61,630 nt of DNA, taken from NCBI GenBank assembly GCA_946413485.1, contig CAMKKS010000002.1:1-61630 (forward strand), written 5' to 3'. The notes beneath the pieces were generated by a model. The model saw only the letters and a program-made list of their open reading frames with translations, made no database searches and was not told the origin of the DNA. The stretch's first letter is position 1. Each line of letters begins with the position of its first letter. This DNA comes from an uncultured Rickettsiales bacterium (GTDB lineage Bacteria; Pseudomonadota; Alphaproteobacteria; Rickettsiales; Deianiraeaceae). The position numbers were made by a program, and so were the translations under genes. Below are positions 1 through 61,630 of this stretch, piece after piece.

Positions 1-240
1 AGTTCTAGAACTTTTTGAATGAGTTCTAGTTTTCGATTTGAGAGTTCTAGAACTTAATTTAAAGGTTTTTATTTAAAGATATCTTTATATAAGGAAATTG
101 AAAAAAAATAAAATTATAACGTAATGACCTTTTACGAAAAGTCTATTACGTATTATTCGGAGAATATAAAAAATACGTAATGAGCTTTTATGATTTTCTC
201 ATTACGTATTATTTAAAATTTTTTAATTTTTTATATATAA
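1..240. repeat. Composite intergenic repeat module
   Basis: No gene is visible here. TTCTAG sites begin at 3, 24 and 45, exactly 21 bp apart; the outer two are full AGTTCTAGAACT palindromes. An AT-rich block (about 61-112) containing GATATCTTTATATAAGG follows, then two hairpin repeats (about 119-157 and 172-211) with ACGTAAT/ATTACGT arms. The same three parts recur in most long gaps of the window. Confidence 0.8.
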
Positions 241-244
241 AAAC

Positions 245-1348
245 TTATGATTTGCGTTTAATTCCTATTTTCTTCTTCTGAAGTGAGATTGAAACGCTTT
301 TATCAAGTAGATAATCTTTTTCATTTATTTTAAGCTTCTTTAAAAATATCTCGTGAGCTAAATCTGAAGCTAAAACATTATCGCCAAGCTTATAATCTTC
401 TTCCGACAAACCGGCATCAGTCCAGATATTTTTAGCTTCAGCTTCTTTCAATCTTCTGAGTTGAATTAAATCAAACAATCTACCTTTTCGCATTAAAGCG
501 GAATCAATTGACGAATAATCCTGGTTTGTAGTAATAATAAATTTAGTTTTATTTTTAATTAAACCATCAGTAAAGCTTAAAAAGTTGTTTAAAAAATCGT
601 TCTTTAATCTGTCCATCTCCGAGCGTTCTTCTAAATCTCGAGGGCTCAACATAAAATCAAGGTCGTCGAGAATAACGAGATTTATTTTGTTCTCTTCTAA
701 AAATCTCCAAAACTTCTCTAAACTCAAAACTCGAACTGACTGAACAGATACAATGTTTAAAGTTGAATTTTCAGGTTTGAAAATATTAACATTATGACCG
801 AGATAGAAAGCGGCAAGGTTTGAGAATTTTGACTTTCCTAACCCTGGCTCACCGACCATAATTAAAATATTTTCGTCACTTTCATAGAATCTTTTAAATA
901 ATAAATCAATATTTAAATACGGATAATACTTTTCATTTGAAATATCTTCCTTTCTTAAAATTGAAACACCAATATCAAAGTCCCCACCATCTTCATAAGC
1001 AGTGAACAGCTTAAGATTGATTTCAAGGTTCTCTGACTCTGTTGCTTTTTCATAGAGTTCATAAAGCTTTTGAACAATCTCAAAATTTTTAGCTGCGCCT
1101 GAAATTGAGAATGAATCAATATCTTCTTCAATATCAAGCTCAAAAATATCACAGTACAACATACACGATTTAGAATAAGGATATTTAAGAACTTTATAAT
1201 CAGAAACTTCTTTTAGACCGTCTAAAAAGATTTTGATATTTTCTTTTTTAAAGATATACGATGTTAAAAATACCGATGTTAGACCTTTTTCTAATCTTAA
1301 ATAAGTTGAAGGTGTGTAAGCTTGAACTGAATAATCGAGATTTATCAT
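245..1348 (-). CDS. AAA+ ATPase
   Basis: This is a probable AAA+ ATPase of 367 residues. The first 150 residues are unrecognised. The ATPase core then shows Walker A GEPGLGKS (166-173), Walker B LVILDDLD (224-231), a sensor-1-like FIITTNQD, and an arginine-rich MRKGRLFDL segment resembling the arginine-finger region of Bcs1/Cdc48-type AAA proteins. Such enzymes remodel proteins or complexes; the substrate is unknown. It is divergent from the Cys-rich gene at 1433, and the shared intergenic region holds a perfect 12-bp inverted repeat. The start follows AAAAGGAAATT. Confidence 0.8.
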   Translation of the reverse strand: MINLDYSVQAYTPSTYLRLEKGLTSVFLTSYIFKKENIKIFLDGLKEVSDYKVLKYPYSKSCMLYCDIFELDIEEDIDSFSISGAAKNFEIVQKLYELYEKATESENLEINLKLFTAYEDGGDFDIGVSILRKEDISNEKYYPYLNIDLLFKRFYESDENILIMVGEPGLGKSKFSNLAAFYLGHNVNIFKPENSTLNIVSVQSVRVLSLEKFWRFLEENKINLVILDDLDFMLSPRDLEERSEMDRLKNDFLNNFLSFTDGLIKNKTKFIITTNQDYSSIDSALMRKGRLFDLIQLRRLKEAEAKNIWTDAGLSEEDYKLGDNVLASDLAHEIFLKKLKINEKDYLLDKSVSISLQKKKIGIKRKS

Positions 1349-1365
1349 TTAATTTCCTTTTAATG

Positions 1366-1405
1366 ATTTTTTTTTAATATTTATTATATAAAAAAATAAT
1401 AAATA
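1366..1405. promoter_or_regulatory. Divergent promoter region with inverted repeat
   Basis: An inverted repeat AATATTTATTAT...ATAATAAATATT lies between two divergent genes. The minus strand carries a TATAAT, and the plus strand carries AATAAATA (1398-1405), one base from the late octamer TATAAATA, 28 bases before the ATG at 1433. Confidence 0.4.
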
Positions 1406-1432
1406 TTTTTAAAAGTTAAAAGGATATTTTAA

Positions 1433-1783
1433 ATGGATTGTAAAAACTGTAAATGCTGTCAGTCAAAATTTTTAGTTCTGAAGGATTTTTGGCTTGACCA
1501 CGATGTTTTAATCAGAAAGGGACAGATAATCACTGAACCAATTAACCCTGAGTGGAGACCGAGACTGGTCCAAGAGATTTTTCCAGCTTTAGAGAATTGC
1601 CGTGAGGCAGCTATCTATATTGCGGAAAATCAAGGTGAAGATAATGAGATTGAAAATCTTTTAAATTCTCAATCCGAAGTTGATGAGAAGATACTTGAAA
1701 GATTAAAAGAGCTGGGCTTGATTGCCTGCTTTAATTGTAACAGGTGCAATGATGTTATTTTTGAATTAAATGATTTTTTATAA
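1433..1783 (+). CDS. Cysteine-rich protein, possible metal binder
   Basis: I do not recognise this 116-residue protein. It has a cysteine cluster at each end: CKNCKCC near residues 3-9 and CFNCNRC near 99-105. The two clusters could together bind zinc or an iron-sulfur centre; the middle is charged and helical. It is one of the few rightward genes and is monocistronic, with a good AAAAGG site before the ATG and a late-like AATAAATA upstream. A structural or regulatory late role is possible but not shown. Confidence 0.6.
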   Translation: MDCKNCKCCQSKFLVLKDFWLDHDVLIRKGQIITEPINPEWRPRLVQEIFPALENCREAAIYIAENQGEDNEIENLLNSQSEVDEKILERLKELGLIACFNCNRCNDVIFELNDFL

Positions 1784-2176
1784 TATTATTATATAAGAAT
1801 ATCAAATTTTTTAATTTTCAGAATAATACGTAATGAGCTTTTATGATTTTCTCATTACGTATTTTTTATTCATATTAAAAACAACGTAATGAGCTTTTAC
1901 AAAAAGTCTATTACGTATTTTTTAAAAGCTTCAAAAACAACGTAATAGACTTTTGCGATTTTCTCATTACGTATTTTTATTGATCGAAAAATGATCAGTT
2001 TAAAAACAACGTATTGAAGATTTTTGAAAAGCTCATTACGTATTTTTTAATCTCATTCAAAAACAACGTAATGAACTTTTTATAAAAGCTTATTACGTAT
2101 TTTTAAAAGATTTTTTTTTTTCAATATCTGTATATTATATAATAAAATAAAAATTTTAAAATACAGAATTTTAACG
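1784..2176. repeat. Array of five hairpin repeats
   Basis: No gene. Five imperfect inverted repeats of about 38-40 bp follow one another (about 1825-1863, 1881-1920, 1938-1977, 2007-2044, 2064-2103), each with ACGTA(A/T)T and ATTACGT ends flanked by A or T runs. Arms are of two types, AATAGACTTTT and AATGAGCTTTT, often mixed within one copy. A long T run and an AT-rich block with TATATTATATAA follow. Confidence 0.75.
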
Positions 2177-2740
2177 TTAAATGATATTATCCACAAAACC
2201 GAGATTTTTCGCTTCTTCTGGGCTCATCCACTTATCTCGCTGTGTTAAATCAATCAAATCAGCATCAGACAAGCCTGAAAATTCACTTAAATATTGTAAA
2301 AGTGTTTTATTTGCACTTTCAAGGACTTCAAGCTCAATACGAGCATCGTGAACATTACCTAAAAATCCTGACTTTGCGGTGTGAATCATAAATCTACAGT
2401 TTTTAAAAATATTTCGTTCACCTGTTCCACAAGAGAGTAAGAATGCTCCCATCGAAGCACATAATCCTATTCCATAAGTATTAACAGGAGACTCAATATT
2501 CTTGATTATATCAAAAATAGCTAAACCGTCAAAAACAGATCCACCAGGTGAGTTGATATACAAATCAATCGGTTCATGTGATACAGAATCCAGCCATAAA
2601 AGTTGAACAATCACATTATTCGCAATTTCAGAATTTATCTCATCGCCGATAAAAATTATTCTTTCATTTAATAATTTTGAAGGCAAATCAAAAACCTGTA
2701 AATTCCTACCTACTTTTTCTATCACTGATGGCAGCTGCAT
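2177..2740 (-). CDS. ClpP-like serine protease
   Basis: This is a 187-residue ClpP-family (S14) peptidase of normal length. The catalytic triad is visible: Ser96 in CASMGA, His120 in FMIHTA and Asp169 in QRDKWMSPEEA. The YINSPGGSV strand (61-69) is typical. It is last in a late operon (capsid, 78-residue protein, ClpP) and its ATG overlaps the previous stop as TAATG. ClpP-like enzymes serve as prohead proteases in several phages, so capsid maturation is the leading inference. Degrading host or phage proteins with an unfoldase is the alternative. Confidence 0.88.
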   Translation of the reverse strand: MQLPSVIEKVGRNLQVFDLPSKLLNERIIFIGDEINSEIANNVIVQLLWLDSVSHEPIDLYINSPGGSVFDGLAIFDIIKNIESPVNTYGIGLCASMGAFLLSCGTGERNIFKNCRFMIHTAKSGFLGNVHDARIELEVLESANKTLLQYLSEFSGLSDADLIDLTQRDKWMSPEEAKNLGFVDNII

Positions 2741-2976
2741 TATTTTCTCCTAACAATAAACGACAAATCATCTTCTTTTTGAACTTTAAAGTCTTTTAAG
2801 ATATTTTCAAAATCAACCTTTTTAAATAATTTAACAAAATAACCGTTTAAAAACGGTTCAGAATAAGCAATCTTAATTCCGTTTTGTCTTAAAATATCCA
2901 AGGGATCTTCAAATTTCCTGTGATAATCTTTTAAAGACTTCTTTTCTTCTTTTTCAAACAAATCAATAAATTTCAT
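2740..2976 (-). CDS. Small protein between capsid and ClpP genes
   Basis: Unrecognised 78-residue, Lys/Glu-rich protein. It lies between the capsid-like and ClpP-like genes (1-base gap upstream, 1-base overlap downstream). The start MKFIDLFEKEE weakly resembles the capsid-targeting N-termini described elsewhere in this window, so a prohead core role is conceivable. The RBS is weak, which suggests translation coupled to the capsid gene. Confidence 0.6.
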   Translation of the reverse strand: MKFIDLFEKEEKKSLKDYHRKFEDPLDILRQNGIKIAYSEPFLNGYFVKLFKKVDFENILKDFKVQKEDDLSFIVRRK

Positions 2977-2977
2977 T

Positions 2978-3829
2978 TTAATTTATCTTAAATTTAAACA
3001 TCAACGGTGTGGCGGCTGTGTGTAACGGATTTTTTGTTAACGCAAATTTACTATAGATAAAATATTTAATTCTCCCTGATTTTGGATCCAAAGCTTCTCT
3101 AATCTCATTAAAATATTCTGAGAAGGTCGCACAGGATTTTCCTGTATCAAACGGGTGTGTTAAACCGACATAAGCAGTATCAGCTTTAGGATTTGGATTT
3201 ATAAAAAATTTTAAATTTCCTGAATTTCCAACGAATGCTTTGTCAATATTCGCATAATTTGAATTGCGAAGGTCGGCAAAATCAGACATAATAGACGCAG
3301 CATATTTATAAGGTAACAATACAAATGCGTTATAAGTCATTTTTCCTGTCATGTTTGCTTCTAAAATAAGCTGATGAGCTTTATAAGATATTTCCTTCCA
3401 GGTTGTTTCAGGATTTTGAGGTTCAGACAAAGTTAAATTCGGTCTGCTTTCACAATTTGCTTCTAAGAAAGCTAAAGTTTTATCGTTTTCTTCTTCTTTA
3501 GCAAATCCCGCAAGATAAGCAGCAAGAAGCTTTAAGCCGTCAAGACCAAACATAGACTGTAAATCTTCAACGACTTCTTTTGAAATTTCAACTTTCTTTT
3601 CGAGCATATCAGGAAATACTTCAACATCACTTCTTAAAAGCTCGTAACCGTCTTTTGAAGCTTTTCCACGAATAGCAAAGATTGCTCCAGTAGGTCCGTG
3701 AACAGGTGCGTTTGTAAAAATTTCCTTACCAACTGACGGAAATCTCATTTTCATATAAATTTCAGGGAGGGATAAGTTTTCGTCAGTTGTTTCAATATTA
3801 GGTGCAAAAACATTTTCGTTTAAAATCAT
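2978..3829 (-). CDS. gp23/gp24-like capsid protein
   Basis: This 283-residue protein is probably a HK97-fold capsid protein of the T4 gp23/gp24 type. The stretch GPTGAIFAIRGK (about 45-56) matches the conserved GPTGLIFAMR of T4 gp23. The rest follows gp23 order: a helical region, a segment ending near LLPYKYAASIM, then TAYVGLTHPFDTGKS and a C-terminal RIKYFIYSKFALTKNPL resembling the RYG..NP ending of gp23. It is much shorter than gp23 (over 500 residues before cleavage), so it may be a minimal major capsid protein or the vertex protein. An exact late promoter lies 23 bases upstream and the SD is AAGGAA. Confidence 0.7.
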   Translation of the reverse strand: MILNENVFAPNIETTDENLSLPEIYMKMRFPSVGKEIFTNAPVHGPTGAIFAIRGKASKDGYELLRSDVEVFPDMLEKKVEISKEVVEDLQSMFGLDGLKLLAAYLAGFAKEEENDKTLAFLEANCESRPNLTLSEPQNPETTWKEISYKAHQLILEANMTGKMTYNAFVLLPYKYAASIMSDFADLRNSNYANIDKAFVGNSGNLKFFINPNPKADTAYVGLTHPFDTGKSCATFSEYFNEIREALDPKSGRIKYFIYSKFALTKNPLHTAATPLMFKFKIN

Positions 3830-3851
3830 TTAAAAATTCCTTTTTTAAATG

Positions 3852-3859
3852 TATTTATA
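3852..3859 (-). promoter_or_regulatory. T4-type late promoter (capsid operon)
   Basis: Exact TATAAATA on the minus strand, 22 bases before the capsid ATG. This is the T4 late -10 octamer recognised by gp55-containing RNA polymerase. Confidence 0.8.
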
Positions 3860-3867
3860 TAATTTAA

Positions 3868-4545
3868 TTATATTTCAAAAGAGCCTAAAAAATCTTTATC
3901 ACATTTTGATTTGAACTGACAATAATCACATTTCCAGGTTCTGTTTGGAATATTTTTCGGCTCTCTTTCAAATGCGAAAACAGGTTTAATCTGTTCTAAA
4001 AAGTTTTTAATTAAATTTTTTAAATTTTCTTTATAATAAACTTTAGAATTTTCTTTTAAGTGTTCAACATACAAAAATGATATTTTTATCTTATCTAAAT
4101 CTGGATTTTTTAAAAATAACCAGATTGCGTACCACTCAAGCTGAGTAAAATCTTGATTGTCTTTAAATTTCCCCGTTTTATAATCAATAATTGTATCTTT
4201 TCCTAAAAGGTCAATTCTCCCTCTGAAAATAGCTTTTTCATCAGAAAATTCACAAGGAACTAATTTTCCAGCTTCAATTTTAATTCCTATTCCTTTTTCT
4301 CTTTCTGAATTTAAAATTACATCTTCGTATTTTTTAAATAAATCAGAATTTTTAAAATTTAAAGCAATTTTAAATTCTTCTGTATCTTCTTCTTTAAGGT
4401 TTTCGATATTTTCTAAAAGAGAATGAACTTTTGAACCTTTTTCAAGAGCTTTTGTCTGCTCAACAGGAATTTTTTCAATATACTGAAAATAAAATTTTCT
4501 TTTACAATCGTTTAAACATTGAACTTTCGAAACAGTCGCTATCAT
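3868..4545 (-). CDS. RecB/Cas4-type PD-(D/E)XK nuclease
   Basis: This is a 225-residue nuclease of the PD-(D/E)XK superfamily, RecB/Cas4 branch. It shows His41 (HSLLE), Asp112 in GRIDLLG, the core IIDYKTG (119-125) with Asp121 and Lys123, and the QxxxY motif (Q135..Y139). Cys14 with Cys206, Cys209 and Cys215 forms the usual four-cysteine iron-sulfur pattern of AddB/Cas4 nucleases. In T4-like phages such enzymes act in recombination or end processing. The ATG overlaps the stop of the 48-residue gene upstream (ATGA). Confidence 0.85.
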   Translation of the reverse strand: MIATVSKVQCLNDCKRKFYFQYIEKIPVEQTKALEKGSKVHSLLENIENLKEEDTEEFKIALNFKNSDLFKKYEDVILNSEREKGIGIKIEAGKLVPCEFSDEKAIFRGRIDLLGKDTIIDYKTGKFKDNQDFTQLEWYAIWLFLKNPDLDKIKISFLYVEHLKENSKVYYKENLKNLIKNFLEQIKPVFAFEREPKNIPNRTWKCDYCQFKSKCDKDFLGSFEI

Positions 4546-4688
4546 ATTTTCACCACAATAATTTTGTCACACATCTCAATACTTTTAACTTCAAAATCCA
4601 AATATTCTTCATAATCAGTGATTAAAATCTTTCCTTTCTTTATTTTTATATTTTCGGAAAGAATTTTAATACAGTCTCTCAATTTCAT
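4542..4688 (-). CDS. Small protein coupled to the nuclease gene
   Basis: A 48-residue reading frame (starts MKLRDCIKIL, ends IIVVKI) fills the space upstream of the nuclease. It has a strong AAAGGAAAAAGGG site and its TGA overlaps the nuclease ATG as ATGA, which supports translation. Function unknown; it may be the first gene of the nuclease transcript. Confidence 0.6.
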   Translation of the reverse strand: MKLRDCIKILSENIKIKKGKILITDYEEYLDFEVKSIEMCDKIIVVKI

Positions 4689-4755
4689 TCCCTTTTTCCT
4701 TTATAAGTGCAGTGCGCAAGGTTAAAATCGTCAAAATTTAATGTTATGCGCAACT
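4689..4755. terminator. Imperfect hairpin between fibre and nuclease genes
   Basis: TGCGCA arms at 4711-4716 and near 4745-4750 can pair, with AT-rich inner complementarity. The position between the two leftward units suggests a terminator for the fibre gene or an attenuator; there is no strong T run. Confidence 0.35.
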
Positions 4756-5424
4756 TTAAACAGTTCTGAAAATTTCGTCAATCTCGTCATCAGTGATTGC
4801 ATCATCCTGATAAACTGGGATATCGATTGTTAAATCATTCTTAAGATTAAAAGTTCCTAAATTCCGTGAGTTTGATGTCAAGGTGAGATTTCCTTTAGGG
4901 ATATCAACAGGAATATCAATCACATTGTCAACTTTAGTATTAAAAGTTCCTAAAATATTATCATTTAATTTTAAAGTCAAATTTGCTTCAGGGATATGAA
5001 CTTCAGGAATAGGGATATCAATTGTCGCGTCATTCTTAAGATTAAACCCGCCGATAGGATTTCCGTTTACAGTTAAAGTCAACGAACCTGTAGGAATTCC
5101 TAAATCGATTTCCTCATTTGTTTTTATGTCAAAAACACCAAGAACGATAGAACCCGACCTTAATGTCAAAGTTCCTTTAGGTACATCAACTTCAGTCTTA
5201 GGAATTTCAAGGGTTTTGTTCTCTGAACCGTTAAACGAACCGATTAAGTGACCGTCAAAAACAAAATTTAAAGTTTTTCTATTTAAAAGATTATCTAATA
5301 ATTCAAAATTATGGTTTACTTCGCCACCCCAGCCTTTTGAATAATCAGGTAAGCACCAAACCCCGTTTTCAAGCTGAGTTCTTTCTTTGTATAAATTAGG
5401 AATTTGTGTTTGGTCTAAACTCAT
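4756..5424 (-). CDS. Repetitive tail-fibre-like protein
   Basis: A 222-residue, beta-rich repetitive protein. The N-terminus contains KGWGGEVNHNFELLDNLL, typical of the anchoring helix of phage fibres. It is followed by about four imperfect repeats of roughly 35 residues, each with a G(N/S/T)LTL strand, an LGxFN strand and an IDIP turn. This fits a trimeric fibre shaft, appendage or head fibre. It overlaps the 70-residue gene upstream by 4 bases, so both probably share the late promoter at 5664. Confidence 0.65.
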   Translation of the reverse strand: MSLDQTQIPNLYKERTQLENGVWCLPDYSKGWGGEVNHNFELLDNLLNRKTLNFVFDGHLIGSFNGSENKTLEIPKTEVDVPKGTLTLRSGSIVLGVFDIKTNEEIDLGIPTGSLTLTVNGNPIGGFNLKNDATIDIPIPEVHIPEANLTLKLNDNILGTFNTKVDNVIDIPVDIPKGNLTLTSNSRNLGTFNLKNDLTIDIPVYQDDAITDDEIDEIFRTV

Positions 5425-5633
5425 TTTAAAAATCCTTTTAAAAATTTTCCATTTTGAATTTTTGTTTCAAATTTTTTATCTTTAAATATTCTAACAAATT
5501 TAAAGATTTCATGTGAATTCTGAGATAATGCGTATTTTAAATATGATTTTTTAATTTCATTATATATAAATGATTCTCCGTCAAATTCACCTTGAAATAA
5601 AATTTCAAAATCTTTATAAATTATAAAACGCAT
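5421..5633 (-). CDS. Small hypothetical protein before the fibre
   Basis: Unrecognised 70-residue basic protein starting MRFIIYKDFEILFQGEF. It is the first gene of a two-gene unit with the repetitive fibre (4-base overlap) and follows a late octamer at 5664-5671. A head or fibre accessory role is inferred from position only. Confidence 0.55.
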   Translation of the reverse strand: MRFIIYKDFEILFQGEFDGESFIYNEIKKSYLKYALSQNSHEIFKFVRIFKDKKFETKIQNGKFLKGFLK

Positions 5634-5640
5634 GAATTAA

Positions 5641-5688
5641 AAAACCGTTAAAAATCTTTTAATTATTTATAAAATTTTCAACGGTTTT
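5641..5688 (-). terminator. Hairpin terminator of the helicase gene
   Basis: AAAACCGTTAAAAAT pairs with ATTTTCAACGGTTTT (14 of 15), followed on the minus strand by a T run. It lies just after the DnaB-like gene stop. Its loop contains a late promoter octamer reading into the next gene. Confidence 0.7.
5664..5671 (-). promoter_or_regulatory. T4-type late promoter inside a terminator loop
   Basis: Exact TATAAATA on the minus strand, 30 bases before the ATG at 5633, placed in the loop of the helicase terminator. This would separate early helicase transcription from late fibre transcription. Confidence 0.6.
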
Positions 5689-5695
5689 TAATTTT

Positions 5696-7180
5696 TTAAA
5701 GACCTAAAATTTTCATTATATCAGGTTCTTCGTTTTCTTTATCTATTTTCTTAATAGCTTCATAAGAACTTTTATTTATTTGAGCTATTTCAGTTTTAGC
5801 ATAAGATTCAGATTTTTCTTTTTGATCTATTGATTTAAAATCTATTAAAGAATTTTCAGGTAGATTTTTATTTTCTTCGATATCTGAAAATCTCATTTTA
5901 GGATAATCAATATTCATTATAAAAGAGTCTGTAATACCTGTATAACGGTTTTTTGTAACTTTACACAACATTTCAGATTTTTGTTTCATATCTTCGGTTT
6001 GAAGTAAAAAAATCATAAAATCCGCGGTTGCGTTTGTTCCGTAAGAGTCTGAAACCGCAGAATTATCAATCCCATCAACTTTATTTATTGCCTGTCGGTT
6101 CAACTGAGAGCATGAAACAATCGGCAAATGTAATCTTACTGCTTGAGCTCTGACTTCCTCACCGATAGATTTAATATAAGAATATAATCCCGCTGCAGGT
6201 GAGACTAAATCAGATTTCATAATTCCTAAATAATCTATAAAGATAATGTCAAAATCAATATCTTTTTCAGTTTTAAATTTTTCAACTAAATCTGAGAGCA
6301 TCAAAGCTGAGAATGAACCCGCTGGGTATTCTTTAATGAATAATTTTCCACAAGAACCTTGAATTTTAATATTATTATAAGCTTCTAAAATTTTCTCTTT
6401 TGATGTCGGCATTCTTTCAAGAGTATCTAATTCCCCTTGAGTTTTTGATAAGTCTCTAAAAGAGTTAACATCAATATTAAAAACATTCGCGTGAATTCGT
6501 TTCAACATCTCATTTTCTGACATTTCAAGCGATACCATTAAAATATTTTTATTTTTTAAAAGCATTCCTGAAATAAAATCACACATTAAAAGAGACTTAC
6601 CAACACCTTGAGCTGCTAAAATAACGTTTAAAGTCCCTGGCAAAAATCCTGAACCTAAACGTTTATTTATGCTTTTATGTTGAGTTTTAATTCCACTATC
6701 TCGTTTAGAATAATATTCAATTTGAGTTTCGATATCGTCAAAATCTAAACCTAGGTTAGAGTCAATTTGAACTTTTGACATCTCTTCAAACATCGATTGA
6801 GCTTTTTTCATTTTAGCTTCGTCTTTGTTCATTAAACCTTCAGAACCTAACTCAAGAGCTTTATAATAGATAGCATCTTTAATAAATTTAACAGTCTCGT
6901 TACACATAAACTGTGTATTCTTTTCAAATTCTAAAGAATTTAATTTTTTTAAAGACTCAACTATTGTCTTTCGAGTTTCGACGTTTGAGACATTTTTAAT
7001 TAAAGCCGCTAGAGCTACTTCTTGAGGTCGTTCATGATAGTCAGCATAATAATTTTTTAAAAGTTTAAATAATTCTTTATTTCCGAATTCTTTAAAATAT
7101 TCAGTTTTTAAAAGATTAAAGCATTTATTAAAAAATTCACCATCATGAATTAACGATTTTAAAATTAAAAATTCAAACAT
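5696..7180 (-). CDS. DnaB/gp41-like replicative helicase
   Basis: A 494-residue hexameric replicative helicase of the DnaB/T4 gp41 family, of normal length. An alpha-helical N-terminal domain (1-140) precedes the RecA-like core with Walker A AAQGVGKSL (189-197), a following MVSLEMSENEM helix, Walker B DIIFIDYLGIM, and late motifs SCSQLNR and KNRYTG typical of DnaB. It unwinds DNA at the fork and works with the gp61-type primase at 49340. A TATAAT-type promoter lies about 35 bases upstream, the SD is AAAAGGAATTT, and a hairpin terminator follows. Confidence 0.93.
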   Translation of the reverse strand: MFEFLILKSLIHDGEFFNKCFNLLKTEYFKEFGNKELFKLLKNYYADYHERPQEVALAALIKNVSNVETRKTIVESLKKLNSLEFEKNTQFMCNETVKFIKDAIYYKALELGSEGLMNKDEAKMKKAQSMFEEMSKVQIDSNLGLDFDDIETQIEYYSKRDSGIKTQHKSINKRLGSGFLPGTLNVILAAQGVGKSLLMCDFISGMLLKNKNILMVSLEMSENEMLKRIHANVFNIDVNSFRDLSKTQGELDTLERMPTSKEKILEAYNNIKIQGSCGKLFIKEYPAGSFSALMLSDLVEKFKTEKDIDFDIIFIDYLGIMKSDLVSPAAGLYSYIKSIGEEVRAQAVRLHLPIVSCSQLNRQAINKVDGIDNSAVSDSYGTNATADFMIFLLQTEDMKQKSEMLCKVTKNRYTGITDSFIMNIDYPKMRFSDIEENKNLPENSLIDFKSIDQKEKSESYAKTEIAQINKSSYEAIKKIDKENEEPDIMKILGL

Positions 7181-7214
7181 TCTAAATTCCTTTTCAAAAA
7201 TTTTTTATTATATT

Positions 7215-7243
7215 ATTATATAATAACATTAAAAAATTTTAAA
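7215..7243 (-). promoter_or_regulatory. Early-type promoter (helicase)
   Basis: TTTAAA (7238-7243) and TATAAT (7215-7220) on the minus strand, 17 bp apart. The -35 departs from the TTTACA seen in the other early promoters. Confidence 0.5.
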
Positions 7244-7260
7244 TAATCAATAATAACGTA

Positions 7261-7291
7261 AAAGTCTAACCGATATTCTCGATTAGACTTT
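7261..7291 (-). terminator. Hairpin terminator after the SprT-like gene
   Basis: AAAGTCTAACCGA pairs with TCGATTAGACTTT (12 of 13 with one mismatch) around a short loop. It sits just after the SprT-like stop and before the helicase promoter. Confidence 0.7.
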
Positions 7292-7314
7292 CAATTTTTG
7301 TCGTTCTTTAAATT

Positions 7315-7989
7315 TTAAGCCATTTCAACTCTTACGAACTTTTCACCAGTTTTCTGACATACTACATCTAAATCAGGATTTGTTGAAATAATCACTTCAC
7401 CTGTAGCATTGTTCATGTAGATGTAAGATTCTTTACCTTTCAAAAGTTTAGCAACCTTTGGATTAATCTTCTGAGAAGGTTTTTTGGTTTTCTTTGGTTT
7501 TTTAGGTTCTTCGATAGATCCTACAACATTCACCAAATCGAAATCCAAATCAAATTTTTTGCAAAGTTCTTTGGCTTCGTCAGTTAACTTTGTTACAGCA
7601 AAACCATGATTATTATCCCAAAATTCAGTCACTAAACCGTGAGCATCAGCAATCTTCTTGAAAGATTTTCTGTGATACTGCTGAACTGAACAATCATCAA
7701 TTTTCTTCATTTTAGCATAAAGATGAGCCATTTCATGAAGCATTGTTTCAACAATACCTTCAGTTCCGCGATTTAAATTCTGAGATACAATGTTGATCTC
7801 ATAGAAAGTTTCTTTTGCGGAATTTTCCCAAGTTCTTTGACGAGTGCACCAACCTAAAATTGAAGCACGTGGCGCACGCTGTACTGTGATAACTGGGGTA
7901 GGTAATTCGCCATTGTAGTAGTGATTATTTAATTCAGCGAAAACATTCTGTAATCTTTCGATAATTTCGTTCATATTGTTTGTATTCAT
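7315..7989 (-). CDS. SprT-like metalloprotease
   Basis: A 224-residue SprT/Spartan-type zinc metallopeptidase. The active site HEMAH is at 85-89, with a probable third ligand at His106 in YHRKSF; a Lys-rich KKPKKTKK linker (about 165) precedes a C-terminal domain. Family members cleave DNA-protein crosslinks, which would suit a replication block. I start at the ATG at 7989, after GAGGAACG, rather than the upstream GTG at 8013, because other early genes here share this AGGAACGTAAA leader. Two promoters lie upstream, and a terminator follows. Confidence 0.85.
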   Translation of the reverse strand: MNTNNMNEIIERLQNVFAELNNHYYNGELPTPVITVQRAPRASILGWCTRQRTWENSAKETFYEINIVSQNLNRGTEGIVETMLHEMAHLYAKMKKIDDCSVQQYHRKSFKKIADAHGLVTEFWDNNHGFAVTKLTDEAKELCKKFDLDFDLVNVVGSIEEPKKPKKTKKPSQKINPKVAKLLKGKESYIYMNNATGEVIISTNPDLDVVCQKTGEKFVRVEMA

Positions 7990-8026
7990 TTTACGTTCCT
8001 CATTTCGTTTCACATTCTATATTCTT

Positions 8027-8055
8027 ATTATAACATAGAATTTTCAATTCGTAAA
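8027..8055 (-). promoter_or_regulatory. Early promoter, proximal (SprT-like)
   Basis: TTTACG (8050-8055) and TATAAT (8027-8032) on the minus strand, 17 bp apart. Confidence 0.7.
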
Positions 8056-8122
8056 TACTTTTTTTAAACTTTTTTTAACATTTTCGAATATTTTTATATT
8101 CGTTTCTCATGTTTATGATTAT

Positions 8123-8150
8123 ATTATAACGTATTTTTAAGATTTGTAAA
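8123..8150 (-). promoter_or_regulatory. Early promoter, distal (SprT-like)
   Basis: TTTACA (8145-8150) and TATAAT (8123-8128), 16 bp apart, within a sequence almost identical to the early promoters near 14455, 27866, 32975 and 61175, including the CATAAACATGAG leader. Confidence 0.85.
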
Positions 8151-8169
8151 TAGCTTTTTTAAAAAATTC

Positions 8170-9666
8170 TTAAAATTTTTCAAGATTTATCTTAACTTCA
8201 GTTAATTTAAAATCCTCAGGGATATATGACATATCTTGTCTATGTTTATATTGTTTCCAAAAGATTCCTGAAGGTCTTTTAAATCCAAAATTATCGACTA
8301 AATCATATACGACAGATTCTGTCTTCGATTTATGAAGCCTCATAAGTCTACCTAATGACTGTGAAACAGTCGTAAAAGCTTTTAAAGGTGTGGCAAAAAT
8401 CAAATTCTTAAGTTGTTTAATATTTAAACCTGTAGAGACTAAAGCGTAATTTCCAAAACAGATCGACCCTTCTTCGTCATTCATTTTAGCTCTGATTTTT
8501 TCCCTTATATCAGCAGGTTGTTCACCGTTTAAAAAATATACTTTATATTTTTCTTGAAATTCAAATGATTTTTTACCTGTAATATTCTCTTCTTGAATTT
8601 CAACATTTGGATATTTAAGCTTCATATAATCAATAAACAAAGATTTCCCATGTAAGGTTCTTTGAAATAAAATTAAACAATTTTCAGATTTTTCATTTAA
8701 AGAATTTACTAATTTTAATATTAAAGAATTACGCTTTTGATGCTCAATTAAATATTGAAGTTGATCGTTATATTCTTTAATTTTTGAAAATTCAGATTTT
8801 TCTGAATATTGATAATCTAAAATTAAAGCGTTAATTTTAACCGGACAACCTAAACCTCGTTCAATAAGTTCTTTTGCGCTTATAATCTCTTTAGGTTGTC
8901 CAAATAATCCAACTAAAGTCATTTTTGCCACGGGATCTTCTGGTAAAGTTCCAGTAAATCCTAGTTTTATAGGGGTTTGATTTGCTCTTAAAATAATATC
9001 TGAAACAACTTTAGAAGCAAATCTGTGAGCTTCGTCGCAGATAATAAAATCAAAATTCGTTTTGTTTTCTTCAACTAAAGACTGCCATGTGCTTATTGTT
9101 AAAGTTGTAGAAAAATCAGATTTATTTCCGTTTCCTAAAATTTGAATTTCATTATGTAAATCTTTTAAACCATAAGATTCAATATCATTTTTAAATTGAG
9201 TTAAAAGATTTATGTTAGGAACAACTAAAACACCTTTTAAATTTTTTAATCTAAAATATTCAAGAATTAACGAAATAATCGCAGATTTACCGCTTGAGGT
9301 TGTGCTTCTTAAAAGACATACTTTGTTTGTTAAAGCATAGCCAACAGCTTTAAGCTGATAATCATAAGGTTCAAACGGTAATTTGATTATTTTTTGATCA
9401 AATAATGATTTAAATTCTTTTAAATCTTCAAAGAATTTTTGATTTTCAAAATTTTTAAAAATTAAAGGTAAATGACCGTTATAAATCAATAATCCGTTAT
9501 TTTGAATTGACCCAAAATATTGATATGGGCTTTTAATGCCCATTTTAACTAACCTGTTATACTTTGCTTTAGGGTCATAAACTTTTAAAAAATTATAAGC
9601 GTCTCTAATTTCGTCTGAAGTACCTGTTAAAAAACTAAAACTTTCGTTAATCTTTTCAAAATTCAT
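8170..9666 (-). CDS. uvsW: UvsW-like superfamily 2 helicase
   Basis: A 498-residue DEAD/DEAH-type helicase similar in size and plan to T4 UvsW. An N-terminal region leads into LPFEPYDYQLKAV (Q-like motif, about 97-109), Walker A STTSSGKS (121-128), DEAH (210-213), GFTGTLP (motif III) and, in the second RecA domain, LGRLMRLHKS (motif VI). UvsW remodels branched DNA and R-loops and switches replication from origin-dependent to recombination-dependent mode. It sits 8 bases after the large origin-binding-helicase gene, so the two are co-transcribed. Confidence 0.85.
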   Translation of the reverse strand: MNFEKINESFSFLTGTSDEIRDAYNFLKVYDPKAKYNRLVKMGIKSPYQYFGSIQNNGLLIYNGHLPLIFKNFENQKFFEDLKEFKSLFDQKIIKLPFEPYDYQLKAVGYALTNKVCLLRSTTSSGKSAIISLILEYFRLKNLKGVLVVPNINLLTQFKNDIESYGLKDLHNEIQILGNGNKSDFSTTLTISTWQSLVEENKTNFDFIICDEAHRFASKVVSDIILRANQTPIKLGFTGTLPEDPVAKMTLVGLFGQPKEIISAKELIERGLGCPVKINALILDYQYSEKSEFSKIKEYNDQLQYLIEHQKRNSLILKLVNSLNEKSENCLILFQRTLHGKSLFIDYMKLKYPNVEIQEENITGKKSFEFQEKYKVYFLNGEQPADIREKIRAKMNDEEGSICFGNYALVSTGLNIKQLKNLIFATPLKAFTTVSQSLGRLMRLHKSKTESVVYDLVDNFGFKRPSGIFWKQYKHRQDMSYIPEDFKLTEVKINLEKF

Positions 9667-9674
9667 AGCTATCT

Positions 9675-12278
9675 CTAAAATTTTATAAAATCTTTATATT
9701 TTTCTATATTATCATTTAAACCTAAAAATCTTTCACCGATTTTAGATTTATTCTCAAATCCACATTCTTTTAAAATATTTTTAAATTTATCTGAAATTTC
9801 ACAAGGATAATATTTATCCTTCAAAGGTCTTTTAATAATTTTTAAAACATCATTCCAAAATTTAACATTTTCAACATTGTTTATAATATCATTTGAAATT
9901 TCAATTTGAATTTGAGATTTATCTAAAGTACAAGAATAATCTTTAATTAAATTATAATTTTTACATTTTTTAATAAATCCTTGATGTTCAATTTCGAGTT
10001 TTAAAATTTCCTTTCTTATATTTTTATCTGAAGCTTCAATATTAAATTCAAGATTATAAAGAATTTCAAAAATTTTTGAATTTTCAGAATCTTTAATATC
10101 TGAAATATCAATATTTGAAATATTATAATATTCCTCTAAAAGTTCTAAAGTTAAATTATAATTTTCTTTTTGAACTTCTTTAATATAAGGAAGTAAAATA
10201 TTTGTTTCAAATTTTTGAGTTACTTTAATCGGTTTATTTTTAAACTGATATTGAAGCAAAAATAAAAACGCATTTTTATGATTAAATTCTAAAATATTTT
10301 TAAACAAATCAATTTGAAGAGCGTTCTTTCCTAACTTTGATAATCTCGGTTCACCATAATTATTGAGCTCAAAAAGAAAATTCATTTCAAGTTGATTTCC
10401 TAAGTTCTTTAAATAAGAATCTCTAATTTCCTCTAAAGTTGTTTTAACATAATTTATTTTATTTTTAATATAAAAATGAATCTCTTTCGCTTTTCTCGTT
10501 CTCTTAATCATTTGAAGAGAACTGATAACATCGCAGGTATTTGCTGAATCATAATGAAAATGATAATCAACATTGTTTAAGTTTGAAATTCCTACTGTTA
10601 AAGTCGGTGAGTAAATCAAAACATCAAATTTGTCATTTTCAGATTTTTCAAAACATTTAAAAATCAATTCCTTCGTAACTTTCGGTGTTTCCGCTGTTAA
10701 AGTAATTACTCTCAAACCGTATTTAGATAATAATTTTTTTAAAGCTTTAATTATATTTAAAGAAGTACACGAAATTGTAATTTTTTTATGTTTTTTAGCA
10801 TGAATTAAAATGCTTTGAATAAAACAGTTATAATTTTCATAATCATAAAGTTGAGTGGAATCTCTAAAATTATTTTGAACTAAAAATATATTGTCTTTCT
10901 TACATGTTAAAAGACGATTTTCAAAACCTGTTAAAAAAGCATCGGCGATAACGAGCTTCTTTCGTAAACACGCGAATAATTTACTCAAATTTATATTTGT
11001 GTTATTTAAATTTGACCTTGAGTGAATCATCACAGAAACAAACTCATCTAAAATCGCAATGTCAAACATTCGAATATTGTACTTATGAAGAGAATCGTAT
11101 TGAACAATTAAAGAATCCCCGATATTGTAATTATCACGGTTATATAATTTAATATTATATTTTTTAGAATAATCTTGAGCAACGGAAATTCTGTTTGAAC
11201 AGATTAAAACCTTCATATCTTGGTCTTGTGCCTGTTTGATTATCTCTTCAATAATTTTAGATTTTGCCGTTCCCATCGGGCTTCGAATGCTAAAAAGACC
11301 TTCAGGTTTTTCTAAAAATTCTGAAATTTTTGATTTAATATTTTCGTCAACTTCAATAAACTGTTGATTTATTTCAGTTAAATTTGTGTTTGTGTTATAA
11401 TTCAATAATTCTGTTTCATAATTTACTTCTTTCTTTAATAATTCTTTAGCTTTTTGAAGTTTTGAGATTTGATCAAATAAATTGATATCTCTTGTAGAAT
11501 TATAATGACGCATAACATACGGATTATCATAAAACCAGAAAAATCCACCTGGTGATTTGATTTCCGTCGGATGTTTAAAAGTTATACAGTTATCGGCAAC
11601 TTTTAACGCTTCAAATCCTAAACTTTCAAAAACTTTTAAACATAATTTTTGAATTGTGTCAACATTTGACACATCTAAATCCTTAGGAATCTCAAAAGAA
11701 TTTTTAAAAACTATCTCTTGAGTAGGTGAAAAATTAAAAACATAGTTATCCTCGTCAGAATTTAAAAGAATTTTATATTTGTTAATAGGTGCGTTTAAAG
11801 CTGCTTTTCTCGCAGGAGAAGGATCAAGCTCACAGAATTTTGATAAGTCGTCTTGAAGTTTAGCTAATAACGATTTTAAATATTTTATCTCTAAAGGTTC
11901 TATAAATAGAAAACCTTTAATGTTGAAATTATCAACATTATTACACGACCTTGACTCACCTAAAATACAGTTATAATTTTTAAAATATTTTAAAATTTCA
12001 ATTTGGTCTTGTTTTGTCTTTACGTGATCGGCATCAATAATTACATAATCAACCTTTTTAGGGTAATAAGAATTAAGATTTGCCTTTCTTCTGTAAGTTC
12101 TTAAAGGTTCTTTTAAATCTAAAGTAATATTTAAAACGAATTCGTTTACTAGAACTCTAAACAAATCTTCTTTAGTGTTGATATTTAATGTTTCAAAATC
12201 AAAAGTTAAATCATCGTAAGGTGAAATTGCTCTTTTACCTGATGTTTTCTTTGATGTAAATTTAGTTATTTTATACAT
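9675..12278 (-). CDS. Primase-like domain fused to UL9-like origin-binding helicase
   Basis: An 867-residue replication protein. Residues about 60-300 resemble archaeo-eukaryotic primases of large DNA viruses: VDYVIIDADHV (76-86) has the catalytic D-x-D, followed by ESRSCN...IKGFLFIEP and KSPGGFFWFYDNPYV (241-255). From 320 a superfamily 2 helicase follows: SPMGTAKSK (333-341), LDEFVSV (410-416), and YSPTLTVGISN with a later MIKRTRKAKE motif, the pattern of herpes UL9 origin-binding protein (Herpes_ori_bp). UL9 binds short repeats and opens nearby AT-rich DNA. A primase/UL9 fusion is known from giant viruses. A TTAACA-16-TATAAT promoter precedes it. Confidence 0.75.
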   Translation of the reverse strand: MYKITKFTSKKTSGKRAISPYDDLTFDFETLNINTKEDLFRVLVNEFVLNITLDLKEPLRTYRRKANLNSYYPKKVDYVIIDADHVKTKQDQIEILKYFKNYNCILGESRSCNNVDNFNIKGFLFIEPLEIKYLKSLLAKLQDDLSKFCELDPSPARKAALNAPINKYKILLNSDEDNYVFNFSPTQEIVFKNSFEIPKDLDVSNVDTIQKLCLKVFESLGFEALKVADNCITFKHPTEIKSPGGFFWFYDNPYVMRHYNSTRDINLFDQISKLQKAKELLKKEVNYETELLNYNTNTNLTEINQQFIEVDENIKSKISEFLEKPEGLFSIRSPMGTAKSKIIEEIIKQAQDQDMKVLICSNRISVAQDYSKKYNIKLYNRDNYNIGDSLIVQYDSLHKYNIRMFDIAILDEFVSVMIHSRSNLNNTNINLSKLFACLRKKLVIADAFLTGFENRLLTCKKDNIFLVQNNFRDSTQLYDYENYNCFIQSILIHAKKHKKITISCTSLNIIKALKKLLSKYGLRVITLTAETPKVTKELIFKCFEKSENDKFDVLIYSPTLTVGISNLNNVDYHFHYDSANTCDVISSLQMIKRTRKAKEIHFYIKNKINYVKTTLEEIRDSYLKNLGNQLEMNFLFELNNYGEPRLSKLGKNALQIDLFKNILEFNHKNAFLFLLQYQFKNKPIKVTQKFETNILLPYIKEVQKENYNLTLELLEEYYNISNIDISDIKDSENSKIFEILYNLEFNIEASDKNIRKEILKLEIEHQGFIKKCKNYNLIKDYSCTLDKSQIQIEISNDIINNVENVKFWNDVLKIIKRPLKDKYYPCEISDKFKNILKECGFENKSKIGERFLGLNDNIEKYKDFIKF

Positions 12279-12304
12279 TTTTTTAAATTCCTTTTGATTT
12301 TAAT

Positions 12305-12332
12305 ATTATATATCAAAAAAATTTTTTGTTAA
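12305..12332 (-). promoter_or_regulatory. Early-type promoter (origin-binding helicase operon)
   Basis: TTAACA (12327-12332) and TATAAT (12305-12310), 16 bp apart, before the ATG at 12278. Confidence 0.6.
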
Positions 12333-12366
12333 CTTTTAATAATAACGTTATTACTGATTGCGTAAT

Positions 12367-12414
12367 AAAAAACAACGTTATCAAGATTTTTAATTTTCTG
12401 ATAACGTTGTTTTT
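12367..12414. terminator. Perfect 16-bp hairpin terminator
   Basis: AAAAACAACGTTATCA pairs fully with TGATAACGTTGTTTTT, with A/T runs on both sides. It would end leftward transcripts from the 12437 gene and could work in both directions. Confidence 0.75.
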
Positions 12415-12436
12415 ATTTTAATTTGTTGTTTTTATT

Positions 12437-12901
12437 TTAAAGACCGAAAAGTTTAGCGCAGGCGGTAAAACCAGTTAAATAATCATTTTCTTTGAAAGAA
12501 TCATATTTTGCTAAGGTATTTGCTTTTGCGAATTTTAAAACTTCTTTAGCAAGCTTCTGATTAGGAGCGCCATAATATAGCCATAAATCTAAAGCGGCAA
12601 TAATTTTTTCTGTTGTGCCTGATTTTACAGCATCCAAAACATCAGAATAAAAAACAGTTTCAAAAAACTTTTTAGCATCTTTTTCAGAAAAGTTTGTTCT
12701 TTTTATAAAGCTTTCAAAATTTTCACCTGCTTCAGGAAAAAAGCTATTTTTATTTTTTGTTAAAAAATCATTTGTTTTTGGATAATCAGAATAAACAGGT
12801 TCTCCGTTTTTCTTTCTTAATCCAGTAAACTGAAAAAATAAATCGCCATAGTCTTGAGCTTCATTTAATGGTTCAGATAAATAATAATCTTTAAACAGCA
12901 T
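12437..12901 (-). CDS. Late protein with capsid-targeting-like N-terminus
   Basis: A 154-residue, mostly helical protein I do not recognise. Its start MLFKDYYLSE resembles the T4 capsid-targeting sequence MKTYQEFIAE, with L-x-E at 8-10 where a gp21-type prohead protease would cut. It is monocistronic, with an exact late promoter 32 bases upstream, AAAGGAAATTT before the ATG, and a perfect hairpin terminator after it. A packaged internal protein is the inference. Confidence 0.6.
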   Translation of the reverse strand: MLFKDYYLSEPLNEAQDYGDLFFQFTGLRKKNGEPVYSDYPKTNDFLTKNKNSFFPEAGENFESFIKRTNFSEKDAKKFFETVFYSDVLDAVKSGTTEKIIAALDLWLYYGAPNQKLAKEVLKFAKANTLAKYDSFKENDYLTGFTACAKLFGL

Positions 12902-12932
12902 TTTAAAATTTCCTTTTAAAAATATTTTATTT

Positions 12933-12940
12933 TATTTATA
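12933..12940 (-). promoter_or_regulatory. T4-type late promoter
   Basis: Exact TATAAATA on the minus strand before the ATG at 12901. Confidence 0.8.
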
Positions 12941-13030
12941 TAAAAATAACGTTTTAAAAAAATCCTAATAACGTTGTTTTAAAACGTGATTTCCTTAACA
13001 TTTTAATAAATAAATGAAAAAGGAGTAAAC

Positions 13031-13237
13031 ATGAAAAAAATTATCATATTAATAATGATTTTAGCATTAGGATTTTTCTTTTTTAAAGAAAAAGAAGAAG
13101 AAGTAAAACAAATGGATTGTTTTACCATGGACGAAATTTGTATTTTAGACAAAGATTGCCACTCTAAATATGATAAACTTAAAGGTTGTATTATTGTTAA
13201 TAAAAAATTAAAGTGTTTCTGTGCTAAACAGGAATAA
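13031..13237 (+). CDS. Small exported or membrane-anchored Cys protein
   Basis: A 68-residue protein with a hydrophobic N-terminal segment (about 3-19) after two lysines, then an acidic/basic linker and six cysteines (C30, C37, C43, C53, C62, C64 approximately). This is the layout of a small secreted or membrane-tethered disulfide protein. Phage proteins of this kind may block superinfection or help lysis; neither is shown. It has a good AAGGAG site and a late-like AATAAATA at 13005. Its end overlaps the convergent gene by 14 bases. Confidence 0.65.
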   Translation: MKKIIILIMILALGFFFFKEKEEEVKQMDCFTMDEICILDKDCHSKYDKLKGCIIVNKKLKCFCAKQE

Positions 13238-13460
13238 AATACGCGAAGCCAATCTTTTTTCCATCAATATCTGCTATTAAAGAAAACATAAATTCTTTTT
13301 CAATAGAATCTAACTTCCCGAAATAAACTCTTTTCTCCTCGGGAAGATTTTCAGAATTTTCTAAAGAGTCTTTTAAATTTTCTAAAGGTTTTAAAGAATA
13401 AGCAAAATATCCTTTCTTTCCAATAAATCTTTCAGCGTTGTATTCGTCATAGATTTTCAT
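13224..13460 (-). CDS. Hypothetical early protein
   Basis: Unrecognised 78-residue protein, last in a leftward cluster of small overlapping genes (13224-14419). Its ATG overlaps the upstream stop by 4 bases and its 3' end overlaps the convergent 13031 gene. Confidence 0.55.
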   Translation of the reverse strand: MKIYDEYNAERFIGKKGYFAYSLKPLENLKDSLENSENLPEEKRVYFGKLDSIEKEFMFSLIADIDGKKIGFAYFIPV

Positions 13461-13657
13461 AAAGAATTGTCCTCTTTAAATTTTAGCATTCTTTCCATTT
13501 TAACTTCTTCAAGTTCTCTCAACCACCTTGAGAGTTTTTTAAATTCTTTAGCTTTAGCTTTATTATGAAGACTTTTTGAACGAAATTCTTTTGCTAAATC
13601 TTCAATCTCTTGAATCTCAGCTTGAAGCTTTAAAAGTTTCTTTAAATTTTCGTTCAT
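13457..13657 (-). CDS. Small coiled-coil protein
   Basis: A 66-residue, highly charged helical protein (Lys/Glu/Leu heptads throughout), probably a short coiled coil. Part of the leftward small-gene cluster; its start lies inside the end of the 59-residue gene upstream. Confidence 0.55.
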   Translation of the reverse strand: MNENLKKLLKLQAEIQEIEDLAKEFRSKSLHNKAKAKEFKKLSRWLRELEEVKMERMLKFKEDNSL

Positions 13658-13796
13658 ACTCAGCTTCCATTAAAGTAAGAATTAATTTAAAATAATCTTT
13701 AAAATCAACCTCTAAATCTTTAGAGACTTCTTTTATTTCGTTTATAAAATAATCAACATCACATTTTGCTTCGGATTGAAGCTCTTTTTCTGTCAT
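13617..13796 (-). CDS. Small acidic protein in overlap
   Basis: A 59-residue open frame (begins MTEKELQSEAK, ends KFKETFKASS) fills the gap between neighbouring genes. Its ATG overlaps the upstream TGA, and it runs 41 bases into the next gene. The coupling supports it; the long overlap makes its real end less certain. Confidence 0.5.
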   Translation of the reverse strand: MTEKELQSEAKCDVDYFINEIKEVSKDLEVDFKDYFKLILTLMEAEYERKFKETFKASS

Positions 13797-13984
13797 TCTG
13801 TTGTTTCCGTAAAAATTTGAACCATTTCATTGTTGTATTCAATATGATTTGTTGGTTTTAGATAAAAAGAACCATAATACGAACCTTTATCAAGGTCACA
13901 TTCGTCAACGACAATTGAAACATCAGGATCGATGTTTTCATCTTTTATTTCACTTAAAATTTTAATTAATTCTGAAATTTTCAT
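13793..13984 (-). CDS. Small acidic early protein
   Basis: A 63-residue protein beginning MKISELIKILSEIKDENIDPDV. The pattern of an amphipathic helix followed by a Pro-Asp-Val strand is common in small phage proteins of unknown function. It appears related in plan to its upstream neighbour (MKIEDLEKILKEMK...), suggesting duplication. The stop and start codons overlap on both sides. Confidence 0.6.
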   Translation of the reverse strand: MKISELIKILSEIKDENIDPDVSIVVDECDLDKGSYYGSFYLKPTNHIEYNNEMVQIFTETTE

Positions 13985-14175
13985 GCTAAAATCCTTATGA
14001 ATTTTCCTTCAATATCTTCGAAAAAATCAACATCATCAAATTTTAACTCAATTCTTTTATCAGCAAATCTTACAGAATCTTCAAGACTGTCTTCTAAAAG
14101 ACCAACCCTTACATCGATGTTTCCGTGAAGGTTCTTCATTTCCTTTAAAATTTTTTCTAAATCTTCAATTTTCAT
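13981..14175 (-). CDS. Small acidic early protein (paralogue-like)
   Basis: A 64-residue protein with the same plan as its neighbour at 13793: an N-terminal helix MKIEDLEKILKEM, then NIDVRVG. Function unknown. It is followed by a 4-base overlap and preceded by an SD, GGAAAGAAA. Confidence 0.6.
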   Translation of the reverse strand: MKIEDLEKILKEMKNLHGNIDVRVGLLEDSLEDSVRFADKRIELKFDDVDFFEDIEGKFIRILA

Positions 14176-14185
14176 TTTCTTTCCT

Positions 14186-14419
14186 TTACTTTATTAAAGA
14201 TCCTTTCTTGCCGATTAAATACCCAATCAAAATTGTGATTGTTACAAATACTGAATTCTTTAGAAACATCATAGCTTCAGGATTTCCTTCAAATGCCCAC
14301 ATAATGTTTGCTGTCCATAAAATGAATCCAAGAGTAAGGATAACACTTTGAACAGCTTTCTTAGCAATCCAAATATCATCGTTATCAATCTTCATTACAT
14401 CTTTCATTATCTTATTCAT
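14186..14419 (-). CDS. Small protein with two membrane segments
   Basis: A 77-residue protein with two likely transmembrane helices (about 22-44 and 53-71) and a short charged C-terminus. The topology resembles small holins, but expression from a strong early promoter argues for an early membrane function such as superinfection exclusion. It is the first gene of the 13224-14419 cluster, with leader AAGGAACATAAA shared with other early genes. Confidence 0.6.
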   Translation of the reverse strand: MNKIMKDVMKIDNDDIWIAKKAVQSVILTLGFILWTANIMWAFEGNPEAMMFLKNSVFVTITILIGYLIGKKGSLIK

Positions 14420-14454
14420 TTTATGTTCCTTACGTTTCTCATGTTTATGATTAT

Positions 14455-14482
14455 ATTATAACGTATTTTTATGATTTGTAAA
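14455..14482 (-). promoter_or_regulatory. Early promoter
   Basis: TTTACA (14477-14482) and TATAAT (14455-14460), 16 bp apart, with the conserved CATAAACATGAGAAACG leader. Confidence 0.85.
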
Positions 14483-14509
14483 TAGTTTTTTTAAAATTTT
14501 TTAAAAAAT

Positions 14510-14634
14510 TCTATATAATTATATAGATTTTTCTCTAGGTTTATTTTATTAACTTTATTTTAAAAATAGTTAATTATTTTAATTAAAATAGCTTATAAAG
14601 TTAATTATTTTAATTTATTTTTAAATAAAGTTAA
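14510..14634. repeat. Nested palindromes upstream of an early promoter
   Basis: An 18-bp perfect palindrome (14510-14527) is followed by long arms at 14549-14568 and 14616-14634 that are complementary apart from one extra T. Between the arms lies a perfect palindrome TATTTTAATTAAAATA and a direct repeat AGTTAATTATTTTAATT. It could extrude a cruciform or form a long RNA hairpin. No gene. Confidence 0.65.
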
Positions 14635-14639
14635 TTTTA

Positions 14640-14895
14640 TTAGTGATAGCTCAAAAATTGAAGATTTTTAAAGCTTTTTGAGAGCTTTTGAGACCTAAAA
14701 ACAACGTAATAAGCTTTTATGAAAAGTCTATTACGTTATAATTTTATTTTTTCAATTTCCTTATATAAAGATATCTTTAAAATATTTTAAATAAAAACCT
14801 TTAAAGATAGTTCTAGTTTTGAACGAGTTCTAGAACTGAAAAAATTCGATATTAAAGTTCTTTATATAAAGAATATAAAAATAATTTTTAAACTT
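14640..14895. repeat. Composite intergenic repeat module
   Basis: No gene. Contains an AGCTC...GAGAGCT hairpin (about 14648-14684), one ACGTAAT-type hairpin (about 14698-14740), an AT-rich block with CCTTATATAAAGATATC (about 14755-14775), TTCTAG sites at 14811 (half) and 14828 (full palindrome, 17 bp later), and a second CTTTATATAAAG block. Confidence 0.7.
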
Positions 14896-14903
14896 TATAA
14901 ATA
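14896..14903 (+). promoter_or_regulatory. T4-type late promoter (ADP-ribosyltransferase)
   Basis: Exact TATAAATA on the plus strand, 24 bases before the ATG at 14927. Confidence 0.8.
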
Positions 14904-14926
14904 ATTTTAAAAAAGGATTAAAAAAA

Positions 14927-15817
14927 ATGAAATTTACTGATTTTTTAAACGAAGATTATTTGAAGATCGATTATAAAAAACTTGAAAAGATCGACGATAT
15001 TTCAACAATGTTCAGATTTCCGTACAAAACTTATGAAGATTTAATGTATTATATTCATGATGATAAGCATCTCGGGAATTCAAACTCGTTAAAAGATGCG
15101 ATTAAATTCTACGGTGAAATAAATAATAAAACTCTTTATCGCGGATGCTCAGACAAAGAGCTTGCTTCTCTCTTAAAAACAGGTAAACCTAACAGCGGAT
15201 TTGCGCTTTCCTTCTCCGAAAGTTATTCTGAAGCTAAAAAGTTCGGACCAAATGTAATTACTGTTGAACCTCGTTCTTTAAGAGGATTTTGTCTGTGGAA
15301 GTTTTATCATTATTATTATGAGCTTGTGATGGCATGGTGTAAAGTTCACCACGAAGATCCTGAGAATTTTATTCCAGACCCAGAATATTGGCATGACACG
15401 GTTATAACCGAAAAAGAATGGGTTTTTGATCGAGATACTGAGTGGGCATGTATCAACGAAATTGACTTGGTTTTCACTGAAAAATCTCAAGCTCCTGATT
15501 CAGTGAATGTTTATCTGTCAAAAAATGATTTTGCTAAAAGAATTGCTGAAGTATTTTCAGATATTAAAGGCATGGTTCTTAAGAAGAAGTTCCTTCCTAC
15601 CCAGGATAATTATTATCCAGAAGTTGAATTTAGATATGACGGTTCTCAATATGTAACTCAGGATAAAATCAAAAGATTATGTACTAAAGTCGCAAAAGAA
15701 CTGAATTCTGATTTGGTTGTTGTTGATAATGCTTACCCAAATGAATACAGTTTTGGATTTAGAAGAAAAGGCAATAAGAATTGTTATTGTAATTTCACTA
15801 TTATTGTTAACAGCTAA
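14927..15817 (+). CDS. Putative ADP-ribosyltransferase with capsid-targeting-like N-terminus
   Basis: A 296-residue protein whose N-terminal half fits the R-S-E class of mono-ADP-ribosyltransferases: Arg72 in LYRG, Ser-Phe-Ser at 95-97, and Glu-x-Glu at 162-164 (TEKEW). T4 Alt, ModA and ModB use this fold to modify host RNA polymerase and ribosomal proteins. The start MKFTDFLNE resembles the T4 capsid-targeting peptide MKTYQEFIAE carried by Alt-type injected proteins, with L-x-E at 7-9. An exact late promoter and AAAGGA site precede it, and hairpins follow. Late synthesis, packaging and injection is a consistent inference. Confidence 0.7.
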   Translation: MKFTDFLNEDYLKIDYKKLEKIDDISTMFRFPYKTYEDLMYYIHDDKHLGNSNSLKDAIKFYGEINNKTLYRGCSDKELASLLKTGKPNSGFALSFSESYSEAKKFGPNVITVEPRSLRGFCLWKFYHYYYELVMAWCKVHHEDPENFIPDPEYWHDTVITEKEWVFDRDTEWACINEIDLVFTEKSQAPDSVNVYLSKNDFAKRIAEVFSDIKGMVLKKKFLPTQDNYYPEVEFRYDGSQYVTQDKIKRLCTKVAKELNSDLVVVDNAYPNEYSFGFRRKGNKNCYCNFTIIVNS

Positions 15818-15983
15818 AAACAACGTTATTCAAAATTATTAAAAGCTCATTACGTTATTTTAATGTATTGAGCTTTTTCTTTTATAAAAACAACGTAATG
15901 AGTTTTATCAAAAAGTCTATTACGTTGTTTTTTATAAAATTTTTAATTATTATATATATTATAAAAACATTAAAAATATCACT
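15818..15983. repeat. Two hairpin repeats and promoter-like AT block
   Basis: No gene. One imperfect hairpin (about 15823-15861) and one longer one (AACAACGTAATGAG...CTATTACGTTGTT, about 15889-15932), which probably terminates the ADP-ribosyltransferase transcript. TATAAAAA (15960-15967), one base from the late octamer, precedes the 15984 gene. Confidence 0.6.
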
Positions 15984-16709
15984 ATGAAAAACATTTTTAT
16001 TTTAAACGGTAAAACAATAAAAATCAGGTCTTTAAAAACAAAAGAAGAGCTTGAGATTTTACAGTTCCTTTTTGTTAATCCAAATCCGACAGAAGTTGAG
16101 ATTGATAATGTTATTGACGATGTTCTCAGAATGGAAGATTTGAATCCTTCAGAATTTTCAAAAACTGAGAAGCTTTGTCTTCTTTTAAAAATCAGAGAAT
16201 ATACTTTTGGAAATGAGATAACAATCAAATTTAAATGCTCAAAGTGTAAAAAACCGGCAGAATCTACTATTTTTATAAATAATATTTTAGAATTAGCAAA
16301 AAAGCACGATGATAGAATTCATGGATTATTTGAAAAATCAGAAAATGTGACTTTAGAAGATATTTTGGACGAAAAAATTATCGAAGATATGGATTATGAC
16401 GAATACGAAGAGCTTTCAAAGAATATTAGAGATTATTTAGATTTTTACGATTTTAGAATTGTTTTTAAATGTTTATATTGTAAAGAAGAAAATTTTTCGA
16501 TTTTGAATCCTTTGAAGATTTTAGAATTTATTTCAGAAGAAAATTTTGGTTCATTAAGTAAGTATATCCATCTTTTAGTTTATTACGGTCATTTAACACG
16601 CTCAGATATTCTTGAAATGACCCCGTTAGAACGGATTTTTGAGCTAAACCTTTTACAGGAAACACAAAAAGAGATAACAAAGAACAGAGAAAAACAAAAT
16701 GGCAACTAA
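15984..16709 (+). CDS. T4-type baseplate hub chaperone-like protein
   Basis: A 241-residue acidic protein resembling the T4 gp26/gp51 baseplate-hub assembly family (T4_baseplate). The signature is a zinc-ribbon-like pair of Cys motifs, FKCSKCKKPA (about 76-85) and FKCLYCKEEN (about 162-171), followed by a helical C-terminus. In T4-like phages these genes lie beside tail hub and tape-measure genes, as here: the start of the 1384-residue tape measure overlaps its last 11 bases. Its own SD is weak. Confidence 0.65.
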   Translation: MKNIFILNGKTIKIRSLKTKEELEILQFLFVNPNPTEVEIDNVIDDVLRMEDLNPSEFSKTEKLCLLLKIREYTFGNEITIKFKCSKCKKPAESTIFINNILELAKKHDDRIHGLFEKSENVTLEDILDEKIIEDMDYDEYEELSKNIRDYLDFYDFRIVFKCLYCKEENFSILNPLKILEFISEENFGSLSKYIHLLVYYGHLTRSDILEMTPLERIFELNLLQETQKEITKNREKQNGN

Positions 16710-19700
16710 TACCCCAGCTCCGGCAGCTCCGGAAAAACCAGCAGACTTTCAAAAACAGGTAAAAGATGTTGAAAGCTGGATTAGATACTGGCGAAGACGT
16801 TTTAAACCGCAAGACGGTTCAGCCGCTTTTTCCCCAGCGATGATGAATCAGCAGAAGCAGCTTCAAAAACAGAATCTTGATGTTTTAAAGCAGCTTTTAC
16901 AGAACCAGACTCAAAAATCTCAAGTTGTCTTTGTTAAAAATGAGTATAATCACGAAAAGCTGGACCCTACTGAAATTAAGAAGCGCATGGAATTTGACCG
17001 ATCCGTTTCTAAAGAATTGAATAATCTTTTAGACGATATCAGAGGTTCTTTATTCGATGTTAACAGTGAAGTTGAATTTGACACAAGATTAAATCACATT
17101 AGAGAAGAAAAGCTTGAAAATCTTTTAGAATTACAAAGACAATTAACAGAAGTTAAAACCGAAGATGAATTATCAGGGCCTTATTTGAAGCAGATTGCCG
17201 GTTCGATAGCTAGAATTAACGCAACTTTAAAGGAAACACAGGATGCTTTAATAAAGAAACAGAACCTGGGACAGACAAATCAGCCTAAAATTAACATTAC
17301 TTTAGGAAATTCTGAACCTTTTCCTTCTTCACCAAACGCAATGGCTGGTTATTCTATGGCCAACGCATCTTCAGACAGCTTAGGTTTAATCGGCGCTGCC
17401 GCGATGTCCTTTGTCTTTATAAGACACTTTGCTGAAATGGCAAAAGGAATAGGTAAAAAGTTTTCACTTTCGAACAAGCTTGCAGCTTTCGGTTCCGCAA
17501 AACTCTTTACTAACACAGGAAAAATGCTTGACGGTATGGCAAATATTATGAAAGGTATACCAGCTGCTTTAGGCGGATTTCCAACTTTTAAAAAGTGGGG
17601 TGCTGAAATAGCAAAGAGAATCAGCCGATCTTCTGTTATTAAGGGTATTATAGCGCGTAAAGCTCCTATTTTAGGAGTTTTGGGTGTTGCCGGCGCAGGC
17701 GCTGCCGGTTATGGTGCTTATGCAGGTATTACAAATTTTTCTGAATATTTAGATAAAACTTTTGATCCTGAAAAATCAAAATCTCCGCTTGTTCAATTAT
17801 TATTCCTTGATCAAGTAAAAGCTGTTAAATTAGGTGGGAATGACGGCGAAGCTTTACTTCAAATGTTTAAAGTTTTTACTTTAACAAAAGGTCTTTTATT
17901 TAGTGAGGAAATTGGAAAAGCTATCAAGAAAGGATATATTGATAGAAGAGTTGCTAAAAGTTTATTTAGAGATAAAGCTTTTATTAAAGATTTTTCAAAA
18001 CCAACATTGAAAAAAATATGGCAGACATTACGAGGAACGAGAGACTATGCTGCAGAAGCGTTTGAAGCAAGTAATATTCAAAATTTTAAAAACAAAATAA
18101 ACAGTCAAATTGCGGAGCTTAAAAGAAAAAGATTAGGAGCAGTTCCATTCAGTAGAGATAGGCTTAATATTAATAAACAAATTAAGCTTAAAGAAAATAT
18201 TTTAAATAATTTAGATAAACGTTTAAAAACATCTAAAGCTTTTTTGAAAAAATTTTATGATGATAATAAACTCACAGTAAAGAAAACAACCCCACCAAAA
18301 GGCTTAATAGCTAAAATATGGAAAGGTTGTAAGTTTATCGGTAAAGTGCTCAAAAAGATCCCGTGGTTAAACGGTGGCTTTCTTATATATGATTATATCA
18401 GATATGTAAGACAGCAACCAGCTAAAATGATTGAAAAATGGCGAACTGAATTTTCTAAACCTGATGGAAAATATAACGATTTAGACTGGTCAATAAAGTA
18501 TAAAATACTCAAAAATATGGAACGAGTTGCCTATTGGTGGTTAGCCGACTTAGGTTTCCAGGTGAGTATTTTAGCTGCAAATTTTGCTTCAACATTTTTA
18601 GGCCCTGTAGGATTTTTAACAGTTGGTGCTGTTACAACTTTAGTTGATATTTTATACACAAAATTCAGGGATTGGAAGTTAGGTTTCAAAATGGCAGATT
18701 GCGATTTTGATAATCCTTTAACTTTTATCAATCCAAAAGAGCTTATCAACAAAAAAGGTTTAGCCTGGGCTAAAAATAACAATCTTAAAATTGATCAAGA
18801 CACTTTAGATGAGGCTTATGGCGATTCTGGTGCATTCGTAGTTGATGCTAAAAATAATAATATTGATTTTAAATCTGGTAAAATAACATTAAATGCTGAA
18901 GATTATGAAATTTCCTTGTGGAAGTTCAGATTTTTAGGTGCTGAAGATAAAGCTCAGGAATTAGCAAGCTTTTCAACTTATGCGTTAGTGAGATATTTAA
19001 GCCTTGACTCAAAATATGGAGCGCGTAATCCTATTCAAAAATTAAACAAATCATTTGAGTCAGGTGAATTTTCTTTCAATCTTCCTGGTTATTATGAAGA
19101 TTTTCTTTTCCTTCGAAATAATTTCAGTATTGAAACGTTTATAACGGGTACTGACCATAAAGAATATACTGAAAAACTGATGGCTTCATTTGGAGGTTTA
19201 AAATTTTTAAGTATTTTATTTATTGATAAAGAATATTTAAATTCTCTTTTAAATCCACCAGGATTAGATTTAAAAATTTTACAAACTAAATGGATGACAT
19301 CTTATGATTATTTAAAAGAATTTAACGTAAAATCTGAAATTCCTGTTCCTAACAAATTAAAAGAGTGGCTTCCTAAAGCTATTTTCGCGTTTTATGTTTT
19401 AATGTTTTTAAAACCATTGGATAAGATTTTTGAAGATTATGAAAAGACAGTTTTAACAGTAGCAAAATATTTTATTAAAGATTATGAAAAATTAATTCCT
19501 GTTTTAAAAGAGAATGCGAAACAATTTGTTATTTCACATAGGGGAAATGATGTTAATCTTGATATGAGCAAGATTAAAGAAGTTGACGTTAATTCTTTAG
19601 GTAAAGTAAACGAAGTTGATAAAGTTTCTGTTGTAACAACCGCCGGTTATGAAATGGCAATTTTCGAAGCTTCAGAAAAGTTTTTTGAAAAATATGATAA

Positions 19701-20853
19701 AGTCAAAGATCCTGGAGAGAAAAGAAAATACATGAGAGAATTCATTTCAGCTAAAGTTTCAAAAGAATTAAGAAACGAATTTGGGCATTTCAACCCTGGT
19801 TATTTAACCCCTGCTTTAACTCAGTATATTATATCCAATTATACTATAGGAAATGAAGCAGATATTGAAAAAGCTGTTAAAAAAGCTATTGAAAAATTTA
19901 AAGATATTACAGGTTTAAACAAAAATAATTTTGGAGATGTTTCGAAAAAATTCTTAAATGTTACTCAAACAGTTAATTTTTTAAATGATGCTTATAAAGG
20001 TGGATTGTTTAACGAAAAATCTTTAAAATCTGATCTTGAGTCAGTTTCAGCTAATATTTCAGAATATGTAAAAGCTCCAGCGAATATCGGCAAGCCAAAT
20101 ACAACACCTGACTCTGCACCATATCAGGATCCAGGTCCGAGCTCTGCTCCTTCTGTTTCACCAAATGAAACGGAACTTATCGGCGGCGTTGATATCACAG
20201 CAATGGCCGATAAGGTTATGTTTCACCATCCAAAGACTGGCGAAAAAATTTATCCATTTAAAAATGAAGAATCTAAAAAATATTGTGCTATGGGCGCAAA
20301 AACAATCCTTAGAGATGTTTTTGGTATTCCTTATATTCACGGAGACGCCACTGACATGCCGGATAAAGCAAAATTTAAAGAATATTTTTCGGAAATTCAA
20401 AAACCTTCACAGTTTCAGAACGGTGATGTGTATGTAATCAAAGGTTTTCCTGATCATCAATATGGGCACATGGCAGTTTTTGTAAATGGTAACTGGTATT
20501 CTGATTTTAAACAAAAACGTATAAATGTTTATGGACGTCCAGACTCTTATATTGCAGGTCTTACAAAATTTTTCAGACCTAAAAAATATATGAATGGTGC
20601 TCCGGCAGTTAAAATTTCCGGTGTTCCTTCAAGCTCTCAGAGTTCTTCTGGCACAAACATTTCAAAACCTGAAAGCTCTCGAGCGTCTGAAGTTGAAGAA
20701 CGACTTAACGGAAAAGGAAATCAGAAAGAAAAGAAAACAGAAGCGGTTGTTGTAAAAACACAGGAAAATAAAAATTCACAACCTGTGAACACTCACGGAA
20801 TGGCTGAGGAACTGTTTTTGATTAAAATTGATAATTTAGGATTTGTTTGCTAA
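16699..20853 (+). CDS. Tape measure / tail protein with C-terminal CHAP-like peptidase
   Basis: A 1384-residue tail protein. The N-terminus is helical and Gln/Lys-rich, and hydrophobic Ala/Gly segments (about 230-250, 320-345 and 620-650) resemble the membrane-active helices of tape measures. Long helical regions follow. Near the end a Pro/Ser linker (about 1138-1155) leads to a CHAP- or NlpC-like domain: Cys1196 in KKYCAMGAK, and GDVYVIKG...GHMAVFV with His1257. That domain should cut peptidoglycan during DNA injection. It is much longer than T4 gp29 and is translationally coupled to the hub chaperone. A strong terminator follows. Confidence 0.75.
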   Translation: MATNTPAPAAPEKPADFQKQVKDVESWIRYWRRRFKPQDGSAAFSPAMMNQQKQLQKQNLDVLKQLLQNQTQKSQVVFVKNEYNHEKLDPTEIKKRMEFDRSVSKELNNLLDDIRGSLFDVNSEVEFDTRLNHIREEKLENLLELQRQLTEVKTEDELSGPYLKQIAGSIARINATLKETQDALIKKQNLGQTNQPKINITLGNSEPFPSSPNAMAGYSMANASSDSLGLIGAAAMSFVFIRHFAEMAKGIGKKFSLSNKLAAFGSAKLFTNTGKMLDGMANIMKGIPAALGGFPTFKKWGAEIAKRISRSSVIKGIIARKAPILGVLGVAGAGAAGYGAYAGITNFSEYLDKTFDPEKSKSPLVQLLFLDQVKAVKLGGNDGEALLQMFKVFTLTKGLLFSEEIGKAIKKGYIDRRVAKSLFRDKAFIKDFSKPTLKKIWQTLRGTRDYAAEAFEASNIQNFKNKINSQIAELKRKRLGAVPFSRDRLNINKQIKLKENILNNLDKRLKTSKAFLKKFYDDNKLTVKKTTPPKGLIAKIWKGCKFIGKVLKKIPWLNGGFLIYDYIRYVRQQPAKMIEKWRTEFSKPDGKYNDLDWSIKYKILKNMERVAYWWLADLGFQVSILAANFASTFLGPVGFLTVGAVTTLVDILYTKFRDWKLGFKMADCDFDNPLTFINPKELINKKGLAWAKNNNLKIDQDTLDEAYGDSGAFVVDAKNNNIDFKSGKITLNAEDYEISLWKFRFLGAEDKAQELASFSTYALVRYLSLDSKYGARNPIQKLNKSFESGEFSFNLPGYYEDFLFLRNNFSIETFITGTDHKEYTEKLMASFGGLKFLSILFIDKEYLNSLLNPPGLDLKILQTKWMTSYDYLKEFNVKSEIPVPNKLKEWLPKAIFAFYVLMFLKPLDKIFEDYEKTVLTVAKYFIKDYEKLIPVLKENAKQFVISHRGNDVNLDMSKIKEVDVNSLGKVNEVDKVSVVTTAGYEMAIFEASEKFFEKYDKVKDPGEKRKYMREFISAKVSKELRNEFGHFNPGYLTPALTQYIISNYTIGNEADIEKAVKKAIEKFKDITGLNKNNFGDVSKKFLNVTQTVNFLNDAYKGGLFNEKSLKSDLESVSANISEYVKAPANIGKPNTTPDSAPYQDPGPSSAPSVSPNETELIGGVDITAMADKVMFHHPKTGEKIYPFKNEESKKYCAMGAKTILRDVFGIPYIHGDATDMPDKAKFKEYFSEIQKPSQFQNGDVYVIKGFPDHQYGHMAVFVNGNWYSDFKQKRINVYGRPDSYIAGLTKFFRPKKYMNGAPAVKISGVPSSSQSSSGTNISKPESSRASEVEERLNGKGNQKEKKTEAVVVKTQENKNSQPVNTHGMAEELFLIKIDNLGFVC

Positions 20854-20860
20854 AAAAAGA

Positions 20861-20887
20861 AAAACAGCATCTTTTGGATGCTGTTTT
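20861..20887. terminator. Strong hairpin terminator after tape measure
   Basis: AAAACAGCATC pairs perfectly with GATGCTGTTTT around TTTTG, eight bases after the tape-measure stop. A runs on the left and T runs on the right allow both directions. Confidence 0.9.
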
Positions 20888-20984
20888 CGTGGTGTGTTAG
20901 ATTGTTATCAGGTGGATAGTTATTATAATTTTTTCACATGTAACAATAATATTTATAAACGGGAAAATTCAAAATGAGACAGGT

Positions 20985-21287
20985 TTAAGTATTTTTTATT
21001 AAAAAATTAAAATATTTTTTATCCATAAACTCTTTTATCTCATCGGTGGATTTTAAGTTTGAAATCTGCCTGTCATCAATTAACTTTTTAAAGTGTTCAT
21101 AACCAGCTTTATCAATAATTTTAAAGATTTTCTTTCCTTTTAAATAATCAAAAAATACATCATTTATATTCTTTATAATACTGAGTTTATGAGAGTCTTT
21201 AAGATTTGACTCTAAAATGTATTTTATAACATAATTAGAATAATCTTCAACATAGTTTCCGTGTTTATCATAAAACATAATTTTCAC
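20985..21287 (-). CDS. Hypothetical early protein
   Basis: Unrecognised 100-residue helical, Lys-rich protein. It is monocistronic behind a clear early promoter (TTTACA-16-TATAAT at 21309-21336) and an AAGGGTGAAAATT site. Confidence 0.65.
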   Translation of the reverse strand: MKIMFYDKHGNYVEDYSNYVIKYILESNLKDSHKLSIIKNINDVFFDYLKGKKIFKIIDKAGYEHFKKLIDDRQISNLKSTDEIKEFMDKKYFNFLIKNT

Positions 21288-21308
21288 CCTTTAAATGTAT
21301 ATTCTTAT

Positions 21309-21336
21309 ATTATAACATCTTTAAAATATTTGTAAA
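21309..21336 (-). promoter_or_regulatory. Early promoter
   Basis: TTTACA (21331-21336) and TATAAT (21309-21314), 16 bp apart. Confidence 0.8.
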
Positions 21337-21339
21337 TGC

Positions 21340-21808
21340 CCTTTAAAAGCTTTTATTTAAAATATTTTTATAATATTTTTATATAAAGAATATCAAAAAA
21401 TTTTTTTATAACGTAATAGACTTTTTGTAAAAGCTCATTACGTATTTTTTAATTCATTTTAAAGTTCTAGAACTCATTAAAAACCAGAACTTTTAATTAT
21501 TTATTTAAACGCTCCTGGATAGCTCTGGATTGAGTTCTATCGCATTTTAACCGATTTGGTATAGGTACAGTAAGGCTTAGCGTGTAACGCAAAAATGAGC
21601 ATTTAATGAGAGTTTTTATAACGTTATTGAAAATCACGAAAAGTCTATTACGTTATAATTTTATTTTTTCAATTTCCTTATATAAAGATATTTAAAAATA
21701 TTTTAAATAAAAGCTTTTAATAGAGTTCTAGTTTTGACCGAGTTCTAGAACTCTCAAAATTCGATATTAAAAGTATTTTTATGATATTTTTATATAAAGA
21801 AAATAAAA
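21340..21808. repeat. Composite intergenic repeat module with structured element
   Basis: No gene. In order: CTTTATATAAAG-like block, ACGTAATAG hairpin (about 21411-21445), a full TTCTAG site at 21465, the structured element (21506-21612), a second hairpin (about 21616-21655), GATATTT/CCTTATATAAAG block, TTCTAG sites at 21726 (half) and 21743 (full, 17 bp later), and a second AT block. Confidence 0.7.
21506..21612. ncRNA. Conserved structured element, copy A
   Basis: One of four related elements. It has the first hairpin GATAGCTC...GAGTTCTATC, the conserved core GGTATAGGTACAGTAAGG, and a CGCATTTT/AAAAATGAGC pairing, and ends in TGAGAGTTTTT. A small extra hairpin GCGTGTAACGC is specific to this copy. 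Transcription is not shown. Confidence 0.45.
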
Positions 21809-21842
21809 AAAATCACCTTTGAATTACTTCAAAAGTGATTTT
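21809..21842 (-). terminator. Hairpin terminator
   Basis: AAAATCACCTTTGAA pairs with TTCAAAAGTGATTTT (one mismatch), followed on the minus strand by a T run; it lies just after the stop of the 21872 gene. Confidence 0.75.
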
Positions 21843-21871
21843 GATTATGAGGAATTAAATGTCAAATATCG

Positions 21872-22333
21872 TTAAAAACTTTTCTTCTTCAAAAATGTTA
21901 TATCTTCAAAAACCATGAAAGTATCTCTTTTAGCTTTTGAAATGTATTCGTTCAACTCATCAGCACAGCGGGAAAACGCTTCGAGGATTTTTGCTACTTT
22001 CATGTAGTGTTTAGCAGAACGTTTTCCACCGTCGATATTAAATTCAATGTCAAAATAATCTCTTGATGTCGAACCTACTTCGTACTTCTCATCTCGTTTA
22101 AATGTTTCAACAAAATAAGGTCGAGTTGTTACATTGTACTTCAAATCAAACGCAATTTTTAAATGATTGTCATCAGAAACAGCACAGTAGAGTGACTGAA
22201 CTAAAGCGAATTCACTCAGATTTTTCTCTAAAATCTTTTTAATATCATTAAAACCTTTTGATTTTTCCATCAGTTTAAAATCAATTTTTTCACAGATAGT
22301 ATCTGAACCATGTAAATAGTCTCTAAATGTCAT
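21872..22333 (-). CDS. Late protein with capsid-targeting-like N-terminus
   Basis: An unrecognised 153-residue protein starting MTFRDYLHGSD, similar in plan to the capsid-targeting N-termini of other late orphans here, although it lacks the Glu of the L-x-E cleavage site. It stands alone, with an exact late promoter 28 bases upstream and a terminator just after. An internal head protein is possible. Confidence 0.55.
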   Translation of the reverse strand: MTFRDYLHGSDTICEKIDFKLMEKSKGFNDIKKILEKNLSEFALVQSLYCAVSDDNHLKIAFDLKYNVTTRPYFVETFKRDEKYEVGSTSRDYFDIEFNIDGGKRSAKHYMKVAKILEAFSRCADELNEYISKAKRDTFMVFEDITFLKKKSF

Positions 22334-22360
22334 TTTTAATCCTTAAAATTTTTATATTGT

Positions 22361-22368
22361 ATTTATAA
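22361..22368 (-). promoter_or_regulatory. T4-type late promoter
   Basis: Exact TATAAATA on the minus strand before the ATG at 22333; it overlaps the last bases of the region before the endonuclease VII stop. Confidence 0.75.
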
Positions 22369-22370
22369 TT

Positions 22371-22880
22371 TTAATTATACGGTTCAATCTTAAATTCAAA
22401 ATAAAGTGCTTTAAGCTTCTTCGTCATTTTCTTTGATTTTGGATATTCTAACGGTTTTTTCTTCGGATATTTTTCTGAAAATTCCTTAGCAAGCTTGTTA
22501 AAATTCTTCTTTGACAGGATTTTCGATTTTGGAACCTCAGTAGGGTGAACGTACGGATATGGTTCTCTCTGATAATATTCAATCAAACGTTTTAAAAAAT
22601 CAATTCTGTCTTCCCTTGTTTTTGCCATTTGAAATCGTTTTGTTGAATTCCAAATTTTTCCCTCAGTACAATTGCAATCCGCACATAAAACACCACGGAC
22701 TAAACCGTCACCATTAGGACCGTTCTCATCAGATTTTTTATTTTTGTGCTGGTGGTCTAAAGTTATTCGGTCTTCTAAAGTAATATCTTTTCCACAAATT
22801 GCGCACTTAAAATTCTGCTTTTCTAAAATAATTTTACGAATTTCAGATATTTCAGAACTTTTTAATTCTTTCAATTCCAT
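22371..22880 (-). CDS. 49: Recombination endonuclease VII
   Basis: A 169-residue homologue of T4 gp49, the Holliday-junction resolvase that debranches DNA before packaging. It has the diagnostic ββα-metal/zinc pattern: CAICG (about 25-29), LDHQH (about 42-46), then VRGVLCADCN (61-70), matching the order and spacing of T4 endonuclease VII, plus a basic helical C-terminus. The length is close to T4's 157. AAAGGAAATTTT precedes the ATG. Confidence 0.92.
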   Translation of the reverse strand: MELKELKSSEISEIRKIILEKQNFKCAICGKDITLEDRITLDHQHKNKKSDENGPNGDGLVRGVLCADCNCTEGKIWNSTKRFQMAKTREDRIDFLKRLIEYYQREPYPYVHPTEVPKSKILSKKNFNKLAKEFSEKYPKKKPLEYPKSKKMTKKLKALYFEFKIEPYN

Positions 22881-23027
22881 TAAAATTTCCTTTAAAAATG
22901 TTTTTATAGTATTTTATATATAAAGAACTTAAAAAATTTTTATAACGTAATAGACTTTTGAGCGAAGCTCAATACGTTGTTTTTGAATGAACTTAAAAAT
23001 ACGTAATGAGCTTTTACAATTTTCTTA
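22881..23027. repeat. Two hairpin repeats with GCGAAGC loop
   Basis: No gene. A TTTATATATAAAG block upstream of the endonuclease gene is followed by hairpins at about 22942-22982 and 22999-23037. The first contains the mini-hairpin GAGCGAAGCTC (GCGAAGC at 22962-22968). Confidence 0.7.
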
Positions 23028-23222
23028 TTACGTATTTTTACTGAAAATCCATTTATCTAAAAAGAAGAAAATAAATGAACCGCAAGCTTGACCTAACAAA
23101 ATATTCAGCCATAAGGGGGTTTGATAATAATCAAAAACAAGCATAAAAGGAATCATCACAATTCCTGAAAACTGCCATCTTAAAAAATAAATTAAAAATA
23201 GTTTTGAAAAATATTCTTTCAT
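23028..23222 (-). CDS. Small membrane protein
   Basis: A 64-residue protein with two hydrophobic segments (about 7-30 and 36-56) around a polar turn, and a basic C-terminal KWIFSKNT. Function unknown; superinfection exclusion or lysis control are possibilities. It lies immediately after a terminator, and no clear promoter of its own was found. Confidence 0.55.
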   Translation of the reverse strand: MKEYFSKLFLIYFLRWQFSGIVMIPFMLVFDYYQTPLWLNILLGQACGSFIFFFLDKWIFSKNT

Positions 23223-23234
23223 AATAATTTAAAA

Positions 23235-23255
23235 AAGGCACTTTTGAAGTGCCTT
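23235..23255 (-). terminator. Perfect hairpin terminator
   Basis: AAGGCACTT pairs fully with AAGTGCCTT around TTG, followed on the minus strand by TTTTTT. It ends the 29-residue gene. Confidence 0.85.
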
Positions 23256-23278
23256 AAAAAGAGGTTAAAAAATTCTAA

Positions 23279-23368
23279 TTACATAAAATAGCCATTCTTT
23301 TCATAAGAAAAATAATACTTCTTAGTGAATGGTGGTAAAGTTTCTTTATTTTTTCTTAAAAAATTCAT
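23279..23368 (-). CDS. 29-residue late peptide
   Basis: A very short gene supported by its signals: an exact late promoter (23399-23406), a strong CAGGAGATATTTT ribosome site before the ATG, and a perfect terminator 24 bases after the stop. The peptide is basic and aromatic (MNFLRKNKETLPPFTKKYY at its start, ending YFM). Function unknown. Confidence 0.65.
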   Translation of the reverse strand: MNFLRKNKETLPPFTKKYYFSYEKNGYFM

Positions 23369-23398
23369 AAAATATCTCCTGTATTAAACATACACTAA

Positions 23399-23406
23399 TA
23401 TTTATA
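23399..23406 (-). promoter_or_regulatory. T4-type late promoter (29-residue peptide)
   Basis: Exact TATAAATA on the minus strand, 30 bases before the ATG at 23368. Confidence 0.75.
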
Positions 23407-23433
23407 TTTTAAAACGTGACGGAGTTAACGTTT

Positions 23434-23682
23434 TTACCAATCTTCAAGGTCTAAATCAATATTTTCTGCTGATTTTGCCTTTGTATCTAATAAAATTAAA
23501 TTTTTAAACTCTATATCCTGCGATATCGCATCTCCCATTTCCTCAATTAAAATATTATTCCTGAAGCAGAACGTCTCAATTATTGACGTTAACGGTTCGG
23601 AAATATTTTCCTTTCTTATTTTTAAAATAAAGTCTAAACACTTTTTACAAAGATAAGCATATTTAATATCAATATCTTCCAT
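23434..23682 (-). CDS. 33: Probable late-transcription co-activator (gp33-like)
   Basis: An 82-residue acidic helical protein directly after the gp55-like gene (1-base gap). Size, helix content and the segment IIETFCFRNNILIEEM resemble the T4 gp33 co-activator core (IEKMVEEFGMSYLEAT). It ends in NIDLDLEDW, an acidic-hydrophobic tail like those with which T4 gp55 and gp33 bind the sliding clamp (gp55 ends near SLDFLYE). gp33 joins the polymerase beta flap to the clamp at late promoters. The assignment rests on position and weak similarity. Confidence 0.5.
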   Translation of the reverse strand: MEDIDIKYAYLCKKCLDFILKIRKENISEPLTSIIETFCFRNNILIEEMGDAISQDIEFKNLILLDTKAKSAENIDLDLEDW

Positions 23683-23683
23683 T

Positions 23684-24499
23684 TTAGTTTTTACTCTTCT
23701 TTATAATAACATTTTTATTGGTTCGTTTAAATTTTTCTATAAAATTATAGTCCTCTATATCTGGTGAAAAATCATTATACTCAATAATGAGTCTGAAGTT
23801 TTTATTTTTAAGCTTTTCCTTATATTCTTCAACAACATTTAAACATTGTTCTGACAAATCTATAATATCAAAAAGTTCAACTGTTTCATAAATTCTTTCG
23901 TCTGGTTTATAATCTTCAATCGGTAAACCTAAAACAACTCTTTGATCTTGTATCTGTTGATGTAAAAAATCCTGTTCTTTTTTCTTTTTAATAATCACAA
24001 ACAAAATTGCGTTGTGAATAATCTGTGAAATGTAAGCAAACGCGTTCACAGCTTGATTAGATATTTTTGAAATCTTTTTGTGATCAAAATTATCTAAATA
24101 TTTTAAAATTTTAAAAACTGAATCTGAAACAAAATCGTCCTGATAAGAATAACCTCTGAACTGACCTTTTGTCATAATGTGGTTAACCATTTTAATTATG
24201 ATAGTTCCAAATTTTTCGTAAGAAAATTTATCAACTAAACAATCTTCAGACAGTTTTATAATTGTTTCTTTAAGGTGTTGCTGGACATCTTTAGCTTTTT
24301 TAAAATTTTTAAATTTTTTACTTAAAATATTCGTGTACCATTTAATGTACTTGTTTATTTTTCTGTTTTTCTTTATCGTTTCTAAATCTGTTCGTACATT
24401 TGTCTTCGAAGTTTTTTCTGTTCCATCTTTCTTTCTAGTATTTTTAATTCGAATTAGAAGGCTTTTTAATTCTAATTCATTTGTGTAATCATGCTTCAT
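23684..24499 (-). CDS. 55: Late sigma factor, gp55-like
   Basis: A 271-residue relative of T4 gp55, the sigma-family factor for late promoters. The central part matches region 2: FRGYSYQDDFVSDSVFKIL, then LDNFDHKK and NAFAYISQIIHNAILFVI with basic IKKKKEQ, aligned with the GY...EM..G...L.NFDETK..PHAYI.QA..NA stretch of gp55. It is longer than T4's 185 residues at both ends, and its own C-terminus lacks a clamp-binding tail. I use the ATG at 24499 after GAGAGAAAAT rather than the TTG at 24511. Exact TATAAATA sites elsewhere support this role. Confidence 0.82.
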   Translation of the reverse strand: MKHDYTNELELKSLLIRIKNTRKKDGTEKTSKTNVRTDLETIKKNRKINKYIKWYTNILSKKFKNFKKAKDVQQHLKETIIKLSEDCLVDKFSYEKFGTIIIKMVNHIMTKGQFRGYSYQDDFVSDSVFKILKYLDNFDHKKISKISNQAVNAFAYISQIIHNAILFVIIKKKKEQDFLHQQIQDQRVVLGLPIEDYKPDERIYETVELFDIIDLSEQCLNVVEEYKEKLKNKNFRLIIEYNDFSPDIEDYNFIEKFKRTNKNVIIKKSKN

Positions 24500-24593
24500 A
24501 TTTTCTCTCAAAATTTTAAAATTATATATATATTATATAAAAAAATTTTAAAATTAAAATAGTTAAAAAATACGTATTTTTTAAGGAACTTTA

Positions 24594-25151
24594 ATGAATC
24601 AACTTAATTATGCTCAGCAGACAAATTTTATTGCTGGTTCACCTACTCTAGGCAATATCCACATGTATCTTACGAACGCGGTTGTCCCTGGAGTAAATTT
24701 TTCTCTTTCTGAAGCTTATAATCAAGCTATGAAAGCTCTTTTACCTTCAGATAGTGTGTCTTTTAACGGTCTTTCAGTTGAAGTTTTATGTGACGAAGAT
24801 TTTGCGGTTTATGAGCACCTTATAGAAGAATTTAGAAAATCCAAATCTTTTACAAACGGTTCATTCGCAAATAGAATGTTTGATTATTATACTGAAATCT
24901 ATAATAATAAAGGAAATTTAATCTTTACAGTCTGGTTTAGAAACTGTCGTTTAGAGTCAATTTCCGATATTGCTTTAACGTCAACTTCAGATGGAGTTAT
25001 AAACACATTTTCTTTAAGCCTTCAATATGAATGGTTTGAACTTTCACATGAAGGTTTAACAGAAGAAGAAAAACGACAGTTTAACATTTATCCAAAATCT
25101 CAGATTGAACCTGAATCTTGCGGCTGTGATTGTAAATGTCGGTCAAAATAG
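24594..25151 (+). CDS. gp19/gp54-type tail tube protein
   Basis: A 185-residue protein with the T4 tail-tube fold: SVSFNGLSVEVLCDEDFAVYE aligns with RTFDDWTVTVMNDEAHDAR of gp19, and the C-terminal part FRNCRLESISDIALTS..INTFSLSLQYEWFEL aligns with the gp19 end LWPTNVGEL..IQTFEVTLALDYWE. It is either the main tube subunit or a tube-like baseplate protein. It carries an unusual Cys-rich tail (ESCGCDCKCRSK) and overlaps the convergent DHFR gene by 52 bases. AAGGAAC precedes the ATG. Confidence 0.75.
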   Translation: MNQLNYAQQTNFIAGSPTLGNIHMYLTNAVVPGVNFSLSEAYNQAMKALLPSDSVSFNGLSVEVLCDEDFAVYEHLIEEFRKSKSFTNGSFANRMFDYYTEIYNNKGNLIFTVWFRNCRLESISDIALTSTSDGVINTFSLSLQYEWFELSHEGLTEEEKRQFNIYPKSQIEPESCGCDCKCRSK

Positions 25152-25624
25152 GAAATTTCAAAATTTATTCCATTTTCAACACCTGGCCACTGAATTGCTA
25201 AGTGCATTTGATTTTCAAATTCCCTTGAAACGTAAACATCAGAATCTGTTTTTGGAGGTTTAAAGTGCACTAGCGTTCTATAAACTTCGTCAGCAATAGG
25301 AAGAGCTTCCTCAATAAGCTTTTTCCCACCTATAACAAAAATCTCTTTGGTCGGATAAAATTTTTTTGAAAAATCTAAAGCTTCTTTTAAAGAATTAACA
25401 AAAAATAAATCTTTTTTATCGTCCCTTAAAGTTTTTGAAACAACAATGTTTATTCTGTTCTTTAAAGGTTTTCCTAAAGACTCAAAGGTTTTTCTTCCCA
25501 TAATTACAACATGATTTTCAGTTGTAAGTTTAAAAAATTTTAAATCCTGTGAAATTTTCCATGGGATTGAATTATTTTGACCGATTAAACCGTCTTCGTT
25601 ACACGCAAAAATTATTTCAAGCAA
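25100..25624 (-). CDS. frd: Dihydrofolate reductase
   Basis: A 174-residue dihydrofolate reductase (NADPH-dependent reduction of dihydrofolate, needed for dTMP synthesis). Typical motifs in order: IIFACNEDGLIGQNNSIPW (4-22), DLKFFKLTT, VIMGRKTFESLG (40-51), and FVIGGKKLIEEAL. The family length is normal. It overlaps the dCMP deaminase gene by 13 bases, the same pairing of functions as in T4 nucleotide metabolism. Confidence 0.93.
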   Translation of the reverse strand: MLEIIFACNEDGLIGQNNSIPWKISQDLKFFKLTTENHVVIMGRKTFESLGKPLKNRINIVVSKTLRDDKKDLFFVNSLKEALDFSKKFYPTKEIFVIGGKKLIEEALPIADEVYRTLVHFKPPKTDSDVYVSREFENQMHLAIQWPGVENGINFEISYFDRHLQSQPQDSGSI

Positions 25625-26067
25625 TTTAAATCCTTATCATAATTAACAAAAGTAACATTAGCTTCTTTAAAAATTTCCAAAGCATCCTCGTTTGATTGTC
25701 TCCATGTTTCTGAAACAAAATCAGAATCAGTTACAACCCGTTTAATTCCCGACTGAACTATCGCTTTCGCACATTCAACACAAGGAAGCAATCCGTGAAT
25801 ATAAATCGTACAATTTTCAACTGAAACACCTGAATATAAAGCATTATATAAAGCGTTAGCTTCAGCATGAATAATATACTTTCGTTTTAAGATTTTATCA
25901 TTAAAACGTTCTAAAGAGTCATCAAATCCTCGAGGGAATCCGTTATATCCTTGTGAGATTATCTGACCCTTTAATCCTACAATAATCGCTCCAACTTTCC
26001 TTTTAGGGTCTTTTGACCATTCGGAAATATCGCGAGCGATTTTCAAATATCTTATATCTTTATCCAT
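25612..26067 (-). CDS. cd: dCMP deaminase
   Basis: A 151-residue zinc-dependent deoxycytidylate deaminase making dUMP for dTMP synthesis. It shows the zinc and proton-shuttle motif HAEANA (about 72-77) and PCVECAKAI (about 98-106), plus RDISEWSKDPKRKVGAII at the N-terminus. Its ATG overlaps the upstream stop by 1 base, and it is followed by DHFR. Confidence 0.92.
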   Translation of the reverse strand: MDKDIRYLKIARDISEWSKDPKRKVGAIIVGLKGQIISQGYNGFPRGFDDSLERFNDKILKRKYIIHAEANALYNALYSGVSVENCTIYIHGLLPCVECAKAIVQSGIKRVVTDSDFVSETWRQSNEDALEIFKEANVTFVNYDKDLNCLK

Positions 26068-26657
26068 TATTTAACCAATGAAGCAAACTTTTCGTAATCC
26101 CCGTGGTCTAAAGACTCTCTTAAATTTTCAAAACATACGAATTCAGAAAAAGTTGGACGTCTAGGTGCCTGTTCGTCTAAAGATTTAAAGATAAACTTCT
26201 TTTTACCGATCTTTGTGTAATATTTTTGAGTATCGGTAACATTAAAATTACCCAATTTTAATCTTGAGTTGATTTTTCCAATTGTAGAATCGTTTCGTGT
26301 AGCAATCCACTGAGCTTCGCCTTTTGACGATACCCACAAAATTGAATCTTGTCTAAATTTTATACCCATTCCCATCGCAAAAGTCAGTAAAGATCTTTCT
26401 AATCCTTTAGGTGCGTAGATAATTGTTGAATCTTCTTCAACTGGAATTTTCTTTCCGTCAACTTCTTCAACATATCCACCGACAACTTTAACATACCCAA
26501 ATCCTGCAGTTAAAGCTAACTTTCTTAATTTTTCAGTATTTTCTCTGTTTGTGCTTAAAGAATTATCGGATCTAAAAGCTGAAACAATTGCCATTGCTTC
26601 ACCGTTTTCAAGATGTTGATTTAAACGATTTAAACCGCTTTCAAGTAATTTATCCAT
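26067..26657 (-). CDS. Conserved phage protein of unknown function
   Basis: A 196-residue protein. The pattern AIVSAFRSDNSLSTNRENTEKLRKL...GFGYVKVVGGYVEE...KIPVEEDSTII recalls a widespread but uncharacterised phage family with a TAFR...N...NR.L...L...GY.....G.Y.E motif. It heads the dCMP deaminase/DHFR unit and is preceded by AAAGAGGATAG. No catalytic residues can be assigned. Confidence 0.6.
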   Translation of the reverse strand: MDKLLESGLNRLNQHLENGEAMAIVSAFRSDNSLSTNRENTEKLRKLALTAGFGYVKVVGGYVEEVDGKKIPVEEDSTIIYAPKGLERSLLTFAMGMGIKFRQDSILWVSSKGEAQWIATRNDSTIGKINSRLKLGNFNVTDTQKYYTKIGKKKFIFKSLDEQAPRRPTFSEFVCFENLRESLDHGDYEKFASLVK

Positions 26658-26660
26658 TTT

Positions 26661-26858
26661 CTATCCTCTTTTTATAATATAATATTTATAAAGTTTCTCT
26701 TCAGTTAATGAAGACAACCCCGAAAAGTTATACAATTTAGAATCATCAGGAAATTCCAAAATTGATGTCAAAATTGTATGATATTTGATATTTGTTGTTT
26801 TGTTTATCAACAAATATCTATTTCCTATCTTTAATTTTAATTTAAAAAATTTAAACAT
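26661..26858 (-). CDS. Small basic protein
   Basis: Unrecognised 65-residue basic protein (MFKFFKLKLKIGNRYLLINK at the start) in a run of closely spaced leftward genes, 1-2 bases from its upstream neighbour. Confidence 0.55.
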   Translation of the reverse strand: MFKFFKLKLKIGNRYLLINKTTNIKYHTILTSILEFPDDSKLYNFSGLSSLTEEKLYKYYIIKRG

Positions 26859-26859
26859 T

Positions 26860-27138
26860 TTAATCTGTCATTCTAAAATAATAATCTCTATCTTCTTTAG
26901 TAAAATTCTTTGATGTATACGCAAATTTTTGAATTTTATAATAAAGATCTATATAAACATCACACAAATCAGGATTTACTTGATATAAATCCCAAGTCAT
27001 TTTATTTACAGCAAAAGCTAACTTCACAAGCTTTTCAATATCAGTTTTACATTCCTCAAAGAATTTTTTGTAAAGATCTCTCACAGCTTTCTTTGTACAT
27101 TTATCACCTAAATTTTTAAATTCTTCGAAATAACCCAT
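26860..27138 (-). CDS. Small helical protein
   Basis: Unrecognised helical protein of 92 residues if started at the second ATG (27138), which has better spacing from AAAGGA than the first ATG at 27144. It begins MGYFEEFKNLGDKCTKK. Part of the 26661-27828 early run. Confidence 0.6.
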   Translation of the reverse strand: MGYFEEFKNLGDKCTKKAVRDLYKKFFEECKTDIEKLVKLAFAVNKMTWDLYQVNPDLCDVYIDLYYKIQKFAYTSKNFTKEDRDYYFRMTD

Positions 27139-27149
27139 TTTCATTTCCT

Positions 27150-27638
27150 TTAATCTTTCAAATCTCTAGTTCCAAAAGGAACTCTCTTATTGTTTATAAT
27201 AAGATTATACTTTTCAAACCAATCTTTTACTTTAAGTTTTAAACCTAAAGTGATAAAAAGTTCATTGTCTATTGTTTCATAATCTAAACCTTCAAGAGTA
27301 AAAGTTTTTCCTGAAGATTTTTCTTCAATTTCAATCTTTTTATGATCAAAAACATACCAACTGTATGGATCTTGTTTAAATTCGTAAAAAGGTACGAATT
27401 TTGGCATATTATCAATATTTTTATCTAAAAGACAATACCTGTATCTCGCACCACAATTACACACAAAACGGTTTTCAAAACCCAATGGCGCAACATCCGT
27501 TAAATATCCAATTCTTGTAGGCTGTTCTCGGATATTTCGAAAGTCTTCGATTTCATTCGTAAAAACCGCGAATTCTCCTATTGCATCTTTAGGAACTTCT
27601 GAAGTTGCGGAAAAAACTTTTGTTAAATCAATTGGCAT
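27150..27638 (-). CDS. PFG-family paralogue 1
   Basis: A 162-residue member of a paralogous family in this window (others at 31616, 54190, 54781, 55325). It shares an N-terminal GEFAVFTNEIEDFRNI block, a central turn with cysteines here (CNCGARYRYC), and the C-terminal signature WFEKYNLIINNKRVPFG. Function unknown; the fold looks mainly beta. Early operon behind the 27866 promoter. Confidence 0.6.
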   Translation of the reverse strand: MPIDLTKVFSATSEVPKDAIGEFAVFTNEIEDFRNIREQPTRIGYLTDVAPLGFENRFVCNCGARYRYCLLDKNIDNMPKFVPFYEFKQDPYSWYVFDHKKIEIEEKSSGKTFTLEGLDYETIDNELFITLGLKLKVKDWFEKYNLIINNKRVPFGTRDLKD

Positions 27639-27639
27639 T

Positions 27640-27828
27640 TTAGTCCTTCCATAATACTACTGAAATTACAATTAAAATCAAAACTATTGTTCCAAGGAAG
27701 CAACCGAAAACAATCTCAACATCTTCCTTATTAGGAAAAATTTTAAAAATTGCGAAGATTGTAACAATAGGTAAAATCATTATGATAAACATCAAATATA
27801 CCATAATATCTTCTTTCGTTACTTTCAT
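27640..27828 (-). CDS. Small membrane protein, early
   Basis: A 62-residue protein with two transmembrane segments (about 8-29 and 39-60) around a charged PNKEDVE loop. First gene behind a strong early promoter with the shared AAGGAAAC leader. Function unknown; an early role at the host membrane is inferred. Confidence 0.6.
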   Translation of the reverse strand: MKVTKEDIMVYLMFIIMILPIVTIFAIFKIFPNKEDVEIVFGCFLGTIVLILIVISVVLWKD

Positions 27829-27865
27829 TTTCGTTTCCTTGTTCGTTTCTCATGTTTATGATTAT

Positions 27866-27893
27866 ATTATAACGTATTTTTAAGATTTGTAAA
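27866..27893 (-). promoter_or_regulatory. Early promoter
   Basis: TTTACA (27888-27893) and TATAAT (27866-27871), 16 bp apart, with the conserved CATAAACATGAGAAACG leader. Confidence 0.85.
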
Positions 27894-27920
27894 TAGCTTT
27901 TTTAAGATTTTTTTAAAAAA

Positions 27921-28025
27921 TTGAGATTTGTCTAATACAGCTATATTAGACAAAATTCAAATATTGAAAATATACAATATACAGTATTGTTTATCTGTAT
28001 TCAGATACTGTATATTGTATATTTT
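27921..28025. repeat. Two strong adjacent inverted repeats
   Basis: TTTGTCTAATA/TATTAGACAAA (27927-27954, extendable to 27921-27960), then a perfect 21-bp inverted repeat with arms at 27967-27987 and 28005-28025 and a 17-base loop. They occupy the place that the structured element holds at other early promoters. No gene. Confidence 0.75.
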
Positions 28026-28079
28026 TAGCTGATTTTAACGATTTTAAGATTTTTTGAAGATTTTTTGAGAACCTTTTAA

Positions 28080-28300
28080 AGCTAAAAAAATAACGTATTG
28101 AGCTTTTATGAAAAGTCTATTACGTATTATTTAAAAATTTTTGATTTTCTTATATAAAGATATTCTTTAAAACACTTTAAATGAGTTCTAGTTTTGATTT
28201 TGAATGTTCTAGTTTTTTCTAGTTCTAGAACTTTTGAACAAAGTTCGAGTTTTGAGAAGAGAGTTCTAGTTTTAATTTTGAAGGTTCTAGTTGAAGTAAT
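28080..28300. repeat. Hairpin repeat, AT block and TTCTAG array
   Basis: No gene. A hairpin (about 28088-28130), a TTATATAAAGATATTC block, then TTCTAG-type sites starting at 28186, 28207, 28217, 28223 (full palindrome), 28244 (TTCGAG variant), 28264 and 28285; most steps are 21 bp, and the full site lies 16 bp after a half site. Confidence 0.75.
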
Positions 28301-28310
28301 TTAAAATAAA

Positions 28311-28330
28311 AATGCTCAGTAATGAGCATT
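28311..28330 (-). terminator. Hairpin terminator
   Basis: AATGCTCA pairs with TGAGCATT around GTAA; T run on the minus strand. It lies 10 bases after the stop of the 28341 gene. Confidence 0.8.
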
Positions 28331-28340
28331 CTTTTTCAAA

Positions 28341-28649
28341 TTAAGCGAGTGACCATTTTTTCGTCTTTGGGTCATACATCATAACGACAGAATCATATAT
28401 GCTCTCACCATACAATCCGACTATGCCGACACAGTCAACTTTATATTTTTTAATCTCGTTTTGAACTGTTTTAGTACAACCCATGAAATCGCCTGTGCCG
28501 TTAGCCAAATCACCATCGAAATCTCTATAGAGAATTGACCATTCAAACCTTCCGCCGTTAATTATTCCTGTGGCAAATTTTTCAACCTGTCTAGGGGTAA
28601 ATTTGCTTGGAGTGTATTCGGACTCTTTTAAAAATTCTTTAAAATTCAT
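28341..28649 (-). CDS. Late protein with capsid-targeting-like N-terminus
   Basis: A 102-residue protein starting MNFKEFLKESEYTPS, a close match in plan to the T4 capsid-targeting sequence, with L-x-E at 7-9. The rest contains a GTGDFMGCTKTVQNEIKKYKVDCVGIVG stretch that I cannot assign. Monocistronic, with an exact late promoter upstream and a terminator just after. Internal head protein inferred. Confidence 0.6.
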   Translation of the reverse strand: MNFKEFLKESEYTPSKFTPRQVEKFATGIINGGRFEWSILYRDFDGDLANGTGDFMGCTKTVQNEIKKYKVDCVGIVGLYGESIYDSVVMMYDPKTKKWSLA

Positions 28650-28674
28650 ATTTCACCTTTAAATGTTTTAATTA

Positions 28675-28682
28675 TATTTATA
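28675..28682 (-). promoter_or_regulatory. T4-type late promoter
   Basis: Exact TATAAATA on the minus strand, 26 bases before the ATG at 28649. Confidence 0.8.
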
Positions 28683-28689
28683 TAATTTT

Positions 28690-29168
28690 TAAAGAGAGTT
28701 CTAGTTTTAATTTTGAAGGTTCTAGTTAAATTCGAGTTCTAGAACTGTTAAAAATTTGATATTAAAGTTTTTTATTTAAAATATTTTTATAATATTATTA
28801 TATAGAAAATTGAAATTTTTTTTGAGAGTTCTAGTTTTGATCGAGTTCTAGAACTTTTAGTTCAAGTTCAAGTTTTCGATAGGAGAGTTCTAGAACTTAA
28901 TTCAAAGTGTTTTTTAAAAATATTATTATATAGAGAATTAAAAATTTTTAAAAACAACGTAATAGACTTTTGAGCAAAGCTCAATACGTTGTTTTTGATA
29001 TGAACTTAAAAATACGTAATAGACTTTTGAGCAAAGCTCATTACGTTGTTTTTAATTGAGATTGAAAAATACGTTATAAGAAAATCATAAAAGCTCAATA
29101 CGTTGTTTTTTTTTTTGAAGTTCTTAAAAAATACGTAATAAGCTTTTATGAAAAGTGAATAACGTTTT
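28690..29168. repeat. TTCTAG arrays and four hairpin repeats
   Basis: No gene. First array: sites at 28699, 28720 and 28737 (full). Second array: 28829, 28846 (full), 28867 (TTCAAG variant) and 28888 (full). Steps are 21 or 17 bp. Four hairpins follow between about 28951 and 29165, two of them with GAGCAAAGCTC mini-loops. Confidence 0.75.
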
Positions 29169-29720
29169 TTAAATAATTAATAATTTTTCTTTTAAAAGAT
29201 TTTTATAATCATTTAAATATTTAAGAATTCTTAAATTCCGTTCTTTACAATGCTTGCACGAGCAGCCAAAATCATTTAACTGTTCTTCAAATTCTTCAAT
29301 GTCAGATTTTAAAAGGTCAATTTTTGATTCTTTTTTATTCTCTAAATATTCAAACCAAAAATCATCATAGCCTTTCCAAAATCTCTCTAAATTTTTTATT
29401 CCATCTTCTTCTGAAGGACAATAACAAGGCTGTCTAACAGGGTTAGGAACGTTTAAAAGCTTTTCTCTTATTATCCTTCGACCTTTTTCATAATCAGTTT
29501 CTTCAAGGTCTGATTTTAAAACAATATATTCGTCATCTTGGCTTGCTTCAAGCTCTTCTAAGCATTCAGCATCTAAATAATCCTGAAATTCTAAATCATC
29601 GAGATTTAAATCCTTCGTAAATGGAATGACAATAGGATTTTTCTTAAAAATATCAGTAATTGTTATTTCAAAACCGTCAAAATTATCTTTATATTTTAAA
29701 ATATAATCTTTAACTTTCAT
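29169..29720 (-). CDS. Hypothetical early protein
   Basis: Unrecognised 183-residue acidic protein, last of a seven-gene leftward cluster (29169-32345). It has a Cys-containing segment CSCKHCKERN (about 158-167) that may bind metal, and a Pro/Cys stretch NPVRQPCYCPSEEDG in the middle. It overlaps its upstream neighbour by 11 bases. Confidence 0.6.
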   Translation of the reverse strand: MKVKDYILKYKDNFDGFEITITDIFKKNPIVIPFTKDLNLDDLEFQDYLDAECLEELEASQDDEYIVLKSDLEETDYEKGRRIIREKLLNVPNPVRQPCYCPSEEDGIKNLERFWKGYDDFWFEYLENKKESKIDLLKSDIEEFEEQLNDFGCSCKHCKERNLRILKYLNDYKNLLKEKLLII

Positions 29721-29910
29721 AACTTATTTCACCTTCTGCATCAATTAAAATCATATAAAGATTTTCCCTGGCTTCATTAAACTCGTCTAAAAGAATTTTG
29801 AGCCTTTCAGCATAATCAGGGTTGTTTTTCATTATTTTAATAATTTTAACGGCGTTATTTTCCCATTCGTCGCTGATATCTTTTAAGTCATAAAAATTTG
29901 GTACTATCAT
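29710..29910 (-). CDS. Small acidic protein
   Basis: Unrecognised 66-residue helical acidic protein (KILLDEFNEARENLYMIL in the C-terminal half). Overlaps both neighbours by a few bases within the early cluster. Confidence 0.55.
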   Translation of the reverse strand: MIVPNFYDLKDISDEWENNAVKIIKIMKNNPDYAERLKILLDEFNEARENLYMILIDAEGEISYES

Positions 29911-30422
29911 AATTCACACCTACTTTGTAAAATAATCAATTTGCCATAAACATCTTCCTCGTCAGAATAATCAAACATATCAACGAGAGTATCGTCAAGC
30001 AGCTGCTGCGATAAATCGTCTTTGATATTATCGAGATTTGTTTTAAAATCTATTTTAACGGAAAAATGCTCATATTCGTCATAATCTTCAATTTTAACAG
30101 TATAACCTATGAGATTTTCAAAATTTGCTTCGATAAATTCACGAACTGTCATATTTTCTTTTCGTTCCCACGCAGGTATGATGTATCTACATGGTTCTAT
30201 TAAAATTTTTTCTTTTAAAGTATTTAATGTATAAGGAAACTCAGAATTTTTATCTATGCTGTATAAAGTTCCTTTAACACAATTATCTAAATTTTGAAAA
30301 TCTTCAAGGTGTTTTGCTCCGTAAAATGATTTTCTAACACCTGGAATGATTTTAATCTTTTCTGTATCGTTAATCCCATAAATGGAATTTAAATTTATTC
30401 TTTCGTCTAAATCCAAAATCAT
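29907..30422 (-). CDS. Hypothetical, divergent PFG-family relative
   Basis: A 171-residue acidic protein. The segment YGAKHLEDFQNLDNCVKGTLYSID resembles the block (Y-x-SNDI-x-x-F-xNL...GTL) of the PFG family, and NMTVREFIEANFENLIG matches the family's later helix, but the C-terminal PFG signature is missing. It may be a degenerate paralogue. Function unknown. Confidence 0.5.
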   Translation of the reverse strand: MILDLDERINLNSIYGINDTEKIKIIPGVRKSFYGAKHLEDFQNLDNCVKGTLYSIDKNSEFPYTLNTLKEKILIEPCRYIIPAWERKENMTVREFIEANFENLIGYTVKIEDYDEYEHFSVKIDFKTNLDNIKDDLSQQLLDDTLVDMFDYSDEEDVYGKLIILQSRCEL

Positions 30423-31024
30423 TTGTTTTTCCTATTCTGTAAATAAACTTTCATAATAAAACCGACATTGTGATCAATAGAGCTTAATCCTTCGTAAAAC
30501 ATTCGATTTATTTCACAAGGTAAATCACGATGTGTGCCAGGATAATATTGATTTGAACTCATCAAGCTCCATAAAATGAAAAGAATATCATAAACATAAG
30601 AGCTGCTAAAAATTTCAGTTCGAATTTTTAAAATTTTTAAATTGATATCTTCAAGCTCGTTAAATATTTTTTCAACATTCATTTGACTTGAAAATTTTTC
30701 AGAACCTTCTTCAAAAGAACCGTTGTTATATTTTAAATATTCAATCTTTGTTAATTTTTCAATATCTTCTTTTGAAAGATAAAGATCTCTTATTCTACAT
30801 AAATTTTTAACGGTTGTTTTAATACTTTCAAAACCGCCTGAAATAATTTCAGAAACTTCTTTAGGAAGCTCCCATTTTTCAGGTTCAATCTTAAAAATTT
30901 TAAAAATATTTTCAAGCTCTGAAATAATCTCCAAAGAATTTAAATTTTGATTTGTTAATTCTCTTCTTAAAATAAAATAATTTTTATTTAATTCCTTTAA
31001 CTCGTTTAAAATTTTATTATCCAT
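30419..31024 (-). CDS. Hypothetical helical protein
   Basis: Unrecognised 201-residue, mostly helical protein with probable coiled-coil stretches near both ends and a hydrophobic stretch YDILFILWSLM (about 146-156). It shares a 1-base overlap with the upstream gene. Early cluster. Confidence 0.6.
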   Translation of the reverse strand: MDNKILNELKELNKNYFILRRELTNQNLNSLEIISELENIFKIFKIEPEKWELPKEVSEIISGGFESIKTTVKNLCRIRDLYLSKEDIEKLTKIEYLKYNNGSFEEGSEKFSSQMNVEKIFNELEDINLKILKIRTEIFSSSYVYDILFILWSLMSSNQYYPGTHRDLPCEINRMFYEGLSSIDHNVGFIMKVYLQNRKNK

Positions 31025-31488
31025 TAGAATTTCCTTAAATTTATCTCTACTAAAATTGTTGATTTTACAAAATAAAACAAATCTTGAATATTATCAAATT
31101 CTTGAAGTTTTGAAATTTTTAAAAATTGTTTTAAAAAATCTAAAGCTTCTTTATAAAAGGTTAAAGAATTAAAACATGTTATCAAAAGATTTCCGTCATA
31201 TACAGGTTCAAAACTATTTAAAATATTCTTTTCTTCTTTTAAATGAGTTTTTAAATCTTCAAAAACGTCTTTAATTGTACCTTCTTGATACATTCTAGCC
31301 AATTTTAAGAAAATTCTTGAAATTTTTTGAAGATCAATTTGATATACATTTTCCTTTAGAACAATCTCAGATTTTTCAGTATGACAAATTACGTCATCAA
31401 TAGAATATCGGGATAAATCAGAAGATTCAAAAACAACATCAAAATCATCAAATGATTTTAATTTTTCTAAAAGTTTAGATTTTATCAT
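31024..31488 (-). CDS. Hypothetical helical protein
   Basis: Unrecognised protein of 155 residues when started at the ATG at 31488 (MIKSKLLEKL). That ATG overlaps the TGA of the 44-residue gene upstream, a clear coupling, whereas the longer frame would need a TTG inside that gene. Helical, Leu/Lys-rich. Confidence 0.6.
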   Translation of the reverse strand: MIKSKLLEKLKSFDDFDVVFESSDLSRYSIDDVICHTEKSEIVLKENVYQIDLQKISRIFLKLARMYQEGTIKDVFEDLKTHLKEEKNILNSFEPVYDGNLLITCFNSLTFYKEALDFLKQFLKISKLQEFDNIQDLFYFVKSTILVEINLRKF

Positions 31489-31619
31489 TTTCGGCAATCC
31501 CACCAAATTACTGCCATGATAACACAAATAGTCAAACCGAGAATTAACAACGCGACGGGGTCATCCCCGCCGTGTAATCTCCCGTGTGAAGCTAAAATAA
31601 AAGGTGCAACGTAAATCAT
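31485..31619 (-). CDS. 44-residue membrane protein
   Basis: A short gene coupled on both sides through ATGA overlaps with the 31616 and 31024 genes. After a polar N-terminus with SHGRLHGGDD it has one hydrophobic segment (VALLILGLTICVIMAVIWW) and ends DCRK. Local base composition is unusually GC-rich (GGCGGGGATGACCCCG), unlike its neighbours. Confidence 0.6.
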   Translation of the reverse strand: MIYVAPFILASHGRLHGGDDPVALLILGLTICVIMAVIWWDCRK

Positions 31620-32089
31620 AAATGTATTCCAAACGGAACAAACTCGCCATTTACTTTTATCTCAAAATTAGATAAAAGTTCGTTCATCGAATAAGTGTGA
31701 CATCCAATGTCTAGAGTTGTATAACCATCTTTACAAACATTATATCCTGTAAAAATTCCAACAGGCTCACATTCAAAACGTTTATTCTTTAAATATATAA
31801 CATCTCCAAGTTTAAATTTTTTCAAAAATTCTTTAGCGGTAAATTCTCTAAATTCAGGTTTAGCAACAAAAATTGTGAAAAAATGGCACCATTCAAAACC
31901 GTTATCAGTTTGAATACAAAACGGATAAATGTTTTTATCATCAACTTTAATTAGAATTCCACTTTTAAGTTTTTCAATATTTGAAAAATCCTTCATAAGA
32001 TTTGAAAATAAAACCTTTTCACCTATTAAAGGTTCGGTAGTATCAAAAATATTATAAATGGGAAACTTAATAAGTTTATCTACATCCAT
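31616..32089 (-). CDS. PFG-family paralogue 2
   Basis: A 157-residue member of the paralogous family (others at 27150, 54190, 54781, 55325). It has GEKVLFSNLMKDFSNIEKL near the N-terminus, EFREFTAKEFLKKFKLGDVIYLKNKR in the middle, and ends NGEFVPFGIHL. Function unknown. Early cluster, with ATGA coupling to the 44-residue gene. Confidence 0.65.
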   Translation of the reverse strand: MDVDKLIKFPIYNIFDTTEPLIGEKVLFSNLMKDFSNIEKLKSGILIKVDDKNIYPFCIQTDNGFEWCHFFTIFVAKPEFREFTAKEFLKKFKLGDVIYLKNKRFECEPVGIFTGYNVCKDGYTTLDIGCHTYSMNELLSNFEIKVNGEFVPFGIHL

Positions 32090-32099
32090 AATTTTTCCT

Positions 32100-32345
32100 T
32101 TAGAGTTCTATAACATTCAATTCAACAGAAGGGTCAAGATCTTCATGTTCGACTTCTTCAAAAATAAAATCGTCTAAAATGTCTTCAATATCTCCGTTTT
32201 CTTTAATTTCGTTAAATGACTCGCAAGCGTCTTCATAACCCTGCCAGTTATCAACACCATTATTTAACAAGCAATCTAAAAATTCAACATCTTCAATTAA
32301 AGATCTCAATTCACCTTCAGTTAAATGATAAATCTTTTCTTTCAT
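32100..32345 (-). CDS. Acidic early protein
   Basis: Unrecognised 81-residue, very acidic protein (many Glu/Asp, DDFIFEEVEHEDLDP near the end), which could mimic DNA or bind a basic host protein. It is first in the 29169-32345 cluster, behind a TTTACA-17-TATAAT promoter. Confidence 0.6.
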   Translation of the reverse strand: MKEKIYHLTEGELRSLIEDVEFLDCLLNNGVDNWQGYEDACESFNEIKENGDIEDILDDFIFEEVEHEDLDPSVELNVIEL

Positions 32346-32393
32346 ATTTAATTTCCTTTAATATCGAAAAATTTAAACATTTTTAATTCTCTT

Positions 32394-32422
32394 ATTATAT
32401 AATAAAATAAAGAATTTGTAAA
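32394..32422 (-). promoter_or_regulatory. Early promoter
   Basis: TTTACA (32417-32422) and TATAAT (32394-32399), 17 bp apart. Confidence 0.75.
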
Positions 32423-32431
32423 CAGGAAAAC

Positions 32432-32455
32432 GAGAGATTTTTTCAAAAATCTCTC
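32432..32455 (-). terminator. Hairpin terminator
   Basis: GAGAGATTTTT pairs with AAAAATCTCTC around a short loop, after the 32471 gene. The following T run is short. Confidence 0.65.
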
Positions 32456-32470
32456 AAAAATCCTTTAAAA

Positions 32471-32902
32471 TTAGTTCTTAAAATAATTCATAATATCTTT
32501 CCAAGTTCCTGCAACGATAGGTTCTTCAAAATCGTTTTCTCTTCCCCAAAGTTCAGCTTCACCAAAATTCTTGTCAAATCCTGAAGCTGGAACAATAGTA
32601 TAAATTACGTCGCCTGTTTCACAATCCGCAATTCTAAAATCATCGTAAAGATTTCCGCAGCATGGGCAGTTGTTCTTAAACCACACATAAGAAGTATCAG
32701 GATTGAACTTCTTTTCAGAACGTTTTTCGTTCAGTTTGTAAATCTTTGAAACGCGATACATTAAAGCTTTAGCTTTATTCACTAAAGATTTATCTTTGCA
32801 GAACCAGTCGTACCAAAAACTCTTTAATTCTTCTTTTGTTAAACCACTTTCGTTTCTACGATTCATTGCTTCTCTTAAAGTCATTTCATAATATTTTGCC
32901 AT
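32471..32902 (-). CDS. Hypothetical early protein with CxxC
   Basis: Unrecognised 143-residue protein. A helical, basic N-terminal half is followed by NNCPCCGNLYDDFRIADCETGD (about 78-99), a possible zinc site. Monocistronic: early promoter at 32975, AATTGGAGTAATT site, terminator after. Confidence 0.65.
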   Translation of the reverse strand: MAKYYEMTLREAMNRRNESGLTKEELKSFWYDWFCKDKSLVNKAKALMYRVSKIYKLNEKRSEKKFNPDTSYVWFKNNCPCCGNLYDDFRIADCETGDVIYTIVPASGFDKNFGEAELWGRENDFEEPIVAGTWKDIMNYFKN

Positions 32903-32974
32903 TTTTAATTACTCCAATCTATTCTCAACACACTCTTTTTTACTTTGCGATTCATTTCGCATGTTTATGATTAT

Positions 32975-33002
32975 ATTATAACGTATTTTTCGGATTTGTA
33001 AA
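32975..33002 (-). promoter_or_regulatory. Early promoter
   Basis: TTTACA (32997-33002) and TATAAT (32975-32980), 16 bp apart, with the conserved CATAAACATG leader. Confidence 0.85.
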
Positions 33003-33035
33003 TAGCTTTTTTAAAAAATTTTTAAATTTTTTTAA

Positions 33036-33150
33036 ACTCTCACAGATAGCTCTATTTTGAGTTCTATCGCATTTTAACCGATTTGGTATAGGTATATTAA
33101 GGCTATTCTTAAAGCTCTTAAAATGAGCGTTTAACACGAGATATGAGAGT
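33036..33150. ncRNA. Conserved structured element, copy B
   Basis: Closing stem ACTCTCA (33036-33042)/TGAGAGT (33144-33150). Inside are a hairpin GATAGCTC...GAGTTCTATC and a long stem CGC-ATTTTAA (33068-33077) with TTAAAAT-GA-GCG (33118-33129). The core is GGTATAGGTATATTAAGG. Strand and expression unknown. Confidence 0.55.
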
Positions 33151-33159
33151 CTTCTTTAA

Positions 33160-33546
33160 AAATACGTTATAAGCTTTTACGAAAAGTCTAATACGTTGTT
33201 TTAAAAAATTTCAAATTCTCTATATAAAGATATCTTTAAAATATTTTAAAAATTTTAAAATTTTTGAGAAAAGTTCTAGTTTTTTCGAGTTCTAGAACTG
33301 AGTTCGAGAGTTCTAGTTTTCCTTTTAAGAGTTCTAGTTTTGAATAAGTTCTAGAACTTTTTGAGAGAGTTCTAGTTTTAGAGGGTTCTAGAACTCTTAA
33401 AAATTCGATATTAAAGTATTTTTATAATATCTTTATATAAAGAATATCAAAAAATTTTTTATTACGTTATTCAAAATAATAAAAAGGTCATTACGTATTT
33501 TTAAAACAACGTAATGACCTTTTGCTAAATCTTGATAACGTATTTT
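33160..33546. repeat. Composite module with seven TTCTAG sites
   Basis: No gene. A hairpin (about 33162-33202), an AAAGATATCTTT block, then TTCTAG sites at 33274, 33290 (full), 33311, 33332, 33349 (full), 33370 and 33386 (full); steps 16, 21, 21, 17, 21, 16. A CTTTATATAAAG block and two more hairpins (about 33459-33545) follow. Confidence 0.8.
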
Positions 33547-33891
33547 TTAAAAGTCAAATTTTATTTTTATCAAATCTTCATAACCGTCAAAATCTTCAAG
33601 TTTTTCGTCTAATCTAGGTGCTACCATATATTCAAACCATTCTGAGCCGTCATATTCTCCGCGAATAACAAAATCCCCGTTTTTAAGAACAATCTGAAGA
33701 CTTTGATTTATCCAGGGGCCTGAATAACCCCTTTCATAAGTTATACCTTTGAATAAATCTAAAATTCTTTGAGGTTTAAAATTTTTATTATCTATTTTAA
33801 TATAAAGAATATCATTTATTGTTTTCTCGTGTTCGTGTAGAACGTCAAAAAGGTCACAAAATAAATTTATGGTAAAAGGTGATAAATTCAT
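33547..33891 (-). CDS. Hypothetical protein after topoisomerase
   Basis: Unrecognised 114-residue protein, 9 bases after the topoisomerase stop and probably co-transcribed. It has a compact beta-type pattern (LQIVLKNGDFVIRGEYDGSEWFEY). SD AAGGATTTTT. Confidence 0.6.
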   Translation of the reverse strand: MNLSPFTINLFCDLFDVLHEHEKTINDILYIKIDNKNFKPQRILDLFKGITYERGYSGPWINQSLQIVLKNGDFVIRGEYDGSEWFEYMVAPRLDEKLEDFDGYEDLIKIKFDF

Positions 33892-33900
33892 TAAAAATCC

Positions 33901-35688
33901 TTAAATATCAGCGATTGAAAATTTATTCTCTAAAATATACTTCTTTCGAGGTTCAGAATTATCGCCAAGCCATTCGTCCATTACATCTAAACCTGTGTCG
34001 AATTCCAACGGAACAATCATTTTGTCTAAACCGTCTTTTTGAACGATATATTTTAAATCGTCTTTATTCCAAGAACCTAATCCTTTATAATAAAACAGAT
34101 TTTCAGAAGCTTTTAGTTCAAGTTTTTCGTCTAAAGAATAAATCCACTTTTGGATTTTTCCATTTTTAAAAGATGCTTTGATAGGGGTTTCGAGCATTCC
34201 AACTCTATCTTTATAGTCTTTTAAATATTTTTCAAAAAATCCTGAAAGCAACGCGCGGATGTGGAATCCGTCTAAATCCTGATCTGAAGCAAATACAATC
34301 TTCTCATAGTCAGCATTCCTAACAATCTGATAAAGGCTTGAAAGTTCTTTGTTCGCGGTAAACTTTTGAGACGAAGCTGTCCAAACGTTTAAAGGTTTAC
34401 CTCGAAGGGTGAAGTAACCACAGTTCTCACGACCAAAACAAGGCATAACACCGTTTAAAGCAGAGGAACCTTCACAAATTAAAAGATATTTTTTATTCTT
34501 TGTAGCAGGAAGATAATTATCACATTTAATTTTCTTTGATTTATCTAAAGATTTTAATTCCTGTTTTCTTTTAAACTCTTCTTTGATTTTAAAAATTTCA
34601 ACAATAGGTTCAATAATCTTATCATTTTTTAAAATCTTTTTAGAAAAACTTTCAAAATCAATATCACCTAAAAAGTTTGAAATTTCAGATTTTGAATTTG
34701 TCAGTTTTTCTTTAGTCTGAGAGTTAAATTTAGGATTTGGAAAATCTTTTAAAAAGACCAAAGTAAAAATTTTATTCTTAATATCCGCAGGTTTAATATT
34801 TTTATATTTTCTTTGAAGCTTATCTCTAATTCTTTCAACGATAGAATCTGTAATATAATCGATGTGAGAACCACCGTCAGACATTTTTAAACCGTTAACA
34901 TAAGAAAAATGTTGAAATTCGTCCAATTCCGAACTCATAACAGCAATTTGATAATTGTTTGACTCTAAAATTTCAAAATTTTCTGAAAATAATTCAACAT
35001 ACTTCTTAAAAGAAGATATTTTAATTTTCTTTGAATTAAATTTAAAATTTATTAAAGGAAAACACAAGCTTAAATTTACTAATCTTTCAAAAATTATTTT
35101 TGAATAAATTTCAGATATTTGAGGTATTTGAAACTTCTCCAAATCGGGATAAAATTTTACACTTACACCGTGTTTTGAAGATTTTTTAATGTTTTCTTTA
35201 TAAGAAGAAGCATTATTTAAAAATTGAACTTCATAACGGTTTTTTCCATCGTCGGAAATACCTACAAATTTTTTAGACCAAACGTTTGTGCAGTAAGAGC
35301 CTACACCGTTCATTCCGATGTGTTTTCTGTTTTCGTCGTCGTCAAAGTTTGAGCCTGACATTGCGTGTCCCCAGCAAACATAAGGAAGGTATTCTCCTTC
35401 AGCATTTTGCTTTACGGGAATTCCTGGGCCGTTATCGATAATCTCAACTGAATCTTCTGAAATTTTAACAGAAACTTCATTACAACCTTCAAAATTTGTT
35501 TTTATCGCAATATCAACAGAATTATCAATAATTTCATTTATGATTTTTATTAATCCAGGAATATATTCAATTTCCTGTTTTTTACCGTCTAAAAATTCTG
35601 TAAATTTTTGAGCTGTAACAGCTCCAATGTACATATTAGGACGTAATAAAATATGTTCTCGTGAATCTAACGATTTTATCTCTTCCAT
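33901..35688 (-). CDS. 39: Type II DNA topoisomerase, ATPase/TOPRIM subunit
   Basis: A 595-residue GyrB-type subunit like T4 gp39 plus gp60 on one chain. GHKL ATPase: LRPNMYIGAV (15-24), EIIDNSVD, IDNGPGIPV, GMNGVGSYCTNVWS. TOPRIM: LLICEGSSALNG (near 400) and ASDQDLDGFHIR (near 465), with catalytic Glu and D-x-D-x-DG. It ends FYYKGLGSWNKDDL, as in GyrB. The breakage-reunion partner (gp52/GyrA) is not in the window. In T4 the enzyme supports replication initiation. A hairpin terminator separates it from the clamp-like gene upstream. Confidence 0.93.
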   Translation of the reverse strand: MEEIKSLDSREHILLRPNMYIGAVTAQKFTEFLDGKKQEIEYIPGLIKIINEIIDNSVDIAIKTNFEGCNEVSVKISEDSVEIIDNGPGIPVKQNAEGEYLPYVCWGHAMSGSNFDDDENRKHIGMNGVGSYCTNVWSKKFVGISDDGKNRYEVQFLNNASSYKENIKKSSKHGVSVKFYPDLEKFQIPQISEIYSKIIFERLVNLSLCFPLINFKFNSKKIKISSFKKYVELFSENFEILESNNYQIAVMSSELDEFQHFSYVNGLKMSDGGSHIDYITDSIVERIRDKLQRKYKNIKPADIKNKIFTLVFLKDFPNPKFNSQTKEKLTNSKSEISNFLGDIDFESFSKKILKNDKIIEPIVEIFKIKEEFKRKQELKSLDKSKKIKCDNYLPATKNKKYLLICEGSSALNGVMPCFGRENCGYFTLRGKPLNVWTASSQKFTANKELSSLYQIVRNADYEKIVFASDQDLDGFHIRALLSGFFEKYLKDYKDRVGMLETPIKASFKNGKIQKWIYSLDEKLELKASENLFYYKGLGSWNKDDLKYIVQKDGLDKMIVPLEFDTGLDVMDEWLGDNSEPRKKYILENKFSIADI

Positions 35689-35705
35689 AATTTTCCTTAA
35701 TTAAA

Positions 35706-35726
35706 AAAGCTCTTTAAAAGAGCTTT
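35706..35726 (-). terminator. Hairpin terminator
   Basis: AAAGCTCTT pairs with AAGAGCTTT, T run on the minus strand, just after the clamp-like gene. Confidence 0.75.
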
Positions 35727-35734
35727 AAAAAATT

Positions 35735-36517
35735 TTAAACTACGCATCTCATTACAATCAATCCACAGTTATCTTTATCAAAAATTATATAATCTTTATA
35801 TATTCTATATCTTTCAAATTTTAATTTTTGAGCAAATTCAAAATATTCTTCTTTAATTACAATAGATCGATTTTTATCTGTTAAAATAACAAGACTTGCA
35901 GTATTTTCAAATTCTTTATGTTCAATATTTATATCTTCAATATTTCCATCTGACAATAATTCTTGCTCTTTTGGAATTTTTTTCAAAAGAGTTGAATTAT
36001 CAAATCCTCTGTGAGTATTCTTAAATTCAAAAGTAATTAAAGTTCCATATTTGTCAACAAATCTTAACCTACAATTCTCATTTTCTTTTTGAAAAGATTG
36101 TTCAGCTGAACAATATTTCACATAATGTTTATATAAACAAGTAGGAATAAAGAAAGTATCTCTAATATCAACTTTTTGTCTTAAAAGAATTGCACCGTCA
36201 CAAAGAGAAAGAACACCATCTTTAATATAGACATATTCTGTCATATTATGAATAGAATTCCTATTAAAAGATTTAGGTAAATTTATTTTAGGAATATTAA
36301 AAAATTTTAATCCATCTAAAAATTCAACTTTATCTTCTAAAGGAAAAATCTCATTATCAGGAAACATTTCCTTTATTTCGTCATCAATATGAGAGAGAAC
36401 TGTTATTGAAAAATCTTCTCTCTCAAATTTCCATTCAAAGTCTTTAATTTTAAAAATTTTTGAGTTTTTTATTAAAGACTTTAAAGATTTTAAAGACTTC
36501 ATTCCTACTTCGTTCAT
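35735..36517 (-). CDS. Possible sliding clamp (DnaN-like)
   Basis: A 260-residue protein I tentatively read as clamp-like. YVYIKDGVLSLCDGAILLRQK followed by FIPTCLYKHYVKY resembles the GKL.ATDGHRLA...P...L..L pattern of beta clamp domain 2. The C-terminal SIVIKEEYFEFAQKL...YIIFDKDNCGLIVMRCVV resembles the last domain ending in M-x-x-L/V. A clamp is required by gp55/gp33-type late transcription and none is otherwise visible. Similarity is by eye only; an unrelated beta-rich protein is possible. Confidence 0.45.
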   Translation of the reverse strand: MNEVGMKSLKSLKSLIKNSKIFKIKDFEWKFEREDFSITVLSHIDDEIKEMFPDNEIFPLEDKVEFLDGLKFFNIPKINLPKSFNRNSIHNMTEYVYIKDGVLSLCDGAILLRQKVDIRDTFFIPTCLYKHYVKYCSAEQSFQKENENCRLRFVDKYGTLITFEFKNTHRGFDNSTLLKKIPKEQELLSDGNIEDINIEHKEFENTASLVILTDKNRSIVIKEEYFEFAQKLKFERYRIYKDYIIFDKDNCGLIVMRCVV

Positions 36518-36527
36518 TTAAAGATCC

Positions 36528-36908
36528 TTATTTAAGAAAATCACTAGCTAATAATGAGTTCTTTACTTCAACATCTAAATCGGAAGAAAGTTTCTTGAGA
36601 CGACTTCCGTCTACTTTTCCCGAATAAAGTCCGTAAATTTTCTTTGAACGTTTTGAGAAAATCAAAGGTTCAGTAGTTAATTTTGGACTATGAGCTGAAG
36701 ATGTTATCGCAATTTCAAGCATTTCAGTTATACCGTAAACTCCTGACCAATCGGCAGCAAATTCCGCAATATTTTTATAATAATAAAGAACTTTGTCACC
36801 TTTAAAAACGAAATCTACAGCTTTAAATAAATCTTCAAGATTATTTAGACGAACTTTGCTAAAATCAATCTGTGAATTTCCTTCAGTTAAATATTCTTTT
36901 ATAAACAT
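36528..36908 (-). CDS. Protein with capsid-targeting-like N-terminus, early promoter
   Basis: A 126-residue protein starting MFIKEYLTEGNSQIDF, resembling the capsid-targeting peptides in plan, with L-x-E at 7-9. A later IDFSKVRLNNLEDLF is similar to IDYKKLEKIDDISTMF of the ADP-ribosyltransferase. Unlike the others it follows an early promoter (36938-36965). The clamp-like gene starts 11 bases after it, so they may form one unit. Function unknown. Confidence 0.55.
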   Translation of the reverse strand: MFIKEYLTEGNSQIDFSKVRLNNLEDLFKAVDFVFKGDKVLYYYKNIAEFAADWSGVYGITEMLEIAITSSAHSPKLTTEPLIFSKRSKKIYGLYSGKVDGSRLKKLSSDLDVEVKNSLLASDFLK

Positions 36909-36937
36909 TTTTGTTTCTCCATTTAATTTATGATTAT

Positions 36938-36965
36938 ATTATAACATATTTTAAGTATTTGTAAA
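36938..36965 (-). promoter_or_regulatory. Early promoter
   Basis: TTTACA (36960-36965) and TATAAT (36938-36943), 16 bp apart. Confidence 0.8.
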
Positions 36966-36997
36966 TAGTTTTTTATAAAAATTTTAAAATATTTTAA

Positions 36998-37103
36998 ACT
37001 CTCATGGATAGCTTTATTTTGAGTTATATCGCGTTTTATAACTTTAAGAATAGGGATATCAAGGGTACTATTAAAGCTCTTAAAACAAGCGTTTAATGAG
37101 AGT
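36998..37103. ncRNA. Conserved structured element, copy C
   Basis: Closing stem ACTCTCAT/ATGAGAGT (36998-37005 and 37096-37103). The inner stem is CGC-GTTTTA (37030-37038) with TAAAAC-AA-GCG (37081-37091), where copy B has A-T in place of the first G-C pair: a compensatory change. The core is GAATAGGGATATCAAGGG. Confidence 0.55.
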
Positions 37104-37361
37104 TTTTATAACGTTATTCAAAATTATTAAAAGCTCATTACGTTATAAAAAAATTTTTTCAATTTCCTTTATAAAGATATTTAAAAATATTTAAATAAAA
37201 ACTTTTAAAAGAGTTCTAGTTTTCAAAATTGAAGTTCTAGTTAGATTGAGTTCTAGAACTCTCTTTAAAATATTTTATATAAAAAATACGTAATGAGCTT
37301 TTATGATTTTCTCATTACGTTATTTTTAAAAATTTTCAAATTCTCTATTATAAAGATATCT
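37104..37361. repeat. Composite intergenic repeat module
   Basis: No gene. A hairpin (about 37111-37147), a CAATTTCC...AAAGATATTT block, TTCTAG sites at 37214, 37235 and 37251 (full; steps 21 and 16), and a second hairpin with perfect ACGTAATGAG/CTCATTACGT arms (about 37288-37321), followed by an AAAGATATCTTT block. Confidence 0.75.
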
Positions 37362-40300
37362 TTAATTATAAGTTACCTGTTCATTATCTGTGATGCACAA
37401 AATTTTTCCGCTGAATTGTGTTATTTTTGTTGACAAATCTGAAATTTGAGTATTATCAGAAAACATTTTAACATCCATCGAATCGGTAACATTTGTTGTG
37501 TCAAACACATAATAACCAAATTCATTTTTAGAAAGAACTTCCTCAACACCGTCAATATTCACTGTTAAATTCGGTAATCTCACACTTGATATCCAAATTT
37601 CGGTTGCTAACGGATCGTGCCAGGTATTATCATATTTTAAAACAAAGTTTGTTATTCCAACAGTATATGATTGATGAAGCTCAATACCTAAAAATCCGCC
37701 TGGGCAATGTTGAATCTCATCAAATTCAGCTTGAGCTGTTAGAATTTCATTCATATACCTTTTAAATACTCTACCTTGTCTAACAATTCTTATGTGGATT
37801 TTTTCGTAATAATAAAATCCGCCGGTATTAGAATATAATTGATCCATGTCAACTTTTCTGGTAAAAAAGCAGCCATTGTCATAGGATGAGACCGATGTGT
37901 TGTCAACTCTAGCGGTTTTACCAAAACCTAATCTAAAGTGAACACCGTAAGTGTAAGGCTGGCAAACATTTTCATTTGTAAATTCTTCAACAGTCTCAGG
38001 AAGTTTCTTAAATCCAAACCATAATGTTGGGACATTTGAATATGAGCTTTCGACCATATCAAATTCTACTTCAAAATCTTTAACAGCTGGAAGGCTTAAA
38101 AGAATAAGGTTCCTGTTTGAAATACTACTTTTAATTCTATTCATAACAACATATTGATTGTTATCTCCAAATGTTGAACAATCTACGCCGTTAACGGTGT
38201 TGGAAATTGTCACATCTAATTCAGTGTCTAAAACCTTAGATCTTAAAGGATTTTGAATATCTGAAACAAGCTGAGAATTTGTCAGATTAACAGTGTTAGC
38301 ATAATCAGGGTGGATTAACTTCTTAATTCCTTCTAATCCACCGTAATCTTCAATCGCTCTGAATGAATCAGCGTAGTATGACCAGTTTGTGGTTGTTTTG
38401 TAGTTTTCCAAAAGAGCTCGAGGAACGTAGATATAACCTTCACGTTTCTGTTTGATGTTATTTGCTATCGGTTGATTTTCCAAAGGGGCAAACGGTGTTT
38501 CATAGAAAGCGTTCTTATCAATTAGAGAGCAGACTGTCTCATCACCAGCTAAAATTAAAGCTTTAAGATTATAACACCGTCTAAAGTGTTCAGCATAATA
38601 ATTGGTTCTTCCAATTGTGTAAGCAGAATCAAAATAAGCAATTTCCAGATTTTGACACCCATAGAAAAATTTGTCGTTTATATAATTTAAATTCTTTATA
38701 TAAGCTTGAGTTACCCACGAACTTTCAAAAATACCATCATACGGATAATCAGGAATTGTTAAATACGAGCTTTTAAAAATCGCAAAGAAAGCACCTTCAA
38801 ACATCGAATAACAATAATACTGTAAATTCGGTGCGATTAAATCCACATCAAAAGTATAATCATCGGATTTATAAGTAATATATCTAAAAAAGTACCTTAA
38901 TCTTCCGTTAACCTTAGGTAATCTTAATTTTTTTAAATTCTTTATATTATAAAATGCTGCACACCAGTCAGAGCTTGTTAACAGTTCAGGAAGTTCAATC
39001 TCTTCACAAACACAACCGTGAAACACATCATCATTCATTGTTTTAACATTAGGTAAAAAGTTTATTTTTCCACGAGGACCAAAATTTGAATAAGCAAACG
39101 CACTTTGGTCTAATGTTTCAAGGTTAGGAAAATAAAAATCTTCAGTTGTGTAATGGCATGCCTTGTTTGCAAAAGAATAATAACCGGCTCTTTTCAAATT
39201 AGGCATGTTTATTTTTCTTAAAGCAGAACAATCACGGAAACAATAGTTGCCTGTTGTTTCTAACAAAGGCATGTCAATTTCCTCAAGATTTTGACACTTT
39301 TCAAAAACCGATGATCCTAAAGAAGTAATTAAAGGCAATGAAATTTTTGAAAATCCTGCTTGAGTAAAAGCAGAGTTCCAAATTGATGTAACTTTATTTA
39401 AAGCTAAAGTTCCGCGCATCTTTCTTAAAGAATATTGAAAAGCAGCGGTTTCGATTTTTTCAACATTAGGGATATTTAATTCAGCAATAGTTGACCACCG
39501 GTTTGAGTGTCCTTGAAAAGCATAGCTTCGGATTGTTTTACATGCTGGAAGATTTATCTTTTCAAGCTGCATGTAGAAAGAATAATCCGATGTTGTTTCA
39601 GGCTGGAAAGCATAAGGTTCAACTATTTCAACTGACGAATTATCGAGAGTTTTAAATGCTGGATTTGTACAAAGATTGATACATTTAGCGTGAATATTTT
39701 TTAAACCAGGTGAATTTTCGTCAGTGATTTCAAATAATCTTCCTTCAGCAAAGGAAACAATAGGATTGATTAAAACATTCGCAAAACGTCTTCCTTTCAT
39801 TTCCATCGAATACCACCATAATTTTTCAGGTGTGTCTTTTAACGTTGCTATTCCAAAAGGTCTGTTATTATATCTCAAATTACCTTGAAGGAAAGAATCA
39901 GTCCATGTGTGTGTTAAAGTGCCTGTATATTCAGTTGAATTTACAGTTATCTTATAATTAAAGATATTAGAAAAATTATTATTAGTTAAATCTTCGTCAG
40001 TGTAATCAAGCTCAACTGTAATATCAAGATCTGCGTTAGGTTCTAGGTCGCAGATATAATCTTTGAATGTTTCAGCACTGAAGTTGTTAATTCCTGATGT
40101 AGCATAGAGTTTTGAAGCTTCTACTGACAGCCAGAAAAATTTTGAAAAACAAGCATCCATGTAAGGAATGGTTTTGTAATAATAAGCTCTATCATTATAA
40201 GGCGAATTTGATGTTATTCCTAAACCGATCGAATAGGTTTTTTCAGAATCTTCAAAATTTATTAAAAAATGCTGCTTTAAAATAATTTTATCAAACGGTT

Positions 40301-40751
40301 CTGTTGTTTTATTATAATTGCAAAACTGAAATGTTGGATAATATGGGTATTCAAATGTGTTTGAAGAAAAATCGTAATAAGTATCACCATACTGATATTC
40401 ATAAACATCAGGATTTACTGGGAAAATTGAATGTAAAGAATCTTTAAATTCAAAATCTTTATCATAAAAATAATGAGAATTATAACCACGATATGTTATA
40501 AGATTTTGTCTCTTATATCGATTTTCTGTATTATCATTATAATAAAAATACATGTGAGAGTTGAAAATAAGAGCATCACCATACTTTGAACAATTGAATT
40601 TAAAAAAGTTATAATAGATATCATCAGTTTTATATTTAAAATTCAAACTTCTGATTAACGGCGGCATTTGAGATAAAGTATATTTTACGTTTGTTCCTAA
40701 TGTTTCTCTTAAGGAATCAGCAATATCTTTTATTTTTCCTTTTAAACTCAT
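37362..40751 (-). CDS. BspA-type leucine-rich repeat adhesin / tail fibre
   Basis: A 1129-residue receptor-binding candidate. A short N-terminal helix (MSLKGKIKDIADSLRETLG) resembles fibre anchors. A beta-rich region follows, then about ten BspA-type (LRR_5) repeats between about 370 and 790, recognisable as I..YAFQ..., LE.I.LP...., and A..YSF units. A linker leads to a jelly-roll or lectin-like domain (about 880-1090) with LWFGFKKL and GFLGIELH. LRR fibres are unusual in phages and suit protein or glycan receptors. Late promoter at 40773, SD AAGGATTTTC. Confidence 0.75.
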   Translation of the reverse strand: MSLKGKIKDIADSLRETLGTNVKYTLSQMPPLIRSLNFKYKTDDIYYNFFKFNCSKYGDALIFNSHMYFYYNDNTENRYKRQNLITYRGYNSHYFYDKDFEFKDSLHSIFPVNPDVYEYQYGDTYYDFSSNTFEYPYYPTFQFCNYNKTTEPFDKIILKQHFLINFEDSEKTYSIGLGITSNSPYNDRAYYYKTIPYMDACFSKFFWLSVEASKLYATSGINNFSAETFKDYICDLEPNADLDITVELDYTDEDLTNNNFSNIFNYKITVNSTEYTGTLTHTWTDSFLQGNLRYNNRPFGIATLKDTPEKLWWYSMEMKGRRFANVLINPIVSFAEGRLFEITDENSPGLKNIHAKCINLCTNPAFKTLDNSSVEIVEPYAFQPETTSDYSFYMQLEKINLPACKTIRSYAFQGHSNRWSTIAELNIPNVEKIETAAFQYSLRKMRGTLALNKVTSIWNSAFTQAGFSKISLPLITSLGSSVFEKCQNLEEIDMPLLETTGNYCFRDCSALRKINMPNLKRAGYYSFANKACHYTTEDFYFPNLETLDQSAFAYSNFGPRGKINFLPNVKTMNDDVFHGCVCEEIELPELLTSSDWCAAFYNIKNLKKLRLPKVNGRLRYFFRYITYKSDDYTFDVDLIAPNLQYYCYSMFEGAFFAIFKSSYLTIPDYPYDGIFESSWVTQAYIKNLNYINDKFFYGCQNLEIAYFDSAYTIGRTNYYAEHFRRCYNLKALILAGDETVCSLIDKNAFYETPFAPLENQPIANNIKQKREGYIYVPRALLENYKTTTNWSYYADSFRAIEDYGGLEGIKKLIHPDYANTVNLTNSQLVSDIQNPLRSKVLDTELDVTISNTVNGVDCSTFGDNNQYVVMNRIKSSISNRNLILLSLPAVKDFEVEFDMVESSYSNVPTLWFGFKKLPETVEEFTNENVCQPYTYGVHFRLGFGKTARVDNTSVSSYDNGCFFTRKVDMDQLYSNTGGFYYYEKIHIRIVRQGRVFKRYMNEILTAQAEFDEIQHCPGGFLGIELHQSYTVGITNFVLKYDNTWHDPLATEIWISSVRLPNLTVNIDGVEEVLSKNEFGYYVFDTTNVTDSMDVKMFSDNTQISDLSTKITQFSGKILCITDNEQVTYN

Positions 40752-40772
40752 TTGAAAATCCTTTTTTAATTT

Positions 40773-40780
40773 TATTTATA
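40773..40780 (-). promoter_or_regulatory. T4-type late promoter (LRR fibre)
   Basis: Exact TATAAATA on the minus strand, 22 bases before the ATG at 40751. Confidence 0.8.
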
Positions 40781-40789
40781 GATTTTTAA

Positions 40790-41169
40790 AATATTTTTTA
40801 TAATATCTTTATATAAGAAAATTGAAAAAATTTTTTATTACGTAATGAGCTTTTATGATTTTCTCATTACGTTGTTTTTGAGTGTTTTAAAAATTTTTTA
40901 AATGTTATATAATAATAAATTATAAAAATATTTTTGATCTTTAAAAAATACGTTATGAAGATTTATAAAAAGTCTATTACGTTATTTTAAGTTCAAATAA
41001 AAAATACGTTATGAGTTTTTAAGAAAAGTCTATTACGTTATTTTAACTCAATTAAAAAATACGTATTGAGCTTTTATGAAAAGTCTATTACGTTATTATT
41101 CGGAGAATTAAATAAAAATTTTCAATTTTCTATATATAAAATATTTAAAAATATTTTAAATAAAAACAT
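40790..41169. repeat. AT block and four hairpin repeats
   Basis: No gene. A CTTTATATAAG block, a hairpin with ACGTAATGAG/CTCATTACGT arms (about 40839-40873), then three less perfect hairpins (about 40946-40985, 41002-41041, 41055-41096), then a CAATTTTCTATATATAAAATATT block. Confidence 0.7.
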
Positions 41170-41535
41170 TTAATATTGAGCGTTTTCAATATCATCAAGT
41201 AAATTATCAATTTCAGTCTTTGTGTAATAATTATTACTGTCAAAAGTGTTTTCTAAGCTCTCCAGCATTCCGTCAACTTCTGATTTTGAATAAACATCAG
41301 TGTTTACATTACTTAAAAGATTATCAACTTCAACTTTACTATAAACCGCCGTTGAATTTGCTTTATTTGCGAGCATGTTATTGATTTGAACTGCGGAATA
41401 AGTTTGAGCTTTTTCGTAATATTTCGCATCCGTCTCGGCTTTGGTATAAAAATTGTTAAAAGATTTTTTAACATTTGTTTTAATATTATTATAGATAGCT
41501 GTTAAATTATCTTTAGAAACATAAATATCACTCAT
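41170..41535 (-). CDS. Trimeric coiled-coil fibre protein
   Basis: A 121-residue fibre segment made of repeats of the type YTK(A/T)E(T/I)Dxxx or YSK(S/V)EVDxLL, a well-known trimeric fibre motif (at least five copies). The second ATG (41535) is chosen because GGGAGG lies 9 bases before it. It overlaps the upstream fibre gene by 8 bases; with it, it forms a two-gene late unit. Perhaps a fibre connector or a modular shaft. Confidence 0.75.
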   Translation of the reverse strand: MSDIYVSKDNLTAIYNNIKTNVKKSFNNFYTKAETDAKYYEKAQTYSAVQINNMLANKANSTAVYSKVEVDNLLSNVNTDVYSKSEVDGMLESLENTFDSNNYYTKTEIDNLLDDIENAQY

Positions 41536-42010
41536 TTTCATTATCCTCCCATGTGTACTCTGCCAGTTCTTCAGATGTCAAATCGCGAATTCCACCTGTT
41601 TCCTCGAGTGCTGTGATATCAGCTCGAATATCTGTTAATTCTGCCGCTAGGTCGGTAATATCACTCATTGTGTGAGTGTGCGAACCTTCTGCTTTCGAAT
41701 TCCACGAAGATATCTGATTTTGAGTCAGGTGAATTCTGCCGTTGTTTACATGTGAGTTTAATTCCGCAATTGTCGCAAAAGTTGATTGCGCATAAGCGTT
41801 TGTTATCAGATTGTCAATTCGTTCTCTATCTGTAGGGCTCAAATGAGTGTTATTTTCAGCGTGAGTCTGTAAATCAGAACCTGAGATAAATCCTGAATCA
41901 TTTGTTAAATCTGAAACTTTAGTCGGAAGAGCGTCCTCAACATAACTTGAAACAAAGTCTTTAATCTTTTTAACAAGTTTGGATAAACCGTTGATGTCTA
42001 AAACTTTCAT
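41528..42010 (-). CDS. Tail fibre protein
   Basis: A 160-residue fibre protein, MKVLDINGLSKLVKKIKDF at the start, then KVSDLTNDSGFIS, THLSPTDRERI and HLTQNQISSWNSKAEGSHTHTMSDIT. These H-x-T and WN-x-KA segments are standard in phage fibres and baseplate appendages. I use the ATG at 42010, after AAAAAGGATTT and a late promoter, because the longer frame needs a TTG start inside the promoter region. Confidence 0.78.
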   Translation of the reverse strand: MKVLDINGLSKLVKKIKDFVSSYVEDALPTKVSDLTNDSGFISGSDLQTHAENNTHLSPTDRERIDNLITNAYAQSTFATIAELNSHVNNGRIHLTQNQISSWNSKAEGSHTHTMSDITDLAAELTDIRADITALEETGGIRDLTSEELAEYTWEDNENE

Positions 42011-42030
42011 TTTAAATCCTTTTTTAAAAT

Positions 42031-42038
42031 TATTTATA
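42031..42038 (-). promoter_or_regulatory. T4-type late promoter (fibre pair)
   Basis: Exact TATAAATA on the minus strand, 20 bases before the ATG at 42010. Confidence 0.8.
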
Positions 42039-42044
42039 AAAATG

Positions 42045-42359
42045 CTCTTTAAAATAAATTTCAAGGTTCTTTATATAAAGAATATATAAAATACTTTTAA
42101 TATCGTTTAAGAACTCTTTTAAAAGCTTTTTATTTAAAATATTTTTATAATATCTTTATATAAGGAAATTGAATTTTTTTAAATACAACGTAATGACAAA
42201 ATAAGAAAAGTCCATTACGTTGTTTTTCATTAAATGAATTATTACGTAATAGACTTTTCATGAAAGTTCATAACGTATTTTTAAAACAACGTAATAAGCT
42301 TTCTGTGATTTCGAATAACGTTATAAAAATTTTTTTAAAATTGAGTTCTAGTTTTCATT
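42045..42359. repeat. AT blocks, hairpin repeats, single TTCTAG site
   Basis: No gene. CTTTATATAAAG and CTTTATATAAGGAAATTG blocks, three hairpins (about 42182-42225, 42243-42275, 42281-42325) and one half TTCTAG site at 42345. Confidence 0.65.
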
Positions 42360-43316
42360 TCATAATTTAAATTTTTTCATTTTTTTAGCAATTTCCATTG
42401 CAAAAGAAAATTTACTTCTTTGAAAATAAAAATTAGATTTACATAAAGATGAATATTTTTTTACATATTCAATTTGATTTTTAATTTTTTCTAAAAATTC
42501 AACGCTGCACTTACACAATTCAGCAATATTTAAATATCCAGAATAAGTTGTTACTGCTATTGCGTCAAAACAATGCTTAGCTGAATCCGCAAATGGTTTG
42601 TCAGTTACATTATAATGTAATGCTAAAATATTTTCAGGTAATTTTTCATTTCGCGGCATATTCGCATTTATAAATCCATGCGGAGTTAAATCATAAAATT
42701 TTTCAAAAGCTAAATTTAAAGCATCTTGATCTAAATAGATACACTTTTCAAAACCTTCTTTTTTCATTGTTTCTTGAACAGTCTTAAAAATTCCTTTACA
42801 TTTTTTTGAATTCAACATTAAAAACCCACAATTAAATGCTTTTTTCCTTTGTTTATAAAATTTATATAATGGTCTTGTTATAATTTCATGTATGTGTTCT
42901 CTTGCCATTGCTATCGGCAAATTACTTTCAAAAAAACTTTTAATAGAGTTTTCAATATTTTCAAAATAGCAAACATCAATATCAGTTTTAAAAACAACAT
43001 CATAATCTTTCATTAAAAGATCTTCAATTTCAAGATGAGCAAACATATTAACAAGTTTGGAATCATCGTATAAATTTCCGTTAAATGATTCTTTGTTAAA
43101 AAGATTATAATTTTCTTTAACAAATTTAAGTGCTTTTTTAGGTTTAAAATCAATAAATTCAACATTTGGTAAATTCTTTAAATCATCAGGAACTTTGAAA
43201 TCATCAATTTTAAAAACTTTAAAAGGTATTGGATTTTTTGATCTGAATGTTTTTAAAGCTACTCTTAAAGGCTCAATATAATCATGATCAACAACACAAA
43301 AAGCGATGCTTTTCAT
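42360..43316 (-). CDS. GT8-like glycosyltransferase
   Basis: A 318-residue nucleotide-sugar glycosyltransferase with the GT-A fold of family 8. The metal-binding D-x-D is at 112-114 (KTDIDVCY), followed by NCGFLMLNSK (162-171) and YLDQDALNLAF (194-204), which are in the right order and spacing for GT8, and a late LHYNVTDKPF. It follows the radical SAM gene (1-base overlap, GGAGGAAT site) at the end of a late fibre operon. Modification of a fibre protein or a host surface glycan is inferred. Confidence 0.75.
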   Translation of the reverse strand: MKSIAFCVVDHDYIEPLRVALKTFRSKNPIPFKVFKIDDFKVPDDLKNLPNVEFIDFKPKKALKFVKENYNLFNKESFNGNLYDDSKLVNMFAHLEIEDLLMKDYDVVFKTDIDVCYFENIENSIKSFFESNLPIAMAREHIHEIITRPLYKFYKQRKKAFNCGFLMLNSKKCKGIFKTVQETMKKEGFEKCIYLDQDALNLAFEKFYDLTPHGFINANMPRNEKLPENILALHYNVTDKPFADSAKHCFDAIAVTTYSGYLNIAELCKCSVEFLEKIKNQIEYVKKYSSLCKSNFYFQRSKFSFAMEIAKKMKKFKL

Positions 43317-44140
43317 TATTCCTCCACAAAAAATTCTATTCTTTCCTTTTTAGATTTTTTCCAAGGTGCTTCACCTAAAAATCTGCAGTGATTTTTACAG
43401 AATTTAACAGATGTAATATCAATAGGATCTTTAACATTTTCAATTTTAATATAATCTTCATTTTCAATTAACTTTTCATTTAAATTTGAACCGAATACTT
43501 TATCAACATTTTTCAGCATCGGGAAGCATGCTCCATAATATAAAATACCGTTAAATGCTCGTATACAAATAGGAAGTGTTTGATCACAACATATAATACA
43601 TTCTCTAAGTTTTGCCTTATTTTTATATTCTTCTGAGTTGCTTTCACAAAATTTATGAATTCTCATTTTGTTTCTTAAATTACAAATTCTAAAATTTTTT
43701 GCATTTTCTTTTTCATAATTATAAAATGACGTAGAATATTTAACATTATGCTTAATACATTTATTAATAATTTCATTATAATTTATTTCACTACATGAAT
43801 AAATTGTTATCCATAAATTACACTTTGACTCAGAAAGTTTTTCCCAGACTTTTTCTTTTGCCTTACTTAAATATAATCCATTTGTAAAAATGTTTACAGT
43901 TATATTTTTATTTAAAGAATTTATATAATCAACATATTTAAAAATATCTTTATTACAAAATGGTTCTCCACCGATTAAAATTGCTTCAAAATCAATACCT
44001 AAATCAGCAAAATGTTTAAAATCTTTTTTAAACTGTTCAAAATCATAAACTTCGTTGCCACAAATGCTTGCTCTCGAAGTACAATATTCACAGTTTAAAT
44101 CACAGTTTTTGTTAAGTATAAAATCAATAAAATATTTCAT
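43316..44140 (-). CDS. Radical SAM enzyme
   Basis: A 274-residue radical S-adenosylmethionine enzyme. Cys13, Cys17 and Cys20 (NCDLNCEYC) hold the 4Fe-4S cluster; GGEPF (57-61) and NIFTNGLYL follow. The C-terminal half has many cysteines (for example ECIICC, LPICIRAFNG, YGACFP, FCKNHCRF), like the SPASM-type auxiliary-cluster domain of enzymes that modify peptides or sugars. It sits between two glycosyltransferase genes, overlapping both. The substrate is unknown: a fibre peptide, a sugar, or a ribosomal-type peptide are options. SD AGGAG. Confidence 0.82.
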   Translation of the reverse strand: MKYFIDFILNKNCDLNCEYCTSRASICGNEVYDFEQFKKDFKHFADLGIDFEAILIGGEPFCNKDIFKYVDYINSLNKNITVNIFTNGLYLSKAKEKVWEKLSESKCNLWITIYSCSEINYNEIINKCIKHNVKYSTSFYNYEKENAKNFRICNLRNKMRIHKFCESNSEEYKNKAKLRECIICCDQTLPICIRAFNGILYYGACFPMLKNVDKVFGSNLNEKLIENEDYIKIENVKDPIDITSVKFCKNHCRFLGEAPWKKSKKERIEFFVEE

Positions 44141-44843
44141 TTATTCTCCTAAATAACGGTACTAAAATTCTTTTAGTATATTTTAAAGTTTTAAAAGGAG
44201 GTTTTGGAAAACCTGTTACATGTATGCTTTTTGTATCATAAACCGGTTTTTCGTAATAATTAACCGTAGAACCACAAACAATTGTATCTTTTTGCGTTAA
44301 AAAATGTATATCTTTTTGTTCTAATTGATTTGCTAAAAATTCTTCGTCCGGCCAGTGTGATTTTGTATTTTTAAAAAAATCTTCTATATCTTTAAGTGTA
44401 AAATTAAATTTATAATTTTTAACAAAAACTAATCCGGAATTTACTGATTCTGTTTTTACTCTGCTTAATTTGCCGTAAGTACATCTATGACCTGAAACAC
44501 CGTCTTCAAGATTGTCCCAAACTGACTGCATAGAATCAAAAAAGAAAACATCATTTTCAAAAAATAAAAAATTTGTATGTTTAGAAAAAATTAAAGTTTT
44601 TTCTATAAGAATATTCATTATTTTTTGAAAATATTTATTCATTACATTTTGTGCTAAATTATAATCTTTTTCTGGAAGCCTTATAATTTTTATTTGATCA
44701 CTTTTTAAAGTAAATTCTTTGTCACCGATAATATAAACAATAAGTTTATTCTTATGATATTTAAGGAATGACTTAATTGAGCCATAAGTCATTTCCTTCA
44801 CATTATCTGATAAATCAGTAATTGTTACAGCTATAAAACCCAT
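44124..44843 (-). CDS. GT-A-type glycosyltransferase
   Basis: A 239-residue protein with a GT8-like plan: FLFFENDVFFFDSM holds an E-N-D in the place of D-x-D, then SVNSGLVFVK, WPDEEFLANQLEQ and a C-terminal HVTGFPKPPF. I start at the ATG at 44843, which overlaps the end of the upstream gene, rather than the GTG at 44852. It overlaps the radical SAM gene by 17 bases. Probably adds a sugar to the same target as its neighbours. Confidence 0.65.
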   Translation of the reverse strand: MGFIAVTITDLSDNVKEMTYGSIKSFLKYHKNKLIVYIIGDKEFTLKSDQIKIIRLPEKDYNLAQNVMNKYFQKIMNILIEKTLIFSKHTNFLFFENDVFFFDSMQSVWDNLEDGVSGHRCTYGKLSRVKTESVNSGLVFVKNYKFNFTLKDIEDFFKNTKSHWPDEEFLANQLEQKDIHFLTQKDTIVCGSTVNYYEKPVYDTKSIHVTGFPKPPFKTLKYTKRILVPLFRRINEIFY

Positions 44844-45496
44844 AAATCCCACTCTATAGTTCTAATTTCGTTAATATCCTGAGAATTTTTAATTTTATCT
44901 TTTAAAATTCTTGCGTGAAGCTTAATCTCAGAATATCTTGTAATCATTAAATTATATAATTCAACAAGCTGAGAATAATTTAATTTATGAATAATATTAG
45001 AAATAGAAATAAAATCTTGAGAAACATCTTCTTTTTTAATTTTATTTTCAGCAATTAAATGATCATAATTACTGATAAAATTAGCAATAATATTTTGAGA
45101 ATCTAAAGAATAATCAAAAATATCACCATTAAAATAAATTCCATCATAAAATTTTATAAATGAATCACAATCATCATCAATATCTTGACAAAAAATTTTA
45201 TGATATATATATAAAGATAAAGGTAAATTATCTTCAAATTCTAAATAATTTTCAATTTCAATAGTATCTAATATTGATTTAATATATTTTCTAACTTTGA
45301 AAAAATTACCTTCATTTTTTTCAAGTGACTCTTCAGACTCTTTATGATAATCTACAAAAGTATAAGGGATCGTACCTTTAAAGAGTTCTCCATCTAAATC
45401 TGTAATATCAGCATTAAATGTTTTGAAATTGTTTCTTTCATTTAAAAGCGTTCCTCTTTCATTTGTATATTTTGCGTTTTCTATTTTAATATTCAT
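44831..45496 (-). CDS. Fibre-associated protein (DUF4376-like C-terminus)
   Basis: A 221-residue acidic protein. The C-terminal helical part (QLVELYNLMITRYSEIK...ILKDKIKNSQDINEI) resembles DUF4376-type domains of tail-fibre assembly and appendage proteins; the N-terminal half is unassigned. It lies directly after a fibre gene and overlaps the glycosyltransferase, so it may be the fibre chaperone or the modification target. SD AGGATTT. Confidence 0.5.
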   Translation of the reverse strand: MNIKIENAKYTNERGTLLNERNNFKTFNADITDLDGELFKGTIPYTFVDYHKESEESLEKNEGNFFKVRKYIKSILDTIEIENYLEFEDNLPLSLYIYHKIFCQDIDDDCDSFIKFYDGIYFNGDIFDYSLDSQNIIANFISNYDHLIAENKIKKEDVSQDFISISNIIHKLNYSQLVELYNLMITRYSEIKLHARILKDKIKNSQDINEIRTIEWDLWVL

Positions 45497-45508
45497 TTTA
45501 AATCCTGA

Positions 45509-46417
45509 TTATCCCAAAAATTGCTTTGCATAGCATTGATAAATTGTTTCACTATAAGTTTGTGAACCACCACCTTGCCCACAAACACCTCCGCTGCTGT
45601 GCACTGTCCATGAATGAGTATGATGGTATGATAATCCGCTTGTTATTTTCCAAGTTCCACTTAATCTAGCACTCGGGCCTGAACCTCCATCTCCTGGATT
45701 TCCATAAAGTATGTCTCCAGAAACCAACTGACCTGAGCTTAGGTTTGTACGAAGTGTATAAACAATTCTTTCAGATCCATAAGAAGGAGCAGAGCTCGCA
45801 ATTTTCTGGTTTACATATTCAAATATCCGATTTATATTAATATCTACAGGAACACATTTATTTTGAGCTGTATTCAAAACCATTAAATAATTATTATTAT
45901 TTCCAAATTCATTCCTATCATTAGGAATTCTAACGTTAAATTGAGTTCCGCTTAAATATAAACCAGTTCCAGCGGAATAGGTTGTGTCATTATCTTGTGT
46001 TTGGAAAGAACCTAATGTTTGACCGTTGATATTCTTATATGTCACAGTTCGTCCTGAAACGGAAATACTTCCAACAGCTTGAGATTTTAAATTATTTGAA
46101 GCTGCAGTTAATTCCGCAGGGGTTGCGAACGCTGTTAAAGTTTGAGTCACAGTTCTAGTCGAAGGCGTGTATGAAATACTGGCAACACCATTACCAGAAC
46201 CAGAACTTTTTATGTTAAAATCAGTAGCTTTAATGAATTCAGCAAATGTTGACACACGGTCAAAAACATTTGAATAATTTGAATTCTTTATAAAGGTACT
46301 TCCTGAATTTTTGTTTTTAATTCTTGTGTTAGCGGCTAAAGAAGCAAACGTGTTATCATTTGCTATCTGAGTGCCGTTATCTAACGTAAAATATTGTGAA
46401 ATATCATTTATTGCCAT
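45509..46417 (-). CDS. Tail fibre protein
   Basis: A 302-residue fibre: Ser/Thr/Asn/Gly-rich beta strands, an N-terminal Ala/Asn repeat region, SISVSGRTVTYKNINGQTLGS, and a C-terminal tip with HHTHSW and GGVCGQGGGSQ, a His/Gly-rich receptor-binding type tip. Late promoter at 46438 and AAAAGGATTTTT site. It starts the operon that continues through the radical SAM/glycosyltransferase genes. Confidence 0.72.
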   Translation of the reverse strand: MAINDISQYFTLDNGTQIANDNTFASLAANTRIKNKNSGSTFIKNSNYSNVFDRVSTFAEFIKATDFNIKSSGSGNGVASISYTPSTRTVTQTLTAFATPAELTAASNNLKSQAVGSISVSGRTVTYKNINGQTLGSFQTQDNDTTYSAGTGLYLSGTQFNVRIPNDRNEFGNNNNYLMVLNTAQNKCVPVDININRIFEYVNQKIASSAPSYGSERIVYTLRTNLSSGQLVSGDILYGNPGDGGSGPSARLSGTWKITSGLSYHHTHSWTVHSSGGVCGQGGGSQTYSETIYQCYAKQFLG

Positions 46418-46437
46418 TTTAAAAATCCTTTTACAGA

Positions 46438-46445
46438 TATTTATA
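46438..46445 (-). promoter_or_regulatory. T4-type late promoter (fibre/radical SAM operon)
   Basis: Exact TATAAATA on the minus strand, 20 bases before the ATG at 46417. Confidence 0.8.
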
Positions 46446-46476
46446 AAGAATTAAAATATTTTTAAAAATTTTAATC

Positions 46477-47502
46477 TCAAAGAGTTCCACCTGGATTGTC
46501 TGGAACATTCATAATAATATGAAGATAATATTTGTATGTTTTATCGTCATCAAGAACAATGAAAATCAAATCATATTCACCGTTCGGAACCCAGCCTTCA
46601 CAGATTTTAACACCATAATGATTTTCAGGGTATGTATCATCAATATTAGCACCTCTGATATTATCAACAATAACAGGATTATTATCAATATCCGAACAGT
46701 TTTGAGTCCATCTTGATTTTATCGAAGTTCCGTTTGAAACAACATCCCATATTAAAGATTTTCCTTCTAATGATGGGTCAAAACCACAGAACTGCTGGAA
46801 CGGCGTTCCGTTTCCTGTTTTTTCTGTGATCGTTATTGTTGAACCATTATCTGAATAACTTCCTAAATATCTTGTTGAAAAATCAACCCAGAAAACAGTT
46901 GATTCAAACAAATTAGCATTTTTATAAATGTTAATATAATCTGAATTGACGGAAGCACCTTTAGAGTCAGTCACTTCAATTCTTAAAACATAATCGCCCA
47001 TGTTTGAATAACCGTTCGCGCCTGATTCAGGAACGTAACCAGAAAAACTAATTGTTGTTCCCGAAGAAACATTTTCATAGGTTTTTATAGCAGTCTCATA
47101 AAAATTGTGTTCTGAACTAGGTGTAGAGTTATTTCGAGTGCACAGGATTTTGACAGTTAAAAGATCGTTATCAATATCAGAAACTGTAAATTTTAAAGAG
47201 TTCGTTTCACCGATAATACCACCTGAAATTCCTGAAGGATATGATAAAATTTGAATATCGGGAATATGATTATCTAAAGAAGCGCTTTCTCTGCTTATAG
47301 CGGCTCTCAGATTTGAAAATTTAAATTTTCCAAGCTTATAGTTATAATTGTTATATGTTATAACAGCATTCTCATCACCGCTGAACAATGGAATATAAAA
47401 TGTAGAACCATTTTTACTACATACTATAGACGGTGTTGTTATGCGCTCTGAACTATTCCAAAGGCTTTCTGTTATTCCATTTTTAGAAACTGTAAAATTC
47501 AT
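46477..47502 (-). CDS. Fibre or baseplate appendage protein, Ig-like
   Basis: A 341-residue beta-rich protein. The segment LKFTVSDIDNDLLTVKIL...YVLRIEVTDSKGASVNSD (about 105-190) has the VSD.DND...V.V.D..G pattern of Ig/cadherin-like domains. The C-terminal third is unassigned. Virion surface protein inferred from context between two fibre genes. Confidence 0.6.
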   Translation of the reverse strand: MNFTVSKNGITESLWNSSERITTPSIVCSKNGSTFYIPLFSGDENAVITYNNYNYKLGKFKFSNLRAAISRESASLDNHIPDIQILSYPSGISGGIIGETNSLKFTVSDIDNDLLTVKILCTRNNSTPSSEHNFYETAIKTYENVSSGTTISFSGYVPESGANGYSNMGDYVLRIEVTDSKGASVNSDYINIYKNANLFESTVFWVDFSTRYLGSYSDNGSTITITEKTGNGTPFQQFCGFDPSLEGKSLIWDVVSNGTSIKSRWTQNCSDIDNNPVIVDNIRGANIDDTYPENHYGVKICEGWVPNGEYDLIFIVLDDDKTYKYYLHIIMNVPDNPGGTL

Positions 47503-47507
47503 TTATA

Positions 47508-48101
47508 TTAATCTACCGAAATAGTCCAACCATCAATTTCAAGACTTCCTGTATTAACATTATTTACCGTAATTGAATTATTAAGATTCATAGTAGTACC
47601 TGATAAATTCATGTTTGAGCCAGCATAATATGTTGTATTCGAGGCGTGTGTTTCTAAATTTTGAATTCGATCTAAAAGTTCTTCTAAAGATGTTGTATTC
47701 GAGCCCTGTGTTTCTAAATTTTGAATTCGCTCTAAAAGTTCATTATATGTTATATTCGAGGTCTGTGTTTCTAAATTTTGAATTCGCTCTAAAAGTTCTT
47801 TTAAAGAAACCATAGATATTTTTTCCCAAAAATTCTGGTTTTCAGCAGGTCTGTAGTTAAAATTAGAGTCTGCTTTCGATCTATAAATTTTCCCCGCATA
47901 ATAAACGTACTCGTCAACTTCGTATCTTGTAGTCGGATTCCAAATAGGGATATCATTTCCAATGATTATATCCTGTATAGATTTTAATTCACGAATTTCA
48001 CGTTTTAATCTCATCGGTCCGCGGTTAAAAACAACCTCGCAAGGAACCTGACCGTTTTTAACACGGTAATCTCTGAAAAATTCTTCTAAAGTAGAAAACA
48101 T
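47508..48101 (-). CDS. Fibre protein with carbohydrate-binding and coiled-coil repeats
   Basis: A 197-residue protein. Residues about 50-90 (WNPTTRYEVDEYVYYAGKIYRSKAD...NFWEKI) resemble the short chitin-binding CBM5/12 module (W...Y..GD.V.Y.GK.Y.A...W). Three near-identical LLERIQNLET repeats follow and form a trimeric coiled coil; they are also direct DNA repeats at about 47645-47810. A beta tip ends the protein. It sits after the DUF4406-like gene in a late operon. Confidence 0.65.
   Translation of the reverse strand: MFSTLEEFFRDYRVKNGQVPCEVVFNRGPMRLKREIRELKSIQDIIIGNDIPIWNPTTRYEVDEYVYYAGKIYRSKADSNFNYRPAENQNFWEKISMVSLKELLERIQNLETQTSNITYNELLERIQNLETQGSNTTSLEELLDRIQNLETHASNTTYYAGSNMNLSGTTMNLNNSITVNNVNTGSLEIDGWTISVD
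47645..47810. repeat. In-gene direct repeats (coiled coil)
   Basis: Three copies of a roughly 60-base unit containing TCTAAATTTTGAATTCG encode the repeated coiled-coil segments. Copy number could vary by slippage or recombination. Confidence 0.75.
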
Positions 48102-48110
48102 ATAAAAACC

Positions 48111-48422
48111 TTATAAAAACATTATTTTTAAATCATAATCCTGAGCTATAGTGTGTTCTATTCTGCAGCCTCGAGCAGTTTCCCAGCCAGGGGTGAAAAC
48201 AACCAAATCCGCTTCAGATAATTTTAAAATTGATCGTCCTAAATAATAAACACCAATGTTCATATTATTTTCAGGCAAATTAAATTCTTTAAAATAAGAA
48301 TTTATAAACGTTAAATCTTCACCTTTAAATCTTTCTTTAACTTTATTTTTAGCATCTTCTCGAATTTTTAAAATTTCAGATTCTGATAAACCTTTCATAG
48401 GGCAACTGATAAAAACTTTCAT
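48111..48422 (-). CDS. DUF4406/nucleoside-deoxyribosyltransferase-like protein
   Basis: A 103-residue protein of the DUF4406-like branch of the nucleoside 2-deoxyribosyltransferase fold. It starts VFISCPMKGLSESEI and has ADLVVFTPGWETARGCRIEH with the Glu expected in the active site. Family members cleave or transfer N-glycosidic bonds of nucleosides or their derivatives. It is first in a late operon (promoter 48451), which is unusual for a metabolic enzyme. Confidence 0.72.
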   Translation of the reverse strand: MKVFISCPMKGLSESEILKIREDAKNKVKERFKGEDLTFINSYFKEFNLPENNMNIGVYYLGRSILKLSEADLVVFTPGWETARGCRIEHTIAQDYDLKIMFL

Positions 48423-48450
48423 TTAAAATTCCTTTTTAAATATTTTTAAT

Positions 48451-48458
48451 TATTTATA
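48451..48458 (-). promoter_or_regulatory. T4-type late promoter
   Basis: Exact TATAAATA on the minus strand, 28 bases before the ATG at 48422. Confidence 0.8.
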
Positions 48459-48481
48459 TATAAGAACTTTAAAATAAAAAA

Positions 48482-48506
48482 AAAGACTCTTATTAAAAGA
48501 GTCTTT
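48482..48506 (-). terminator. Hairpin terminator
   Basis: AAAGACTCTT pairs with AAGAGTCTTT, followed on the minus strand by a run of nine T. Ends the 48529 unit. Confidence 0.85.
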
Positions 48507-48528
48507 GTTTAGTGTACTAAGGAGCAAA

Positions 48529-48822
48529 TTAAATTTTGGCTAAAAGCTGAGTTATTTTATCGTGAATTTCCGAGCTTTTATAAAGAATATCTTTGATTGT
48601 TTCTAATTCTTCAACTAAAGAAGCACCGTTTTTAACTTCCTTTTTCATTTCGTTAAATGCTTTGATAATCTGACCTGTAGGCAAACCCTGTTCTTCAAAT
48701 TCCTTTTTAAGTTCTTTAATATCAGAGTCAATTTTCTTCTTTTCAATTTGAAGATTTGCGTATCTGATAATAAATTCAGGAATTTTACCCAATGTTTCTG
48801 ATGTTAATCCTATCTCTTCCAT
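48529..48822 (-). CDS. Small coiled-coil protein, possibly DNA-binding
   Basis: A 97-residue helical protein. NLQIEKKKIDSDIKELKKEFEEQGLPTGQIIKAFNEMKK resembles in layout the DUF2312/GapR-type coiled coil (helix, E-x-G turn, helix), a DNA-binding family, but the similarity is weak. It overlaps the upstream stop by 1 base and is followed by a strong terminator. Confidence 0.55.
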   Translation of the reverse strand: MEEIGLTSETLGKIPEFIIRYANLQIEKKKIDSDIKELKKEFEEQGLPTGQIIKAFNEMKKEVKNGASLVEELETIKDILYKSSEIHDKITQLLAKI

Positions 48823-49265
48823 TATAAACTCTCCATTTTTTCTAAAAGCTCATCAAAATCTTTTTGTGAAACATGTTCAATATAAATAAAATCTGCCATT
48901 ACTTTCTTTTGATTTTTGATATCAAAAGTATGTTGATTATTTAAATTCGCAATAACGCGTTTTAATTCGGGAATATACTTAAGTGAGGAAATTGATTTAA
49001 GATTTAAAAGTGTATTCTCATCACACCAATAAAACTGTTTAAACATTAAAACTTTATTTAAACACATCTCTTTAGAGAAAATCTTTTCGTAAATATAAAA
49101 ATTTTCTTCTAAATCGAGTGAAATAAAATCGGGAATAAAAGAACCGTCTTTAAGAATGATTGAATAATCCATATTAAAGAAGATCTTTCCGTGTGGGATA
49201 TCAAACTTAATTGATGTTACATGTTCAAGGTTAATTACTTTATTTCCAACTTTTAAAATCTGCAT
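48822..49265 (-). CDS. Hypothetical protein
   Basis: Unrecognised 147-residue protein, mixed beta/alpha, starting MQILKVGNKVINLEHVTSIK, a pattern seen in small phage proteins with a PH-like or SH3-like beta start. SD GGAGAGAAA. First gene of a two-gene unit. Confidence 0.6.
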   Translation of the reverse strand: MQILKVGNKVINLEHVTSIKFDIPHGKIFFNMDYSIILKDGSFIPDFISLDLEENFYIYEKIFSKEMCLNKVLMFKQFYWCDENTLLNLKSISSLKYIPELKRVIANLNNQHTFDIKNQKKVMADFIYIEHVSQKDFDELLEKMESL

Positions 49266-49339
49266 TTTTTCTCTCCAACATTATTTTATGATTTTATTAT
49301 ATAATACATTTAAAAATTTTTACATAATCAATTATTACG

Positions 49340-50347
49340 TTATAATTGTCTTTGAATACTTACAACGGCATTTATTGATTGTTTTATGTTATTCTTTAAA
49401 AGATTTTCAATATCAAAATTATTCTGAAGCATTTCGTTAAAATCTTTAAATTTTAAATCATCAGGATAACAGAGAACTTTAAAACCTTTTCTAGCGAACT
49501 TGATGCTGTTAACTTTTCCTGTTCTGTCATTGTCAAAACACATGATACAGTCTAAACCTTCTAATCTTTCTAAAGGTGGGGTTGCACCCAAGCAGGCGAC
49601 AACATTTGTAAATCCTTTTTGAAAAGCTGACATCGCATCAAAAATTCCTTCAAACACATAGACAGGTTTAGATTTATCGATGTTATAATAATTCCACAAT
49701 TTAAATCCTGAATTTTTCTCAGGAATATATGTGAAAAATTTGTGTTCTTTCAAAGATCTTGAATAAAATCCATACCACTTATTCTCACAATAAAGCGGAA
49801 TGACAATATAATCATCAATAGGAAAGTTCTTTCCATCTATTGTTAAAGATTTTCCAATGAAAAAATTTCCAAATTTTTCAGAATAATTTAAAGATCTTCC
49901 TTTAAGATAATCTTCTATTCTTTTATCTTTTTTAAAGATATTTGAAAGGTCAAATAAAACACTCGGTTTTTCAAAATCATTTTTAGGTTCTTCTTTAGTC
50001 TCTTTAATTTCAAAATCTTTAAAAGAACCTAAAAAATCAGAATCATTTAGATGTGTTAAACTCTTTAAATTATCTTTAAATTTTTCAGATTTATAACTTT
50101 CTAAAAGATTAGGATAATAATTTTTTAAAAAATTATAAACATTTATATTTTGGCAAGAGCATTCATTAAAACAATTAACTAAAGTTACATCATTTTTCTG
50201 ATAAAGATGTAATCTCGCTTTATTTTTCGAATATTTAGAATCACCGCAAATCGGGCATCTCGCAGCGATATCTTGCGGTGTTTCAGATTTAATCCTTCCT
50301 GAACCTATCGCAAGTTTAAAAAATTTAATATCAATAGGGTCTAACAT
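49340..50347 (-). CDS. 61: DNA primase, gp61/DnaG-type
   Basis: A 335-residue primase like T4 gp61. The N-terminal zinc ribbon is ARCPICGDS (about 29-37) with CFNECSC (about 59-65). The TOPRIM domain has YVFEGIFDAMSA (about 207-218) with the catalytic Glu, and CIMCFDNDRTG (about 246-256) with the D-x-D. It makes RNA primers with the DnaB-like helicase at 5696. The start overlaps the upstream gene by 7 bases. Confidence 0.9.
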   Translation of the reverse strand: MLDPIDIKFFKLAIGSGRIKSETPQDIAARCPICGDSKYSKNKARLHLYQKNDVTLVNCFNECSCQNINVYNFLKNYYPNLLESYKSEKFKDNLKSLTHLNDSDFLGSFKDFEIKETKEEPKNDFEKPSVLFDLSNIFKKDKRIEDYLKGRSLNYSEKFGNFFIGKSLTIDGKNFPIDDYIVIPLYCENKWYGFYSRSLKEHKFFTYIPEKNSGFKLWNYYNIDKSKPVYVFEGIFDAMSAFQKGFTNVVACLGATPPLERLEGLDCIMCFDNDRTGKVNSIKFARKGFKVLCYPDDLKFKDFNEMLQNNFDIENLLKNNIKQSINAVVSIQRQL

Positions 50348-50541
50348 GCTGTTATCGTGACTTCCTGTTCTTCTCTTTCAGACAATCCTGCTAATCTGTA
50401 AATCTCTTTTAAAAGATTTTCAAAATTTCCTGTTTTATAAATCCCTGAAAAATCTTCTCCACGAACACAATACAATCCGTATTTAAGATTTATCTTTTTT
50501 GAAAGATTTTCAGAATAATTATCTTTCTTTACATTAAGCAT
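50341..50541 (-). CDS. Small hypothetical protein
   Basis: Unrecognised protein of 66 residues from the ATG at 50541, which overlaps the upstream stop; a TTG at 50553 would add four residues. Lys/Asn-rich, ends EREEQEVTITAC. Between the 50534 gene and the primase, coupled to both. Confidence 0.5.
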   Translation of the reverse strand: MLNVKKDNYSENLSKKINLKYGLYCVRGEDFSGIYKTGNFENLLKEIYRLAGLSEREEQEVTITAC

Positions 50542-50785
50542 TAAAATGTTCAAAATTTCTCCATTTTAAATATTCATTGTAATATTTCACATAATTAACG
50601 TCAATATTATCAGGATCTGAAATACTAACACCTCTAAGCAAGAAAGTGCAAGGTTCCCAAGTATCGCCACCTTGTAATTCGTAAGCACGGCAGATATTAT
50701 TGAATTCACCAGCGGAAATCTCCTTTTTCATTGTTACATTTATCAAAGTTGTGTAAAGACTTTGAATAATATCAAATTCGTCCAT
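50534..50785 (-). CDS. Hypothetical early protein
   Basis: Unrecognised 83-residue protein, first gene of the primase unit, behind a TTTACA-17-TATAAT promoter. Confidence 0.6.
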   Translation of the reverse strand: MDEFDIIQSLYTTLINVTMKKEISAGEFNNICRAYELQGGDTWEPCTFLLRGVSISDPDNIDVNYVKYYNEYLKWRNFEHFNA

Positions 50786-50819
50786 TAAAATTTCCTTATT
50801 AAATATTTTTTATGTTTAT

Positions 50820-50848
50820 ATTATATAATAACATTAAAAATTTGTAAA
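50820..50848 (-). promoter_or_regulatory. Early promoter (primase operon)
   Basis: TTTACA (50843-50848) and TATAAT (50820-50825), 17 bp apart, with GCTATTTACAAAT identical to the other early promoters. Confidence 0.8.
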
Positions 50849-50858
50849 TAGCTTTTAA

Positions 50859-50866
50859 CATAAATA
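50859..50866 (+). promoter_or_regulatory. Late-like promoter, one mismatch
   Basis: CATAAATA on the plus strand, 20 bases before the ATG at 50886, at the spacing seen for exact TATAAATA sites. Confidence 0.5.
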
Positions 50867-50885
50867 TTTTTAAAAGGATTTAAAA

Positions 50886-51200
50886 ATGATTTTAGAAGAA
50901 TTTTTAAAAGTTTTTGAAATTGATGCTGAAATTGACCTTGAATCAGATACTAAAAAAGAATACCACGGAAAAATCGTGGATTTAATAGATAGTAAAGATT
51001 TTAAAAAATTTAAAAACCTTTTTGTGATTGATGTTTGTTTAATGATACAGTTTGAAAAAATTAAAGATGTTCCCGAGGAAACACAAATACCCGTTATTTT
51101 CATTAGAATAAGTAAAACTGAAGAATCTAACGGGTATTTTGATCTTTTAAAATCTATCGAGTCTTCCAAAAATTCGGGTCAAGCTGCCATGCAGCATTGA
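50886..51200 (+). CDS. Hypothetical acidic protein
   Basis: Unrecognised 104-residue acidic protein (MILEEFLKVFEIDAEIDLE at the start), one of few rightward genes. AAAAGGATTT site and a late-like octamer precede it. Its last 47 bases overlap the convergent 51154 gene. The opposite strand is also open over most of it, but has no comparable start signals. Confidence 0.55.
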   Translation: MILEEFLKVFEIDAEIDLESDTKKEYHGKIVDLIDSKDFKKFKNLFVIDVCLMIQFEKIKDVPEETQIPVIFIRISKTEESNGYFDLLKSIESSKNSGQAAMQH

Positions 51201-51507
51201 TAATATCAATAAATTCAACGGGAATTCCCAAATCAGATAATCCACCTGAAACACCAAAGCAGCTTCGTGGATTAAAGTGTCTTTCGCCGCAGTAACAGCC
51301 GCCGTTATTCTCATAACCTAAAACATATTCCTTTCCTGTCTTTTCAGACCAAATGTAACAGCAGCATCTTCCGTCGGAATGACCAACTAATTCAGGGGTT
51401 ATCACATAGTTTATTCCATCTTTTTCAACTTCAAAAACTCGCTTATGTTCATTCCAATAGTCTTGCGGTAATTTATATTTTTCAAAAGTTTCAAATTCGT
51501 ATAACAT
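51154..51507 (-). CDS. Cys-rich hypothetical protein
   Basis: Unrecognised 117-residue protein with a central cysteine-rich region (GRCCCYIWSEK..., GGCYCGERHFNPRSC), a possible metal site. Last in a leftward unit with the 51511 and 52134 genes; overlaps the convergent 50886 gene. Confidence 0.6.
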   Translation of the reverse strand: MLYEFETFEKYKLPQDYWNEHKRVFEVEKDGINYVITPELVGHSDGRCCCYIWSEKTGKEYVLGYENNGGCYCGERHFNPRSCFGVSGGLSDLGIPVEFIDIINAAWQLDPNFWKTR

Positions 51508-51510
51508 TTT

Positions 51511-52137
51511 TTAATCCTCAATTTTCTTCAAATCATATTTAATCAAAACATCTTTAAAATAAACATTTTTAAAATCATTTATATCAACATGACTAACCTT
51601 GTTAAATTCTAAAAATTTCGAGCATGTATCTTCGAGAAAATCAACAAATTTTTGAAATTGTATATTTATATCAGGTTTTCCGAATAAATCATTAGTTTTT
51701 AAAATTTTTTCAGAGCAGAAGATAAATTTTTCTGAATTTGATGGATCTTGAAATACTTTAAAGAAAACAATATTTCCATGATAATTAAATTCAGCTTTAA
51801 AACCTTTTAAGATTTTATTTTTATCATAAAGTTCGTAAAGAGTGAACTTTGTATTTGAAAAATATTCAGTTTTAAGATAAGATAAAACAAACTTGATATT
51901 TAAAAAATTTTCAGCAAGTTTTAAATAATATTTGTTATTTAAGAAAATAACATTATCTTCAACAAAAATCCCGTAATGATCATCGGACTCAATTTCAGTA
52001 ACTTTAGTTCCGCTTAAATCACAATGATCAGTTAAAAATTTTAAAAGAGCCTGATACTCTAATTTTTCCTGTAATCTTACTTTTTGAACGTAGATATCAG
52101 TTTCGTGATAATGATTTAACAATTCTCTAAGGGTCAT
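51511..52137 (-). CDS. Hypothetical early protein
   Basis: Unrecognised 208-residue protein starting MTLRELLNHYHETDIYV, an N-terminal helix plus strand common in small phage proteins. The rest is mixed alpha/beta and aromatic. It overlaps the upstream gene by 4 bases. Confidence 0.6.
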   Translation of the reverse strand: MTLRELLNHYHETDIYVQKVRLQEKLEYQALLKFLTDHCDLSGTKVTEIESDDHYGIFVEDNVIFLNNKYYLKLAENFLNIKFVLSYLKTEYFSNTKFTLYELYDKNKILKGFKAEFNYHGNIVFFKVFQDPSNSEKFIFCSEKILKTNDLFGKPDINIQFQKFVDFLEDTCSKFLEFNKVSHVDINDFKNVYFKDVLIKYDLKKIED

Positions 52138-52730
52138 TTTAATTCTCCAAAATATTCAGGTACTGCAAAACAGTTTATATAATAATCTTTAAAAATCTTT
52201 TTATTTTTCTTATATTCTTTTAAAGAAAACTTAAAAAATTCATAAATTTCAGAAGGAACTTTAAAAGTTAAAGAAAAAATATCAATATACTTTTTAAAGT
52301 CGTCAGTTATTACACATTCTACAAAGAACGTTCTTCCATCAAAAAATTTAAATTTTAATTCAAATCCTGATAAAATAAAATCTTTATATTCTACATCATA
52401 ACACCAGATATCTTCTATATCTTTAAATTTTTCTTTAAATTGATTTGAGATTTTTCTTAATGTTTGAAAAAGATTTGATAATTCTTTAGCTTTTTCATAA
52501 AGAAGATGAGTGTTGATTATTACTCGATTTTTGTCATATCTTAAAAGATTGTTTAAAACATTTTCAGCTTCATAATCACAACAGATTTCATATTGACAGC
52601 AAATATTTTTCACATATTGAACGGTACCGTTAAATATCTTGTTATAAAAAATATCAGGTTCTGAGAGTTGAAAAATCTCTCCGTAAATCAAACCGTCTTT
52701 TAAAGATTTATTCATTTCAAATTTATTCAT
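52134..52730 (-). CDS. Hypothetical early protein
   Basis: Unrecognised 198-residue, aromatic- and Lys-rich protein with CCQYEICCDYEAE (about 44-56). First gene of its unit behind a TTTACA-16-TATAAT promoter. Function unknown. Confidence 0.6.
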   Translation of the reverse strand: MNKFEMNKSLKDGLIYGEIFQLSEPDIFYNKIFNGTVQYVKNICCQYEICCDYEAENVLNNLLRYDKNRVIINTHLLYEKAKELSNLFQTLRKISNQFKEKFKDIEDIWCYDVEYKDFILSGFELKFKFFDGRTFFVECVITDDFKKYIDIFSLTFKVPSEIYEFFKFSLKEYKKNKKIFKDYYINCFAVPEYFGELK

Positions 52731-52755
52731 TTACATAATCTCAAAGTTTTTATTT

Positions 52756-52783
52756 ATTATATAACACTTTAAAAAATTGTAAA
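52756..52783 (-). promoter_or_regulatory. Early promoter
   Basis: TTTACA (52778-52783) and TATAAT (52756-52761), 16 bp apart. Confidence 0.75.
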
Positions 52784-52789
52784 TCATCA

Positions 52790-53189
52790 AAAAATACGTT
52801 ATTCACTTTTATGAAAAGTCTATTACGTTATAAAAAATTTTTTTCAATTTCCTTATATAAAGAATACTTAAAAATATTTTAAATAAAAGCTTTTAAAAGA
52901 GTTCTAGTTTTTTAACTTGAAGCTCTAGTTTTAGAGAGTTCTAGAACTGAATTCGAGAGTTCTAGTTAAATCTGAGTTCTAGAACTTAATTCAAAGTGTT
53001 TTTAAAGATATCTTTATAATAGGAAATTGAAAAAATAAAAATACAACGTAATAGACTTTTATGAAAAGCTCATTACGTTGTTTTTGGTATGAAATAAAAA
53101 AAATACGTTATAAGCTTTTTCGATTTTCTTATAACGTATTATTTAAAATATTTTTAATGTTTTTATATATAAAGAACTTAAAAAATTTT
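52790..53189. repeat. Composite intergenic repeat module
   Basis: No gene. A hairpin (about 52792-52830), CAATTTCCTTATATAAAG block, TTCTAG-type sites at 52902, 52923 (CTCTAG), 52939 (full), 52960 and 52977 (full; steps 21, 16, 21, 17), GATATCTTTATAATAGGAAATTG block, two hairpins (about 53044-53083 and 53102-53138), and TTTATATATAAAG. Confidence 0.8.
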
Positions 53190-53381
53190 TTAACAGCTAG
53201 GAATATACGTTTTAATCTCAGAATCACGGTCTAAAATAGATTGTCTTATTCTCAAAGCTGTTAAATAAATTTCAAATGCTTCAGGATTATTTTCAAGCTT
53301 CTTAATAAGTTTATCTAATTCATTCTGAACTTGAAGCAAAGTACCTTCAGCATTTTTCAATCTGTTTTCTAAAAAGTTCAT
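53190..53381 (-). CDS. Small coiled-coil protein
   Basis: A 63-residue helical protein; KLIKKLENNPEAFEIYLTAL resembles the ILENPSE segment of the genes at 56316 and 56656, so it may be a distant paralogue. Last gene of the long 53190-60396 small-gene run; overlaps upstream by 4 bases. Confidence 0.55.
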   Translation of the reverse strand: MNFLENRLKNAEGTLLQVQNELDKLIKKLENNPEAFEIYLTALRIRQSILDRDSEIKTYIPSC

Positions 53382-53623
53382 TCCAATTTCCTTTTAAGAT
53401 ATTCGAAAGCATTTTTATCAATAAACTTATTTTGAGTGTAACCATGAATGATATTATCAACCATTCTATTCTTTTCAGAATCTGTGAGTTTATCAGAGCT
53501 GTAAATCAAATCTACAGCTTCGGGATAATAATCAAACTTTATATTCTTTCCCATTTCAGCAATTTCAATTCCTGAGTACATTTTAGGACAAAAGAATTCT
53601 TTAATGATTTTAAATATTTTCAT
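53378..53623 (-). CDS. Small hypothetical protein
   Basis: Unrecognised 81-residue protein (MKIFKIIKEFFCPKMYSGIE at the start). The order of short helices YSSDKLTDSEKNRMVDNII...KNAFEYLKRKL resembles the early protein at 20985 (DSHKLSIIKNIND...GYEHFKKLI), so they may be paralogues. Overlaps both neighbours. Confidence 0.55.
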   Translation of the reverse strand: MKIFKIIKEFFCPKMYSGIEIAEMGKNIKFDYYPEAVDLIYSSDKLTDSEKNRMVDNIIHGYTQNKFIDKNAFEYLKRKLE

Positions 53624-53801
53624 TCGTCTTCCTTATTTCAAGAAAGTCCTTCAAATCTTTCAATGCTTTTATGTAACCACAATAATAATTAGCTTTTGGG
53701 GTATTAGCAGTTTTTACACTGACTATAGTGTTTCCTACATATTTTGCTATTTTTTCGTTTATATAATTTTTAAGAATTTCAAGATTTTCTTCGTTATCCA
53801 T
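53610..53801 (-). CDS. Small hypothetical protein
   Basis: Unrecognised 63-residue protein with CGYIKALKDLKDFLE near the end, a helix common in small phage proteins. Within the overlapping early run. Confidence 0.55.
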   Translation of the reverse strand: MDNEENLEILKNYINEKIAKYVGNTIVSVKTANTPKANYYCGYIKALKDLKDFLEIRKTNENI

Positions 53802-53803
53802 TT

Positions 53804-54187
53804 TTATTCCTTATCTTTCAAAGAGTTTTCAAAAGGTTCTATAACATCATCGGCAAGCTCGTACTTTGCTTGTAGAATTTTGGTTGTGATTTTTGAAAGC
53901 TTAGAGGATAACTCATCATTTTCTGTGTTTGCGGCAATTTTTGTAAGCTTTTTAACAGCGTTGCTCAAATCATCATAAGCATTCTTAAGTTCTTTAAGGT
54001 CAAAATCTGATTTATCAATAAATGAAGTATATATCCATTTATTTTCAAACCACATGTAAAGTTTAAATTGACCTTTCTTTTCTCCTGGGATTGCTATTAC
54101 AGTGTTTTCTTCTACTTTTACATCTGCCGGTGGAAATTCAGGCAAATATGTGATATGATAATTTTTTAAAGTTTTTATAAAATCCAT
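53804..54187 (-). CDS. Hypothetical early protein
   Basis: Unrecognised 127-residue protein: a beta-type N-terminal half (GQFKLYMWFENKWIYTSF) and a helical C-terminal half rich in Lys/Leu/Asn. Two bases from the upstream PFG-family gene. Confidence 0.58.
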   Translation of the reverse strand: MDFIKTLKNYHITYLPEFPPADVKVEENTVIAIPGEKKGQFKLYMWFENKWIYTSFIDKSDFDLKELKNAYDDLSNAVKKLTKIAANTENDELSSKLSKITTKILQAKYELADDVIEPFENSLKDKE

Positions 54188-54189
54188 TT

Positions 54190-54696
54190 TTAATTCTCTT
54201 CTACTCCAAAAGGTTCAAAATCTTCATTGTAATACGCTTGCCATTCAAAATCTTCGAACAACTCAACAAGAGTATAAGCAAAAGGACCAAAATAAATCCA
54301 GGTTACCATTTGATCGTTATATAATCCGTTTCTATAACCGTTTAAAATTAAAAGTTGTTCACTTTTAACGTCATCTTTCTTTCTAAATTTAACAGGTCGT
54401 CCTATTGTGAATTTTTCAGAAAATTCTTCAAGTGTATAAGGTCTGAACTCTTTTTCTTTTTGAATTACAAAAAATTCAGGAATAAAATGTTTGTAATCTT
54501 TTCCATCTTCTTTCATTTGAAATGGTTCAGCTTGATCACAATAAATTTTTTCTAAAGTACCATATTTACACAAATCCATACATTTAAAATTTTCTATATC
54601 ATTTCCGAAATATCCATTATGACCAAGATACTCCTCGCAAAGATCAGCATTAAAACAGCAATATGGTAAAACTTTAAATCTATTATCTACTCTCAT
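54190..54696 (-). CDS. PFG-family paralogue 3
   Basis: A 168-residue family member. N-terminal block LGHNGYFGNDIENFKCMDL, middle EFRPYTLEEFSEKFTIGRPVKFRKKD, then YTLVELFEDFEWQAYYNEDFEPFGVEE at the end (with the PFG signature). Function unknown; adjacent to two more copies (54781, 55325), indicating tandem duplication. SD AAAGGAAAGAG. Confidence 0.68.
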   Translation of the reverse strand: MRVDNRFKVLPYCCFNADLCEEYLGHNGYFGNDIENFKCMDLCKYGTLEKIYCDQAEPFQMKEDGKDYKHFIPEFFVIQKEKEFRPYTLEEFSEKFTIGRPVKFRKKDDVKSEQLLILNGYRNGLYNDQMVTWIYFGPFAYTLVELFEDFEWQAYYNEDFEPFGVEEN

Positions 54697-54706
54697 ACTC
54701 TTTCCT

Positions 54707-54784
54707 TTATGGTCTGTTTATTATACATAATGATATAAAAATGAATGTAAGCAATATTCCTTCAATAACATCTAATATGTTCAT
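54707..54784 (-). CDS. 25-residue membrane peptide
   Basis: A very short frame between two PFG-family genes. Its ATG overlaps the upstream TGA (ATGA) and GAGG lies just before it. Most of it is one hydrophobic helix (GILLTFIFISLCII) ending NRP. Expression is supported only by the coupling. Confidence 0.45.
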   Translation of the reverse strand: MNILDVIEGILLTFIFISLCIINRP

Positions 54785-55293
54785 TCCTCTATTCCAAATG
54801 GAATCCACTCACCATTTTCACCACATTTATTATAAAATTCATAGTGCTTTAATAAGCAATCAAAGGTTAAAACATAACCTCCTAGATGTACTGCGTCCTC
54901 AGAATATCCTGTGTATAACAGCACACATTCTTGTTTCCTTCTCTTATTTCGTATGGTTATGAGGTCTGCTCCAACTTCTTCGCACCCCGTTTCATTACAA
55001 AATTCACTTATACTTTTATAAGGTCTGAATATCTTGTTTGTCTTGTCTTCGTCCTTGAATTTAGCATCTTTTGCGAGAATAAAATATTTATACGTCCCTA
55101 TTCCAAATTCTCCTTGAAATAGACATGAAATATCATCCCCAAAGCTTACTTCTATGAGATTTCCTTTGTTATATGAACTAAAACTCGCATCATCGGACAG
55201 ATAAACTTCCTCACCTATTAAGTCTATCGCGTCTCTAGCATCGTCTTTTGTATTTGAGTAAATTCTTACTCCGCTTAAATCTAATTTTTCCAT
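54781..55293 (-). CDS. PFG-family paralogue 4
   Basis: A 170-residue family member: GEEVYLSDDASFSSYNKGNLIEV, IFRPYKSISEFCNETG, then CLLKHYEFYNKCGENGEWIPFGIEE. Function unknown. Middle of the tandem group 54190-55807. Confidence 0.68.
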   Translation of the reverse strand: MEKLDLSGVRIYSNTKDDARDAIDLIGEEVYLSDDASFSSYNKGNLIEVSFGDDISCLFQGEFGIGTYKYFILAKDAKFKDEDKTNKIFRPYKSISEFCNETGCEEVGADLITIRNKRRKQECVLLYTGYSEDAVHLGGYVLTFDCLLKHYEFYNKCGENGEWIPFGIEE

Positions 55294-55324
55294 TATCTAT
55301 TCTCATTCCTTTTAACATCTAAAA

Positions 55325-55807
55325 TCATTCTTTTATTCCAAACGGTTTCCACTCACCGTTTTCAAAAAGCTCATAACCTTCAAACAACTCGTCAAGGGTG
55401 TAAACAATCCCTCTCAACCAGACAAAAAATTCTTTTGTTTCTTCATTAAATGTAGTTGCTTCTATTATTGCTTTATATTCGAGACGACCCCTGTATTTGC
55501 CACGAAATTTAATAACAGAACCGACATTATAACGTTTTTCAAATGTTTCAGGGTCAAACGGTTTATACTTATTTTCTTTTTCTTTAACAAATTCCAATGG
55601 AAGACAAAACATATATTGTTTTTTGCCTCCATAAAAATACCCTGCTCCAATATATTTTAAAGTATCTATATCGACCATATCAAGGTTGCTAAAGTTACTT
55701 ATATCATTAGATAAATAACATACCTTGCCTATATATTTTGATACTATTTTCGAGTTAAAACAATCAAAAATATATGCTCGATCTTTAATTCTAGGATCTA
55801 AATCCAT
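55325..55807 (-). CDS. PFG-family paralogue 5
   Basis: A 160-residue family member: GKVCYLSNDISNFSNLDM, KYKPFDPETFEKRYNVGSVIKFRGK, then YTLDELFEGYELFENGEWKPFGIKE. It has GAGGAAAT before the ATG. Function unknown. Confidence 0.68.
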   Translation of the reverse strand: MDLDPRIKDRAYIFDCFNSKIVSKYIGKVCYLSNDISNFSNLDMVDIDTLKYIGAGYFYGGKKQYMFCLPLEFVKEKENKYKPFDPETFEKRYNVGSVIKFRGKYRGRLEYKAIIEATTFNEETKEFFVWLRGIVYTLDELFEGYELFENGEWKPFGIKE

Positions 55808-55869
55808 TTTTATTTCCTCATTAAAAAATTTTTTTTAATTCTTTATATATAAAATATTATAAAAAATCT

Positions 55870-56121
55870 TTAATTTCCTGAAAATGTCATTTTATCAATA
55901 TATTTTCTTTCAATATCAAGAATTTCACGGATATTCTCATTTAAAGCAATCATTTCAATAAGTTTTAAATTTTGATATAAATTTTGCTCTAACAAACGTA
56001 AAAGATCATAGCTCGAATGACTAAACTCTGTATTTGTATCAAAATTTTCAATCAACATAAAAAGATCAAATCTTCTTTTGATTGTATCTTCATATTCTTT
56101 TAAAAGTTTTTCTTTATTCAT
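55870..56121 (-). CDS. Small helical protein
   Basis: Unrecognised 83-residue helical acidic protein (probably a helical bundle or coiled coil). Overlaps the octapeptide-repeat gene upstream by 8 bases. Confidence 0.55.
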   Translation of the reverse strand: MNKEKLLKEYEDTIKRRFDLFMLIENFDTNTEFSHSSYDLLRLLEQNLYQNLKLIEMIALNENIREILDIERKYIDKMTFSGN

Positions 56122-56323
56122 TTAAACCCTCATAATCGTTAAAAAATTTTTCTTTATATTCGTTTAAAAATGGACTTTCAAATTCATTTAAAGTTGTTTC
56201 TTTATATTCGTTTAAAGCAATTCCGTCAAATTCATTAACAAATGGTTCTTTATATTCATTTAAAGCCATTCCATCATATTCATTTAAAAATGGACTTTCA
56301 AATTCATTTATTCCTTTATTCAT
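56114..56323 (-). CDS. Protein made of eight tandem octapeptide repeats
   Basis: A 69-residue protein built almost wholly of eight repeats of eight residues, consensus N-E-(Y/F)-(D/K/E)-(G/E/S)-x-x-(L/V/F): for example NEFESPFL, NEYDGMAL, NEYKEPFV, NEFDGIAL. At DNA level these are 24-base units. Only five residues precede the repeats. Tandem short repeats may make a scaffold, a multivalent binder, or a multi-core peptide substrate; none is shown. It overlaps both neighbours by 8 bases. Confidence 0.65.
   Translation of the reverse strand: MNKGINEFESPFLNEYDGMALNEYKEPFVNEFDGIALNEYKETTLNEFESPFLNEYKEKFFNDYEGLNE
56122..56310. repeat. 24-base tandem repeats
   Basis: About eight diverged copies of a 24-base unit around TTCATTTAAA encode the octapeptide protein. 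The phase is the reading frame, so selection acts on protein. Confidence 0.7.
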
Positions 56324-56507
56324 TTTTTAAATTCTCTTTTAAATCACTTAAAGTAATAAACGATGTTTTCTCATATAACATAGTAAGCCATCTTAGTTTT
56401 AAAAGATATTCTAAATATTGAAGTTTATCCTCTGATGGATTTTCTAAAATTCCCTTCCTTAGATTATCAATATCATCATTAAGATATCTCGGTTTTTTCC
56501 AGCTCAT
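56316..56507 (-). CDS. ILENPSE-family small protein
   Basis: A 63-residue helical protein. DIDNLRKGILENPSEDKLQYLEYLLKLR matches DIDEVIKKILENPSEELIHQLMYYVELR of the 56656 gene, so the two are paralogues. Function unknown. ATGA overlap with the 51-residue gene upstream. Confidence 0.6.
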   Translation of the reverse strand: MSWKKPRYLNDDIDNLRKGILENPSEDKLQYLEYLLKLRWLTMLYEKTSFITLSDLKENLKNE

Positions 56508-56659
56508 TTTGAATTCTCACATTTACAATTTTCTAAAACGTAAACTTTAACATTGTCGGTTCTTTTGTGATGAGCGTCATAATAATACGCATAACCTAAA
56601 GAACTCGCAATAATGATTAACGCAAAAATATATAAAACAATTCGCATATCAATTTTCAT
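56504..56659 (-). CDS. 51-residue membrane-anchored or exported protein
   Basis: A short frame between the two ILENPSE paralogues, coupled on both sides through ATGA. It has a single N-terminal hydrophobic helix (about 7-22) and a short outer part with Cys45 and Cys47 (ENCKCENSK). Function unknown. Confidence 0.6.
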   Translation of the reverse strand: MKIDMRIVLYIFALIIIASSLGYAYYYDAHHKRTDNVKVYVLENCKCENSK

Positions 56660-56877
56660 TCTATCTCTCTTATTGTATCTTCAAGAAAAGTAAACTGTGA
56701 TGGTTTTTGAAAATTCCTTAAAGTTCTTAATTCAACATAGTACATAAGTTGATGTATCAACTCTTCTGAAGGATTTTCAAGAATCTTTTTAATTACTTCG
56801 TCAATATCATGAGATAAATAATACTGTTGAAGATTTTTCTTTTCGCTGTATTCCTCTCTTCCCATTTTCCTAAACAT
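56656..56877 (-). CDS. ILENPSE-family small protein
   Basis: A 73-residue paralogue of the 56316 gene, ending KPSQFTFLEDTIREIE as compared with KTSFITLSDLKENLKNE. Its ATG overlaps the upstream stop as TAATG. Function unknown. Confidence 0.6.
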   Translation of the reverse strand: MFRKMGREEYSEKKNLQQYYLSHDIDEVIKKILENPSEELIHQLMYYVELRTLRNFQKPSQFTFLEDTIREIE

Positions 56878-57110
56878 TATTCAGATCTCCTTACAACATC
56901 AGTTTCCTTATCAAAAAGTTCCGTTTTAATTTGATTTTTTAATAACGTATGTGTAAATAACAAAGCATCAGAAGCCAATGCTTTTGTATGATCATCCACC
57001 TCTGATTGAACGAGTGTATTACCTTCTGAAGAATATACAGCATCACAGCTATATATGCCGGTATTATCATACTCGTTTATACATTTAACCGATACTTCTA
57101 TTCTTACCAT
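56877..57110 (-). CDS. Hypothetical early protein
   Basis: Unrecognised 77-residue protein; beta-type start (MVRIEVSVKCINEYDNTGIYSCDAV) and a helical second half. The start overlaps the upstream stop by 7 bases. Confidence 0.58.
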   Translation of the reverse strand: MVRIEVSVKCINEYDNTGIYSCDAVYSSEGNTLVQSEVDDHTKALASDALLFTHTLLKNQIKTELFDKETDVVRRSE

Positions 57111-57571
57111 GGTTTTTTCCTTCGGTTATCTAAAATAATAGTTCTGCAATCAATAGGCGGAAAAGTACAATATTGTTCATATCGAACGTCGTAAACTTCA
57201 TAATCTTTGTACTTTTCTAAAGTACCGATAATATTATCATCAATTTTATCTGTAAAAAATTTAATTTCAAAAGAATCATCGTAACAATCTTTAAGAGTTT
57301 TAATGACAAGCTCGCCGTAATAATTGCGAAGGGTTTTCATATACTCAGAAAGCTGTTGATTTGTGCTTTCAATTCTTACATTTCCTTTAAGAGCTTTTAA
57401 AGCATCTTTAAAATTTGATTTTTCTTTTTCAAGCTTGTTTGAAAAAACCATCACTGAATCAGCAAAATTATAATAAGGTTGTCTTTCAGAAGGATCTTTT
57501 TGAGAAGCAAACTCCATCACTAAAGGTTGTAATTTATTACAAAGGTCAATAATTTCAGTTGAATTTACCAT
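57104..57571 (-). CDS. Hypothetical early protein
   Basis: Unrecognised 155-residue protein, helical N-terminal two thirds and a short beta C-terminus. AAAGGAAATT precedes the ATG; a TATAA-rich region upstream may hold a promoter but lacks a good -35. Confidence 0.58.
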   Translation of the reverse strand: MVNSTEIIDLCNKLQPLVMEFASQKDPSERQPYYNFADSVMVFSNKLEKEKSNFKDALKALKGNVRIESTNQQLSEYMKTLRNYYGELVIKTLKDCYDDSFEIKFFTDKIDDNIIGTLEKYKDYEVYDVRYEQYCTFPPIDCRTIILDNRRKKPW

Positions 57572-57644
57572 TTAATTTCCTTTAAAAAATTTTTTATGTT
57601 CTTTATATAATAACATATATAAAAAATTTTTAAATACTTAAAAA

Positions 57645-58064
57645 TTACGTGAAAACAGGAATTATCTCAATAATTCTGTTATTATATTGAATTTTATAAA
57701 AATAAAAATATTTAAAAGTATCGAGAACTAAATAATTTTCGTGAAGATTATCTAAAGTAATCTCGATATGATTGAAAATTATTTTATCAGCAAGATTTTG
57801 AGTTAAAAGAAAAATTAAATTTGTTAAAGTAGAATAATACTCTCTCGGAATCTTAACTATTGTAAATCCTGGTTTTTCAACATAATCTAAAGATAGCATT
57901 GCTAAAATATCTTCAAACACTTCAAGATTTAAACACGTCCAAAAATCTTCGTCAATTGTCAACTTTAATCGTTCTTCAGGTTTGAGCTTATCTTTTAATT
58001 TTTGAATTTCAGAATTTAATTCTTTAAAAATAATTAGATTATCATAAAAATCAGCTGTTTTCAA
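57645..58064 (-). CDS. Hypothetical early protein, TTG start
   Basis: Unrecognised 139-residue protein. The frame opens earlier, but no ATG is present; TTG at 58064 has TTGGAGATTATTC before it and is the most likely start (residues KTADFYDNLIIF follow). A TATAAT box lies upstream near 58109. Mixed alpha/beta. Confidence 0.55.
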   Translation of the reverse strand: MKTADFYDNLIIFKELNSEIQKLKDKLKPEERLKLTIDEDFWTCLNLEVFEDILAMLSLDYVEKPGFTIVKIPREYYSTLTNLIFLLTQNLADKIIFNHIEITLDNLHENYLVLDTFKYFYFYKIQYNNRIIEIIPVFT

Positions 58065-58150
58065 GAATAATCTCCAATAATACAATAATTTTTTTATGTT
58101 CTTTATATTATAATATAAAGAAAAAATTTTTAAATACTTAAAAATTACGT

Positions 58151-58378
58151 TTATTCATAATCCTCGAAAAAGTAAGGTTCATAATCAACCGTATAAATTC
58201 TTAAAGTCAGCTGGAAAAAATGGTCTACAAGACCATATTCAAGATCCCATTTTTTAACTTCTTTGTTTCGAACTTCTAAATCCGTTTCAAAAATATATTC
58301 GTTATTATCAACAAAAATATCCCAAAGATTTTCCCTTGTATTTGGATCTAATTTTTCAATAAGTTCTTTAACAATCAT
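58151..58378 (-). CDS. Acidic early protein
   Basis: Unrecognised protein, 75 residues from the ATG at 58378 (MIVKELIEKLDPNTREN), chosen because AGAGGA lies 8 bases before it; the upstream in-frame start lies inside the neighbour's acidic tail codons. Starts overlap the upstream stop by 11 bases. Confidence 0.58.
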   Translation of the reverse strand: MIVKELIEKLDPNTRENLWDIFVDNNEYIFETDLEVRNKEVKKWDLEYGLVDHFFQLTLRIYTVDYEPYFFEDYE

Positions 58379-58661
58379 CGTCTTCGTCCTCTTCTTCGTC
58401 GCACTCTTCATAATCTTCAGGCTCTTCAGAAAGCCACCAAAAATCCTTCTCGTTGTAAGTTGTCGGCAACTCTCTTAATTCAAGCTGTCCACATTCTAAA
58501 CACTGATATGGACAATCATAAACGTGTGGTTTTTCATATTTTTTAATAAAATCCCAAGCTTCCTCTACAGAATTAAAAGTACAAATCAACTCTTCCTGAG
58601 GAATCGCATCCCCAAAACCACCGTCCACGTCAAAAATGTGGAATACTCCGAATGTTTTCAT
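58368..58661 (-). CDS. Acidic-tailed protein with CxxC
   Basis: A 97-residue protein from the ATG at 58661 (MKTFGVFHIFDVDGG), after AAAGGAGAAAAG. It has PYQCLECGQLEL, a possible zinc motif, and a very acidic tail (EECDEEEDEDDDC) that could mimic nucleic acid. Function unknown. Confidence 0.6.
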   Translation of the reverse strand: MKTFGVFHIFDVDGGFGDAIPQEELICTFNSVEEAWDFIKKYEKPHVYDCPYQCLECGQLELRELPTTYNEKDFWWLSEEPEDYEECDEEEDEDDDC

Positions 58662-58674
58662 TTTCTTTTCTCCT

Positions 58675-59019
58675 TTATAAGATTTTTTCGTCAATAAATT
58701 CAACATTTAAAAGAGCTTTAAACCCTGGATCTTCTTCTGCCATTTTAAAAATGCTCTTTTCATTATTAGATTTTTCCTTAATCTTAAAATCTTTTAACTT
58801 TTTTAATTCTCTCTCAAGAATGGTATCACCATGTTTTCTAACATCTTCTGAAATCTTTTCACCATAAGCAAAAATCCGTGAAATACACACAGCATTAATG
58901 AATTTTTCCTCATCATCAGGATTTTCAAAAGTTAATTTATCATTTTCCCAAAGATTATAATAATAATTGAACTGATTTGCTACTTCTTTATAAGATTTTT
59001 CCATTTTTAATTTTTCCAT
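58675..59019 (-). CDS. Hypothetical helical protein
   Basis: Unrecognised 114-residue helical, Lys/Glu-rich protein in the early run, one base from the upstream gene. Confidence 0.58.
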   Translation of the reverse strand: MEKLKMEKSYKEVANQFNYYYNLWENDKLTFENPDDEEKFINAVCISRIFAYGEKISEDVRKHGDTILERELKKLKDFKIKEKSNNEKSIFKMAEEDPGFKALLNVEFIDEKIL

Positions 59020-59020
59020 T

Positions 59021-59368
59021 TTAAAGTTCTCTTAAAATGATATGTAAACCGTTTTTAAGTCTTTTATCACCTAAAGCACCATAGCAAAAATTATTTGGAA
59101 TAACTTTAATTTCAACAACTTCGTAATCGTCATCATCAGGACCAATAGGACCTATAGTATGAGTTTTATCAACTATCATTCTACGGTTAAATGTTTCGGG
59201 ATCTTCAATATCAATAATAAAATAATCTGCTTTAATCTTATCCCATAATTCTGAAAATCTCATTTTAAATTTCATTTTTCTTTCCTTTTTATAAAATTCT
59301 TCTGGAACAGGTGAAAATTTTAAGACTTTGCTAAAATCTTCTAAATCTGGATTTGGTAATGATATCAA
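59021..59368 (-). CDS. Hypothetical early protein
   Basis: Unrecognised 115-residue protein with FSELWDKIKADYFIIDIEDPET and an acidic GPIGPDDDDYE loop. Overlaps its upstream neighbour by 4 bases. Confidence 0.58.
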   Translation of the reverse strand: MISLPNPDLEDFSKVLKFSPVPEEFYKKERKMKFKMRFSELWDKIKADYFIIDIEDPETFNRRMIVDKTHTIGPIGPDDDDYEVVEIKVIPNNFCYGALGDKRLKNGLHIILREL

Positions 59369-59763
59369 TTATTCTCCTTATCTTCAATTAAATAATTTTC
59401 AACATTAACAGGATTTAAAGCACTTTGAGCGCAAACACAACCAGCATAGTTAATATCATCAAAATGTTTTTCAAAACACTTTTTCTCTATGAAGAGTTTT
59501 TCACATGTATAACCTGACAAAATTCTTGAACGACTTCTGCCGTTATCAGTTAAAATTCTTACTTTAGCTTTTGACCAAATACTCTTCTTATTCCAAACTT
59601 CAGAATCTTCTTGGTTTAAAAGCTTTTTAACTTCGTCTAAAAATGTGGTGGCATCTTTTTGCTTTTCAAAAACAATTCCTACATTTTTCCAACCAAGAGT
59701 ATTAAAATATTCCACGACTTTCTTAATTGCTTCTTCTCTTGAAATAACTTTAAATTCTTTCAA
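59365..59763 (-). CDS. Hypothetical early protein, TTG start
   Basis: Unrecognised 132-residue protein. It starts at a TTG (59763) with GGAG 7 bases before it. SRSRILSGYTCEKLFIEKKCFEK and CVCAQSAL (about 107-114) are notable. Function unknown. Confidence 0.58.
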   Translation of the reverse strand: MKEFKVISREEAIKKVVEYFNTLGWKNVGIVFEKQKDATTFLDEVKKLLNQEDSEVWNKKSIWSKAKVRILTDNGRSRSRILSGYTCEKLFIEKKCFEKHFDDINYAGCVCAQSALNPVNVENYLIEDKENN

Positions 59764-59765
59764 AA

Positions 59766-59876
59766 TTATTCTCCGTTAAATAACTTTCTGCATTCATAAG
59801 GTGAATGAAGATCTTTACTGAATTCGTCAAAAATTTCGTTGATTTTTACAATATTCTCTTTAATTTTCTCTATCAT
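59766..59876 (-). CDS. 36-residue small protein
   Basis: A short frame (MIEKIKENIVKINEIFDEF at the start, ends KLFNGE) that fills the gap between the genes at 59365 and 59873. Its ATG overlaps the upstream TGA (ATGA), and its final GGAGAA codons supply the SD of the next gene. Confidence 0.5.
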   Translation of the reverse strand: MIEKIKENIVKINEIFDEFSKDLHSPYECRKLFNGE

Positions 59877-60214
59877 TCTAATTCCTTTTTAAATTTTTCT
59901 GAAAGTTTTTTATTTGAATCGAGAAAATCATACATTCTTGTGTTTTTTCTTATTTCAAGCTCAAGAAAAATTTGATCCATTGTCCAAACTTCAGAAGGAA
60001 GAGTTTTTAAAACATCGAGAGTAATACTCAAATCTGTAATTCTTGTTAAAAGAATATTTTTAATACTATTAACATAATTATCAATATAATTATTTTGAAA
60101 TTGATTTAAAAGAGCTTCTAAAGTTCTTTTAACGTCGCAGATATCTTCCCAAGTACCGTTATCGTACTTTTTAATAGTTTCTATTGTTTTTTCGAATTTT
60201 AAAAAATCCATCAT
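59873..60214 (-). CDS. Hypothetical helical protein
   Basis: Unrecognised 113-residue helical protein in the early run; ATGA-type overlaps with neighbours on both sides. Confidence 0.58.
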   Translation of the reverse strand: MMDFLKFEKTIETIKKYDNGTWEDICDVKRTLEALLNQFQNNYIDNYVNSIKNILLTRITDLSITLDVLKTLPSEVWTMDQIFLELEIRKNTRMYDFLDSNKKLSEKFKKELE

Positions 60215-60396
60215 AATCCTTTCTCCTTCAGCATTTTCTCTAAATCAGCTCTCGCGAAGAGCTCCTTCTCGGCTTGAATTTCCGATTTCATATATTCGTC
60301 CAAAAGATTTTCGTACCACTTTCTGCAGTATTCAATCTCTTTTTCACTCAAAGGTTCACACCTTTTAATCTTTCCTAAAATCGTTTTTCCGTTCAT
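60211..60396 (-). CDS. Small early protein
   Basis: Unrecognised 61-residue helical protein (SEKEIEYCRKWYENLLDEYMKS). It is the first gene of the long early run, about 45 bases after a TTTACA-16-TATAAT promoter. Confidence 0.58.
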   Translation of the reverse strand: MNGKTILGKIKRCEPLSEKEIEYCRKWYENLLDEYMKSEIQAEKELFARADLEKMLKEKGL

Positions 60397-60440
60397 TTTT
60401 TAAAATTTTTCTTAATTTATGAATCTAATTTCATATTCTT

Positions 60441-60468
60441 ATTATATCATATTTTAATCATTTGTAAA
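60441..60468 (-). promoter_or_regulatory. Early promoter (long small-gene operon)
   Basis: TTTACA (60463-60468) and TATAAT (60441-60446), 16 bp apart; it probably drives many of the genes from 60396 leftward. Confidence 0.75.
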
Positions 60469-60545
60469 TGATTTTTTAATTCTCTCCATTTATAAAAACC
60501 TACATTGCTAAAATAAAAAGAGAAATTTTAAAATCCCCTTTTATT

Positions 60546-60839
60546 TTAATTTTCTAAAATAAATTTCCCTTCAAAAATCTCACCGCTTTCAATAATAAAT
60601 TTTAAAAGCTGTAAAAACATAGGGTAAGTAATTTCTTCTTCATTTTCAGCATCTTCAAGATGATACTTAAGATTTTTATCAAGATAAAAGAAAGAAGAAT
60701 CAAGATATAAATTACCGTTTTTACGGTAAAAATAAAAATTATTTACTTCTCCCTTAGAATTAAGGGTATAAAATTGTATATTCTTCCATTCAGCAAGTGC
60801 TTTAATAATATCTTTAAAATCTAATTTAGCATCTTTCAT
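60546..60839 (-). CDS. Hypothetical early protein
   Basis: Unrecognised 97-residue protein with a beta-type centre (NNFYFYRKNGNLYLDSSFFYLDK). Monocistronic behind the 60869 promoter; a weak hairpin (about 60510-60545) follows. Confidence 0.6.
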   Translation of the reverse strand: MKDAKLDFKDIIKALAEWKNIQFYTLNSKGEVNNFYFYRKNGNLYLDSSFFYLDKNLKYHLEDAENEEEITYPMFLQLLKFIIESGEIFEGKFILEN

Positions 60840-60868
60840 ATTCGTTTCTCCATTAATTTTATAATTAA

Positions 60869-60896
60869 ATTATAACGTATTTTTAAGATTTGTAAA
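60869..60896 (-). promoter_or_regulatory. Early promoter
   Basis: TTTACA (60891-60896) and TATAAT (60869-60874), 16 bp apart. Confidence 0.8.
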
Positions 60897-60907
60897 TGAT
60901 TTTTTTA

Positions 60908-60945
60908 AGTATCATTCAGTCTCATGAGAGTATCATTCAGTCTCA
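60908..60945. repeat. 17-bp direct repeat beside an early promoter
   Basis: AGTATCATTCAGTCTCA occurs at 60908-60924 and 60929-60945, start to start 21 bp (two helical turns). It lies 12 bases upstream of the -35 box, in an operator- or activator-like position. Confidence 0.65.
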
Positions 60946-60950
60946 CGATT

Positions 60951-61127
60951 TTAAAGAATATTTCCAAAAATAAATCCTATTCCCATTGTTCCTAGAATAA
61001 CGAATAATGTCATTCCAAGAGTAACAACAATGAAATAAAACATCATTAAACCTTTGTTGGAACCACCCTCATCGAAAATCATAAAAATTATTCCAAGAGT
61101 AACAACAATCACTAATCCTTCAATCAT
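60951..61127 (-). CDS. 58-residue membrane protein with internal duplication
   Basis: A short gene with the shared early leader (GAGGAACGTAAAA before the ATG) and an early promoter at 61175. It has two hydrophobic helices around a polar DEGGSNKG loop; each begins with a near-identical IVVTLG, so the protein looks like a duplicated helix. Function unknown; early action at the host membrane is inferred. Confidence 0.7.
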   Translation of the reverse strand: MIEGLVIVVTLGIIFMIFDEGGSNKGLMMFYFIVVTLGMTLFVILGTMGIGFIFGNIL

Positions 61128-61174
61128 TTTTACGTTCCTCGTTTATTGTTTATTCATTGCTTGATTATGATTAT

Positions 61175-61202
61175 ATTATAACGTATTTTTAAGATTTGTA
61201 AA
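61175..61202 (-). promoter_or_regulatory. Early promoter
   Basis: TTTACA (61197-61202) and TATAAT (61175-61180), 16 bp apart, nearly identical to the 8123, 14455 and 27866 promoters. Confidence 0.85.
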
Positions 61203-61229
61203 TAGCTTTTTGAAAAATATTTTAAAATA

Positions 61230-61341
61230 ATCACAGATGCTTCTATTTTGAGTTATTTCACGTTCTAAAGCTTAAGGTATAGGTATATTAAGGTTAATCA
61301 TAGAACGTGAAAAACAAGTGTTTAACACGAAATATGAGAGT
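61230..61341. ncRNA. Conserved structured element, copy D
   Basis: The most diverged copy. The core GGTATAGGTATATTAAGG is kept. The long stem is replaced by a different perfect one, CACGTTCTA/TAGAACGTG, and the end AATATGAGAGTCTTCTTTAA matches copy B. The outer stem is weak. Confidence 0.45.
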
Positions 61342-61344
61342 CTT

Positions 61345-61630
61345 CTTTAAGTTCATTTTCTAAATAATACGTTATAAGCTTTTACGAAAATGTCATTACG
61401 TATTTTTAAAACAACGTAATAGACTTTTGAGCGAAGCTCATTACGTTATAAAAATTTTTTGATATTCTTTATATAAAGAATATATAAAAATACTTTTAAT
61501 ATCGAATTTTTAAGAGTTCTAGAACTAGAAAAAACTAGAACTTCCAGTTAAAAACTCGAACTCAATTCAAAAGTGTTTTAAAGATATCTTTATATAAGGA
61601 AATTGAAAAAATAAAATTATTACGTAATAG
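61345..61630. repeat. Composite intergenic repeat module at window end
   Basis: No gene. A hairpin (about 61368-61405), a second with GCGAAGC mini-loop (61431-61437), a CTTTATATAAAG block, a TTCTAG array in inverted orientation (full site at 61517, reverse half sites at 61525 and 61535), a GATATCTTTATATAAGGAAATTG block, and the start of another hairpin cut by the window end. Confidence 0.75.

Follow-up and report, generated by a model that had tools for sequence, protein, structure and literature searches.

What does a radical SAM enzyme do between two glycosyltransferases, behind a tail fibre gene and in an apparent late transcription unit of a phage? The locus lies in a stretch of 61,630 nucleotides, here called the window, whose large topoisomerase subunit is 54% identical to that of Campylobacter phages and marks the contig as that of a T4-like phage. 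The contig is a member of a 0.95 Mb bin, in which a search for 16S rRNA gave no match. An earlier note on this DNA proposed that the enzymes are made late, together with the fibre, and modify a virion protein or its sugar, the Cys-rich fibre tip and the neighbouring protein encoded from 44831 being named as candidate substrates of the radical SAM enzyme.

Organization of the late unit

Five open reading frames on the minus strand, spanning 42360-46417, are bounded by two T4-type late promoters and are transcribed in the order fibre, DUF4376-like protein, GTb, radical SAM enzyme and GT8:

46438..46445, minus strand: T4-type late promoter TATAAATA, 28 nt from the fibre ATG; its motif is biased in position towards ORF starts
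45509..46417, minus strand: predicted tail fibre fib1 with a variable Gly/His/Cys tip; N-terminal homology to the fibres of contigs L115, G096 and L212, repeat TTYSAGTGLYLSGTQF
44831..45496, minus strand: DUF4376-like, predicted fibre-accessory protein; weak DUF4376 and phrog_3811 matches, homologues in the same position
44124..44843, minus strand: GTb, a GT8-like glycosyltransferase, proposed first or initiating transferase; L115 homologue, motifs, hhalign to GT8
43316..44140, minus strand: radical SAM enzyme, predicted Twitch type; CX3CX2C, GGE and four C-terminal Cys positions, SpeY nearest
42360..43316, minus strand: GT8 glycosyltransferase, proposed extending transferase; Pfam GT8 7e-9, motifs, LgtC best PDB match
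42031..42038, minus strand: next late promoter TATAAATA, where the unit ends and the next fibre gene (ATG 42010) starts; placed by motif position

Because the copy of TATAAATA at 42031-42038 serves the following fibre gene, the unit comprises exactly five genes. The fibre stop is separated by 12 nt from the start of the DUF4376-like gene, which overlaps the GTb gene by 13 nt; GTb overlaps the radical SAM gene by 17 nt, and the latter overlaps GT8 by 1 nt. For GTb, the ATG at 44843 is the more likely start than the GTG at 44852 (ORF 44124-44852). The gene order and the overlaps of the last four genes given in the earlier note are thus confirmed, with the enzyme motifs kept.

The window is A/T-rich and TATAAATA is not enriched overall (20 copies, 13.9 expected). 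The position of the copies is more telling: 11 of the 20 precede an ORF start by 20-45 nt, which is the highest such fraction among 243 A/T-only 8-mers (mean 6.6%). By sequence position, the unit has the layout of a T4-type late unit, i.e. TATAAATA at a fixed distance before structural genes. In the related units of L034 and L212, a late promoter likewise precedes the fibre gene and the cassette itself contains none; in L113 and L115, the cassette fibre has no perfect TATAAATA directly upstream. Late co-transcription of the cassette with the fibre, also claimed earlier, is supported by this promoter evidence.

No Pfam or PHROG family was matched by fib1. We identify its gene (45509-46417) as a predicted tail fibre gene from homology, the repeat motifs and the promoter. 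The N-terminus is homologous to the fibres of L115 (57%), G096 and L212, and a profile scan with a closer set of fibre N-termini returned only L115 and G096 again. The protein encoded from 44831 matches DUF4376 with an E value of 0.0065, below the Pfam cut-off, and phrog_3811 is also a weak match. Its homologue in L212 scores above the cut-off (E 6e-9) and matches tail-fibre PHROGs as well, and homologues occupy the same gene position in L034, L113, L115 and L212. On this evidence it is probably a member of the DUF4376 fibre-accessory family, and its earlier candidacy as a direct radical SAM substrate is not supported.

Properties of the three enzymes

The product of 42360-43316 belongs to the GT8 family (Pfam E 7e-9, 36.1 bits against a cut-off of 24.3). 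Its DxD, NxG, QD and H...KP motifs are invariant across five phage relatives, and the best match of the family profile in the PDB is LgtC (E 2e-4). GT8 members of known function are mostly enzymes of LPS or LOS synthesis. GTb and its homologues have no Pfam match and fall short of the GT8 family cut-off, so that GTb is GT8-like by conserved motifs (ENDVFF, NxG, PDE, H..G..KP) and profile comparison only (hhalign to the GT8 profile, probability 63%, E 7e-5). It shares 34-36% identity with its L115 homologue, and its AF2 model is unusable (pLDDT 37).

In the radical SAM enzyme, the CX3CX2C motif is formed by C13, C17 and C20, and G57-G58-E59-P60 corresponds to the GGE(P) SAM-binding motif; the cluster cysteines and GGE are invariant in the family alignment, which places the protein in the radical SAM superfamily. 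Domain searches gave weak matches to Fer4_12 and PHROG 13987, with MoaA-type models also matching, and PF04055 was matched by homologues, not by the window copy. A C-terminal set of cysteines (C184/185, C205, C248 and C252) has counterparts in the phage relatives and is that of a Twitch domain, predicting a single auxiliary cluster. Its spacing presumably resembles that of BtrN. Compared with all PDB sequences, a profile of eight phage members matched SpeY best (3.6e-16, the alignment covering the core only), followed by viperin-like enzymes, SkfB (3e-8) and BtrN; identity to SpeY is 17-19%. The AF2 model is of moderate quality (pLDDT 67, much of the core 80-94). Foldseek places SpeY first (E 1e-8, Z 15.7), with anSME (Z 15.1) and BtrN (Z 14.3) close by and SuiB-type maturases also among the structural neighbours. 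The near-tie of anSME in Z score means that structure by itself is compatible with a peptide substrate.

The substrates of SpeY and BtrN are aminocyclitol or sugar hydroxyls. A raw tally of the neighbours of radical SAM relatives has GT2, epimerase and DegT genes in both phage and bacterial loci; the pattern is suggestive and is not counted as proof. UDP-galactopyranose mutase (UGM) fills the slot of the radical SAM gene in L115, and other radical SAM genes stand beside epimerases and an FAD oxidoreductase, for which reasons sugar is taken as the substrate. It is probable that the enzyme acts on a sugar rather than on a peptide.

Related units and their inheritance

Relatives of the unit were reached via conserved replication genes and then by profile searches, and all are metagenome contigs. 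The order fibre, DUF4376, glycosyltransferase is found in the window and in four further T4-like contigs (L034, L113, L115 and L212). In L034, the fibre and DUF4376-like genes are followed by a glycosyltransferase, GT8, two radical SAM genes and UGM, and in L115 by GTb, UGM and GT8. L212 has fibre, DUF4376 and GTb, with a transferase, FAD oxidoreductase, TIM barrel and epimerase on the opposite strand. The sugar genes come first in L113: radical SAM, epimerase, TIM barrel and FAD oxidoreductase precede fibre, DUF4376-like protein and a double glycosyltransferase. Protein identity between these units is mostly 25-35%, which indicates that the linkage of fibre and cassette is old and not a recent copy. 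A fifth contig, G096 (IMG/VR 3300001598_000033), has a tail fibre gene (PHROG E 2e-18) followed directly by a radical SAM gene overlapping a transferase gene, a second fibre with transferases and a DUF4376-like protein next to it, and a run of epimerase, TIM barrel, three radical SAM enzymes and FAD oxidoreductase. Its recognised glycosyltransferase and cassette radical SAM genes adjoin fibre genes, at 13.7-28.4 kb of 154 kb. The epimerases that accompany radical SAM genes in G096 and L113 are RmlD-like.

Two pairs of relatives reveal what is inherited together. The flanks of the L034 unit are 93.8% and 92.8-96% identical in nucleotide sequence to those of L031; between them, the fibre C-terminus and the entire cassette are replaced together (5.8 kb against 1.15 kb), L031 having a longer fibre and no cassette. 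In L115 and L212, protein identity is 38% in the fibre N-terminus, and 65% in the tip, 62% in the DUF4376 protein and 55% in GTb. Homology at the DNA level begins in the fibre tip, spans the DUF4376 gene and stops inside GTb; apart from this block, the two contigs carry different sugar enzymes. The tip, the accessory protein and the first transferase therefore form one unit to which variable sugar enzymes are attached. This pattern, in which the transferase stays with the tip and the tailoring genes after it vary, would be expected of an initiating protein glycosyltransferase. Tailoring genes also appear to move alone, since the mutases of L115 and L034 are 81% identical although the other cassette genes have diverged (GT8 48%, DUF4376 25%). 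In three isolated phages, UGM lies outside fibre units, among non-structural genes as in Erwinia phage FBB1, and such isolates thus offer no cultured model yet.

Taken together, the genes very probably form a fibre-linked glycan cassette. Of the earlier proposal of virion or sugar modification, the link between fibre tip and cassette, both physical and evolutionary, and a sugar role of the radical SAM enzyme (SpeY/BtrN-like Twitch type, UGM in L115) are supported. A Cys-rich tip as its direct substrate is not: in G096, the last 95 residues of the fibre encoded directly upstream of a radical SAM gene are free of Cys. The earlier note had also named an outcome that would count against it, a cassette found mainly in host loci with the phage copy inactive. 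The phage copy is intact by sequence, and 90 genomes (the window's own and relatives of its bin) yielded, besides the window's own gene, two distant matches only.

Possible role of the cassette

The reading that we favour as a whole, at a probability of roughly 0.47, is a late fibre-linked cassette in which GTb loads the tip and the radical SAM enzyme tailors the sugar. The fibre tip would be the acceptor. In the cytoplasm, GTb, produced in step with the fibre, would put the first sugar on residues of the tip, which the DUF4376 protein may present to it, and GT8 would lengthen the chain. With SAM, a 5'-deoxyadenosyl radical and the auxiliary Fe-S cluster, the radical SAM enzyme would oxidise or epimerise a C-OH group of a nucleotide sugar or of the attached glycan, a tailoring role that would fall in sister phages to UGM or to the set of epimerase, TIM barrel and FAD oxidoreductase. 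The resulting glycan could affect recognition or the binding of the receptor, or could shield the fibre.

On the acceptor itself we infer the virion fibre at even odds. The evidence leans towards it in that the first transferase follows the tip while later enzymes vary, and several G096 fibres adjoin a transferase; genes for a lipid carrier, flippase or polymerase were not seen in the cassettes. Against it, linkage of fibre and cassette is equally expected if the host receptor is modified. In that possible account, to which we give clearly less than even weight, LPS or capsule glycans of the host are altered late, so that progeny are spared re-adsorption to debris or infected cells and competitors are excluded; fibres and receptor-hiding enzymes would then travel together. 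The closeness of the GT8 profile to LgtC fits this, as do the basic C-terminal tails, reminiscent of membrane-associated LPS transferases: over the last 40 residues the net charge is +9 in GT8 and +6 in GTb (body 0), and it is at least +4 in 6 of 11 phage glycosyltransferases. Bacterial relatives of the radical SAM enzyme often adjoin GT2, GT9 or DegT genes. GT8-rich host-recognition clusters of pelagimyophages have been read in this way in the available text of their description (PMC7029224), and a Brachyspira block of radical SAM, glycosyltransferase and epimerase genes was assigned to LOS or glycosylation in the accessible part of PMC4267127. What fits poorly, besides the missing lipid-carrier genes, is that L115 and L212 have the tip, DUF4376 and GTb in common but differ in the other sugar enzymes, which would be odd for one shared receptor, and that the transferases of G096 lie behind several different fibres.

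The remaining accounts are less probable. That the island is merely a hypervariable fibre region gathering cargo functionally unrelated to the fibre is improbable; T4-like phages do have hypervariable fibre regions, as the available text of PMC7029224 has it, and the L115 and L034 mutases appear to have moved independently of their neighbours, but gene order and overlaps are conserved over five diverged phages, and tip, DUF4376 and GTb are inherited as a single block. Still less credence is due to RiPP-like chemistry, in which the radical SAM enzyme would crosslink or epimerise residues of the Cys/Gly-rich tip. The anSME and SuiB-type neighbours speak for it, as does the presence of tip cysteines in three phages with the enzyme (two in the window, three in L034 and five in L113) and their absence from L115 and L212, which lack it; given the Cys-free fibre of G096, no weight is placed on this correlation. 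Moreover, the profile favours SpeY over SkfB, glycosyltransferases or sugar enzymes accompany the radical SAM gene in every unit read, and UGM replaces it in L115. Glycosylation of the phage DNA in the manner of the T-even phages is hardly credible: the phage is T4-like and UGM lies among non-structural genes in isolates, but the unit is late and behind a fibre, no hydroxymethylase was noticed in the stretches read, and GT8 differs in type from the T4 DNA glucosyltransferases.

Stated for T4-like phages, the proposal that they glycosylate their own fibre tips in the cytoplasm by means of a dedicated, tip-matched transferase and radical SAM dehydrogenase tailoring, swapped with the tip, is tentative and somewhat short of even odds; the virion would then bear an adhesin that is a glycoprotein with a radical-tailored sugar. 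If the fibre is the acceptor, the glycan could co-determine host range and escape host-range prediction based on sequence, and many unexplained radical SAM genes of T4-like phages would gain a testable role. The block of tip, DUF4376 protein and transferase is a small unit that could be expressed for such tests.

Comparison with known systems

Searches with single proteins recovered no relatives of the radical SAM enzyme or GT8 in viral contigs, nor of the radical SAM enzyme in genome contigs. Among 50,697 phage records, tblastn gave weak core matches only for the window radical SAM enzyme and nothing for GT8, GTb, the DUF4376-like protein, fib1, the L212 DUF4376 protein or the L034 radical SAM enzyme. 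The Twitch dehydrogenases SpeY and BtrN, which act on aminoglycoside-type antibiotics, are similar in the core and presumably in the arrangement of C-terminal cysteines, SpeY being the best match in sequence and structure; at 17-19% identity to SpeY and within a phage fibre unit, the window enzyme differs from them. The Campylobacter phages CP220 and CPt10, related T4-like phages by their topoisomerase, carry 11-12 radical SAM genes that were read as host metabolism (PMC2853527, available text). In contrast to the window, the matched radical SAM gene of CP220 (139333-140349) has no recognisable fibre or glycosyltransferase genes beside it.

Corndog-type mycobacteriophages carry genes for glycosyl- and methyltransferases within the operon of their virion structural genes, and the enzymes were proposed to modify the capsid (PMC4351075); this concerns the capsid side and other transferases, and radical SAM enzymes are not mentioned in the available text. 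The Brachyspira hyodysenteriae block of radical SAM, glycosyltransferase and epimerase genes differs in residing on a bacterial plasmid, in a LOS or glycosylation context and without a fibre (PMC4267127, accessible part). The available texts of PMC7029224, PMC2853527, PMC4351075 and PMC4267127 contain no description of such a cassette as a late unit matched to the fibre tip. The combination of radical SAM and GT8 genes in host-recognition regions of T4-like phages is already published: in the pelagimyophages of SAR11, a single hypervariable host recognition cluster holds tail fibres together with GT8 transferases and cassettes of radical SAM genes, and the authors proposed that it modifies the host O-chain (PMC7029224, available text). 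A cluster of the pelagimyophage type is an island located between VrlC and gp14. Compared with that description, the present analysis adds the co-inheritance of tip, DUF4376 protein and glycosyltransferase, and their organization in a late unit of five genes.

Neighbouring genes and a dispersed repeat

The fibre region of the window also encodes a long repeat protein, which is possibly an adhesin and whose gene has its own TATAAATA promoter. The TTG start listed for ORF 41528-42064 falls upstream of the late promoter (42031-42038, minus strand), and the true start is probably the ATG at 42010. The repeat AACGTAATAGACTTTT occurs in 22 copies in the window (at most 2 mismatches, both strands; 0.2 expected). 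Within the fibre region its copies are intergenic and belong to larger imperfect inverted repeats; the repeat may represent terminators or a mobile element.

Features of the window
37362-40751, in the fibre region, a protein of 1129 aa that contains LRR_5 repeats of the BspA type
1939, 14722, 21410, 28956, 40968-41094, 42206-42258, 52814 and 61413, examples of AACGTAATAGACTTTT copies, from 22 sites on both strands

Related genes in other phage contigs

In two T4-like phage contigs from metagenomes, a complete flagellin gene adjoins the fibre/glycan cassette, followed in L115 by a glycosyltransferase-like gene about 9 nt downstream. Flagellin matches in the phage collection are confined to unannotated records, mostly small ones.

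Flagellin genes beside fibre/glycan cassettes
L030 12549-13400 (= G096 31549-32400), complete flagellin
L115 10877-11689, complete flagellin

At 6218-10323 of another contig, L004, the clamp-loader gene is split by an intein-like insertion that contains an endonuclease-like ORF, and a TnpB-like ORF adjoins it.

Radical SAM genes lie among glycosyltransferases in another large phage (L042 and L041; IMGVR_UViG_3300028048_001497, 174 kb), accompanied by a carbamoyltransferase-like gene and DegT-like aminotransferases. A conserved pair, radical SAM followed by a GT2-like gene, is found immediately 3´ of a dUTPase-resembling gene in L035, L037, L038 and L040, which belong to a different phage group.
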